Source: Synergistaceae bacterium
Lineage (GTDB): Bacteria > Synergistota > Synergistia > Synergistales > Aminobacteriaceae
NCBI GenBank assembly: GCA_017444345.1
Contig: JAFSWW010000095.1
Location: 1 to 43,805 of the forward strand
Reading direction: 5' to 3'
Length of the DNA stretch: 43,805 nt
Notes under the pieces: model-generated
Seen by the model: the letters and a program-made list of their open reading frames with translations, nothing else
The model's database searches: none
What the model was told of the DNA's origin: nothing
Made by a program: the position numbers and the translations under genes
Shown: piece by piece, positions 1-43,805 of the stretch
Layout: the number at the start of each line of letters is the position of its first letter
Position numbering within the stretch: position 1 is the stretch's first letter

Positions 1-30
1 ACCTGCGACCTGCGACCTGCGACCTGCGAC
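1..30. repeat. Heptamer tandem array CCTGCGA at left end
   Basis: Four perfect copies of CCTGCGA, framed by a leading A and a trailing C, occupy the first 30 bases and run off the window edge, so the true copy number is unknown. The right end carries a matching four-copy array of CCTGATA. Both fit CCTGNNA. Confidence 0.95.
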
Positions 31-74
31 ATTATACGCAAATTCTTTCATTCTTGTCAACCTCCTTAATACTT

Positions 75-117
75 AAAAAATTTATTCCCTCCGCATGAAT
101 TCTATCACACAGAGGGA
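75..117 (-). terminator. Rho-independent terminator of aspS
   Basis: Read on the minus strand, an imperfect 10-bp stem (TCCCTCTGTG against TGCGGAGGGA, with G-U pairs) closes a 12-base loop and is followed by a T-rich run. It lies about 25 bases after the aspS stop codon. Confidence 0.75.
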
Positions 118-139
118 TTTATTAACAAACAAATTTAAT

Positions 140-1942
140 TTATTCGTCCTTAACAACTTTTATAGCTAACTCGTCAAGCCTTTCCTGTTCGACAACATCG
201 GGAGCTCCTGACATTAAGCACTGTGCTTTCTGAGTTTTCGGGAATGCCATGACATCGCGTATAGAATTCCCCTCACAAAGCAGCATAACGAGTCTATCAA
301 CTCCGAGTGCGAGTCCCCCGTGCGGAGGCGTTCCATATGATAAAGCGTCAAGAAAGAATCCGAATCTCCTTTTAGCTTCTTCGGGGGTAATGCCTAGACA
401 CTTAAATAATCTCGCTTGAATTTCAGGATCGTGAATTCTTATAGAACCTCCGCCGACCTCGTTGCCGTTAAGAACACAATCATATGCGCGTGCCAGTGCG
501 TGTTCGGGGTCATTTTCCATCATGTCGGGATCTTCATCAAGTGCAGGCGAAGTAAACGGATGATGCATTGCTACCCAGCGTTTTTCGTCCGCGCTCCACT
601 CAAATAAGGGGAATTTAGTAACCCATAAAAATTTCCAGTTATCGGGCGAATTGTCAAATAAATCTGCACGGCTCCGGCCAAGTTCGAGTCTCAATGTCCC
701 TAAAATTTCGCAGGCCTTACCCCGTGAAGCATGGGCAACAATAAATAATGCGTCATCGGGCTGCATTTGTCCGAGTTCACGGACTTTGTCGACTTCTTCA
801 GGAGTCAAAAATTTCACAAGAGGGCCTTTGAGTCCTCCGTCTTTATACAAGAAATTAGCGAGTCCTGATGTTCCAAGTTTAATAGCACGGGCTTCAAGAT
901 CCATTATTTCTTTACGTGAGAGAGCAGCACCGCCCGGAAGTCTTAACCCGCGAACGACTCCGCCTGATTCTAAAATTTTCTTGAATGGCTCAAAACCTGA
1001 ATTCTTAAATGCCTCTGCTAAATCACATAATTCTAATTTTACGCGCAAATCCGGTTTATCACTGCCGAATCTGTCCATAGCTTCCCAGTAAGGCATTCTC
1101 AAGAAAGGCGTAGGAATGTCGACTCCACGAATCAGCTTAAATAATCCCTTCATATAGCCCTCGATTAAATTCATAATGTCATCTTCGACTATGTAACTCA
1201 TTTCGATATCAACTTGAGTGAATTCGGGCTGTCTGTCTGCTCGCAAATCTTCATCTCTGAAACATCTTGCAATCTGATAATATCTATCAAAGCCGCTTAT
1301 CATTAAAATTTGCTTGAATAACTGCGGGGACTGAGGGAGCGCGTAAAAGCAGCCTTGATTGACTCTACTGGGAACTAGATAATCTCTTGCGCCCTCCGGT
1401 GTTGCTTTAGTGAGCATGGGAGTCTCAAGTTCTACAAAATCACGTTCAGCTAAATAATTTCTTGTGAATGCGTTAATTTTTGCGCGGGTACGTAAATTTT
1501 TCTGCATTTTCTCTCGTCTCATGTCGAGATAACGATATTTCAGCCTTATATTTTCGTCAACATTGTCGGTCTCGTCGCCTACTTCAAACGGGAGAGGCTT
1601 GGCCTTAGACATAACAAGAAAATCGCTCGCAACAATTTCAATATTTCCTGTTTTAAGCTCCGGATTCTCTGTTCCTTCAGGTCTGATTCGCATTTTGCCT
1701 TTAACAGCTACACAATATTCATTTCTAAGAGCCGCAGCCATCTTGTGAATCTCTCCGGCTTCAGGATTGAACACGACTTGAATCGGCCCCGTCCAGTCCC
1801 ATATTTCAATAAATATAATTCCGCCTAAATCTCTTCGTGCACGAACCCAGCCATTTGCGCGGACTTCTTGCCCAGCGTCTGACTCAGTGAATAAGCCGCA
1901 AAGACTCGTTCTCTGCCAAGTTTTATCAAATATTCTCGCCAA
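140..1942 (-). CDS. aspS: Aspartyl-tRNA synthetase
   Basis: A 600-residue class II aminoacyl-tRNA synthetase of the bacterial type that charges tRNA with aspartate. An N-terminal OB-fold anticodon-binding domain covers roughly residues 1-105. The catalytic core shows motif 2 ([19 protein letters not shown]) and motif 3 ([13 protein letters not shown]) near the C-terminus, with the bacterial GAD insertion between them. Length is normal for the bacterial family. The gene stands alone: a terminator follows it and about 220 bases separate it from the upstream operon. The sequence does not tell whether the enzyme is discriminating or also makes Asp-tRNA(Asn). Confidence 0.97.
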
Positions 1943-2127
1943 ATTTGTAACATCCTTTCATGTCATCATGAAAATTTTTTATTTTACGGTGCATATTATA
2001 GCCTGTTTTGATTTCAGCAAGAATTAACGAGAAAATTTTAGCGAAAAATTGCGAGTCAAAAATTGCAATATAACAAAAATTTTTAGCTTTGTGAAGTGTT
2101 GCGATTACTTAAATTAAATCACATTTC

Positions 2128-2155
2128 TGTAGCTGTAAATGTAGCTGTAAAATTT
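2128..2155 (+). repeat. Dispersed 28-bp intergenic repeat, copy 1
   Basis: Two direct copies of TGTAGCTGTAAA followed by ATTT, lying between aspS and the AIR-synthase-like gene. The same 28 bases occur exactly, in the opposite orientation, at 34699-34726, also between genes. Function unknown. Confidence 0.85.
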
Positions 2156-2160
2156 GCAGT

Positions 2161-3108
2161 TTAACGAGCTAGAATCTCCCATAATTCTTCGTGAGTCGAG
2201 AAATTATTTTTTGCGCTTGAGTCAAATTCGCCTATGATTCTTGAATCTATATTATTAGCGTTTAATTTTTCTTGAGCGGCTTTCACTTTCACCGGAGAAA
2301 TAACAGCTAATAACATTCCCGACGAGATTAAATTTAACGGGTCAAAATTTAATTTTTTCGCAGCCCGCCTTGTTAGCTCATGCACAGGAATTGAATCATC
2401 AAAAAATTTTATTCCCATTCCGCAGCCTCCTGAAGTCTCAAATAATGCTCCGTTTAAGCCGCCTTCTGTAGGGTCATGCATATAACGCGCGAATTCCCGC
2501 AAAATTTTAGCAGGCTTCATAATTGATAGATTATTGCTCCATGATTGAATTAATTTTATCTCGTCTTGAGTAAATATCTCAGCAAATAAATTTTCTTTAT
2601 CCTGTGCAAGAATGCTCATTCCTTCAAGTCCCGCGTGGCCTGTCAATAAAATTTTATCGCCTTCACGAATATTTTTCGCGCTTAAATTATATTTCGTCAT
2701 TCCCAGCATAGTGGCTGATATAACGGGCTGTGTATATTTATTTGTGAGTTCAGTATGTCCGCCAGCTATTGAGATATTTAACTCTTTACATGACTCGTGA
2801 ATTTCGCGCATAATTGACTCGATAAATTTAACGCCCATTGAGTCAGGAATTATAAGCGTTACTATAAGCCAAGCAGGGTCGGCACCTTTGCAGGCTAGAT
2901 CATTCGCATTAACGTGTACGAGTAATTTTCCGGCGTTTTTCTCCGCACCTGTTACAGGATCAGAAGCAGCAACAAGAATCCCGTTATTTACGCGAATTAA
3001 TGCAGCGTCTTCACCGAGTCCCCCTCCGACTAATAAATCATCCCGTTTAGCTCCTGTGAAATCTAAGACGCTTTTACGCAATATATCAGGCTGTAATTTA
3101 CCCGGCAT
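2161..3108 (-). CDS. AIR synthase (PurM/HypE-like) related protein
   Basis: A 315-residue member of the PurM/HypE/ThiL/SelD ATP-binding superfamily. The N-terminal half carries the nucleotide/Mg motif around GGGLGEDAALI and the turn NANDLACKGADPAW; the central part has SIAGGHTELT and the C-terminal half HDPTEGGLNGALFE, both hallmarks of the family. It is too short and divergent to be purM itself, and no purine or hydrogenase genes are nearby. Its start overlaps the stop of the binding-protein gene (3108) by one base, so it is the last gene of a three-gene operon with an ABC ATPase and a metal-chelate binding protein. The substrate cannot be read from the sequence. Confidence 0.85.
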   Translation of the reverse strand: MPGKLQPDILRKSVLDFTGAKRDDLLVGGGLGEDAALIRVNNGILVAASDPVTGAEKNAGKLLVHVNANDLACKGADPAWLIVTLIIPDSMGVKFIESIMREIHESCKELNISIAGGHTELTNKYTQPVISATMLGMTKYNLSAKNIREGDKILLTGHAGLEGMSILAQDKENLFAEIFTQDEIKLIQSWSNNLSIMKPAKILREFARYMHDPTEGGLNGALFETSGGCGMGIKFFDDSIPVHELTRRAAKKLNFDPLNLISSGMLLAVISPVKVKAAQEKLNANNIDSRIIGEFDSSAKNNFSTHEELWEILAR

Positions 3109-3971
3109 TAATTTATTTGCTCCCCTTTCTGTGATTCTGCAAAAATTTCTATTAACATTCTCCCGCCCTTCTCAAGCCCTAATAAAGACGGCCGGCTTAA
3201 ATATTTTTCCGGGATCTCGCATATTTTGACATTTTTCAACGCCCCCGCCCAGTGTCTTGAGTGAAAATCTTTCAGAGTCGTATTATTCATTGCTCCAGTC
3301 TGAATTATATAAATATCAAGATTTTTATTTGCGAGAGATTTTATCACACGTTCGAGTCCAAATGGAGCTATTGAACTCCCCGAACGCAAAGGCCGAACAG
3401 AATCAGCTATATTTATTCCGCCTGAAAGTTTTATTAAATTCGCTGCCCATGAGTCCGGAGCGCATGTGTGAATTTCTCGTGAAGTTGCCTCAATGAAGAC
3501 TCGCGGCTTTGTCCTGATTCTTTCAGCTTGTCTGCTTATATCAGCGCGAATATTATTCAATTTATTTATTGCCGAGTCAGGATTCAAATTTAACTCGCTT
3601 GCTAGAATTCGCAAATATTCCGGGAAGTCTGACCAGTTAGGCGGATCAAGACTGATAATTTTTACTCCGGCGCGTTCGAGAATATTATATAAATTCGGGT
3701 TAATTCTCTGAGCAAAAGTCCGAGTTACTACTATATCAGGACTCAACGATAAAATTTTTTCAGCTCCCGACCTGATAGAGACTCGCGGCAAGTTAGGCAG
3801 TAAATCAACATCATCATTTTCTGACAGGGCAATTAAAATATTTTCACCTCCGAGCGCAAAAATATTATCAGAATGCCCGGGATATAGTGAAATCACCCGC
3901 AAATTTTGAGCATTCACAGGCGAAATTAACAAGAAAATAATTAGGCTCGCAAAAAAATAACGTCTTATAAT
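3108..3971 (-). CDS. Periplasmic cobalamin/siderophore-type substrate-binding protein (non-AUG start)
   Basis: A TroA/BtuF-like helical-backbone binding protein for the ABC ATPase encoded just upstream. The mature part opens with VISLYPGHSDNIFALG, contains the typical GAEKILSLSPDIVV and ends after a second lobe with GLEKGGRMLIEIF. The first ATG or alternative start in an ORF scan (3932) would cut the signal peptide in half. Reading upstream in frame restores a basic n-region and a hydrophobic core (RRYFFASLIIFLLISPVNA), preceded by GGAG, but the only possible start codons there are ATT (3971) or ATA (3968). Either the start is non-canonical or an ATG was mutated to ATA. Ligand is likely cobalamin, haem or a siderophore; I cannot choose. 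Confidence 0.8.
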   Translation of the reverse strand: MIRRYFFASLIIFLLISPVNAQNLRVISLYPGHSDNIFALGGENILIALSENDDVDLLPNLPRVSIRSGAEKILSLSPDIVVTRTFAQRINPNLYNILERAGVKIISLDPPNWSDFPEYLRILASELNLNPDSAINKLNNIRADISRQAERIRTKPRVFIEATSREIHTCAPDSWAANLIKLSGGINIADSVRPLRSGSSIAPFGLERVIKSLANKNLDIYIIQTGAMNNTTLKDFHSRHWAGALKNVKICEIPEKYLSRPSLLGLEKGGRMLIEIFAESQKGEQIN

Positions 3972-3997
3972 AAATCACTCCTTCTATAAATATAATA

Positions 3998-4756
3998 TCA
4001 TTCAGGTAAAGCGCGCCACATTTCAGACGGGACGAATTCAGAATTATATAATTTATGCAGGATTTCAGGTGTAATATTTTCGCTCTTGTCAAGTGAAATT
4101 AATTCGCCGTTCCTTATGCCTATATAATAATTTGAGTACTCAAGCGATAAATTTATGTCGTGATTCGCTGTAATGATCGTTCGGCCCTTGCTTGTAAGAT
4201 TGCGCAAAATCTCAAAGACTCCCGCAGCCTTACCCGGATCTAATGCGCTTGTAGGTTCGTCAAGTAATAAAATCTCCGTGTCTTGAGCAAGTGCAGCCGC
4301 TAAAAAAGTTAATTGCCTTTCTCCGTCTGATAATGAAGTTATTTCGCGTCCCAGTAAATGAGAAATTTTCATGATTTCAGCAGCTTGTATAATTAAATTC
4401 TCGTCTATATCATTCAAGTGTGAGAAAAGTTTTCTATATGGGAGCCGGCCAAGTGCAATAATTTCACGAACACTGAAGCAATATGACGGCCTGAAATTCT
4501 TATCGCTCATCACAAAACTTACAGAACGGGCAAAATTTTTCCTGTTAAACTTGCTGACTTCATGAGAAAATAATTTCACGCTGCCTGAATAAAATTTTAA
4601 ACCGGCCAAGACTCGTAAAAGAGTGCTCTTACCGCTGCCATTTGCCCCGATTAATGAGAATAACGCGCCGGAATTTATGCAAAAATTTAAATCTTTCAGG
4701 ACTAAATTATTCCCGTAATTAGCAAATAAATTTTTTATTGTGTAAATTTCTCTCAT
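3998..4756 (-). CDS. ABC transporter ATP-binding protein, FecE/BtuD type
   Basis: A 252-residue nucleotide-binding subunit of a vitamin B12 or iron-chelate importer. It shows Walker A GANGSGKST, the signature LSDGERQ, Walker B ILLLDEPTSALDP and the switch histidine in TANHD. The periplasmic binding protein gene follows 26 bases downstream. The expected FecCD/BtuC permease is not beside it nor anywhere in the window, so the system must borrow a permease encoded elsewhere or has lost it. No strong Shine-Dalgarno sequence precedes the ATG, and I saw no cobalamin riboswitch signature in the 218 bases upstream. Confidence 0.92.
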   Translation of the reverse strand: MREIYTIKNLFANYGNNLVLKDLNFCINSGALFSLIGANGSGKSTLLRVLAGLKFYSGSVKLFSHEVSKFNRKNFARSVSFVMSDKNFRPSYCFSVREIIALGRLPYRKLFSHLNDIDENLIIQAAEIMKISHLLGREITSLSDGERQLTFLAAALAQDTEILLLDEPTSALDPGKAAGVFEILRNLTSKGRTIITANHDINLSLEYSNYYIGIRNGELISLDKSENITPEILHKLYNSEFVPSEMWRALPE

Positions 4757-4974
4757 GAGTCAAGATTATACATGACCTAAAATTTTTATTTCTGTTAATG
4801 CCTGATTGAGACAGAATCGCCGCAAAAATTTTCAAATTCCCGCCTGTTATAACCTGAAAAACTGAAATATTAATTTATCCCCCGCGCAAAGTGAGTCCCG
4901 CCCGCAAAATTTATCCCCCGCACATGCAAAAAAATTTATATAATTAACAAAAAATTTAATGATTATATACGGAG

Positions 4975-6108
4975 ATGATTTATAACTTGGAAAAATTTAT
5001 TGTCTTAATAATAATATTTCTTGCTGGTGTAAAAGCTCAAGCCCTGCCGGTGAGTTATGATTTACGCGCTGAGTCTCGGATTTCGCAAATAAATATTTCC
5101 GGAGATTCTGGCTCTGACTCGTGGGCGGTTGCTGCTGTAGGAGCTTTAGAGTCAAATTTTATGACTCAATATCATGATACAAGCATTAATTTATCGCAAA
5201 AAAATTTAATCCTGAACGCTCAAGAATTCAACGACGAATTTACGACAACTGCAATTTTATCAAGAATGCCGGAATTATATAATCTGCGCTTGAAAAGTGT
5301 ATATTACATGTCGCGATTTATGCCGTTCGATCCTGATTTTATAAGCACTGAGACCCGCAAAAAATTAATCATGAATCACGGGGCAATTTACGCAGGGATT
5401 TATTTAGATTCCGGAAAATTTGATCAGCGCGGAAAATTTATAACATATTTCAACAACTCACACGGGAGAAATATAAATCTCAACGTCTTAATTATCGGCT
5501 GGGATGATAACTTCCCGCTGCACTATTTCACACCGAGACCGGCTCAAAAAGGGGCATGGCTCATAAAAGCAAATAATAAATATTTCTGGACTCCCTATGA
5601 GCAGAATATCAGGGGCGGGGCGGCATTTATTCTTGAAAAATTTAATCCTGACACGAGAATTTATTTACATGACAAGCTGGGCTATAACGAGTCTATAAAA
5701 TTTTCATGGGCCGCAAATATTTTCAGAGTCCGTGAAGATCTAGAATATTTTAGTGAAGCGGCTTTCTATACCCCGTTAAATAATATGAACTGGGATTTAT
5801 ATTTTTATGAATGCGGGAATATTTGCCCGGACTCGCCCGTGTCAGGAATAATGAAGGCTCATTTATCCGGAAAATTTGAGCTTGCAGGCTATCACACTGT
5901 AAAATTTCCTGAAAAAATATCACTCTGGCAGGGAGAATATTTTGCAGTTGTCCTAAAACTTGGCCGGGTAATCATGCCGGTTAGTTATTCAGGAGATAAT
6001 ATAATAGAGCGAGAAAGCTATTTCTCTGAAGACGGGCAAAAATGGCAGGACGGGGCAAATTTTAATTTTAATGCATGTATAAAGGCTTTCACGGTGATTC
6101 AAGAATGA
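4975..6108 (+). CDS. Exported papain-like pseudopeptidase with lectin-like C-terminal domain
   Basis: A 377-residue paralogue of the papain-family protein at 6411. It begins with a signal peptide ending near KAQA and the propeptide-like LPVSYDLR. The catalytic positions are replaced: Cys becomes Ser49 (GSDSWAVAAVG against GPCWAFAALG), His becomes Leu169 (INLNVLIIGWDD against TNHDALLIGWDD) and the Asn of LVKNSFG is Ala in LIKANN; the oxyanion Gln is also gone. The fold landmarks and the C-terminal lectin-like domain (SWAANIF, GYHTV, SYFS) are kept, so it reads as an intact binding protein. GGAG touches the ATG at 4975; a TTG at 4987, 12 bases past the GGAG and aligning with the paralogue's MKKF, may be the true start. 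Confidence 0.85.
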   Translation: MIYNLEKFIVLIIIFLAGVKAQALPVSYDLRAESRISQINISGDSGSDSWAVAAVGALESNFMTQYHDTSINLSQKNLILNAQEFNDEFTTTAILSRMPELYNLRLKSVYYMSRFMPFDPDFISTETRKKLIMNHGAIYAGIYLDSGKFDQRGKFITYFNNSHGRNINLNVLIIGWDDNFPLHYFTPRPAQKGAWLIKANNKYFWTPYEQNIRGGAAFILEKFNPDTRIYLHDKLGYNESIKFSWAANIFRVREDLEYFSEAAFYTPLNNMNWDLYFYECGNICPDSPVSGIMKAHLSGKFELAGYHTVKFPEKISLWQGEYFAVVLKLGRVIMPVSYSGDNIIERESYFSEDGQKWQDGANFNFNACIKAFTVIQE

Positions 6109-6116
6109 ATATTATT

Positions 6117-6178
6117 AGCTATTTTTCACAGGACGCAATAAAATTTAACTCGCATGTATAATTAACGGTGATTCAAGA
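6117..6178 (+). pseudogene. Remnant C-terminal tail of a papain-like gene
   Basis: In one frame this stretch reads SYFSQDAIKFNSHV, stop, LTVIQE, a shortened and broken version of the tails of the two flanking genes (SYFSEDGQKWQDG...ACIKAFTVIQE). It is evidence of a lost third copy between them. Confidence 0.6.
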
Positions 6179-6298
6179 ATGAAAAAATTTTGTGTGATAA
6201 TCTTTATATTTTTGCTAGTAAAAGAGTCTCACGCGCTGCCGACTCGTTATGATTTGCGGGAATTTGTCTATAATATCATCACGGTGATTCAAAAATGA
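6179..6298 (+). CDS. 39-residue mini-ORF: signal peptide plus papain propeptide start
   Basis: Begins with ATG in the first 116-bp repeat and encodes a signal peptide (MKKFCVIIFIFLLV...SHA), then LPTRYDLREF and a tail ending ITVIQK. The tail matches the last residues of the upstream paralogue, so this is an internally deleted papain-like gene. Its TGA overlaps the ATG of the next mini-ORF as ATGA, and GGTGAT seven bases upstream of the ATG could act as a ribosome site. It may be a fossil, or may be translated to a small secreted peptide of about 20 residues. Confidence 0.45.
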   Translation: MKKFCVIIFIFLLVKESHALPTRYDLREFVYNIITVIQK

Positions 6299-6414
6299 AA
6301 AAATTTTTTGCGATAATCTTTACATTTTTGCTAGTAAGAGAGTCTCACGTGCTGCCTTCACGTTATGACTTGTGCGAATATGGCTATAATATCATCATGG
6401 TGATTCAAGGATGA
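6295..6414 (+). CDS. Second 39-residue mini-ORF of the repeat
   Basis: Second repeat unit, same design: signal peptide (MKKFFAIIFTFLLV...SHV), LPSRYDLCEY and a tail ending IMVIQG. Its TGA overlaps the ATG of the full protease gene at 6411, again as ATGA, so ribosomes could pass through all three in turn. Reading frame and spacing are intact despite about ten substitutions relative to the first unit. Confidence 0.45.
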   Translation: MKKFFAIIFTFLLVRESHVLPSRYDLCEYGYNIIMVIQG

Positions 6415-7670
6415 AAAAATTTTTTGCGATAATGTTTATATTTTTGCTGGTAAGAGAGTCTCATGCGCTGCCTTCACGTTATGATTTGCGGGAATTTGGC
6501 CGGGTCACGAGCGTTAAACATCAGGGAATTCCCGGACCTTGCTGGGCATTTGCGGCACTGGGATCTATGGAGTCGAACTGGCTGACTCAAAATTTAGGCG
6601 GGACTCCTGACTTGTCAGAAATGCACTTAGCTTATTATGCATATAGAGATAATAATAAACAAAAAAATTTCACGTCAAAATATAATAACGGGACATTAAG
6701 CCTAGAAGGTAATATATTTCTTGCGTCTGCTTTCTTGTCAAGATTATCGGGGCCTGCATTCGAGAAAGATTTTAGATATGACACCATGAATCTTGATAAT
6801 GTCAAAAAATTTGCTGCAAAAAATAATCCTGAAGATTTTAGACGGCCTATGAGATTGAGAGAAGCATATTTTATGTCATTTAGTGAGAATCCATCGGACT
6901 CAATCAAGAAAGAATTAATAATTAATCACGGCGCAATAGTAATATCATTCTGGCATAAGCTAAATAATTTTCACGGAGATACTTATTTTAACAATAACGG
7001 CAAGCAAACGAATCACGACGCTTTATTAATAGGCTGGGACGATAATTTTTCGCGGGACAATTTCAGCCCTAAACCGTCAAGAAACGGAGCATGGCTCGTA
7101 AAAAATTCTTTCGGGTCAAATACCGGCTTTTTCTGGCTGTCATATGAGCAATTTATAACCGGCGGGACTGCTTTTATAGTTGAACGTGATAAAACTAGGC
7201 TGCATTGTTATTATCATGATGATCTAGGAATTTGCGGGATATTAAAATATTCGTGGGCAGCTAATATTTTCAGGATTCAGACTCGCAAAGAGACTCTAAA
7301 GGAAATAGGCTTTTACACGACTAAGAATAATACGGAATTCGAAATATTTATTTATTCGAGCGGTGAGAGATTCCCGGACTCTCCTGTAAATGGCCAGTTA
7401 CTTGTAAATTTTTCAGGCAATATTAAATATCCCGGCTATCACTGTGTAAATTTGCCCGAAAGTATAAATTTTAGCAAGAATGAATATTTTTCGGTCGTGC
7501 TGAAAACGTCAAATAAATCAATGCCAGTTGAGACTCGAGTCAAAAATTTTTCTGATAATGCAATTATTAACGAGCATGAAAGCTATTTTTCACATGACGG
7601 CATAAACTGGCAGGATGGCAAAAAATTAAATTCAAACGCTTGTATTAAGGCATTCACTATTACGAGATAA
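6411..7670 (+). CDS. Exported papain-family (C1A) cysteine protease with lectin-like domain
   Basis: 419 residues: signal peptide to about Ala19, short leader LPSRYDLREFG, then a C1A peptidase domain with oxyanion Gln38 and nucleophile Cys44 (VKHQGIPGPCWAFAALGSMESN region), His202 in TNHDALLIGWDD and Asn232 in LVKNSFG. From about residue 265 follows the C-terminal lectin-like domain seen in bacterial C1 peptidases (DDLG, SWAANIFRI, PGYHCVNLPE, EYFSVVLK). It should act outside the inner membrane on peptides or glycoproteins. It sits last in a tandem family with a catalytically altered paralogue upstream and two truncated copies directly in front, and its ATG overlaps the stop of the second mini-ORF. 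Confidence 0.9.
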   Translation: MKKFFAIMFIFLLVRESHALPSRYDLREFGRVTSVKHQGIPGPCWAFAALGSMESNWLTQNLGGTPDLSEMHLAYYAYRDNNKQKNFTSKYNNGTLSLEGNIFLASAFLSRLSGPAFEKDFRYDTMNLDNVKKFAAKNNPEDFRRPMRLREAYFMSFSENPSDSIKKELIINHGAIVISFWHKLNNFHGDTYFNNNGKQTNHDALLIGWDDNFSRDNFSPKPSRNGAWLVKNSFGSNTGFFWLSYEQFITGGTAFIVERDKTRLHCYYHDDLGICGILKYSWAANIFRIQTRKETLKEIGFYTTKNNTEFEIFIYSSGERFPDSPVNGQLLVNFSGNIKYPGYHCVNLPESINFSKNEYFSVVLKTSNKSMPVETRVKNFSDNAIINEHESYFSHDGINWQDGKKLNSNACIKAFTITR

Positions 7671-7682
7671 ATATAAAATAAA

Positions 7683-7710
7683 TCCCGGCCATTGTGTTAT
7701 TTGACCGGGA
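7683..7710. terminator. Bidirectional terminator hairpin
   Basis: TCCCGGCC and GACCGGGA pair across a 12-base loop. On the minus strand the right half is followed by TTTATTTT and on the plus strand by a weaker T-run. It lies between the convergent protease gene and the Spy-like gene. Confidence 0.8.
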
Positions 7711-7721
7711 ATAAAGTTTTG

Positions 7722-8090
7722 TTATTCGGGCTGAATCTCATTTGATTCAGGTTCGGGCGGTTCGATGGGCTGAGGCTGTTTATTGAATTCGTCGACCTCG
7801 TCTAAATATTTCTCGAACTCCCAAATATCCAGCTCCTGTTCCAGCTTGATAATCGTCCCGTAAACTTCGCGGGCCTTTGCTTTATTCAATGGCTGACTCG
7901 TTAGTGCTTCCTCAAGATCTACATATAATTTTGCGATTTCTGCTGCATTCCCGCGCATTTCTTTGGGCATATCGGGCGCGAACATTGAGTCAAATCCCCT
8001 GTGATGACGGCCAAAATCACCGTGTGCAAACGCTGAACCCGCAAATAACATTACGCTGATTATCACGAGCAATAATGCAAATTTTCTCAT
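7722..8090 (-). CDS. Periplasmic Spy/CpxP-like protein
   Basis: 122 residues: signal peptide ending FAGSAFA, a His-rich mature start (HGDFGRHHRGF), then MPKEMRGNAAEIAKLYVDLEEAL and KAREVYGTIIKLEQELDIWEFEKYLDEVDEF, which predict two amphipathic helices as in Spy/CpxP-type LTXXQ chaperones and periplasmic metal-sensing proteins. The tail is Pro/Glu-rich. It is first of three minus-strand small exported-protein genes counted from the terminator, opposite a two-component system, a placement expected for an envelope-stress effector. Family assignment rests on pattern, not a clear LTXXQ motif. Confidence 0.65.
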   Translation of the reverse strand: MRKFALLLVIISVMLFAGSAFAHGDFGRHHRGFDSMFAPDMPKEMRGNAAEIAKLYVDLEEALTSQPLNKAKAREVYGTIIKLEQELDIWEFEKYLDEVDEFNKQPQPIEPPEPESNEIQPE

Positions 8091-8111
8091 GAATAAATCA
8101 CCCTGCTTTTA

Positions 8112-8333
8112 TTACTTCTTAAGCTGCTTTGTTAAGTCATTGAGTGAAGGTTTTTGCGGCTTAATATCAGCTGAAGGAAGATTTTTTTGTATTTGCTGCG
8201 TTGCCTGATTCTTGATTTCCTTCTTAACTTGTTCCTTGACGACTTCTTTTGCTGCTCCTGATAGATCCTGAGCAAATGCAGCTGTCGACAAACTTAATGC
8301 GATAACAAATGCTGCTAATATAAATCTCTTCAT
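8112..8333 (-). CDS. Small exported amphipathic-helix protein
   Basis: 73 residues: signal peptide (MKRFILAAFVIALSLSTAAFA) trimmed to about 52 residues that form a charged, Lys/Gln/Glu-rich helix (DLSGAAKEVVKEQVKKEIKNQ) and a Lys-rich tail. No family recognised. Its signal peptide resembles that of the neighbouring Pro/Arg-rich protein, and the three genes at 7722-8882 probably form one envelope unit. Confidence 0.7.
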   Translation of the reverse strand: MKRFILAAFVIALSLSTAAFAQDLSGAAKEVVKEQVKKEIKNQATQQIQKNLPSADIKPQKPSLNDLTKQLKK

Positions 8334-8381
8334 GATAAATAAAAAATTTCTCCTTTCTCATGTTATAGCGCAATTATTATA

Positions 8382-8882
8382 TTACCTTCTCGGCGGCATT
8401 GGACGAGGTCCGGGTCCGGGTCTAGGTCCTGGGCGTGGTCCGGGCATGGGTCTCGGAAGTGGGTGCGGAGGACGACGAGGGCTGGGGGGCGGTGCAAATC
8501 TCGGCGCAGGTCTTGGCATTGGTCGCGGGCCGGGTCCAAATCGCGGGCCGGGTCGTGGGCCAAATCTCGGTCCATGCGGCGGCGGTGGAGGCGGAGGCGG
8601 TACAGGTCGCGGTCGTACAAATTCCGGTGGTCTATGAGGCGGCGGTGCGAATCTCGGACCGGGACGTGGGCCGGGCATTGGTCGCGGGCCGGGTCTGAAT
8701 CTTGGGCCGGGTGCGAATCTCGGCGGTCTCGGAGCAGGTGCATATATGTGAGCTGCGTCTGTCTTGCCGTCTTTACCAGTTAGAGCCGTCATCGCTGACT
8801 CTTTAGCATTTGCAGACTCAACGACAAATAAAACACTTCCGACTGCTATTACTGCTAAAATTATTGCTAGAGTACGTTTCAT
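8382..8882 (-). CDS. Exported Pro/Arg/Gly-rich low-complexity protein
   Basis: 166 residues from the ATG at 8882, chosen because GGAGG lies nine bases upstream; an ATG 39 bases earlier would lengthen the n-region needlessly. After a signal peptide ending ESANA and a short linker, residues from about 45 onward are almost only Pro, Arg, Gly, Phe, Met and Ala in irregular repeats of the GPRP/FAPGPRF kind, with a run of eight prolines. Highly basic and unfoldable in appearance. The repeat DNA is far more GC-rich than its surroundings. It may bind anionic envelope polymers such as lipopolysaccharide or peptidoglycan; this is inference. The opposite strand is also open but encodes only a Gly-rich shadow. 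Confidence 0.75.
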   Translation of the reverse strand: MKRTLAIILAVIAVGSVLFVVESANAKESAMTALTGKDGKTDAAHIYAPAPRPPRFAPGPRFRPGPRPMPGPRPGPRFAPPPHRPPEFVRPRPVPPPPPPPPHGPRFGPRPGPRFGPGPRPMPRPAPRFAPPPSPRRPPHPLPRPMPGPRPGPRPGPGPRPMPPRR

Positions 8883-8999
8883 TTTTTGAACCTCCTTGTT
8901 TATATTAATTATTAATTTCAACGCTGATAAAATAACAGTAAAATATGAGCGTCATATGAATTATAAATGAAAAATTTGTGAAGGAGTAATATATAAATC

Positions 9000-9692
9000 A
9001 TGAAAATTTTAATCGTTGAAGATGAGAAATCTATTTCTGAAGTAGTAAGTGCTTATGCCAAACGCGAGGGACTCGATACTATATGCGCATTTGACGGAGT
9101 TGAGGCTTTGAAATTATTTGACAGTGAACAGCCTGATTTAGTCATTCTTGATTTAATGCTGCCTAAATTGAACGGTGAAGAAGTTTGCAGGAGAATCCGC
9201 GAGAAATCAAATACTCCCGTTATAATGCTTACGGCCAAGAGCAGCGAGTCCGATGTTGTGTCAGGTCTTGACTTAGGAGCAAATGACTATGTAGCAAAAC
9301 CCTTCAGTCCACGCGTATTAATGGCTCGAATCCGTGCACAGTTAAGACCTAGAGAAGGCCGGGAGATTCGCGATAATTTAGCGTCGGGAACTTGTGCGGA
9401 CGGCAGAATCGAAATTGACCCCGAACGTGTAGAAATCCGCAAAGATGGAGTCGTAATTCCTGTAACTAAAAGCGAGTTCTTAATTTTCTCGACTCTTGCT
9501 TCAAAACCTGTGCGAACTTGGTCACGCGAGGAAATAATACGCTCGGCACTCGGTGATGATTATGACGGCTTTGACAGGACTATTGACACGTATATAAAGA
9601 ATTTGCGCAAGAAATTAGCAGAGCCGGGACACGAAAACGGCTGGATCAAAACTATATACGGATTCGGCTATAGACTCGATGATGAGAAATAA
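9000..9692 (+). CDS. OmpR/PhoB-family response regulator
   Basis: 230 residues. Receiver domain with the acidic pair Glu7-Asp8, phospho-acceptor Asp51 (LVILDLMLP), Thr78 and Lys100 (ANDYVAKPF), then a winged-helix DNA-binding domain from about residue 130 ending IKTIYGFGYRLDDEK. The kinase gene overlaps its end by 14 bases, so the two are co-translated. The exported-protein gene at 8382-8882 starts 118 bases away on the opposite strand, so the shared intergenic region is the natural place for its binding sites. The closest functional relatives by architecture are BaeR/CpxR-type envelope regulators. Confidence 0.95.
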   Translation: MKILIVEDEKSISEVVSAYAKREGLDTICAFDGVEALKLFDSEQPDLVILDLMLPKLNGEEVCRRIREKSNTPVIMLTAKSSESDVVSGLDLGANDYVAKPFSPRVLMARIRAQLRPREGREIRDNLASGTCADGRIEIDPERVEIRKDGVVIPVTKSEFLIFSTLASKPVRTWSREEIIRSALGDDYDGFDRTIDTYIKNLRKKLAEPGHENGWIKTIYGFGYRLDDEK

Positions 9693-11085
9693 TAAATCAT
9701 TGCGTTCACATTTTTTGCTGCTTTATGTATTGCTTGCTGTATTAAGCGGTGTTGTTGTGCCTTCACTGGGAGTCAGACTCAGCGCAAACGCCTTCAGAAA
9801 TTATCAGATTGACAGACGGCAGGCCGATTTGGAAAATTTAAGCGACTCGCTGATAAAACTCTACAATGAAGAAGGGGGAGTCTGGGAACGCCGCAGAGTT
9901 ATGGACATCTTACACCCAGCCCCTCAATGGTTCGGAATGATTATCACTCTGAAAGACTCAGAAGGCCGAGAAATTTTCACATTGCGTCCCATGCCGCCCA
10001 GAGTCCCCGAAATAAGAACGTCAAGATTAAGAAGTCAGGAAATTTCAGAGCAACGAGTCAACCGTGAAAGAGAATTAGAGAGATTCACATTAAATCTTGA
10101 ATCAAATAATAAAATTATAGGCAGTCTTGAAATTGTGCGCAGACTCCCGTCCGGACGTTATGAGGCTTCATTTATAAGTTACTTGACCCGCTATACTTTG
10201 GCAGGAGCGTTTATAATGATTCTGGCAGCTTGCGGACTTGGCTATATTGTTGCAGGTCGACTCAGCAGGCCGGTATTAAAGGCAATCGAACGAACTAGGC
10301 AAATTTCACGGGGCGAATATGATTCAGAAGAGACTCTAAAATCTTCAGGGATCCGGGAACTTGACGCACTCACAAAAGGAGTCAGGGATTTAGCGAGATC
10401 TTTGGCAGGTCAGGAAAAATTACGGCGGCGTTTAATGGTCGACGTTGCGCACGAATTAAAGACTCCTTTAACGGTTGTAATGACTCAGATCGAGGCAATT
10501 TCTGACGGGATTCTTGACGCGACTCCTGAAAGATTAAATCTTTGTGTGAGTGAAATGCAGAGACTCAGCGGTTTAATCGGAAATGTTGAGACTTTGACGC
10601 GCTTAGAAGGTGAGACTCTGGCGATTCACACTGAAATTGTGAACATGAAAAAATTTCTTGAGCCTGTTCTTGAGAGTTTTGCGCCCCTGTTTGAGAAATC
10701 GGGAATAAATTTTTACAGCGAACTATCAGAAAATATCTTGTGTGAAATCGATATAGACAGCTTCAGACATGTAATAGATAATTTGCTTTCAAATGCTAAT
10801 AGATACACGAATTCGGGCGGGCGTGTTGCTTGCAAGTTATATCGCGAAAATAATAATGCAATTATCGAAATAAGCGACACAGGAATCGGAATATCAGATA
10901 AAGATTTGCCGAACATTTTCGAACGATTCTACAGGACTGACGAGTCACGCGCAAGAGTTACAGGAGGCAGCGGAGTCGGTCTCGCAATAGTAAAGGCATC
11001 AGTTGAAGCTCACGGGGGGAGAATTTCAGTTACTAGCAAGAAAGGTGAAGGGAGCTGCTTTAAAATTTCGTTGCCTCTCCCGTAA
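9679..11085 (+). CDS. Membrane sensor histidine kinase, BaeS-like
   Basis: 468 residues: first membrane helix about 12-32, an extracytoplasmic sensor of about 130 residues, second helix about 170-192, HAMP, then HisKA with phospho-acceptor His258 (VDVAHELKTPLT) and HATPase with N box NLLSNANRY, G1 DTGIGI, F box IFERFYRTD and G2 GGSGVGLAIVK. All catalytic boxes are intact. It is the partner of the response regulator it overlaps. The sensor region is Arg-rich and has no recognised ligand-binding fold. The stop lies six bases from the end of the convergent pseudogene, without a clear terminator between. Confidence 0.94.
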   Translation: MMRNNKSLRSHFLLLYVLLAVLSGVVVPSLGVRLSANAFRNYQIDRRQADLENLSDSLIKLYNEEGGVWERRRVMDILHPAPQWFGMIITLKDSEGREIFTLRPMPPRVPEIRTSRLRSQEISEQRVNRERELERFTLNLESNNKIIGSLEIVRRLPSGRYEASFISYLTRYTLAGAFIMILAACGLGYIVAGRLSRPVLKAIERTRQISRGEYDSEETLKSSGIRELDALTKGVRDLARSLAGQEKLRRRLMVDVAHELKTPLTVVMTQIEAISDGILDATPERLNLCVSEMQRLSGLIGNVETLTRLEGETLAIHTEIVNMKKFLEPVLESFAPLFEKSGINFYSELSENILCEIDIDSFRHVIDNLLSNANRYTNSGGRVACKLYRENNNAIIEISDTGIGISDKDLPNIFERFYRTDESRARVTGGSGVGLAIVKASVEAHGGRISVTSKKGEGSCFKISLPLP

Positions 11086-11091
11086 AAATTT

Positions 11092-11973
11092 TTATGAGTT
11101 ATTGCACTCAAGCGCGAGTCCCTCAAAAAATGAGTGCTTGAGCTTATAATTTATTTTGTCGTACCAACTTATATCAGCGAGCGTGTCAGGTTCGCCGGTT
11201 CGTGAAGGTATTGCGCCGAATTCGAGAATAGATTTTGAATGAGTCTGACTGTGTAAGAATTCTATTATTTCACGGATTGAATGACTTTCGCCCGTTCCTA
11301 TGGGTAAAGCGTGAAAGCCCGTAAAATTTGCTTGAATGAGCCTATTTATTATATTGATTATATCTTCAACGTGAATAATATCGCGTTTCTGAAGTCCTTG
11401 CGTTAATTTCAGGGGAGAATTATTTATTAATTTGAGAATGCTGCTTTTAATAAATCGTCCTGAAGGTTCTTGCGTGAATTGCCCCCCCCCCATTGTGTAA
11501 ATTACGTAATTCGCCTTAAAACATTTCGAGTTTAAGCTCAATAAAGTTTAATAGATTCTCGTTTTCGCTGAAGAATTGCCCAAGACTCGCTAATTGAGAC
11601 TTTGAGAAACTGTACATGTTAAATTTATCGGGTAAACTCGTTCCCATTGTCATGTAATTTGCGACTTTGTATTTTGCGGCCAAGTTTAGAATTTTCGCGG
11701 GGAAAAATAAATTTGCATCTAACATGTCATAATAAAACGAGTCATTTTGCTTGTATACACATGCTGAATTAATAACCCAGTCATATTTTGCGCGCTGTAA
11801 TTCGTTCTCGATCTCGTGTGAGTCATTTAATATTAATTTCGCGCGTTTATCGAGTTTTGCAGTGTTTGAACTTGGCCGCGGATTATTGCTGTCAGTTCGT
11901 GGCCGGAATTAATTAATGCAGCTGCAATATTTGAGCCTAAATACCCCGTCGCACCTAATAAAATAATTCTCAT
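11092..11973 (-). pseudogene. Broken CDP-3,6-dideoxyhexose synthase (abequose/paratose synthase family)
   Basis: Three reading frames together spell an RfbS/RfbJ-type SDR that would reduce a CDP-3,6-dideoxy-4-hexulose. Frame one (ATG 11973, ATGA overlap with the upstream glycosyltransferase) gives the Rossmann motif GATGYLGSN and stops soon after; a one-base loss near 11878 moves the match to frame two (YSFSKSQ active site, ending LKLEMF then TAA at 11518-11516); the rest (SGRFIKSSILKLINNSPLKLTQG, QKRDIIHVEDI, ILEFGAIPSR) lies in frame three, after a run of ten G. The stretch from the TAA to the G tract looks like extra sequence compared with the YGPGDG region of abequose synthase. With several lesions it should not be functional. 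Confidence 0.8.
11482..11491 (-). repeat. Poly-G tract (G10) in the broken sugar synthase
   Basis: Ten G on the coding strand, at the junction between the second and third frames of the pseudogene. One of four G runs of nine or more in the window, all in glycan genes. Confidence 0.9.
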
Positions 11974-12680
11974 ATTGATTCACCTTGCAATTTCTTGAGT
12001 CTGTACATAGTGGCAATATACGAGCATATAAATTTGAATAAATCGCGCTTTGACTCCCCGTAAAGTCTTTGATTGAATGATATGGGAATCTCTGCGATTT
12101 TTACGTCAGGAAATTTTTTAACGAGCTTGATTAATATTTCTTCTACTATGTCAAAATTATCGCACGTTAATTTTATAGCTTTGAGTTTGGCCGCGTCATA
12201 AATTCTGAAACTGTCTGACACGTCATGAATCTTCAGCCCGAATGAAAATTTATAGCAGATATTCAGGACTCTTGACATTAAGCGCAAAATAAAAGGGTTG
12301 TCCGTGCTGCCTCCCTTTGTGTAACGAGAACCGGCTACAACGTCAAAATTTTTTGTAGTAACTGTCTCATAAAGCCGTGTTATATCTTCAGGATTATGCG
12401 ATGAGTCAGCGTCCATGATAATAATATATTTTCCTGAACATGAATTTATGCCCGTTCTTATAGCGTCGCCGTAGTTATTGCCGCCGATTCTGGGAATATA
12501 ACGCACGTTTTCAAATTCTGCGCAGATTTCAGGAGTTGAATCTTTCGGAGTCTCTGTGTCGACTATAATAATTTCTAACTCAAATATAAATTTTTTGAGT
12601 ATATTATTAATCTTAGGCAGTAAAATTTTTAAGTTCTCGCCCTCTTCATAGCAAGGCATCATAATAGAAAGCTCAATCAT
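11970..12680 (-). CDS. Family 2 glycosyltransferase, dolichyl-phosphate-mannose-synthase-like
   Basis: 236 residues from ATG 12680, chosen because GGAGG precedes it; the longer ORF start lies inside rfbE. GT-A fold: IMMPCYEEGENL at the N-terminus, then VDTETPKDST, the DXD-type IIIMDADSSHNPED and GSRYTKGG. It lacks the C-terminal membrane helices of GtrB-type enzymes, so it is probably a soluble or peripheral transferase using a nucleotide sugar, with polyprenyl phosphate or a glycan as acceptor. It overlaps rfbE upstream by four bases and the broken sugar synthase downstream. Confidence 0.85.
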   Translation of the reverse strand: MIELSIMMPCYEEGENLKILLPKINNILKKFIFELEIIIVDTETPKDSTPEICAEFENVRYIPRIGGNNYGDAIRTGINSCSGKYIIIMDADSSHNPEDITRLYETVTTKNFDVVAGSRYTKGGSTDNPFILRLMSRVLNICYKFSFGLKIHDVSDSFRIYDAAKLKAIKLTCDNFDIVEEILIKLVKKFPDVKIAEIPISFNQRLYGESKRDLFKFICSYIATMYRLKKLQGESI

Positions 12681-13702
12681 ATAAGAGCCTCCGCCCATTT
12701 GAGCATTTTATCAATTCCATTGTCAGCAGTAATTTTAGGAGCCCAGCCTATAGCATTATGAATCTTGCTGATATCAGCAACAAAAATTTTTTGATCGCTT
12801 ATTCTCGGCGGGAGTTGTGTATATTGTAATTCTACATCAAGTTTTGACTCAAGAATTGCGAATAACTCAAGCAGTGAAAGAGATTGCTTCATAGTTCCGC
12901 CGATATTAAATACTTGACCTGAAATTTTCTCGGAATTCTCCAGCGCAGTGTAATAAAGATTTATCATGTCTTCAGCGTGTAAAATGTCTCTGACTTGTTT
13001 GCCGTTGCCTGAAATCGTAAAAGGTTCTGAGTCAGGATTCTTTTTCCGTTCGAGAGCCTTTGCGCAAAACCATCCGACCCAGCCTTGATCATAAGTCGCG
13101 AATTGTCTGCCTCCGTACATTGAAGAGTGCCTGAATATTATTGTCTTTGTCCCGAAAATTCTATGATAATCGAGCATATATTGATCCGCAGCACCTTCTG
13201 AGCAGCCATATGGAGATCTGAAATCAAGCGGCACAGATTCATTAAAGCCGTCCGGGAATTCTTGGCAAATATAGCGCGTTTCATTCTCGTAATAATTATA
13301 TTGCTCTAAATCGCCGTAAACTTTATTAGTTGACGAGAAAATCATAACAGTATCAGGACTGTAAAGCCTTATGGAGTCAAGTACGTTCAGAGTTCCCAGC
13401 GTGTTGACCTGAAAATCTTTATACGGATCAGAAATTGAAGTAGTCATTGCGACCTGCCCGGCCAAGTGAAATATTGCGTCAAATTTTCCGGACTTAATGA
13501 CTCGTTCTACATCGTTGCGGTTTCTTGTATCACCGTGAATAAATGTAAAATTGCCCGGTTTAGATTTCAGCCATTCGAGATTACTTGCTGACCCGTAGCG
13601 CGATAAATTATCAAGGACTGTGATATTATAGCCCCGTTCAAGACCTGCAGAGGCCAAATTACTCCCTAGAAAACCGCAGCCCCCGTTAATTAAAATTTTC
13701 AT
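12677..13702 (-). CDS. rfbE: CDP-paratose 2-epimerase (tyvelose epimerase) with altered active-site lysine
   Basis: 341 residues, close to the Salmonella RfbE/Tyv protein as I know it: GGCGFLGSNLAS, FHLAGQVAMTTSI, SSTNKVYGDLEQY, RHSSMYGGRQFATYDQGWVG and GKQVRDILHAEDMI. The enzyme turns CDP-paratose into CDP-tyvelose with bound NAD. The extended-SDR YxxxK motif reads YGCSE here: Tyr165 is present but the position of the essential Lys, residue 169, is Glu (GAA, one base from AAA). Everything around is conserved, so this looks like a recent inactivating change or a sequence error. It lies between two glycosyltransferase genes and is followed by the broken synthase that would supply its substrate. 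Confidence 0.88.
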   Translation of the reverse strand: MKILINGGCGFLGSNLASAGLERGYNITVLDNLSRYGSASNLEWLKSKPGNFTFIHGDTRNRNDVERVIKSGKFDAIFHLAGQVAMTTSISDPYKDFQVNTLGTLNVLDSIRLYSPDTVMIFSSTNKVYGDLEQYNYYENETRYICQEFPDGFNESVPLDFRSPYGCSEGAADQYMLDYHRIFGTKTIIFRHSSMYGGRQFATYDQGWVGWFCAKALERKKNPDSEPFTISGNGKQVRDILHAEDMINLYYTALENSEKISGQVFNIGGTMKQSLSLLELFAILESKLDVELQYTQLPPRISDQKIFVADISKIHNAIGWAPKITADNGIDKMLKWAEALI

Positions 13703-13725
13703 TCAATAAAATATGCCTACTGTCA

Positions 13726-14664
13726 TTAACTATCAAAATTTATGCGTTCTTCCTCGATTACAAGCGGGCGATTCATGAGTCTGTGATTTATGCTGATTAC
13801 GCACTCGCCTATTAGTCCGAGAAAGATTAACACAACAGCACCCAGAAAGAACATGCCTATTAATATCGGCGCGACTCCTGCGTTAAAAGTGTCCCACCAG
13901 ATTAATTTTGACACGAGATAAAATATTCCGATTAAGAGACTCGCAAAACCTGTTAAGAATCCCATAAAAGTAGCCGCCCTGAGTCCCATTTTCGTATAGG
14001 CTGTAAATCCCTTCATTGCGACATTATAAAGCGTGAAAAAATTATGATGGCTCTTCCCTGCTCGTCTCTTTGGCTGGGTATATTTGATGATTTTAATTTT
14101 ATAGCCGAGTTCCGCAACTATACCGCGCAAAAATGGAGCTGAATCCTTCAAATCCCGTAAAACTTGAATAAATGACCTATCATAGAGTCCGAATCCCGTG
14201 AAGTGTTCTATTTGTTGAATATCAGAAAAATTTTTCATGAATTTATAATAACATGATCTCAAGAAATACATTAATTTATTCTCTTTGCTGTGAGATTTCT
14301 GCATGACGATAATTTTATTGCCTTCTTCCCATGATTTTACCATTTCGGGAATTAGCTCGACAGGATCTTGAAAGTCGCAGGCGCATAATATAACACAATC
14401 TCCGCTAGTTTGCATTAAAGCATGATAGGGAGAATTCAAATCACCGAAATTTTTTGCGTTGAAGATAGCTTTTATTTTATGATTGTCCGAGCAGATTTGC
14501 CGCAAAAGTCCACGAGTCCCGTCCGTAGAATTATTATCTATAAATATTATCTCGTAATCGTAATTATTAAGCTGACTTGTTAAAATATTTGTAACGGCCC
14601 CGCTCATAGGGACAACATTTTCAAACTCGTTATAACATGGAATAACGACACTAATTTTTTTCAT
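13726..14664 (-). CDS. GtrB/DPM1-like polyprenyl-phosphate glycosyltransferase
   Basis: 312 residues. GT-A domain with VVIPCYNEFENV, FIDNNSTDGTR and the DXD-like ACDFQDP, then two C-terminal membrane helices at about 232-256 and 266-292 (ATFMGFLTGFASLLIGIFYLV; ILIGMFFLGAVVLIFLGL). This architecture moves a sugar from a nucleotide donor to undecaprenyl phosphate on the cytoplasmic side, so that it can be flipped and used to decorate a surface glycan. First gene of the 11092-14664 group, with rfbE 23 bases downstream. Donor unknown. Confidence 0.88.
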   Translation of the reverse strand: MKKISVVIPCYNEFENVVPMSGAVTNILTSQLNNYDYEIIFIDNNSTDGTRGLLRQICSDNHKIKAIFNAKNFGDLNSPYHALMQTSGDCVILCACDFQDPVELIPEMVKSWEEGNKIIVMQKSHSKENKLMYFLRSCYYKFMKNFSDIQQIEHFTGFGLYDRSFIQVLRDLKDSAPFLRGIVAELGYKIKIIKYTQPKRRAGKSHHNFFTLYNVAMKGFTAYTKMGLRAATFMGFLTGFASLLIGIFYLVSKLIWWDTFNAGVAPILIGMFFLGAVVLIFLGLIGECVISINHRLMNRPLVIEEERINFDS

Positions 14665-14765
14665 GCGCTGCGATTGCTCCTATCTAAATTTATTCTAATA
14701 AAATATTTGTATATTCTCTTATTTCGTTGATAAGGTCAAGTATTTTGTTAAATATTTATGCTTCA

Positions 14766-14797
14766 TATAAAAATAGACCCGGATTTTACTCCGAGTC
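14766..14797 (-). terminator. Terminator after the aldehyde dehydrogenase gene
   Basis: On the minus strand GACTCGGA pairs with TCCGGGTC (one G-U) around GTAAAA and is followed by TATTTTTAT. It ends the 18185-14818 transcript and insulates the downstream glycosyltransferase group. Confidence 0.82.
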
Positions 14798-14817
14798 CGC
14801 GAAAAATTTTATTTATT

Positions 14818-16299
14818 TTACTCTTCGTCCATTCCGTCCTGATAGAATTCACCGAATAGAGCTTGTAATGACGGCATATCTTCAAGAATAGGACGAGCTA
14901 CCCACGTTGTATTCATATAGTGTTTTAACGTGATATTTTCGCTTACGATATTTCCGCCCCATGTCCCGCAGCCCATTGAGTTAGTAGGAGGCATTCCGTT
15001 TGTTGCGCTTCCTGCATTGCCGCGATTGTTAGGCTGGCGAATCATACAGCGTGATACTGGCGCGCACATTCCGAGACGGTGAATATGATCATCATCAAAC
15101 GAGTAAAGCCCGCAAGAATGTCCCTTACCGCCTGCCTTGTCAAAAATTTCCTGCATAATGTCAAGTGCTGTCTGGAACTCTCCGCCGTATTTGAATAGCG
15201 TTAATAGAGTCGTTAATTTCTCGGTCGAGAAGAAATGTTCTTTGCCGATACATTTTTTAATATCGTCTGCGTTATTAATCGTAAAGCCCTCTTTCTGGCC
15301 GTTATTGGGAACTGCTATAAATTTACGGTCAGCAGGAATCGTGAAGCCGGCTTTTTCCGCAAGTGCCTGCGCAGATATAGCTACAGTGTCAGGGAGTCTG
15401 TGTCCTGTCTCGTCCCACATAACTTTTTTAATGGCTTCGGCCTGTTCCCACGTGGGAATATATGCGCCCTCTTTGATTAAGCCCTCGACAAAATTGTCAT
15501 AGACTGACTCATGAACGATTAAATTTCCGTCGCACGAACACCCTGAGCCGAAATCTGAACACTTTGATATTCTTGTATTCATTGCTGCTTCATAAGCGCG
15601 TTCCTTGGTGTCTGCTGTATTGTCTACTATGACCGTAGAATTTCCTGCGCCTGATCCATAAGCCGGAACTCCTGAAGAATAAGCAGATCTTACCATCGGG
15701 CGGCCTCCTGTTGCTATTACCATGTCGACCATCTTCATTAATTCCTGAGTAAGAGTAATGCTCGGCTCTTCAATTGCTTGAATAATATCAGCTGGTGCGC
15801 CTTCACGTTCGAGAACTCCGCGAATAATATTTACTGTCTTGCAAGTAACTTTTTTCGCTCTGGGATGAGGTGAGCAGATAAGGACATCACGGGCTTTGAC
15901 GGCGTAAATTGCTTGGCCTGCAGGAGTTACGCAGGGATTTGTAGTCGGTACAAGAGTCGCAATGACTCCGACGGGCTTAGCATATTTCACGAGACCTTTT
16001 TCAGGATTTGACTCGATTATGCCTACACTTTTTTGACGTAAACAATCACGCAGGATTAATTTTAACTTGTTGCGCTTATTACGTTTTGTAACTTTATCGC
16101 CGAGTCTAGTCTCGTCAACTGCCTCGTCGCAAATCGGCCCCCATACTTTGAGCGGATATAATGCTGCACAAATTGCCCGGCAAAGATGATCGACTCGTTC
16201 CTGATCATAAGTTGCGATTACTGCTGCGGCTGCCTTTGCTTTCTTGACCATTTCTTCAAGCATTGCTATTTCTTCGGGTGTTACTTCATGATGTGCCAT
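14818..16299 (-). CDS. CoA-acylating aldehyde dehydrogenase
   Basis: 493 residues of the acylating aldehyde dehydrogenase family (AdhE N-terminal, EutE, PduP and SauS relatives). Visible are the NAD-site stretch PVGVIATLVPTTNPCVTPAGQAIYA (read in parts), VIATGGRPMVRSAYSSG, and the nucleophile region SKCSDFGSGCSCDGN, where Cys254 is the probable catalytic residue. It converts an aldehyde plus CoA and NAD to an acyl-CoA. The TPP enzyme 47 bases upstream would make such an aldehyde by decarboxylating or cleaving a 2-oxo compound. The pairing recalls sulfoacetaldehyde and propionaldehyde metabolism, but the substrate cannot be deduced. Codon use is that of an expressed gene. Confidence 0.85.
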   Translation of the reverse strand: MAHHEVTPEEIAMLEEMVKKAKAAAAVIATYDQERVDHLCRAICAALYPLKVWGPICDEAVDETRLGDKVTKRNKRNKLKLILRDCLRQKSVGIIESNPEKGLVKYAKPVGVIATLVPTTNPCVTPAGQAIYAVKARDVLICSPHPRAKKVTCKTVNIIRGVLEREGAPADIIQAIEEPSITLTQELMKMVDMVIATGGRPMVRSAYSSGVPAYGSGAGNSTVIVDNTADTKERAYEAAMNTRISKCSDFGSGCSCDGNLIVHESVYDNFVEGLIKEGAYIPTWEQAEAIKKVMWDETGHRLPDTVAISAQALAEKAGFTIPADRKFIAVPNNGQKEGFTINNADDIKKCIGKEHFFSTEKLTTLLTLFKYGGEFQTALDIMQEIFDKAGGKGHSCGLYSFDDDHIHRLGMCAPVSRCMIRQPNNRGNAGSATNGMPPTNSMGCGTWGGNIVSENITLKHYMNTTWVARPILEDMPSLQALFGEFYQDGMDEE

Positions 16300-16346
16300 T
16301 TCTAAAAAATTTCTCCCTTCTTAAGAATGAAATAATTATATATATA

Positions 16347-18185
16347 TTACTTTGTTATGTGCGATTTTGCATGACTGGGCGGAATATATTTTCCGTCTGA
16401 GTCCTTCTTTACGAGCTTGCCATTCTTGACTAAATCATTAGGCGTGTAAATATCGTTAATGTTCCAGCATCCGGGAGTCGGGACTGCGATATTTTCCATA
16501 ATTGCTTCGACTAAGAACGGGCGGCCGGCTTTGTTAGCTTCAACGGCTTTTGCGAGTGCGGGGGCGAGTTCGTCAGCTGAATTAACGCGGATTGATTCGA
16601 CTCCGTAACCTTTAGCGACTTCTGCCCAGTTTGGCGAATAGACTTCACCATTTGGAGTCTGGAAAGTTGTCCCGAATTTAGTATGATAATTTGCGTTCTC
16701 AAGTCCTGCTATAGTTCCGAATGCGCAATTATTCATAACAAGCCATGTGCAGGCGATTCCCTGTTCTACTGCTGTAGCCATACAAGTGGGATTTACGCCA
16801 AATCCGCCGTCGCCGATTAAAGCAAGACAAATTTTATCAGGAGCCGCAATTTTGCCGCCTAATACTGCACTCGCCCCGAATCCCATAGTTGCGAGTCCTG
16901 ACGAATGATGAACAGTTCCGGGGATTGTAATGTCATACTGCTGGGCGACTCCGTTTTTATTCCAGCCTACATCGGTGAAAATTAACGCGTCCTCAGGTAA
17001 TGCGGCCTTCAAGTCTTTAAGGATTCTCTGCGGAGTCATAGGGAATCGACTATCATTCGAGATTGCAACGTTTGAGGCTTTGAATTCTTCTTTTGCCTTT
17101 GCTATTTTCTCTCTGAGTCCTTCTCGTTTGATTCCATTCGGGCAAATTTTCTTTGCTTCGTCTAATATTTGTGCGAGTGCTAATTTCAAATCTGCTACTG
17201 CTCCAATTTCAACGGGGTAATTTCTGCCGATTTCCGACGGGTCTATATCTATCTGCAAAAATTTAGTAACTGACGGATCAAATGTAACTCCCTGATACCA
17301 GCTTGAGGAGTCGGCCTCCGCAAAACGTGTACCGAGCGCAAGAATTACATCAGCATTTAACGTGAATTCATGAGTATGAGCAAGTCCCCAGAATCCCGTC
17401 TGACCTATCATTAATGGGTGTAAATCACTGACACAGCCATGACCCATTAAAGTCCGTGAAATGGGAATATCAAGAAATTCTGCGAGTGCTGCCAGTTCAT
17501 TAGATGCCTGAGCAAGTAAGACTCCCCCGCCTGCGTGAATAACGGGACTCTTTGCCTCGACTAATTTTTTAGCGATTTCCTTTGCTGCTGCGGGATCAAG
17601 TGCCGGCTTCATAGTTATATGACTGTCATTATAAGTGCGTGCAAATAAGTCCGACTCAATTTCGCGCGACCATATATCCATAGGCATGTCAATTAAAACG
17701 GGTCCGGGGCGGCCTGACTCAGCGAGCCTGAATGCTTTATCAAGAATATCGGGCAGTGCTTCGGGGTCGTCAACTCTCCAACAGCGTTTACAAACCGGCT
17801 CAAGCATTCTATATTGAGTCGCGTCTCCGTGCATATTGACTTCTTGATGAGGGTGCTTGCCGTAATAATAACTGGGAACATCTCCGGCAAAAATTACCAT
17901 AGGAATCGAATCAAATGCGGCATTTGCTACACCGGTCAAAACGTTCGTAATTCCCGGGCCTAAGTGGCACATTACAACAGAAGCCTTGTGAGTTACCCGC
18001 GCATAACCGTCCGCAGCAGTTGAAGCTACAGCCTCATGACGATTTGATATATATTTAATTTTCTTGCTGCGTGAAAGTGCGTCAAGCATTCCAATTACAG
18101 TATGACCGCAAAGGCCAAATATATATTCTACTCCCCTGCGTTCGAGGTAATCGGTTATAAGCTCAGATACTAATTTTTTGCTCAT
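16347..18185 (-). CDS. Thiamine-diphosphate-dependent enzyme, acetolactate-synthase family
   Basis: 612 residues in three domains. N-terminal PYR domain with catalytic Glu51 (SNRHEAVASTAADGYARVT), a central Rossmann-like domain (about 190-330), and a C-terminal PP domain with the TPP motif GDGGFGV...MNN. The length fits acetolactate synthase, sulfoacetaldehyde acetyltransferase and 2-oxoacid decarboxylases. No regulatory subunit gene (ilvN) or other branched-chain genes are near, which argues against amino-acid biosynthesis. The acylating aldehyde dehydrogenase follows in the same operon, so a decarboxylase or carboligase that yields an aldehyde is the best guess. GGAGG precedes the ATG. Confidence 0.85.
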   Translation of the reverse strand: MSKKLVSELITDYLERRGVEYIFGLCGHTVIGMLDALSRSKKIKYISNRHEAVASTAADGYARVTHKASVVMCHLGPGITNVLTGVANAAFDSIPMVIFAGDVPSYYYGKHPHQEVNMHGDATQYRMLEPVCKRCWRVDDPEALPDILDKAFRLAESGRPGPVLIDMPMDIWSREIESDLFARTYNDSHITMKPALDPAAAKEIAKKLVEAKSPVIHAGGGVLLAQASNELAALAEFLDIPISRTLMGHGCVSDLHPLMIGQTGFWGLAHTHEFTLNADVILALGTRFAEADSSSWYQGVTFDPSVTKFLQIDIDPSEIGRNYPVEIGAVADLKLALAQILDEAKKICPNGIKREGLREKIAKAKEEFKASNVAISNDSRFPMTPQRILKDLKAALPEDALIFTDVGWNKNGVAQQYDITIPGTVHHSSGLATMGFGASAVLGGKIAAPDKICLALIGDGGFGVNPTCMATAVEQGIACTWLVMNNCAFGTIAGLENANYHTKFGTTFQTPNGEVYSPNWAEVAKGYGVESIRVNSADELAPALAKAVEANKAGRPFLVEAIMENIAVPTPGCWNINDIYTPNDLVKNGKLVKKDSDGKYIPPSHAKSHITK

Positions 18186-18363
18186 ACTGACAAATCCTCC
18201 TTATTAAAGATTAAAGATATAAAAATTTTCATGAAATTATGATATGTGAATAAAATATAACTCAAAAAAATTTTTAGTCAACGCGTTAAATACTTAGACT
18301 CTAAGTAAGAATATTTCTATTATATAATTTGCTAAATTTTTCACGAAAAGAAGGCGCATTAAA

Positions 18364-20219
18364 TTGTCAAGTAAGAAATTTTTTATATTCTCGTTAATTG
18401 CTGCGTCACTGCTATTTGCGATTTTTCAGGAGGCTGCGGAGGGGGCGGCGGCACTATTCTACAACCTGATAATGATGACTCAGGCGAAAAAGTACAGACA
18501 GGCTCAGACCTCGAAAAATTTTTTATAAGCAATGACCATATTGCAATACTCAACGAAATTATTTCAGAGCAAAGTCTTAATCCCCCGCTTAAAGGTCAGA
18601 ATATAGGCGGCAAAATTATTTTATTTACATCAGAATCAAATTTCACGGACACTGATATAAATTTATCTGACGCACTCAAGAACGGCTATACAATCGGGCT
18701 TATATATGCAAATGAATCACGAATTAATGAATGCTTGAGTCTACTCGGAGTCAATAATAAATATACAGCCCCTGCGAATCAAAATAATTCTAACGTAGAA
18801 ATTTTTGCAATATCCCAGCGCGAAATTAGCGGACTTGACAAGACATTTATTTATACAACGCCTCATCTCAGCAATTTAACGAAAAATAGCAGCGATAACG
18901 AAGAACCCGAAGATCATGACTGTGTAAATATTAATATCAGCAATGACGAACAAATTACGAATCAAATCAGCGGGGATAAATCGGACATTTTGCCGCCTGA
19001 ATTCACGCGTGAAGATTTCAACAGGAACAGGGTAAAAGATTTCTTGCAGTGGGTAGTAAGTCTTGATATATTGCCGGATAATAAATTCAATAGCAGCACG
19101 GAAGATTGAACGAACCTTGTAGCAGGCAAGAATTATCAATTTAGTTTCACTTATACGTCAAGCGGCGAATACAAATGGGACTATTACCCGAACCGGCCGA
19201 ATTTATTAAATTATACTGTCTATTCTGTGCATTCATTTGCTGACGGGACGGACTATTATTTAATCAAGCTCAACAGCACAACAAATCCATCTAATCAATT
19301 TGCGGACGTAACTAACCGGGAAATTTGCGGAGATAACTACAAAAGTAATCATGTTTCAGGCTACACACGCCAGCTTTACTGGTCTCACAGTGTGAGTGAC
19401 TCGGCACATAATGACGACGTTACAATTATTCAGCACAGCCCCGAAACTTTGAACTCTTCAAGGACTCATTCAGAAGGATTTACCCATAATTTTAGCGGGA
19501 GTATAGGCTTCAGCGGCACAAATGCAAGCGGGAGTTTTTCCGGCGGAGTAAGCTATTCAACTACTGACACTACGACAATTTATGACTATGTAGTTAATAA
19601 TCGCTGCCTCGAAGATAATTTAAGCACTGCGAGATGGGCTTATGTATTCTCTTTGCCTGCTGACGGAGAAGATCATATAAATCTAACTGATGATTATCAG
19701 GAAGTAAACGCGACAACTGCATCAAGAACTACTCACACAGCCCATATAGATTGGATTTATGCAGTAAAGCCCGTTTACTGGGATACTCATAATAAACTCA
19801 ATATAGGCGCAATGTATAGCTTTATGGACGGCAAGACTAACGGCAAACATTTCTGGATTCTCTGGTATCATCACAGCAGGGACGATTATTCATATGACTG
19901 GGTAAATAATGAATTTTTCTTGACGCTTGATAAGCCGCATCATATTGCAATAAATAACAGCGCAAATGTAAATCTCACAAAATCAGCAGGTCAGGGAACA
20001 TTTAATTTATTATCCGATAAAAGCTGGGAGATAACAGCCGATCAAGACTGGATCACAAGTTTTAATTACACGAGCGGTGAAGGAACCGGCGACTCACCTG
20101 TTGCTATATTATATGACGTAGCAGAGAACACTACGGGAGTAATACGCAATGCAAATATAATCATCACAGCGAGCGACGGCGAAAAATGCACAGTTAAGAT
20201 CAGTCAATCAGGAAATTAA
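18364..20219 (+). pseudogene. Broken lipoprotein gene with C-terminal BACON-like domain
   Basis: A TTG at 18364, ten bases after AAGAAGG, starts a lipoprotein signal (KKFFIFSLIAASLLFAIF), but one base is missing at the T5 run 18422-18426; restoring it gives FSGGC, a good lipobox, followed by a Gly run and an acidic linker. From there one frame runs to an in-frame TGA at 19105-19107 (FNSSTED, stop, TNLVAGKNYQFSF) and continues without change to 20219. The second part holds a Ser/Gly-rich beta region and a BACON-like domain (SDKSWEITADQDWI...CTVKISQSG), usually found in surface proteins. One deletion plus one nonsense codon mark a decaying or switched-off surface lipoprotein. The part from 19227 has no good ribosome site. 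Confidence 0.75.
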
Positions 20220-20227
20220 TTTATTAT

Positions 20228-20269
20228 GCGGCTATAGTTATAAGCGTAATATCAGGAAATTATAGCCGC
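20228..20269. terminator. Bidirectional terminator hairpin
   Basis: Perfect 9-bp stem GCGGCTATA/TATAGCCGC with a 24-base loop, between the plus-strand lipoprotein pseudogene and the minus-strand methyltransferase gene. T-rich stretches flank it only loosely. Confidence 0.7.
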
Positions 20270-20285
20270 TTTCACTCATAAAAAT

Positions 20286-21172
20286 TTATTTTTTCATGAA
20301 TACAAAATTTGTATCTTGTGTATCTTCTCTAATTTCGTCAATGACTTCAAGCTCTGAGCCTCTCACTACATGGCCGGTATATCCCATATCATGAAGCAAA
20401 TTAAATACTTCGCAAGCCTCATGACCGAGCGCCCGGCACCATTTACGCAAAATTTCAATAAATATAACCGGTGATTTATTGCGCAAAAATTTTTCTCCGC
20501 CCCTCAATACAAAGAGTTCTGAGCCTTCAACATCAATTTTTATGACATCAGGATAAATATTATTATAATCAACAAAATCATCAAGCCTGATAAAATTAGC
20601 TCTCTCTTTATGGCCTGTACCTCGTATATTTCTAAGAGACCCTGCGCCGCTTTCTGACTCGTTAAAATACATTTCCTGCGTACTCTCATGATCAGAGAAT
20701 CCAAAATTATGAGCCGCAATATTAATACAAGAATTTAATGCAATATTACGCAAAAATTTCATATAAGTGTGATTAATGGGCTCAAACGAGAAAATTTCAG
20801 CATTCGGGTTAGTTTTGCCGCAAATTAAAGAATAATAGCCCGCATTTGCTCCGACATCAAAGAAAGTTTTACAAGTTTTTATGCTGTCTATCAACTTGCG
20901 CGAGTAATCCCCTTCAACATCATAGAAGCAAAGTGCTTGAGTACACGGCGAAGAAATATCATTTACATCAACGAACATTTTAATCGGGACTGAATCAAAT
21001 TCGCATGTTATGCCCCCCCCCCCCTAGTCATATTTACTGATTTTACATCAGTATTTGCCATTAGATCGCCTATTTCAGCGAGCAGAGTCAAAGACTTGTG
21101 AATGCTTTCACGATAATCAGGTTTGCTGATACTGCCTGATAAATAACTTGCGCGTAAATCTCTTAGTGCCAT
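20286..21172 (-). CDS. FkbM-family methyltransferase, out of frame at a G12 tract
   Basis: The real start is ATG 21172, eight bases after GGAGG (MALRDLRASYLSG). After about 48 codons comes a run of 12 G on the coding strand. With 12 G the frame reaches TAA two codons later; with 10 or 13 it runs on through SVPIKMFVDVND into the SAM-binding motif FFDVGANAGYYSL and VIKIDVEGSELFVLRGG, as in FkbM O-methyltransferases. So the copy sequenced is in the off state, unless translation restarts at ATG 20978. It is last in the 29598-20286 glycan operon and would O-methylate a sugar of the surface glycan. Confidence 0.85.
21013..21024 (-). repeat. Poly-G tract (G12) in the methyltransferase gene
   Basis: Twelve G on the coding strand, the longest homopolymer of its kind in the window, placed near the gene start where slippage switches translation fully on or off. 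Confidence 0.93.
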
Positions 21173-21193
21173 AATAACGCCTCCATATAAATA

Positions 21194-22252
21194 TTAAATT
21201 TTCCTGCTGTCTATTACGAGCTTGAATCCTTCTTTTGCGCTAATTTCAGGACTCCAGCCTAGACTCATTATTTTATGAATATCAGGCGGATAATCTGCTC
21301 GTTCAGGACTCAATCTGTAGCCTTTATCATTGCGGGATTTATATATGACCTGTAAATTTTTTTCCGGGTATAAATCAGCTAGAATATTTGCGAGTTCCCT
21401 AATTGAGAGCCATTGATTTATATTTGCGAGATTATAGGACTCTCCTGCTTGGCCGTCCAGTAAAACAAGAAACATTGCATTAACCGCGTCAGTGATATAA
21501 CAAAATGCGCGTCTTGCTGCTCCGTCGCTGGTCATGATAATATTTTCGTTATTAATCACATTGCGCACAAACTCAGAGAAAGCCCGTTTATCTTGATCTA
21601 TATCCATTGTAGGGCCGTAAGTGTGATAGATTCTTATTGATTTAGCCGGTATATTATATTCGCTGAAATAAGCATGACACAAAGCCTCCCCGCAGCGTTT
21701 TGACTCGCCGTAAGAATTCCCGTTGTCAAGAAAATTCATAGAGCCTATATTATTTTCGCTTGCTGATGAGTTTATAGACCCGTAGACGCTCCCGGAACTG
21801 AAAAAAAGAAAACTTTTAACATGAAAATTTTTAGCGTATTCAAGTAAATTATATGTGCCTATTACATTTGGTAAAATCACTTCGACGGGGATTTGATTAT
21901 AATATTGAGGACTCGCGGGGCTTGCTGCATGAATAATATAATCGACTCGTTGATTTATTGAAATATTATTATTTACGTCATCGAGAATCAAATTAAAATA
22001 TTTTTTTCTTGCATAAATTCCGAAACGATTCAGAGCCTTTGTTTTGTCGCGAACATTAGCAAAAATTTTTATCCCGTAATTATGGCATTCATTTAAGAAA
22101 ATCAAGAAATATGTCAAGTAAGAAGCAAGCATTCCGGACGCTCCTGTGATATAAAAACTTGAATCCTTCAAACGTTCGGGATTCTTGAAAGAGTGATAAA
22201 TTTTTGCCATATCAGATTTTATTACTTGATTGTCGAGAAAATTACGCAGCAT
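21194..22252 (-). CDS. Sugar-nucleotide SDR, UDP-glucuronate-decarboxylase/epimerase-like
   Basis: 352 residues of the extended SDR family. GASGMLASYL lies unusually deep (about residue 40), after a 35-residue N-terminal extension. Further motifs are DYIIHAASPASPQYY, SSGSVYG, the active site YGESK and RIYHTYGP. The HAASPASP and Tyr-Thr-Tyr-Gly-Pro signatures resemble UDP-xylose synthase. It begins inside the last codons of the preceding SDR gene (11-base overlap), so its translation may depend on that gene's reading frame through the G9 tract. Product unknown; a step on a nucleotide sugar is certain in kind. Confidence 0.83.
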   Translation of the reverse strand: MLRNFLDNQVIKSDMAKIYHSFKNPERLKDSSFYITGASGMLASYLTYFLIFLNECHNYGIKIFANVRDKTKALNRFGIYARKKYFNLILDDVNNNISINQRVDYIIHAASPASPQYYNQIPVEVILPNVIGTYNLLEYAKNFHVKSFLFFSSGSVYGSINSSASENNIGSMNFLDNGNSYGESKRCGEALCHAYFSEYNIPAKSIRIYHTYGPTMDIDQDKRAFSEFVRNVINNENIIMTSDGAARRAFCYITDAVNAMFLVLLDGQAGESYNLANINQWLSIRELANILADLYPEKNLQVIYKSRNDKGYRLSPERADYPPDIHKIMSLGWSPEISAKEGFKLVIDSRKI

Positions 22253-23243
22253 TCTCCGCCGCCCTCCCTGTGAATGTGAAAATATTATTAGAGAGGGCAG
22301 ACGCTTTATTAATTACTAAGCGATAATACCCCCCCCCGTAAGTAATTTTAACTATTTTATTTATGCCATCGCTGAAATTAATAGACGGTTTGAATCCAGT
22401 ATCACGAGTCAATTTGCTAATATCTGCGCACATACTAGGCGGGACATTATTTATATAAGGCACTTCACCGAATCCGAGTTCAGATTTTGAGCCGGTTATT
22501 TCTTTCATGGCCTGAATATAATATTTTATTGTCTGAGATTGTCCGCTCCCTAAACAGTAAATTTCTGACTTGTAAGAATCAAACTCTCCCAGTAAGTAAA
22601 ACGCCCTCGCTGCATCATCACAATATAAATAATCCCATTTTTGAATTCCCTGAGTCAGTGAGCAGTGTTCATTATGAATTAATTTCTTGAGAGTGCTTAT
22701 AATCATTGACTCGGAGCTGTCATTTATTCCGTAAGTGCTGAATATACGGACATGAGCGAAATTTATAGATAAATTCCTGCATTCAAGAGCGCATAATTTA
22801 CCCGCTGCCAGTTTGCTGATTCCGTAGGCTGTAATAGGATTCGCGTAAGTCTCCGGTGTAGTAAATTCCTCTTCATGAATTCCGTATTCAGCTTGAGAGC
22901 CTGCGAATATAAATTTTTGACAGTGAAATTTTTTAGCGAGTCTTGCTGCCTTTATTGAATGAATTATATTTATTGCTTGAGATTCTGGGTCATTGCGTCC
23001 GGCCTTATTCGTAGCTTCCCAGCCGAAATGATAAAAGACTTCGCAGTCAGGGAGTCCCGATAAATTTTCAAGTTCTGACAAATCGCACTCGATTATATTT
23101 ATAAATTTTGACTCGGGAATGCGGTTTATTTTGCCTGAATGTCGCCTCACAAGAGCATAAATATTTATTTCGTGTTTAATGCATTCATTTATAAGCGACA
23201 CACCTAACATGCTTGTAGCTCCGGTTAAAATAATATTCTTCAC
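22242..23243 (-). CDS. Sugar-nucleotide SDR, dideoxyhexose 4-reductase-like, with 3' G9 tract
   Basis: An NAD(P)-dependent SDR: GATSMLGVSL, YHFGWEATN, GSQAEYG, active site YGISK, RIFSTYG, then TQGIQKWDYLYCDDAARAFY and SELGFGEVPY. The last two blocks parallel abequose/paratose synthase, so it probably reduces a 4-keto sugar, perhaps the product of the neighbouring split transketolase. The SDR part ends near GINKIVKI. A run of nine G follows, and in this count the frame continues for about 30 extra residues to a stop overlapping the next gene; with 8 or 10 G it would stop within 4-9 codons of the tract. Confidence 0.82.
   Translation of the reverse strand: MKNIILTGATSMLGVSLINECIKHEINIYALVRRHSGKINRIPESKFINIIECDLSELENLSGLPDCEVFYHFGWEATNKAGRNDPESQAINIIHSIKAARLAKKFHCQKFIFAGSQAEYGIHEEEFTTPETYANPITAYGISKLAAGKLCALECRNLSINFAHVRIFSTYGINDSSESMIISTLKKLIHNEHCSLTQGIQKWDYLYCDDAARAFYLLGEFDSYKSEIYCLGSGQSQTIKYYIQAMKEITGSKSELGFGEVPYINNVPPSMCADISKLTRDTGFKPSINFSDGINKIVKITYGGGYYRLVINKASALSNNIFTFTGRAAENAA
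22329..22337 (-). repeat. Poly-G tract (G9) at the 3' end of an SDR gene
   Basis: Nine G on the coding strand, after the last conserved SDR residues. Its length decides the C-terminal tail and how close translation ends to the next gene's start. Confidence 0.92.
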
Positions 23244-24127
23244 TTGATCAACTCCTTCAGATTCAGGCCGTTATTGTCCCTATAATAGTCTTGAGATCCG
23301 TATAATTTGCTTGAATATCCATGTGCATATAAAATTTTAAAATTTTCGGGAATAATTCCGGACTCTAACATAATCGCGCTGAACTGTTCACCGAGTCCGC
23401 CCGTCTTTACGTGATCTTCAATTATGAAAAGTGTATCACAATTCTTTATATCGTTAAATAATTCAAATGGGACTGAATTAATCTCAAGCGGCAAAACTCC
23501 GCAGGCCCATACAGAAAAATTTTTATCGCGGCAAAAATGTAACACACTCCCGGCCATGTTGCCAATTACGAGAATGACTCCGGCAGAACCTGATATTAAT
23601 TTGCGGAACGGGGCAAAATTTTCGTGTTTATAATTATCGCCATTAAAAGACTCATCGCGGCCAAGTCTTATATAAACAGGGTGCTGGAATTTTATTATAT
23701 TATTCACGAGTCCTGTCATATCATCAGCAAAAGAAGGCACAAAAATTTTCATATTCTGCAAAGTGCTTAGAGTCCCGTAATCTTCTAATGCGTGATGAGT
23801 CGGCCCTGAATTACCATAGCCGTAACCTGCTCCGCTGCCGATCAAGCAAACCTGTAAATCATGAAGACAAATATCATTGCGAATCTGTTCAAACGCCCTA
23901 GCATAAATAAACGGTGAAATACTATACACGAACGGACGCAAACCCATTTTTGCGAGACCTGCAGCAAGTGAAATCATATTCTGTTCAGCTATTCCGGCAT
24001 TTATGAATCTCTCGCCGAGTACATTTTGAAGCGGCTCAAGTGCGTTAAATCCTAAATCGCCGGTCAATACACAAAATTTCGGGTCATCTTTATAACTAAG
24101 CAGCGAATTTATAAGACTCTTGCGCAT
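23240..24127 (-). CDS. Transketolase-like protein, C-terminal (PYR) subunit
   Basis: 295 residues matching the second half of transketolase/DXP synthase. Catalytic Glu is in INAGIAEQNMISLAAGLA; YARAFEQIRNDICLHD and GSGAGYGYGNSGPTHHALED follow; the C-terminal swivelling domain is present. It pairs with the N-terminal subunit just upstream (19-base overlap). Split two-gene transketolases in sugar operons are thought to act on special substrates. Here the pair lies directly between rfbH and a 4-ketoreductase-like SDR gene, so transfer of a two-carbon unit onto a CDP-4-keto sugar is the working idea; pentose-phosphate metabolism is less likely in this place. Confidence 0.88.
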   Translation of the reverse strand: MRKSLINSLLSYKDDPKFCVLTGDLGFNALEPLQNVLGERFINAGIAEQNMISLAAGLAKMGLRPFVYSISPFIYARAFEQIRNDICLHDLQVCLIGSGAGYGYGNSGPTHHALEDYGTLSTLQNMKIFVPSFADDMTGLVNNIIKFQHPVYIRLGRDESFNGDNYKHENFAPFRKLISGSAGVILVIGNMAGSVLHFCRDKNFSVWACGVLPLEINSVPFELFNDIKNCDTLFIIEDHVKTGGLGEQFSAIMLESGIIPENFKILYAHGYSSKLYGSQDYYRDNNGLNLKELIK

Positions 24128-24900
24128 TGTAAGGCCTCCTTGTAAATTTGTCCGTCGACTTTGATATAGTGAGATTCTAAAGTGTCTTGATAGATTCCCA
24201 TTCCCTCGCCCTTAATAGAATTTACCAGCAAAGCACAAGGCACTTCAGGATTAATACACGTTAAATTCTCGAATAATAAATCAAAATCGTGTACATCACA
24301 TTTTTTAACGTCAGCACCGAACGCCTTTATTCTTGACTCGAGTCCTTCAATTCCATAGCCTATTACTTTTTTTACTGAGCCAAAGCCCTGCCAGTTATTA
24401 CAGTCAATTATGAGCGATAAATTTTTGAGTTTATGAGAGACCGCAAAATTTAAAGCCTCCCAGCACGCGCCCTCTTGGAATTCGCCGTCTCCGCAAATGC
24501 AGAATACACGCCCGGACTCGTTCATAAAATTTTTAGCCAACGCACAGCCCGCAGCAAGTGAAAGCCCATGACCTAGACTCCCAGTTCCAAAGGGTGCAAA
24601 ATTTACGAGATCTACAGGGGGATGAGCTCCGAGTTTGACTCCGTCTTGACAGCAATTTTTTATATCAGAGTCGCTTATATAGCCCCGTAAAGCAAGAACG
24701 CAATACAAAGCTGAAACTGTATGACCCTTTGAGAGAATTAATAAATCTTGATTTGCGTCAAATATTCCGGAAAATAATACATAAAGCACAGGCAGAATCG
24801 AAATACTCCCGCCCGTGTGTACCATGCCAGAGTCTTTGTGAAGAGTCAATAATTTAATGTATAATTCGCGATATTCTTCACGTGAAAAATTTTTATTCAT
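24109..24900 (-). CDS. Transketolase-like protein, N-terminal (TPP-binding) subunit
   Basis: 263 residues from ATG 24900; a GTG 12 bases earlier lies inside the AGG ribosome site. It shows ILSKGHTVSALYCVLA, GSLGHGLSLAAGCALA and the TPP/Mg motif GDGEFQEGACWEALNFA...IDCNN. It lacks the PYR half, which is supplied by the next gene. All residues expected for cofactor binding are present, so the split pair should be active. It follows rfbH by 25 bases. Confidence 0.88.
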   Translation of the reverse strand: MNKNFSREEYRELYIKLLTLHKDSGMVHTGGSISILPVLYVLFSGIFDANQDLLILSKGHTVSALYCVLALRGYISDSDIKNCCQDGVKLGAHPPVDLVNFAPFGTGSLGHGLSLAAGCALAKNFMNESGRVFCICGDGEFQEGACWEALNFAVSHKLKNLSLIIDCNNWQGFGSVKKVIGYGIEGLESRIKAFGADVKKCDVHDFDLLFENLTCINPEVPCALLVNSIKGEGMGIYQDTLESHYIKVDGQIYKEALQCARVL

Positions 24901-24925
24901 AAATTGCCGCACCTGCTATTAAAAT

Positions 24926-26266
24926 TTACTCATTTTTTAGCGCAAATTCCTTTATTGAATCGGCCATAAATTTCAGCATTTCGTCATTCATTCCGGGGTA
25001 AACTCCGATCCAGAACGAACGCGACATAATTATGTCAGTATTCTCAAGATTGCCGATTATTCTATAACCCTTGCCGGAGTCTCTCATTTCGTTAAAACAA
25101 GGGTGCCGGGTAATATTTCCTGCGAATAACATACGAGTTTGAATTTTTTGCGACTCAAGATATTTAACAAGTTCGTCGCGCGAGAATTTAGCCGAATCTT
25201 TCACAGTTAAGAGAAAACCGAACCAGCTAGGTTTTGAATTTCTTTCAGGACTGGGCAGAATAAATAAATCTTCAAGTTCAGAAAGCGCGTCCCTCAAAAA
25301 TTGCCAGTTATGCCACCTTGCTTGAGTGAAAGCACTTAATTTTTCCAACTGTGCGCACCCTATAGAAGCCTGCAAATCCGTAGCTTTTAAATTATAGCCA
25401 AAATGTGAATACGTATATTTATGATCATAGCCGAACGGGAGAGTCCCTAATTGCTGGGAGAATCTTTTGCCGCAAGTCCCGTCTTGACCTGAAGGACACC
25501 AGCAATCACGCCCCCAGTCACGCAGGGAATTCACAATTTTATGTAATTCATAATTATTTGTGTAGACTGCTCCGCCCTCGCCCATTGTTATATGATGAGG
25601 AGGATAAAAACTTGATGTAGCTATATCTCCTATAGTGCCCGTAAAATGCCATGAGTTATTATATAAATATTCAGAGCCTAAAGAGTCGCAGTTGTCTTCA
25701 ATCAGCCATAAATTATTTTTCTCGCAAAAATTTTTTATCTCGGCCAAATTAAACGGGTTGCCCAGAGTGTGAGCTAACATTACGGCTTTAGTGCGGGGAG
25801 ATAAGGCCTCTTCAAGCTGAGAAATTTTCACGTTGCAGGTGTCAAGCTCTACATCAATAAAAACTGGTACTGCTCCGTATTGAATTATTGGCGCGATTGT
25901 TGTCGGAAATCCTGCCGCAGCTGTTATGACCTCGTCGCCCTTGAGAATTCGCCGTGATTTCAGTTCGGGTTGAGTTAGTGCCATGAAAGCTAAAAAATTT
26001 GCCGATGATCCTGAATTTACTAGAGAACAGAATTTTACTCCGAGAATTTGCGCGAGTCTTGTCTCGAATTTATTAGCCCATTCTCCTGAAGTCAGCCAAA
26101 AATCTAATGAAGCACTCACTAAATTTTGCAGTTCGTGAACGTCATAGACTCGTCCGGCGTATCTGATAGGGTCTCCTGGCTTGTATGATTTATTCTCATG
26201 AGCGAGCGAGCAATATTCACTCACTAGAGATAAAATTTTTCCGCGTAAATCTTCCTTATTATTCAT
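24926..26266 (-). CDS. rfbH: CDP-6-deoxy-D-xylo-4-hexulose 3-dehydratase (E1)
   Basis: 446 residues of the PLP- and iron-sulfur-dependent dehydratase that removes the 3-hydroxyl in 3,6-dideoxyhexose synthesis. In place of the aminotransferase lysine it has the diagnostic histidine (SSFYPPHHITMGEGGAV), so it dehydrates rather than transaminates. The cluster ligand pattern C-x-C-x7-C is seen in RDCWCPSGQDGTCGKR. It needs an E3-type reductase (RfbI/AscD), which is not in the window. It lies between the disrupted membrane glycosyltransferase and the split transketolase. The sequence gives no sign of damage. Confidence 0.93.
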   Translation of the reverse strand: MNNKEDLRGKILSLVSEYCSLAHENKSYKPGDPIRYAGRVYDVHELQNLVSASLDFWLTSGEWANKFETRLAQILGVKFCSLVNSGSSANFLAFMALTQPELKSRRILKGDEVITAAAGFPTTIAPIIQYGAVPVFIDVELDTCNVKISQLEEALSPRTKAVMLAHTLGNPFNLAEIKNFCEKNNLWLIEDNCDSLGSEYLYNNSWHFTGTIGDIATSSFYPPHHITMGEGGAVYTNNYELHKIVNSLRDWGRDCWCPSGQDGTCGKRFSQQLGTLPFGYDHKYTYSHFGYNLKATDLQASIGCAQLEKLSAFTQARWHNWQFLRDALSELEDLFILPSPERNSKPSWFGFLLTVKDSAKFSRDELVKYLESQKIQTRMLFAGNITRHPCFNEMRDSGKGYRIIGNLENTDIIMSRSFWIGVYPGMNDEMLKFMADSIKEFALKNE

Positions 26267-26275
26267 GAAATATAA

Positions 26276-27751
26276 TCAGCTCCTTATAATTGCGAGAAAA
26301 TATAATATAAACGGGCACGAACAAGCTAGCACATTAACTAATAATCTAAGCATGACATAGGACCGCAAAGAATAATTTATATAATTTGAATTACTTGTTT
26401 TACGCGGAAGAGCAAGCCACGCGCATGTCCATATACAGACAAAATAAATGCTGTTAAATATTGCATGAGTCTTAAATAATTTCACGATAAAATCAATTAT
26501 CTTAGTTGATTTTATGTTAGTCCGCTGTCTTGCTATAGCTTCTACGTTAATTAAAGCCGGGCTGCCCGTTAACTTGTGAAGTAACATATTAATTGCGTTA
26601 TTGGGAGTGTAACACCAGAAATATATACAATAATTCGAGAATATCAACGCGGCAATTGCTAGAGTCTCAAATAATAAAAATTTTCGCGAGTCTATATAAT
26701 TACATACGCTCATAATTGCCAAATACGGAATCATGTGCATAAACCAGTATGGGTAACTAGAGAAGCTCGTGAAGAAAACTATAAACGAAAGCATAGCAGT
26801 GAAAATTATATGATGATTAATCGAGTCTCTATCCTGAGAGTCTTTATATTCATGCAGCCAGCAATAAACGCATAAAGCCCCGAACATAACTAGAAAGACT
26901 CTCACATTACCGTGAAAGAAAGGCAATTTATTCGCTAATAATTTTCCTGCCATTCCCAGTGTAAAACCTGCCCGACTCTTTGCTGCTCCTGAAACTAACA
27001 TAATGGGCAAATTACAAAGCAAAGTTACTACACCCAGCAAAAATATTTTTCCGGCAATCTTCAATAAATTTTTATCACGTAATAATAATAAGGGTATAAA
27101 TATAAATACTGCAAATTGCTTAAACTGTGCAGCAACAATAAACCAGAACAAAAATTTTTTATTCTCATTCTTGATATATGCAAGCAAGCCCAGAAGAGTC
27201 AAGCATATGCAAAATATATCACATTGTCCGACGTTCCCTATTACGCTTATTGACATTGCCGATGTAAAATAAATATATGCTCCCCAGCGTGATTTTTGCG
27301 AGTTTATATTAATTACACGACAAATTTTATAGATAAGAACAGACGAGAAAATAAACGCGATTAGTAATATACTCTTCCCGTAGAACATTTGTCAAAAACT
27401 TTCAGGAAAATTAACTACAAGTTCTCCGCTTCGTGAACACCATAAATATAACGGAATCCCCCATAGACCAAATATAAGATTAATCGGCAAATCGTAAATT
27501 GAGAGGCTGCTCAATTCATAACCAGAAGAACATACAACAGTTATTGCGTTTTTGTAAGCAAGACTCAGATCTCCGTGCAAAATAGCTTCTGCAAATTTAA
27601 GCTCATAAAGAATAAACCAAGAAGGATCCATGTAACAAAATGACATGAACGCGAATAATAGAAATCCAAATGCTAATGCCCATTCAAATTTTGACGGCCC
27701 GTACTCGCAAAGTTCAGGCCTTACGCTTAAATTTTGATTATTATCATTCAT
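26276..27751 (-). pseudogene. Multi-spanning membrane glycosyltransferase split by an in-frame TGA
   Basis: Start ATG 27751 lies two bases after the rfbG stop. The first 119 codons (one membrane helix near 25-45, then DPSWFILYELKFAEAILHG as in membrane mannosyl/glucosyl transferases) end at TGA 27394-27392, and the same frame resumes at once (QMFYGKSILLIAFIF) with about eight more helices for 371 residues. The amino acid pattern across the junction, F-[TGA]-QMFYGKS, fits a lost Trp (TGG to TGA). It is either a nonsense-mutated GT-C type transferase or one read through at low level: TGA followed by C is a leaky context. No frameshift is needed. Confidence 0.75.
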
Positions 27752-27753
27752 TA

Positions 27754-28836
27754 TTAATTTACCCCGTAGAAATCTAAAATTTTTGAATCCATATAAGAAA
27801 TTATGCCGCCTTTTCCGCGATAAACTTTCAGCCAGCTTACTACTTCATTAACTGCTTGAGTTATATTCCATTCAGGCCGCCACCCTAAGACACTTTTTGA
27901 CTTTGCACAGTCAAGTTTTAAAATATTTGCTTCATGTTCATGATATTTATTTGCCTGATCATGAATAATAATATTTAATCCCTCATTGAGTTCAGAGCAA
28001 AAAATTTCTGTTAATTCCCTTGTTGTAACGCATGAACTCTCATCGGGACCGAAATTATAGCTGCCTTCGTATAATTCTTTATTATCAAATTGTTTCATGG
28101 CCAATAATAAATAACCGTGCAGGCATTCTAAAACGTGTTGATATGGCCGGATTGAATCAGGATTTCGCAGGATAATATTTTCATGTTTTAAAGCACTTCT
28201 CACACAGTCTGGAATTATTCTATTTTCTGCAAAATCTCCGCCGCCTATGACATTTCCGGATCTTGCTGTAGATATTGCCGGGGAGTCTTTCTTGCTAAAA
28301 AATGAATTCCTGTAGCTATAACTCACAAGCTCAGAACATGATTTAGAATTTGAGTAGGGATCATAGCCGCATAAAGTCTCGTTCTCGCGATAACCCCATA
28401 CCCATTCGCGATTTAGATAAACTTTATCAGTTGTTACATTCACGAAAGATTTTAGAGATTCGCACTCTCTAGCAGCTTCTAAAATATTTACAGTGCCCAT
28501 TATATTTACTTCATATGTATAGGCCGGTCTCTTGTATGAGTCTATAACTAAAGGCTGGGCGGCCATGTGTATTATTATATCGGGCTGAAATTCTTTCACG
28601 GCGGATTTTAGATAGTAAATGTCTCTAATATCAGCGAAATAATTTTTAACTCGGCCTGAGAGTCTCAATATATCAAATAAATTTTCATGCTCTGAATTTG
28701 AATCAGAAGGTGAAAGCGCATAACCTCCGACAATTGAGCCGAAATTTAGCAGGACTTCACAAAGCCACGAGCCTTTAAAACCTGTATGACCAGTGATGAA
28801 GACTCTTTTATTGCGATAAAAATTTTTTAGTCCCAT
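27754..28836 (-). CDS. rfbG: CDP-glucose 4,6-dehydratase
   Basis: Extended SDR of 360 residues that converts CDP-glucose to CDP-4-keto-6-deoxyglucose, second step of the CDP-dideoxyhexose path. It shows FITGHTGFKGSWLCEVL, HMAAQPLVIDSY, VTTDKVY with the following Asn-Arg-Glu, active site YSNSK and RSGNVIGGGDFAENR, typical of RfbG. A GTG at 28845 is an alternative start, but ATG 28836 suits the family N-terminus. It overlaps rfbF by ten bases. Its substrate is made by RfbF, which is out of frame in this sequence. Confidence 0.93.
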   Translation of the reverse strand: MGLKNFYRNKRVFITGHTGFKGSWLCEVLLNFGSIVGGYALSPSDSNSEHENLFDILRLSGRVKNYFADIRDIYYLKSAVKEFQPDIIIHMAAQPLVIDSYKRPAYTYEVNIMGTVNILEAARECESLKSFVNVTTDKVYLNREWVWGYRENETLCGYDPYSNSKSCSELVSYSYRNSFFSKKDSPAISTARSGNVIGGGDFAENRIIPDCVRSALKHENIILRNPDSIRPYQHVLECLHGYLLLAMKQFDNKELYEGSYNFGPDESSCVTTRELTEIFCSELNEGLNIIIHDQANKYHEHEANILKLDCAKSKSVLGWRPEWNITQAVNEVVSWLKVYRGKGGIISYMDSKILDFYGVN

Positions 28837-29598
28837 AATTTCCACGCTGCTTTATTGTTATTCCAGAGGGATTCAAGCAAATTTTTATCTCTCAATGTGT
28901 CCATAGGCTGCCAGAATCCCGAATGTTTGTAGACTGCTAATTGATTTTCACGTGCTAGAGTCTCTAAGGGTTCAGCTTCAAAAATTGTAGAGTCGCCTTC
29001 TATATAGTTAAATACTTCAGGTTCAAGCACAAAGAATCCGCCGCTGATCCAACTTCCATCGCCTGAAGGTTTCTCTTTAAAGTTTGTGACTCTATTGCCT
29101 GAGATATTTATATGTCCATAACGTCCCGGGGGTTGTACTGCTGTAACTGTCGCAAAACAATTTTGTGATTTGTGAAATTCGATTAGATTCTTGATGTTAA
29201 TATCAGCGACTCCGTCACCATATGTGAGAAGAAATGCCCCCCCCCCCTAAGTAATTATACACACGTTTTAATCTTCCGCCGGTCATACTTTTCTCGCCGG
29301 TATCAACAAGAGTAACTTTCCAAGGCTCGGCAGTATTTGAATGTACCTGCATTTGTCCCGTCGACATATCGAACGTAATATCTGACATGTGAAGACAATA
29401 ATTTGCAAAATATTCTTTTATCATGTAGCCTTTGTAGCCTAAGCAAATAATGAACTCATTTATCCCGAAACATGAATAAATTTTCATGATGTGCCACAAA
29501 ATAGGATGTCCGCCGATTTCTACCATAGGTTTAGGGCGTATTACTGTCTCTTCGCTTAAACGAGTTCCCATGCCTCCAGCTAAAATTACAGCCTTCAT
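28827..29598 (-). CDS. rfbF: Glucose-1-phosphate cytidylyltransferase, out of frame at a G11 tract
   Basis: First enzyme of the pathway (CTP + glucose-1-phosphate to CDP-glucose). N-terminal part: [48 protein letters not shown]. After TTA comes a run of 11 G, which puts the rest in the wrong frame and leads to a stop 8 codons on. In the other frame the family sequence resumes at once: [44 protein letters not shown] and [15 protein letters not shown], ending LWD at 28827. With 10 or 13 G the gene is whole; 13 gives the usual family length. No other lesion is present, so this is a switch rather than decay. First gene of the operon. Confidence 0.93.
29237..29247 (-). repeat. Poly-G tract (G11) in rfbF
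   Basis: Eleven G on the coding strand between the LKRVYNYL and FLLTYGDG blocks of rfbF. Ten or thirteen would restore the frame. Confidence 0.95.
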
Positions 29599-29868
29599 GA
29601 TTTAATGCTCCTTTCTTGAATAAATAGAATTTTGCTAGATTTTATCAGTAATGAGCCTCATAAACAAGCTGTTATATTTGCCCGCCCCGCATTGAGTATC
29701 ATTCTTTAATTTGAATCATCCCGCCCGCAAATAATTTACTCTTCGCGCATAATGAAAAAATTTCATGATTACACGCATTTATAAACAAGCGCAATGACTT
29801 ATAAATTTTTGCATTCTACGTGATATACTTCAAAAAATTTATTATTTCTCAAGGAGTGTGTTACTCAG

Positions 29869-30948
29869 GTGAATAAATCAATGCCTGTTTTACGAATCGG
29901 AAAATATCAGCCCCGTTATCCATTAATACAAGGTGGAATGGGAGTCGACATATCCGGCCCAAATCTGGCAGGGCACGCAGCAAAATTTGGCGCAATCGGC
30001 ACAATAGCCAGCGTCGGACTTGCTCACAATTCGCCGTTTTACGTCCCTGAAAAGCACAACTATTTTGAAGCAAATGAGATCGTCGTAAAAGAAGCCATAA
30101 AACGTGCTAAAGAAATTTCAGGCCAAGAAGGAATTATCGCAGTTAATTGCATGGTCGCATTGACTGATTATGACAGACAAGTCCGGGCAGCGGCAGAAGG
30201 CGGAGCAGATATAATAATTTCCGGTGCTGGGCTGCCTTTAAGACTTCCGGATTATACAAAAGATTTTCCGGACGTTGCATTAATTCCGATTGTGAGTTCA
30301 GCTAAAGCAGCAAGTTTGATTACTCGGCACTGGGAGAAAAAATATAATAGACTCCCCGATGCTTTTATCGTTGAAGAACCTGCTACGGCCGGCGGACATT
30401 TAGGAGCTATGACGATTGAACAAGTTTATGACCCTGCATTAAGACTCGATAAAGCTGTTCCCGATGTCGTTAAATATGTTCATGACGAAATGAAGAGCGA
30501 TATTCCCGTTATTGCTGCCGGAGGTATATGGGACAAGGAAGATTTAAAGCGAGCATTTAATCTCGGTGCTAAGGGCGTTCAAATGGGTACGAGATTCGCT
30601 TGTACAGTCGAGGGCGACGCGTCAGAAAGATTCAAGCAGGCATATATCGACGCAAAAGAAGAAGACGTTGTATTAATTAACAGTCCTGCAGGTCTACCCG
30701 GACGAGCCATAAAGAATCCATTTGTAGCAAAATATCTTGATGGAACTGTAGAAAGTAAGCCGTGTTTTGCTAATTGCTTGACTCACTGCAAATATAGAAA
30801 GACAAAAGAAACTTTTTGTATTGCAGCAGCTCTTGTTGACGCTCAAGTCGGGAACTGGGAGACGGGGCTATTTTTCTGCGGAAGTAACGTAGTCAAAGCT
30901 GACAAAATCGAACGAGTCCAAGATATAATTTCTGAACTATTCGAATAA
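29869..30948 (+). CDS. FMN-dependent 2-nitropropane dioxygenase / nitronate monooxygenase-like protein
   Basis: 359 residues, TIM-barrel flavoprotein of the nitronate monooxygenase and FabK group. PLIQGGMGVDISGPNLA opens the barrel; VEEPATAGGHLGAM has the conserved His; IPVIAAGGIWD and GAKGVQMGTRFACT form the phosphate/flavin site. A Cys-rich insert near the end (PCFANCLTHCKYRKTKETFC) is seen in the larger members and might bind a metal. GTG 29869 is taken as start, with AAGGAG 12 bases upstream; ATG 29881 is an alternative. Its function could be nitronate detoxification or enoyl-ACP reduction; fatty-acid genes are not near. Confidence 0.85.
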   Translation: MNKSMPVLRIGKYQPRYPLIQGGMGVDISGPNLAGHAAKFGAIGTIASVGLAHNSPFYVPEKHNYFEANEIVVKEAIKRAKEISGQEGIIAVNCMVALTDYDRQVRAAAEGGADIIISGAGLPLRLPDYTKDFPDVALIPIVSSAKAASLITRHWEKKYNRLPDAFIVEEPATAGGHLGAMTIEQVYDPALRLDKAVPDVVKYVHDEMKSDIPVIAAGGIWDKEDLKRAFNLGAKGVQMGTRFACTVEGDASERFKQAYIDAKEEDVVLINSPAGLPGRAIKNPFVAKYLDGTVESKPCFANCLTHCKYRKTKETFCIAAALVDAQVGNWETGLFFCGSNVVKADKIERVQDIISELFE

Positions 30949-30955
30949 TAATATT

Positions 30956-31372
30956 TTAATCAAGAGCAGCACTAACAGCCCGGCTTGAGAAGCCCCGACT
31001 TCTTAACCGGGTTAAAATTTTCCTGTCATCGAGTCCCGAAATTCGCCAAGTCTCTGCTAAATCCCTAGCGCGCGAAATCTCATCCTGCGAATAATTTAAT
31101 GCCTCGTCAATAATTTCACTTGAGACTCCACGCGATTCAAGCTCGTAAAAAATTTTTGCGTTGCCCCATGATAAATGGCCGTCGATAAATAATTGCGAAT
31201 ATGCTAGATCATCAATTAAGCCCGACTCTTTTGCTTCACGAATTAAAAAATTTATTTGTGAGTCTGAAAGTTTTTCACGCTTTAAGAATTCATAAGCCTG
31301 TGATTTAGTGCTTGGCCTTCTCAATAAATAATTAAATAATTTCTCGCGCTGTTCAGTTAATAAATCATTCAT
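30956..31372 (-). CDS. recX: RecX-family regulator of RecA
   Basis: 138 residues with the three-helix repeat pattern of RecX: LFNYLLRRPSTKSQAYEFL, LIDDLAYSQLFIDGHLSWG and ISRARDLAETW...LRSRGFSSRAVSAAL. RecX binds RecA filaments and modulates recombination. It overlaps recG by four bases (ATGA), so both are translated together, though recA itself is not here. The convergent flavoprotein gene ends seven bases away. Confidence 0.88.
   Translation of the reverse strand: MNDLLTEQREKLFNYLLRRPSTKSQAYEFLKREKLSDSQINFLIREAKESGLIDDLAYSQLFIDGHLSWGNAKIFYELESRGVSSEIIDEALNYSQDEISRARDLAETWRISGLDDRKILTRLRSRGFSSRAVSAALD
30979..31011 (+). terminator. Terminator of the flavoprotein gene, inside the 3' end of recX
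   Basis: CCCGG/CCGGG plus TTGAGAAG/CTTCTTAA form a 13-bp interrupted stem around CCCCGA, followed on the plus strand by TTAAAATTTT. It lies 31 bases after the plus-strand stop and is also recX coding sequence. Confidence 0.65.
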
Positions 31373-33423
31373 GATGTAATAGCAAGTTCTAAGACTTTGC
31401 CTAACCTCCTAAAAATTTCGTGCTTTAATGACGGCTCAGAGTCCAAATTTATATCTTGTCTCATTAAATTTCTTGCCTCGTCGCGAGCTAACAATAAAAT
31501 TTTTTCGTCCTTTACCAAATCAGCCGCGTGAAAGTCAGTTACTCCGTGCTGCCGAGTCCCGCAAAATTCACCCGGCCCGCGCTGTATTAAATCCTGCTCT
31601 GAAAGTTTGAATCCGTCAGAAATATTTATCATTGCTGAAATTCGCGCCTTCCCTTCAGGTGTTATATTTCGTCCTTCAAGTAATATGCAAGTGCTTTGTG
31701 CTTGACCCCGACCGACCCGCCCCCGTAATTGATGTAATTGTGCCAGCCCGAATTGTCCCGCGTCCTGAATTATTATAATGCTGGCGTTAGGAACATCGAC
31801 TCCGACTTCAATAACTACAGTAGCGACTAATAAATTAATCCGTCCGTCCGAGAAGGCTTGCATAACTTGAGATTTTATATCGGGGCTTAACTTCCCATGT
31901 AACATAGCAATATTTAAACCGGGCAATAAATTTTTTAATTTCTCGTAAATCACAGTAACCGCGCTTAAATCTTTATCGTCATTCTCATCAATCAGCGGAC
32001 AGACCCAGTAAATTTGCTCACCTCGTGAAACGGCCTCGTGAATTATCTGCAAAACTCTTCTATATTGAACGGGTGCAAAAGAAATCGTGTTAATTCGCTT
32101 GCGTCCGGGCGGTAATTCGTGGAGTGAAGAGACTTCTAAATCGCCGTAAATTGACATTATAAGAGTTCTAGGAATCGGAGTCGCCGTCATTGCTAAAACG
32201 TGAGGACTCACGCCCTTAGAAATTAAATTATTTCTCTGCAAAACTCCGAATCTGTGCTGTTCATCGACTATTACGAGCGCAAGACTCGAAAAATTTACAC
32301 GTTCCGCAAAAATTGAATGAGTCCCGACGATTATATTTATAGTCCCGTCAGAAAGTTCCGCTAAAATTTGATTACGTTCTGAAGTTTTCAAGCTGCCTAT
32401 TAACAAACCTGCTTTTAAGCCGAGCGGCTCTAAAGTTTTGCGCAATTTCTCATAATGCTGCCACGCTAAAATTTCAGTGGGTGCCATCAATGCTGCCTGA
32501 AATCCTGAATCAACACATGCTAACATAGCCGCAAATGCAACAAGAGTCTTACCTGAGCCGACATCGCCCTGTAATAATCTATTCATGGGAGTATTTTTTG
32601 CTAAGTCGTCAAGAATTTCGTTAATTGCTAACTCCTGCGAACTTGTTAATTTGAACGTGAGATTTTGCAGGAATTTATTATAATTTATTCCGGGCTTAAG
32701 TGACTGCGAGTTATTAGAACCTGAAAATTTTTGACGGCGCATTATTATACCTGACTGCAGCAAAAATAATTCGTCAAATGCGAGTCTATTTCTTGCGCGT
32801 ATATAATCATGTGAGTCACTGGGCATGTGAATATTTTTCACGGCTTCAGAAAGAGTCATCATTCCATAGCGAGATAAAATTTTTGCGGGCAAAAACTCAT
32901 TAAGGCATTTATCAGCGTATTTATTTATGACTGAATGAATTAATTTGCGTAAAGTTTTTTGCGGCATATCTGAATTTGCATGATAGACGGGGAATATTTT
33001 GCCGATTATAGAAGACTCGCCCGACTCTCCTAATATTTCAAATTCAGGGTGCGTGAATCTCGGAGTGAGTAAATTATTATCAATATAGCCGCATATAGCA
33101 AGAGTCATACCTTTGTGAATAAATTTAATAATTTTCTCGCTGAACCATGAGGCTATAACTTGGCCTGTTTCGTCAAATAATAATGCTTCAGTCCGGCCGG
33201 GTCTAGTTCTAGTATCTTTGACTTTGGCAATAATCGAATAAAAATTTCCGGGCGACAATAAATTAATTTTGGAAATAACGCGCCTGTCTTCGTAGCGTCT
33301 AGGCATGAAATAAAATAAATCCTCAAGTGTATATATTCCCAGACGTGATAATGCTTCGGCTTTCTTTGGGCCAATACCCTCAAGGATTTCAACGGGAGAA
33401 CTTAATCTAACAACTTGATTAAT
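31369..33423 (-). CDS. recG: ATP-dependent DNA helicase RecG (start codon unclear)
   Basis: Fork-reversal helicase. From the first ATG (33306) it has 645 residues: wedge OB domain, Walker A QGDVGSGKT, Walker B VIVDEQHRFG, motif III MTATPIPRT, and motif VI QLRGRVGRG, with the RecG-specific C-terminus. In-frame sequence upstream of that ATG clearly belongs to the protein (SSPVEILEGIGPKKAEALSRLG, a helix-hairpin-helix like other RecG N-termini), but between it and the previous in-frame stop there is no ATG, GTG or TTG. ATT at 33423, overlapping the divIVA stop, is the best candidate and is used here. Otherwise translation may begin late at 33306. Confidence 0.93.
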   Translation of the reverse strand: MNQVVRLSSPVEILEGIGPKKAEALSRLGIYTLEDLFYFMPRRYEDRRVISKINLLSPGNFYSIIAKVKDTRTRPGRTEALLFDETGQVIASWFSEKIIKFIHKGMTLAICGYIDNNLLTPRFTHPEFEILGESGESSIIGKIFPVYHANSDMPQKTLRKLIHSVINKYADKCLNEFLPAKILSRYGMMTLSEAVKNIHMPSDSHDYIRARNRLAFDELFLLQSGIIMRRQKFSGSNNSQSLKPGINYNKFLQNLTFKLTSSQELAINEILDDLAKNTPMNRLLQGDVGSGKTLVAFAAMLACVDSGFQAALMAPTEILAWQHYEKLRKTLEPLGLKAGLLIGSLKTSERNQILAELSDGTINIIVGTHSIFAERVNFSSLALVIVDEQHRFGVLQRNNLISKGVSPHVLAMTATPIPRTLIMSIYGDLEVSSLHELPPGRKRINTISFAPVQYRRVLQIIHEAVSRGEQIYWVCPLIDENDDKDLSAVTVIYEKLKNLLPGLNIAMLHGKLSPDIKSQVMQAFSDGRINLLVATVVIEVGVDVPNASIIIIQDAGQFGLAQLHQLRGRVGRGQAQSTCILLEGRNITPEGKARISAMINISDGFKLSEQDLIQRGPGEFCGTRQHGVTDFHAADLVKDEKILLLARDEARNLMRQDINLDSEPSLKHEIFRRLGKVLELAITS

Positions 33424-34159
33424 TTGCTGAGTCGTCTTGCAAGTCTCCTGTTTCTGAGTCTATTTCCTGTTGAGCGTGATCTATTATTTTGCCGAAATCA
33501 AATAATAATGCCGCAGTATTCTTCACAAATTCCTGTTTTTGAAGGCTTAAAAATTTTATTTGCTCGTTATAAGTCTCGACTTCCTTTTGTGCTTCACCGA
33601 TTATCCTGCGTGCTTCGGCCCGGGCATTTGCGAGAATGTCATCGGCTCGGTCTTCTGCGTCACGTCGGCGGGATTCGAGTTCCTGCTCAATATTTGCGCG
33701 GCTCTGTTCGGCTTTGGCTCGTTTATCCTGTGAGGCTTGAATTATATCATCGGCTGAATTTTTTGCTTTCATGATTATATCAGTAGCTTTGCTGTCAGCT
33801 TCCGAGATTCTTTCTGCTGCTTTAGTCTCTGCTTCTGAAGTAATTTTCTCGGCTTCGGCTTTAGCGTCTGCAAGTAACTGCTCAGTGTTAGCTTTGGCTT
33901 TATCTTCTAATTCTTGAGCTGCTTTCTTGGCTAAAATTAACGCGTCTTTTATTGCGTCATTCATACCTTCCTGTTTCTTGACGAATGACTCAAGCTCCTG
34001 AATCCGCGCGTCCTTCTCGTCAATCTGCATAGTATAAGCCTCTAAATCATCGGCTACTTGATTCAAGAAATCTTCAACTTCAGGCACAGAATAACCGCCA
34101 AATCTAACTTTCTTGAATACTTTGACTTCGACATCTTTTGCAGTAAGTAAATCACTCAT
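33419..34159 (-). CDS. divIVA: DivIVA-domain cell-division/polarity protein
   Basis: 246 residues from ATG 34159, which overlaps the sepF stop and follows GGAGGAG. N-terminal DivIVA lipid-binding domain: LTAKDVEVKVFKKVRFGGYS and VEDFLNQVADDLEAY, with the exposed Phe/Arg tip. The rest is a long Ala/Glu/Lys coiled coil (about residues 40-200) and an acidic tail. It senses curved membrane at septum and poles. Placed directly after sepF as in Gram-positive division clusters, although this organism has an LPS-type acyltransferase. Confidence 0.9.
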   Translation of the reverse strand: MSDLLTAKDVEVKVFKKVRFGGYSVPEVEDFLNQVADDLEAYTMQIDEKDARIQELESFVKKQEGMNDAIKDALILAKKAAQELEDKAKANTEQLLADAKAEAEKITSEAETKAAERISEADSKATDIIMKAKNSADDIIQASQDKRAKAEQSRANIEQELESRRRDAEDRADDILANARAEARRIIGEAQKEVETYNEQIKFLSLQKQEFVKNTAALLFDFGKIIDHAQQEIDSETGDLQDDSAN

Positions 34160-34571
34160 TAGACTCTCTCTCCTCCGGCCAAGCCTCAAACATATCGGGT
34201 TTAGGTGTCAATAAATACTGCGCAGTCTCTACCATAGGAATAATCATTCCATTAATGCCAAAGACTACACCGCCCATGAATTTAACAAAATCTTTGCCGC
34301 TTTCTTCATATTCCATCGGTGATAATTCGTGAAGGTCGATTAATACCATAGCACCGTTAATTAATGCTTCACGGAGCCGCTTTCTTTCATTGTCTGAGGC
34401 GATACCCCTAAATAAAATTAATTTTCCGGGTGCAGAATTATTTGATATTCGCGGATTTCCTTCACGTCTTGATGAAGATTTTGCGGGTCTGCTGCGTTTT
34501 TCGTCTTGATATTCGTCGTCGTCGTCGTAGTCGTCATCGTTGTCAAATCCAAACCAGCGCATTATATTCAA
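34152..34571 (-). CDS. sepF: Cell division protein SepF
   Basis: 139 residues. Start is TTG 34571, nine bases after GGAG; an ATG three codons later is too far. N-terminal membrane-binding helix (MRWFGFD) is followed by a very acidic linker (DNDDDYDDDDEYQDE) and a basic patch, then the SepF core KLILFRGIASDNERKRL, GAMVLIDLHELSPME and FGINGMIIPMVETAQYLLTP. SepF anchors FtsZ to the membrane. It is first in the unit sepF-divIVA-recG-recX; about 200 bases with a dispersed repeat lie upstream. Confidence 0.92.
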   Translation of the reverse strand: MNIMRWFGFDNDDDYDDDDEYQDEKRSRPAKSSSRREGNPRISNNSAPGKLILFRGIASDNERKRLREALINGAMVLIDLHELSPMEYEESGKDFVKFMGGVVFGINGMIIPMVETAQYLLTPKPDMFEAWPEERESNE

Positions 34572-34698
34572 GTTACAACACTCCTTTTTTGCATAATAAA
34601 ATAATTTTCGCTAATAAATATATCACAATATTTAAAGCCTTGTGAAAAATTTAATGCTATAATCACTCGCGGGCGGTTAATTTTACAAGTAAATATAT

Positions 34699-34726
34699 AA
34701 ATTTTACAGCTACATTTACAGCTACA
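34699..34726 (-). repeat. Dispersed 28-bp intergenic repeat, copy 2
   Basis: Exact inverted-orientation copy of the repeat at 2128-2155 (two TGTAGCTGTAAA plus ATTT), lying after yggS and before sepF. Confidence 0.85.
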
Positions 34727-34775
34727 AAAAATTAAGATAATTGCAGAGTTAGCAGTACTTCACGAATAAAAATTT

Positions 34776-35456
34776 TCACGCATAATTTCTCGCACCAAAT
34801 AATAACGTCCCTATTCTTACCATTGTAGAACCTTCGAGAATTGCCGACTCAAAATCGCCGCTCATTCCCATAGATAAAACGGGTAAATTTAGTCCTGTAG
34901 AAATTTTTGCGCGGTCTCGTAATTCCCGTAAATTAGCAAATGCCGCACGAGTCTCTCTCTCGTTGTCAGTGATCGGCCCTACTGTCATTAAGCCTTCAAG
35001 ATATAAATTTTTTGCGCTCATAACTGAATCTAATAAACTTGAAAAATTTTCAGGAGCGACTCCCGTTTTTGCCTGCTCGCCTGAAGTATTGACTTCAATT
35101 AAAATTTTAACGACTCGGCCAAGTTCTAAAGCGATTCGATTTAATTTATTTGCTATATCAATCGAGTCCACCGAGTCAATATAATCAAAAATTTCAAGTG
35201 CTTTGCGTGCCTTATTGCCCTGAAGATGACCTATTAAACGCCAAGGGATTCGCTTTTCTCCGTAATTTGCAAATTTTTGCGCGGCCTCCTGAACTCTATT
35301 CTCCCCGAAAAAGTCAATACATGAAAATTTTTCGACTTCCTGCATTTCCTGAATAGTTCGAGTCTTACTCACTGCAACGAAATAAATTTTTTCGCTTTCA
35401 CGTCCTGATTTAATGCGGGCGTTGTTGATTCTGTCTAAAATTTCTAGCGCGTTCAT
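34776..35456 (-). CDS. YggS-family pyridoxal-phosphate homeostasis protein
   Basis: 226 residues, single alanine-racemase-like barrel without the C-terminal domain. PLP-binding Lys31 in YFVAVSKTRT, then FGENRVQEA, WRLIGHLQGNKARKAL, IDSVDSIDIANKLN, ILIEVNTSGEQAKTGV, GLMTVGP and LSMGMSGDFESAI with the phosphate-binding GSTMVRIGTLLFG. It keeps free PLP at safe levels and has no known catalysis. Seven bases separate it from the upstream adaptor gene. Confidence 0.94.
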   Translation of the reverse strand: MNALEILDRINNARIKSGRESEKIYFVAVSKTRTIQEMQEVEKFSCIDFFGENRVQEAAQKFANYGEKRIPWRLIGHLQGNKARKALEIFDYIDSVDSIDIANKLNRIALELGRVVKILIEVNTSGEQAKTGVAPENFSSLLDSVMSAKNLYLEGLMTVGPITDNERETRAAFANLRELRDRAKISTGLNLPVLSMGMSGDFESAILEGSTMVRIGTLLFGARNYA

Positions 35457-35463
35457 TAATTAA

Positions 35464-36402
35464 TCACCATATTCTCATAGTTTCGTCAATTTTTATGCTG
35501 CTTGCGTTGAGAATTAATTTATTGCCGGGCTCTACACCTTTTTCAATAAAAAAATTCTTCTCATCAGCTGGGAATCCTTCAACAATATGCGGTTCGGGGG
35601 TGTTGCCGTTCACTATAAAGACAATATTTTTGCTTTCACGGGTAATAACAGCAGTATCAGGAATCATCACACCGTTTTGAATATCAGTAACGACGGCGGC
35701 GGCAAATTTCCGGCTTTTAACTGCATCGGGCGGGAAGAATGGAAGTCTTAAGAAAACTTTTAGCTTTTGTCCCTTAGATTTTACAGCTACAACTTCGGCT
35801 TTACGTTCTTTGCCCTCAAATTCTGTCTTGATTCTAATTTGCTTGTTATCTTTATTTAGTGCTCGAACTAGTGAAGGAGTCGCGTCAAGATATGCTATAC
35901 ATCTTAAAATCTGCGGCTGAGGAATCAACTTCCCGATCGGCTCATTGCGTTTAATAAAAGTCCCGTTTTCGATTAACTCAGCGTTATTAAATTCGGGGAA
36001 AGGCTCAAAGTCAGGCCATAAGCGCGAATAAACCCAGTTACCTTCTTGGCCGTCAAGTGCAGGATAAAAATATGCAGGATATGGCGCACGAACTGCCGAA
36101 CCGTCAAGAGCTGCTAATAATTCACCCTTTGAGACTATATGCGGGCGCGGAGATGGATAAGTCAAAATTCCCTGCCTGTGAGAATAAATTAACTGCTCAT
36201 CCCATAATAAAATGCCTTCAAGCGGCTGTTCTTCTGTGTAGCTGGCTGATTTGGCCTCGATAAATTGAAAGTGTGTTAAATTATAGCTCTCGTACCAGAC
36301 TCTATACATTTTATAGCCGAATAAAGCAATTACGAATATAATCGTGTAATTAATCAGCCTTTGAATCAATAATAATATTTGCTTGCGTTTTTTCCTGCTC
36401 AT
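35464..36402 (-). CDS. HlyD-like membrane-anchored adaptor
   Basis: 312 residues: one N-terminal membrane helix (about 12-32), then periplasmic beta-barrel and lipoyl-like segments (GILTYPSPRPHIVSKGELLAALDG; VMIPDTAVITRESKNIVFIV), as in membrane-fusion proteins and YtrI/HlyD-type factors found beside yggS and sepF. The long alpha-hairpin of true efflux adaptors is absent, and no transporter or outer-membrane channel gene adjoins, so a role in envelope or division is as likely as export. ATGA overlap with folE2. Confidence 0.75.
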   Translation of the reverse strand: MSRKKRKQILLLIQRLINYTIIFVIALFGYKMYRVWYESYNLTHFQFIEAKSASYTEEQPLEGILLWDEQLIYSHRQGILTYPSPRPHIVSKGELLAALDGSAVRAPYPAYFYPALDGQEGNWVYSRLWPDFEPFPEFNNAELIENGTFIKRNEPIGKLIPQPQILRCIAYLDATPSLVRALNKDNKQIRIKTEFEGKERKAEVVAVKSKGQKLKVFLRLPFFPPDAVKSRKFAAAVVTDIQNGVMIPDTAVITRESKNIVFIVNGNTPEPHIVEGFPADEKNFFIEKGVEPGNKLILNASSIKIDETMRIW

Positions 36403-37208
36403 TTACGTTTATCGCGCTCGATTTCTGCAAATGCGTCATGATTGTGAATGCTTTCATAGCTCGTAACGTTGACGCTGTACCATAAAATTCTATTCTCATT
36501 ATCAAGACTCGTAGCAAGTTCCCGCAAAACATCTTCAACAAAACGCGGCCTCATATAAGATAATTCCGTGATATATTTCTCGTCTTCACGCTTCAAAAGT
36601 GTAAATAACGGTGCCGACGCAGAAGACTCGATCATGTTAATTAACTCTTCAAACCAGACTAGACCCGAACACCTGACATTTAACGAGACTAGGGCGCGCT
36701 GATTATGTGCTCCAAATTGCGAAATTTCCTTAGAACACGGACAAAGAGTTTGAATGTTTAAAGCGAGTCCGATAATCATATCAAAATTTTCGCTTTCTTT
36801 TCTGCGTTCGTGGATGGCCTCAAGTCTGACATCACATTTTGAGAAACTTTCAATCTTTGAGACGGGAGCTTTTTTCTTGAAATAGTACGGGAATTCAAAT
36901 ATAACTGAACTCTCAGAGGCATTTAATTTTTCGCATAGTCTAGTCGTGAAAGCGTCAAGATTTGCCGGAGATACCCGCCCGCGATATTCTTCTAAAGTCT
37001 CAATAAATCGGCTCATGTGAGTCCCCCTGTACTCATGAGGGAGCATTACACTCATTGATACATTTGCGATAGTATTTTGCGTTTGATTGTCTTTATCCAT
37101 TAATATAACGGGATAACTCACGCCCTTAACGCCGACTCTGTCAATCTGAATATTTCGCGAGTCCTTCTCTCTCTGAACGTCGCGCATAAATTTATTATTA
37201 TTTCCCAT
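36399..37208 (-). CDS. folE2: GTP cyclohydrolase FolE2 (type IB)
   Basis: 269 residues of the metal-flexible GTP cyclohydrolase that makes 7,8-dihydroneopterin triphosphate. Signature stretches: VSMSVMLPHEYRGTHMSRF, FPYYFKKKAPVS, TLCPCSKEISQFGAHNQRA (metal/catalytic Cys and His) and SYMRPRFVEDVLRELA. The product feeds folate and, through QueD encoded nearby, queuosine. FolE2 replaces the zinc enzyme FolE when zinc is scarce. It overlaps the small DUF2442 gene upstream by 11 bases. Confidence 0.93.
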   Translation of the reverse strand: MGNNNKFMRDVQREKDSRNIQIDRVGVKGVSYPVILMDKDNQTQNTIANVSMSVMLPHEYRGTHMSRFIETLEEYRGRVSPANLDAFTTRLCEKLNASESSVIFEFPYYFKKKAPVSKIESFSKCDVRLEAIHERRKESENFDMIIGLALNIQTLCPCSKEISQFGAHNQRALVSLNVRCSGLVWFEELINMIESSASAPLFTLLKREDEKYITELSYMRPRFVEDVLRELATSLDNENRILWYSVNVTSYESIHNHDAFAEIERDKRK

Positions 37209-37443
37209 TATAATATAACTCGTTGCAATCTAAATCTAATTCATTATTCCATATTATGCCATAGCCGCCGGAGTCGACTCTTACCTGCTCAAAGAGTCCA
37301 TTTACGTAATTTAACATTTGGAAGTCCGGCAATTTTTGCATTAACGGCTTGACATCATATTTTTTCATAGTGCCGTCCTGAAATTCTGCGAGTAAAATTT
37401 TATCATGAAGCGGCGTTATATTCTTGACTCTGTGAAATACCAT
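37198..37443 (-). CDS. DUF2442-like small protein
   Basis: 81 residues: VKNITPLHDKILLAEFQDGTMKKYDVKPLM and a C-terminal GYGIIWNNELDLDCNELYYNG, the pattern of DUF2442. Such proteins commonly sit next to DUF4160 proteins, as here (seven bases downstream of one), and the pair is suspected of being toxin-antitoxin-like; no function is proven. It overlaps folE2. Confidence 0.8.
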   Translation of the reverse strand: MVFHRVKNITPLHDKILLAEFQDGTMKKYDVKPLMQKLPDFQMLNYVNGLFEQVRVDSGGYGIIWNNELDLDCNELYYNGK

Positions 37444-37450
37444 AATTGAA

Positions 37451-37705
37451 TCACCTCAAAGGCTGCAGCTTATAAATATTTTGAGTGTTCCACATTTTTA
37501 GCAGCTCGGATTGATTAATTTCTGCCCATTCTTTAACGAGAGAGACAGCGCGGGGGGGCAAATCACCTTGAATCATCTCAAGAGTATTTATATCAAATTC
37601 ACCCATATATTCTCCGTAGAGTGCGTGAAAGTGCGGGGGGGTATGTTCTCCGATCCGGAAAAACATTTTTATAATAAGTCCGTAAAATCGCGCTATTTCA
37701 GGCAT
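37451..37705 (-). CDS. DUF4160-like small protein
   Basis: 84 residues: MPEIARFYGLIIKMFF followed by EHTPPHFHALYGEYMGEF, the core of DUF4160, and a C-terminal helix VKEWAEINQSELLKMW. Start overlaps the queD end by 13 bases. Partner of the DUF2442 gene downstream. Two C7 runs on the coding strand encode Pro-Pro and do not break the frame. Confidence 0.8.
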   Translation of the reverse strand: MPEIARFYGLIIKMFFRIGEHTPPHFHALYGEYMGEFDINTLEMIQGDLPPRAVSLVKEWAEINQSELLKMWNTQNIYKLQPLR

Positions 37706-38067
37706 TGTAAATCTTCCCTTCTCATAATTACGCGGCTGTCAGCAGTCTCCCATATATGAATCTCGTATAATTTGCAGTTATCGCGAGTCAAAAATTTATC
37801 GAGTTCTGCCCAGACCCATAATGCAATATTTTCCGCGCTCGGCTGTGAGATTATATCATTTAAATATGAATGATCTAAACGCGAAATAATTTTTTCTTTT
37901 ACGAGTCCCGACAGCTCCACGAAATCCATAATCATGCCTTCTGAGTCTGGCTGACCTTCAAGAACTACGCGCAATTTATAAGTATGTCCGTGAAGTTTTT
38001 CGCATTTTCCGTGATAGTTAATCAAGTTATGAGCAGCATCAAATTTAAAATCTTTACATAGCAGCAT
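37693..38067 (-). CDS. queD: 6-carboxytetrahydropterin synthase
   Basis: 124 residues, T-fold enzyme making 6-carboxy-tetrahydropterin in the queuosine path. Zn and catalytic residues are visible: FDAAHNL (first His), CEKLHGHTY (catalytic Cys and two His), MIMDFVEL and LDHSYLND, then PSAENIALWVW and the closing Glu of YEIHIWET. It uses the product of FolE2, three genes downstream in the same unit. queC, queE and queF are not here. Confidence 0.93.
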   Translation of the reverse strand: MLLCKDFKFDAAHNLINYHGKCEKLHGHTYKLRVVLEGQPDSEGMIMDFVELSGLVKEKIISRLDHSYLNDIISQPSAENIALWVWAELDKFLTRDNCKLYEIHIWETADSRVIMRREDLQCLK

Positions 38068-38073
38068 AATAAT

Positions 38074-38937
38074 TTAATCTCTCCATCTGTTATGAAGCCA
38101 GAACCATAAATCCGGCCTCTTTCGTATAAATTTCTCCAGTGCTTTATTGCATTCAAGAACGGTGAGTCTCAATCTTTCGTCATGATTTAGACTCGAGTCA
38201 GGCATTTTGACGGGCTCAAAAATTTCGATTTCATGCTCAAACGGTGCTAATCTATAACTGCAAATAGGAATAATAGGCGCGCCCGATAATATTGACATGA
38301 CAGCGACTCCGGGCATATTCGTAGCATTTCGGCCAAGAAAGGGGACAATCATTTTGCCTGTGCCTGATACGTCATTCAATGAAGCAATATGAGCCCCGCC
38401 CTTAAGCATTCTAATTAATTTCATGACGGAAAAATCTTTATTTATCATGAACATTCCGCCCCGCTCGAGAGTCTCAAGCACATAATTATCAATATCTTTA
38501 TCATGCATGGGAGTATATAACACGTGCAATTTATTATTATGATTTATTGCGTTCAGAGCTACAAAATTTCCGAGTAATTCCCAGTTGCTGAAGTGTGCAG
38601 TTAAGAGTATTGCGGGCTTATTCTCGTCAAGTAAATTATTAATAATTTCGAGTCCGTGAACTTTTTTGACCCAGTTAAAGACTTGTTTATTATCATGCTG
38701 CAAAATTAGAGTCTCCGTTAAAGTCCACGCTAAATTTTCATAAACTTTTCTGCGGATTTCTTTGCGCCACTTTGAGTCACTCTCAGGATAAGCAATCTTT
38801 AAATTTTCGTCAATTCTTTTAGCGCGGGGGTGAATCAATTTAAGCAGGCCGGAAAAAAATTTTGCTGTGATTTGCCCCCGAATGCCCTTATTTGCGAACG
38901 ACTCAAAAAATTTTATTGCTGTAACTGCTGCCTTCAT
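38074..38937 (-). CDS. LpxL/HtrB-like lysophospholipid/lipid A acyltransferase
   Basis: 287 residues of the LpxL/WaaM family that adds secondary acyl chains to lipid A. Motif HFSNWEL gives the His-x4-Glu catalytic pair; NDVSGTGKMIVPFLGR is the second block, and the C-terminus has PDLWFWLHNRWRD. The N-terminal helix is weakly hydrophobic. It implies an LPS-type outer membrane. ATGA overlap with the glycosyltransferase upstream suggests both work on lipid A-core. Confidence 0.9.
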   Translation of the reverse strand: MKAAVTAIKFFESFANKGIRGQITAKFFSGLLKLIHPRAKRIDENLKIAYPESDSKWRKEIRRKVYENLAWTLTETLILQHDNKQVFNWVKKVHGLEIINNLLDENKPAILLTAHFSNWELLGNFVALNAINHNNKLHVLYTPMHDKDIDNYVLETLERGGMFMINKDFSVMKLIRMLKGGAHIASLNDVSGTGKMIVPFLGRNATNMPGVAVMSILSGAPIIPICSYRLAPFEHEIEIFEPVKMPDSSLNHDERLRLTVLECNKALEKFIRKRPDLWFWLHNRWRD

Positions 38938-39719
38938 TGTGCGTCAATCTTCCTGTAAAGAGTCATAATCGAGTCCGCGCACCTCTCGTGTGAACGTCTT
39001 GATTTCAAGAAATGACGCGCTGCCATTGCCATATGACGGCCTTTCTCACCGAGTCCAAATTTTATTATGCGATTCAAGTCAGTATTATCGTCAAGCAAGA
39101 AATAACCGCCCGGCCCTAAAATCTCATCAAGCCAGCCCGATTTTCTTGACGCTACAGCAGTCCCCCTCATTGTAAGCAGTCCCGCCCGCATTGCCTCACG
39201 AGGCCCGATGTCATTTGCGATATATACACCGCTCAAAGCCTCAGGACGCAAAACTTTTTGCGAAATATCAAAAATTTCATAATCGCCTTCAGGTAAAGCA
39301 ATATTATTATTTGTCCCGTAAATAAATACTGCCTTGTGAGTCCCCTCGCTCTGAGTCTGATTCACAAGTGAGTCAAAAACGGGATAAATTACGCCCTCGC
39401 CGTTATTCGCGCCTTCAGTAAATAATCTAGTCGGATAACCTGCCCAGCAGCTTTTATCTAATAAAGTGTGAACAGTCCTAGAATGCAAGCGCACAATTTT
39501 CCACCAAAACGGAGCGAGTCCGAATAAGTGCCAGATATTTTTATGAGCGAAAATGTTTCTAAATCTCTCAAAGCCTGCTTTATAGTCCGAGTCCCTTGCG
39601 TCAATTATATTTAAATCAATATCACGCGAATATTTTTTCAGAGCTGCGGCCATGTCTCGAATAATTTGACCGAAAACGGGATTAACTGACTTTGCTATAT
39701 ACCAGTTACAAGAGAACAT
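38934..39719 (-). CDS. Glycosyltransferase, family 4-like
   Basis: 261 residues. The C-terminal half resembles GT4 enzymes: VYIANDIGPREAMRAGLLTMRGTAVASRKSGW and an ending with ARHFLKSRRSHERCADSIMTLY; Glu after GPR plays the usual EX7E-like part. The N-terminal half is short (about 110 residues), smaller than most GT-B proteins. Located between tyrS (three bases) and the lpxL-like gene (ATGA overlap), so a lipid A-core sugar transfer is likely. Confidence 0.7.
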   Translation of the reverse strand: MFSCNWYIAKSVNPVFGQIIRDMAAALKKYSRDIDLNIIDARDSDYKAGFERFRNIFAHKNIWHLFGLAPFWWKIVRLHSRTVHTLLDKSCWAGYPTRLFTEGANNGEGVIYPVFDSLVNQTQSEGTHKAVFIYGTNNNIALPEGDYEIFDISQKVLRPEALSGVYIANDIGPREAMRAGLLTMRGTAVASRKSGWLDEILGPGGYFLLDDNTDLNRIIKFGLGEKGRHMAMAARHFLKSRRSHERCADSIMTLYRKIDAQ

Positions 39720-39721
39720 TT

Positions 39722-40999
39722 TTATACAAACTCGGCCATGTTGAATTTTTTGCGGCCTATTCTGACAAATAAATATTTATTATTTATGAGCGATTCACGA
39801 TTTATATTTGCTTTCTCGTCTGAAATTTTTTCACCGTTGATTGAGACTCCGCCCTGACGAATTGCGCGCTTGGCCTCGCCGTTACTCTCACAAGCTCCCG
39901 AAGCAGAAATTATATTTACTACACCGGCCGGGAATTCGAACGAGTCAATTTTCTTATATGGGACTTCTTGCTTTAAAATATCGCAGGTCTCTTCACTGAC
40001 ATTAGCGAAATCTATAGACGGGTTAAATAAAATCTCGCTGACATTTACGACACTTTTTGCTGTATTCTCACCGTGAACTGTGCAAGTTACTTCATAGGCG
40101 AGTCTTTTTTGCGCGAGTCTCTTTTCAGGCTGTGAATTATGCTCACTGATTAAATTTTCTATTTCGTCAATCGGCATGAAAGTATAGAGCTTCAATAATT
40201 TTGCTACGTCTTTATCATCAGTGTTAAACCAGAATTGATAGAATTTATACGGGCTAGTTTTATTTGCATCAAGCCAGACCGCCCCGGCCTCTGTTTTGCC
40301 GAATTTAGTCCCTGAACTCGTCAATAATAACGGCTGAGTCAACCCGAAAACTTCTGCGCCGCTTGTACGACGTATATAATCAGAACCTGCTAATAAATTC
40401 CCCTGCTGATCATTCCCGCCCATTTGTAAACGGCAATTATAGTGCTCATTCAAATATTTGAAGTCCATAGCCTGCAGTAACACATACGAGAATTCAGTGT
40501 AAGAGATTCCTTTTTCCGGATCTTCAAGACGAGATTTAATATATTCACGTGCGATTAAGCTATTAACCGAGAAAAATTTGCCTATATCGTGCAATACTTC
40601 AAGAAAAGTTATCTTGCTGAGCCAGTCATAATTATTTAAGAGTAACGCCGAATTTTTGCCGCAATCGAAATCGAGAAATTTTTTTAGCTGGGATTTAACG
40701 CCTTCTATATTATGCTGCACAGTCTCAAGAGTTATTAAATTTCGTTCCTTGCTTTTACCCGATGGATCACCTATTAAGCCCGTGCCTCCTCCTGCCAGTG
40801 CTATGGGACGATGTCCGAGCCTCTGAAGCCAGCCGAGAGCCATTAACGGAATCAAGTGCCCGACATGTAAACTGTCAGCAGTAGGATCAAAGCCTACATA
40901 AGCTGTAATCATTTCTTCATTCATGACTTGCGCGAGTCGTTCTTCATTAGTACACCATTCAAAATATCCCCGCTGCTTTAGAGTGTCAAATGCATTCAT
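39722..40999 (-). CDS. tyrS: Tyrosyl-tRNA synthetase
   Basis: 425 residues, class I. YVGFDPTADSLHVGHLIPLM contains the HIGH-type motif HVGH; GGGTGLIGDPSGK follows; tyrosine-binding QLQMGGNDQQGN is at about 200; the KMSKS loop is KFGKTE; an S4 RNA-binding domain ends the protein (GEAKRAIRQGGVSINGEKI). No T-box leader visible in the 283 bases upstream. First gene of the long minus-strand unit running to yggS. Confidence 0.97.
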   Translation of the reverse strand: MNAFDTLKQRGYFEWCTNEERLAQVMNEEMITAYVGFDPTADSLHVGHLIPLMALGWLQRLGHRPIALAGGGTGLIGDPSGKSKERNLITLETVQHNIEGVKSQLKKFLDFDCGKNSALLLNNYDWLSKITFLEVLHDIGKFFSVNSLIAREYIKSRLEDPEKGISYTEFSYVLLQAMDFKYLNEHYNCRLQMGGNDQQGNLLAGSDYIRRTSGAEVFGLTQPLLLTSSGTKFGKTEAGAVWLDANKTSPYKFYQFWFNTDDKDVAKLLKLYTFMPIDEIENLISEHNSQPEKRLAQKRLAYEVTCTVHGENTAKSVVNVSEILFNPSIDFANVSEETCDILKQEVPYKKIDSFEFPAGVVNIISASGACESNGEAKRAIRQGGVSINGEKISDEKANINRESLINNKYLFVRIGRKKFNMAEFV

Positions 41000-41282
41000 G
41001 TAAAATAAACCCTCTTTATATATATTTATTCATGATATTAATATTAATTTGAAGGTTATTATACATTATTTGCGAGTCTTTATTGCTATGTTGAGTAATC
41101 AATAACGAGTCAAAAAATTTTTATTGCGCGTAATATTTTTATGAATGAATGCGATTCCGCCCGTTTTTTATCGCGTTTTGCCCTGCGTATAAATGCCTGT
41201 TATATATTTTATGAGAGACTCCCAGCCGCTATTATTGCGTTTTGCCTTCTCCTGTATTATTCAGCCTGTGAGTCCCCCGTTA

Positions 41283-42647
41283 TTATTTCAGAGCAGCAAT
41301 TTTCTTATCCCAGCCGCTTATTTTCACGTGAAGTAGCATCAACGTACAGCAGACTATCCAGCCGACAGGGTAGCCAATCGCAATAAAATATATTGAACTA
41401 GTCAAGCGCGATATTATAAACAAATAAATTTGCCTGAAGACTACGAACGAGCCAAGCATTATTAACATGGGAGTCCTAGAGTCGCCGACTCCTCGTAATG
41501 CGCCCGCGTGGACTTGATTAATTACGTTGAACGGGTCAAAAATTGAATTCAAGCGCAAGAATAACACCGCATAATATAAAACTTTCTCATCACGATTAAA
41601 TAATGACGCTATGAACGGCGCGAAAATATATAGAAATAATATAATTGTCCCTGAAATAGTTAGAGAAATTTTCAGACATTCACGCATTCCGAGCCTAATT
41701 CTTTCGTGATTCTTTGCGCCTGCGTTCTGCCCGACATAAGTTGTTATTGCCATTGCCATACTTTGAGTCGAAAGTGTTACGAACGCGTCAACTCTTGCAT
41801 AAATCCCCCATCCTGCTGTAGCTGCTGCTCCGTAAGAATTTATATAGGCCTGAACAAATACATTTGAGAAAGAAGTCAAGGCCATTTGCAGCCCCGCCGG
41901 GAATCCTATTTTTATTATTTTACTGAGAATAGCAAAATCTATTTTCATTTCGTGCCATGTTAAACTATGAACTTCATGACTCCTGAATAAACGCCAGAAA
42001 ATTATTAGACCTGATACTAACTGCGCTATAATCGTGGCATATGCAACACCGGCGACTCCTGATTCAAATTTTATGACGAATAATAAATCAAGAAATATAT
42101 TTAATATCGACGCTAGAATCAAGAAATACAGCGGCCTCTTAGAGTCTCCTACAGCGCGCAAGATTGCCGAGCCCATGTTATATAACATTGTCCCGCCCAG
42201 TCCCAGCGAGAAAATTTGCAGATATACAACAGCTTCTTTAAAGACGCTGGGGGGAGTGTTCATCATTCGCAGTAAAAACGGGGTCGCATAATAGCCTATC
42301 ATAGAAATAATTAACGACATTATAATTGTAGCAACTACTGCAGTGTGAGTCGCACGCCGTAAATTTTTTATGTCCTTTGCGCCGAAATATTGAGAGATAA
42401 CGACGCTCGCTCCCATTGCCAGCCCGATAAACAGGCCGATTAAAGTAATTACTATGGGCATAGTAGAAGTAACTGCACCTAAAGCATCAGCACCTACAAA
42501 ATTTCCTACGACTATGCTGTCAACTGTGTTATATAATTGCTGAAATATATTCCCGATAAACAAAGGGAAAGCAAAACTTATCAAGTGCCGCCATATTACG
42601 CCCTCCGTCATATCTCTTACTGTTGAAGCTGAAAACTTTTCCGGCAA
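41283..42647 (-). CDS. MATE-family efflux transporter (TTG start)
   Basis: 454 residues with about 12 membrane helices. N-terminal LPLFIGNIFQQLYNTVDSIVVGNFVG-like block (read here as FAFPLFIGNIFQQLYN) and GLAMGASVVISQYFGAKD are typical of the DinF/NorM MATE group, which exports drugs or metabolites with Na+ or H+. Start is TTG 42647, eight bases after AAAGGGGGG. No flippase of the Wzx type is in the window; a role in glycan export is possible but not shown. Confidence 0.92.
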   Translation of the reverse strand: MPEKFSASTVRDMTEGVIWRHLISFAFPLFIGNIFQQLYNTVDSIVVGNFVGADALGAVTSTMPIVITLIGLFIGLAMGASVVISQYFGAKDIKNLRRATHTAVVATIIMSLIISMIGYYATPFLLRMMNTPPSVFKEAVVYLQIFSLGLGGTMLYNMGSAILRAVGDSKRPLYFLILASILNIFLDLLFVIKFESGVAGVAYATIIAQLVSGLIIFWRLFRSHEVHSLTWHEMKIDFAILSKIIKIGFPAGLQMALTSFSNVFVQAYINSYGAAATAGWGIYARVDAFVTLSTQSMAMAITTYVGQNAGAKNHERIRLGMRECLKISLTISGTIILFLYIFAPFIASLFNRDEKVLYYAVLFLRLNSIFDPFNVINQVHAGALRGVGDSRTPMLIMLGSFVVFRQIYLFIISRLTSSIYFIAIGYPVGWIVCCTLMLLHVKISGWDKKIAALK

Positions 42648-42720
42648 ATTTTTATCCCCCCTTTGAACTTAACAAGATTTTATGCCATGATTCAAAGAGG
42701 GTCAATGCAGATTTTATTAT

Positions 42721-43626
42721 TTATTCGGGAACTGACGCAAATAATTTCATTCTTTTCTGCACAATATTATATTTCGGGTTAGCTTGCTTGATTAAATCGG
42801 CCATAATTTCCGGGTCGTCCGGCAAATGATAAGTACATAGTGCGAGCTTAGGGGCAAATTCGCGTAAAACTCCCTGAGCTCCGGCCAACATATGACGCTC
42901 AAAGCCTTCAATATCGGATTTAATGAAATCGACTCGGGGTAAATTATTCTCGTGAACAAAATCATCGAGTCTGACTGTTTCAACACTTGAGGAGTCTTTT
43001 ATTTGCGAGTCAGAATTATTTATAAATTTTCCGCTCGAAGTATCTTCAGTGTTAATAAATATTGCGTTAGTATTCTCATTTGATAGACCTTTTTTGACGG
43101 GAATAATATTTTTATTGAGTCTTGCTGTCTGCTCTAAATAATGAAATATTTTATCAGAAGGCTCAAATGCATATGTAGTCGCTCCCCTCACTGAAGAATA
43201 AGCCGCAAAATCTCCTATCCAGCTGCCAGCATCGATTACAATATCGCCGGGCTCAACTGTAACATTTACTTGTGAATTAATAAGCCCGTAAAGTCCTTCA
43301 GTCAAAAATTTATCGCACTTGTTAAATGTCGCCTCATCGTATTTATCATCACAGAATATATAAGAATAAAACGTATCATCAAAGACTCCTGAAACGAGAA
43401 ATCTTTCATTATCGCTGTCTAACAAAGGGAGTCTTACATTTTTTATGTTATATGATTCATTATCCGGGTGAAGTAATCTTTTGACATGTTCATTTACATA
43501 GAGTCGCGAGGGTTTATGTAAAAATTTTTCACATATTGAGTCGGCCATAAATAATATAAACTCTTTAGGCGTATAAATGCCATGACGTAAACGCCGGAGT
43601 CTGATTTTTAACGAGTTAATATTCAT
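42721..43626 (-). CDS. FkbM-family methyltransferase
   Basis: 301 residues. N-terminal about 110 residues of unknown fold, then the SAM-binding motif DIVIDAGSWIGDFAAYSS, TYAFEPSDKIF, SVETVRLDDFVHENN and VDFIKSDIEGFERHMLAGA, as in FkbM O-methyltransferases. It has no homopolymer tract, unlike the second family member at 20286. GGGAG lies ten bases before ATG 43626. Followed by the MATE gene 73 bases on. Confidence 0.9.
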   Translation of the reverse strand: MNINSLKIRLRRLRHGIYTPKEFILFMADSICEKFLHKPSRLYVNEHVKRLLHPDNESYNIKNVRLPLLDSDNERFLVSGVFDDTFYSYIFCDDKYDEATFNKCDKFLTEGLYGLINSQVNVTVEPGDIVIDAGSWIGDFAAYSSVRGATTYAFEPSDKIFHYLEQTARLNKNIIPVKKGLSNENTNAIFINTEDTSSGKFINNSDSQIKDSSSVETVRLDDFVHENNLPRVDFIKSDIEGFERHMLAGAQGVLREFAPKLALCTYHLPDDPEIMADLIKQANPKYNIVQKRMKLFASVPE

Positions 43627-43656
43627 AAAAGGTTAGCTCCCTGAAAAAATTTGCAC

Positions 43657-43693
43657 GCAAAAACGCCCCGCCGTATTCACACACGACAAGGCG
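43657..43693 (-). terminator. Terminator of an upstream gene outside the window
   Basis: On the minus strand CGCCTTGTCG pairs with CGGCGGGGCG (three G-U) around TGTGTGAATA and is followed by TTTTTGC. It lies just before the fkbM start and so ends a minus-strand transcript arriving from beyond the right end. Confidence 0.8.
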
Positions 43694-43776
43694 ATTGATT
43701 TATGATTCAAATTAAATTTTTTTGCTGAATTATTGTGATTATTATTTAGACAAGTTATTAAATGACATAATAATAT

Positions 43777-43805
43777 CCTGATACCTGATACCTGATACCT
43801 GATAC
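43777..43805. repeat. Heptamer tandem array CCTGATA at right end
   Basis: Four perfect copies of CCTGATA and a trailing C run off the window edge. Mirrors the CCTGCGA array at the left end; both fit CCTGNNA. Confidence 0.95.

Follow-up and report, generated by a model that had tools for sequence, protein, structure and literature searches.

A candidate poly-G contingency locus in an FkbM-family methyltransferase gene of a Synergistaceae bacterium, and a dyad motif beside poly-G tracts of its genus

Background

Is a methyltransferase gene that the consensus sequence reads out of frame a gene switched by the length of a G tract? This question is raised by an FkbM-family gene in a 43,805-nucleotide stretch of Synergistaceae DNA (here the window), which makes up an entire contig (C95) in a draft genome of 2.33 Mb in 141 contigs (G000). 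Poly-G contingency loci are mainly known from Campylobacter, Helicobacter, Neisseria and other host-associated Proteobacteria, and FkbM genes are phase-variable elsewhere. Our literature search returned no report of phase variation in the phylum Synergistota.

Results and discussion

The FkbM gene and its tract

The gene lies on the minus strand (20286-21172). Its product matches PF05050 (E 4e-15, 56.7 bits, cut-off 22.7) and TIGR01444 (E 3e-27, 96 bits, cut-off 37.7) with a complete domain. A Shine-Dalgarno GGAGG (21180-21184, minus strand) is located 7 nt 5' of the ATG at 21172, and 148 nt lead from this ATG to exactly 12 consecutive G (21013-21024, C12 on the plus strand), which occupy codons 50-53 and are followed by CATAA. 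Across the tract the frame reads ...ACT AGG GGG GGG GGG GCA TAA. The upstream frame of 49 codons and the downstream frame of 241 codons are fused at tract lengths of 1 mod 3; the present length is 0 mod 3, leaving the gene out of frame at the consensus length, and once the tract is 1 mod 3 the product has approximately 294 aa. As computed from the frames, a change in tract length toggles an intact FkbM gene in and out of frame. A shorter frame of 230 aa, starting at ATG 20978, also contains the FkbM domain.

The initial annotation had described the GGAGG, the ATG at 21172 and the 12 G with a TAA behind them, and had read the gene as phase-off, with one more G opening the whole domain. Coordinates, tract length and stop were all correct, and the frames fuse as it had claimed. 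Its placing of the tract near the N-terminus holds in that the tract precedes the FkbM domain, but at codons 50-53 it does not directly follow the start codon. The second, tract-free FkbM gene that it had reported at 42721 was likewise found (42721-43626, minus strand).

Both gene and tract are retained in two relatives, G016 (91% identity) and G034 (68% identity), and a close relative of the gene occurs in the genome of an uncultured Synergistales bacterium from red deer. The tract has 12 G in both G000 and G016 and a different length, 10 G, in G034. In the two relatives the consensus is likewise OFF, all three orthologues being off in the same sense. Comparison of G000 with G016 gave a dN/dS of 0.10 after the tract, showing purifying selection even though the consensus is out of frame. 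All 5 changes against G016 in the 11 codons that separate the tract from ATG 20978 are synonymous (0 non-synonymous), and ATG 20978 is therefore not the sole start. Together with the dN/dS of 0.10, this pattern implies that translation must often cross the tract in the ON frame. Codons 1-49 differ from those of G016 by 2 synonymous and 9 non-synonymous changes, which gives no sign of purifying selection, and the first 22 codons differ from those of G034 by 7 synonymous and 6 non-synonymous changes, with MxLxDLRxSYLSGSISKxDY conserved. A start at ATG 20978 whatever the tract length, which had been named as a possible refutation of the switch, is contradicted by the coding-like evolution of the stretch before it. 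The proposal that the tract is a switch agrees with all points that can be tested on sequence (conserved tract, selection in the ON frame, coding-like codons).

The surrounding glycan cluster

The cluster of the FkbM gene holds three more G tracts, making four in the window. According to profile matches, the region 21194-29598 encodes a CDP-3,6-dideoxyhexose pathway. A block of these genes on the minus strand (21194-28845; TIGR02622 with 435 bits, cut-off 278; NF011936 RfbH with 711 bits, cut-off 423) comprises an rfbG-type CDP-glucose 4,6-dehydratase (27754-28845), rfbH (24926-26266), two transketolase halves (23240-24912) and epimerases (21194-23243), as well as an EpsG-like protein (26276-27388). 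The glucose-1-phosphate cytidylyltransferase gene rfbF (28827-29598, minus strand; TIGR02623) is split by a G11 tract (29237-29247, minus strand) and out of frame; TIGR02623 positions 1-117 are matched before the tract and 122-255 after it, and the halves fuse at 1 mod 3. Directly 5' of this tract lies a dyad-like sequence, TGTGTATAATTACTTA (29248-29263, minus strand), with a moderate score of 6.7. In the OFF state rfbF should block CDP-dideoxyhexose synthesis at its first step, and the cluster would therefore have at least two nested switches, FkbM and rfbF.

The two other tracts are in frame. One is a G9 tract (22329-22337, minus strand) near the C-terminus of an NAD-dependent epimerase/dehydratase (22242-23243, minus strand), which is a G10 tract in G034. 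The other is a G10 tract (11482-11491, minus strand) following 16 codons of an epimerase C-terminal fragment (11092-11541, minus strand), with the dyad TACGTAATTTACACA located 2 nt 5' of it (11494-11508, minus strand; score 13.4). The region 11970-18185 encodes additional glycosyltransferases together with an epimerase, a dehydrogenase and an acetolactate-synthase-like enzyme.

Elsewhere in the window, two adjoining papain-type peptidases with lectin-like C-terminal domains are encoded on the plus strand (4975-7670). The protein encoded at 19227-20219 and those at loci L086, L090 and L108 are large proteins with weak Pfam matches to BACON and the leukocidin family; some proteins of this kind have G tracts behind a signal-peptide-like start, and they are probably beta-rich surface proteins.

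Poly-G tracts in the genome and the genus

In the window, which has a G + C content of approximately 40%, G runs of 4, 5, 6, 7 and 8 nt were counted 78, 25, 4, 2 and 0 times, and runs of 9, 10, 11 and 12 once each. The entire G000 genome contains 46 runs of at least 9 G, compared to approximately 2 expected by an estimate from base composition. Their lengths range from 9 to 18, 12 being the commonest, and they are mostly present in surface-glycan genes. Tract-bearing genes encode three AlgX-like proteins, LicD, TylF, GNAT, GT6, DUF4422, glycosyltransferases, EpsG, an aminotransferase, a CDP-glycerol transferase-like protein and a PEP mutase/cytidylyltransferase. Another FkbM gene (L070, G000:C8:8433) has a G14 tract 28 codons past its start and is in frame, whereas the FkbM gene of the window is out of frame; a single genome thus holds FkbM genes in the ON and in the OFF state. 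In congeners the number of runs of at least 9 G ranges from 2 to 59, and glycan genes are again among the carriers.

The phases were tallied by hand. Of the 19 clear coding tracts of G000, 10 leave their gene in frame, whereas 5 would have to gain a base and 4 to lose one to do so; for the congeners these numbers are 3, 6 and 6. The occurrence of tract loci in all three phases fits what slippage predicts. Loss of mismatch repair was considered as a cause of the many tracts and rejected, as mutS is intact in the tract-rich genomes G017, G027, G033 and G034. In G000 itself, mutS (L186, G000:C138, around 2006-2025) is split by a frameshift at a site with no homopolymer, model residues 2-244 and 245-838 being matched in different frames; this is either an assembly error or a real loss.

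A dyad motif beside the tracts

On the G strand, a dyad of 14-16 bp, TAMGTAAWTTTACKNA, lies 5' of many tracts at a near-fixed, species-specific distance. It was first found in G000 and then in G017, G027, G033 and G034. An EM motif search gave log-likelihoods of 101-218, versus 41-67 for shuffled flanks. The distance from the 16-mer to the tract is approximately 0-1 nt in G000, 1-2 nt in G027, 2-3 nt in G017, 2 nt in G034 and 3-4 nt in G033. With an independent profile, built from the four other species alone, 19 of the 45 upstream flanks in G000 scored above the 99th percentile of the window background, where 0.45 were expected (P 2e-16), compared to 1-2 of the 43 downstream flanks. The association of the dyad with tracts is a solid statistical finding. 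Directly 5' of the FkbM tract the dyad reads TCAGTAAATATGACTA (21025-21040, minus strand) and is kept in G016 and G034, with profile scores of 10.7 in G000, 12.5 in G016 and 11.9 in G034 against a background 99th percentile of 8.5.

The strict dyad pattern was present in 20 of the 83 family genomes, 19 of them in this genus, and the reversed pattern in none; judged from these genomes, the dyad appears almost confined to the genus. It was absent from the poly-G runs of five other genera of the family and order, and viral contigs gave no match. Full dyads are rare away from tracts, and beside G runs of 3-7 in G000 the dyad occurs at background level. Among the 44 runs of at least 9 G in genome G026, the six inspected (L116, L121, L126, L131, L136 and L141) are without the dyad, which is therefore not required. 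With the independent profile, dyad score and tract length were not correlated (rho 0.20, P 0.20), and an apparent trend of the score by length class disappeared. A codon artefact was rejected as well, since the dyad accompanies coding tracts in each of the three possible frames, as well as tracts in leaders and intergenic regions. Nor does a strict species-specific spacing hold for each orthologous pair: the oxidoreductase-like locus L080 has the same spacing in G034. The species-typical spacing is instead a tendency within each genome.

Gain and loss of tracts

Among the relatives compared, the rfbF tract is present in G000 only. At this site G016 has CGTATTTATAAATACTTGGCCGGAGAGACATTT and G000 has CGTGTGTATAATTACTTA, followed by the G run and CATTT, and at an in-frame tract length the rfbF protein is as long as those of the relatives. 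A histidine kinase gene contains both tract and dyad in G000 and G016 and neither in G012, at nearly equal length. At both loci the tract took the place of native sequence with no net insertion; the dyad lies over coding sequence that is conserved. The PEP mutase gene of G016 has no tract and is 14 nt shorter, a difference compatible with insertion or deletion, and in one of the G034 copies the tract is interrupted. Across orthologues, dyad and tract tend to be gained or lost as a pair. Tracts are thus often gained and lost, and in at least some of the gains existing sequence is replaced and nothing inserted.

Interpretation

We give a probability of approximately 0.8 to the joint reading of the FkbM gene as a poly-G contingency locus, one of approximately 46, and of the dyad as most likely helping tracts to arise or persist. 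For the gene itself, it can be predicted with good confidence that it is an ordinary locus of this kind. Slippage at the run of 12 G would alter the tract length in living cells; at 1 mod 3 the methyltransferase of approximately 294 aa would be made, and at other lengths translation would stop just after the tract. The predicted product would O-methylate a glycan. With approximately 46 switch loci concentrated in surface-glycan genes, a population would probably show many glycan variants.

As regards the dyad, either a putative DNA-binding protein recognises it or it marks sequence prone to tracts, and in both cases tracts would arise or persist beside it. The likeliest functional reading, we infer, is a DNA-binding protein that favours the birth or upkeep of tracts; a passive preference of slippage or of selection for dyad-like flanks is a possible alternative. 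The stronger proposal, that the genus has a dedicated dyad-recognising system which creates, lengthens or stabilises poly-G at a set distance, so that the tracts would be programmed and not the outcome of passive slippage and selection alone, we consider doubtful.

Several other explanations were weighed against the joint reading. Full-length FkbM could be made from 12 G by programmed -1 ribosomal frameshifting or by RNA-polymerase slippage, with the tract as a recoding site: the FkbM frame would be regained by a -1 shift on G GGG GGG, and the three orthologues agree in phase, each lacking one base and meeting a stop immediately past the tract. One phase common to three loci is weak evidence (approximately 1 in 9 by chance), however, and tracts of this genome and its congeners occur in all three phases instead of constantly in the shifted one, including in-frame genes where recoding would harm; we regard recoding as quite improbable. 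The chance is smaller still that the gene has decayed or truly starts at ATG 20978, which would make the upstream part and the tract irrelevant. Although the frame from this ATG holds the domain and the N-terminal codons lack purifying selection between G000 and G016, the purely synonymous changes in the 11 codons before it, the N-terminal motif kept in G034 with 7 synonymous changes and the Shine-Dalgarno at the 21172 start all argue against such a start, and the dN/dS downstream excludes long-standing decay. That the runs are sequencing or assembly artefacts is hardly credible. Two-colour sequencing can yield false poly-G at read ends, and four contigs end in or beside a tract, but the tracts are internal with unique flanks, occur at orthologous sites in separate genomes and share a 5' motif that is absent beside short G runs.

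Two further explanations bear on the dyad. It could form, together with the tract, a mobile REP- or MITE-like mini-element whose insertion as a whole would seed switches, as their co-occurrence, their joint coming and going and the rarity of the full dyad elsewhere might suggest. Against this, native sequence was replaced, with no net insertion, in rfbF and in the histidine kinase gene, and there the dyad covers conserved coding sequence; target duplication was absent at the few loci compared, and viral contigs gave no match. We find a mini-element unlikely. The inverted-repeat look of the dyad next to the tract could also suggest a hairpin, formed in RNA or in single-stranded DNA, that causes polymerase slippage on the tract. 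Its arms do not covary, paired positions matching no more often than when shuffled. This points to the half-sites of a protein rather than to a hairpin; the hairpin reading is disfavoured and given little chance.

Comparison with known systems and significance

In Campylobacter, poly-G/C contingency loci amount to tens of tracts per genome, and non-variable homologues without a repeat exist (PhasomeIt, PMC6321876). G000 is alike in its tens of poly-G tracts, but it belongs to another phylum and its tracts have most often 12 and up to 18 G, versus 9-10 in Campylobacter; the text of that paper contains no mention of a conserved sequence beside tracts. Like the FkbM gene described here, Campylobacter jejuni Cj1295 is a glycan-modifying enzyme gene with a homopolymeric tract (PMC3068675), the difference being that the FkbM gene lies in a CDP-dideoxyhexose cluster. 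With known FkbM methyltransferases (PF05050, TIGR01444; structure 2py6) the product shares the same complete domain, above the cut-offs, whereas its expression, unlike theirs, would be gated by the G tract in a 50-residue N-terminal extension.

A gut genus of the Synergistales thus has as many poly-G loci as the Proteobacteria known for them, and these loci are aimed at surface glycans. The dyad is apparently a DNA motif so far undescribed. Its conservation at a near-fixed, species-typical distance would to our knowledge be the first sign of possible sequence-guided formation or upkeep of tracts, and it makes an old question testable, namely whether hypermutable tracts are passive or helped by the cell. 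G026, tract-rich and with six inspected tracts free of the dyad, provides a natural contrast for finding a gene that binds it.

Surveys of gut bacteria by metagenome-assembled genomes (MAGs) miss switchable surface genes, because assemblies break at the tracts and the genes read as broken. Contigs C272 and C224 of G016 and C107 of G034 end at or within approximately 55 nt of sites that have tracts in G000, and tract counts in fragmented MAGs are therefore likely to be underestimates. Three contig ends (L075, L085 and L095) share CGAGTARTGGGG... as their end, with 16-18 G and without the dyad; they represent either an artefact of contig ends or a distinct sequence present in several copies.

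Finally, at L084 (G000:C37, near 4742) a flagellin gene is directly preceded by a short leader ORF that contains a G13 tract with a strong dyad. At one phase of the tract, the stop of this ORF overlaps the flagellin start, an arrangement that suggests phase-variable translational coupling of flagellin.
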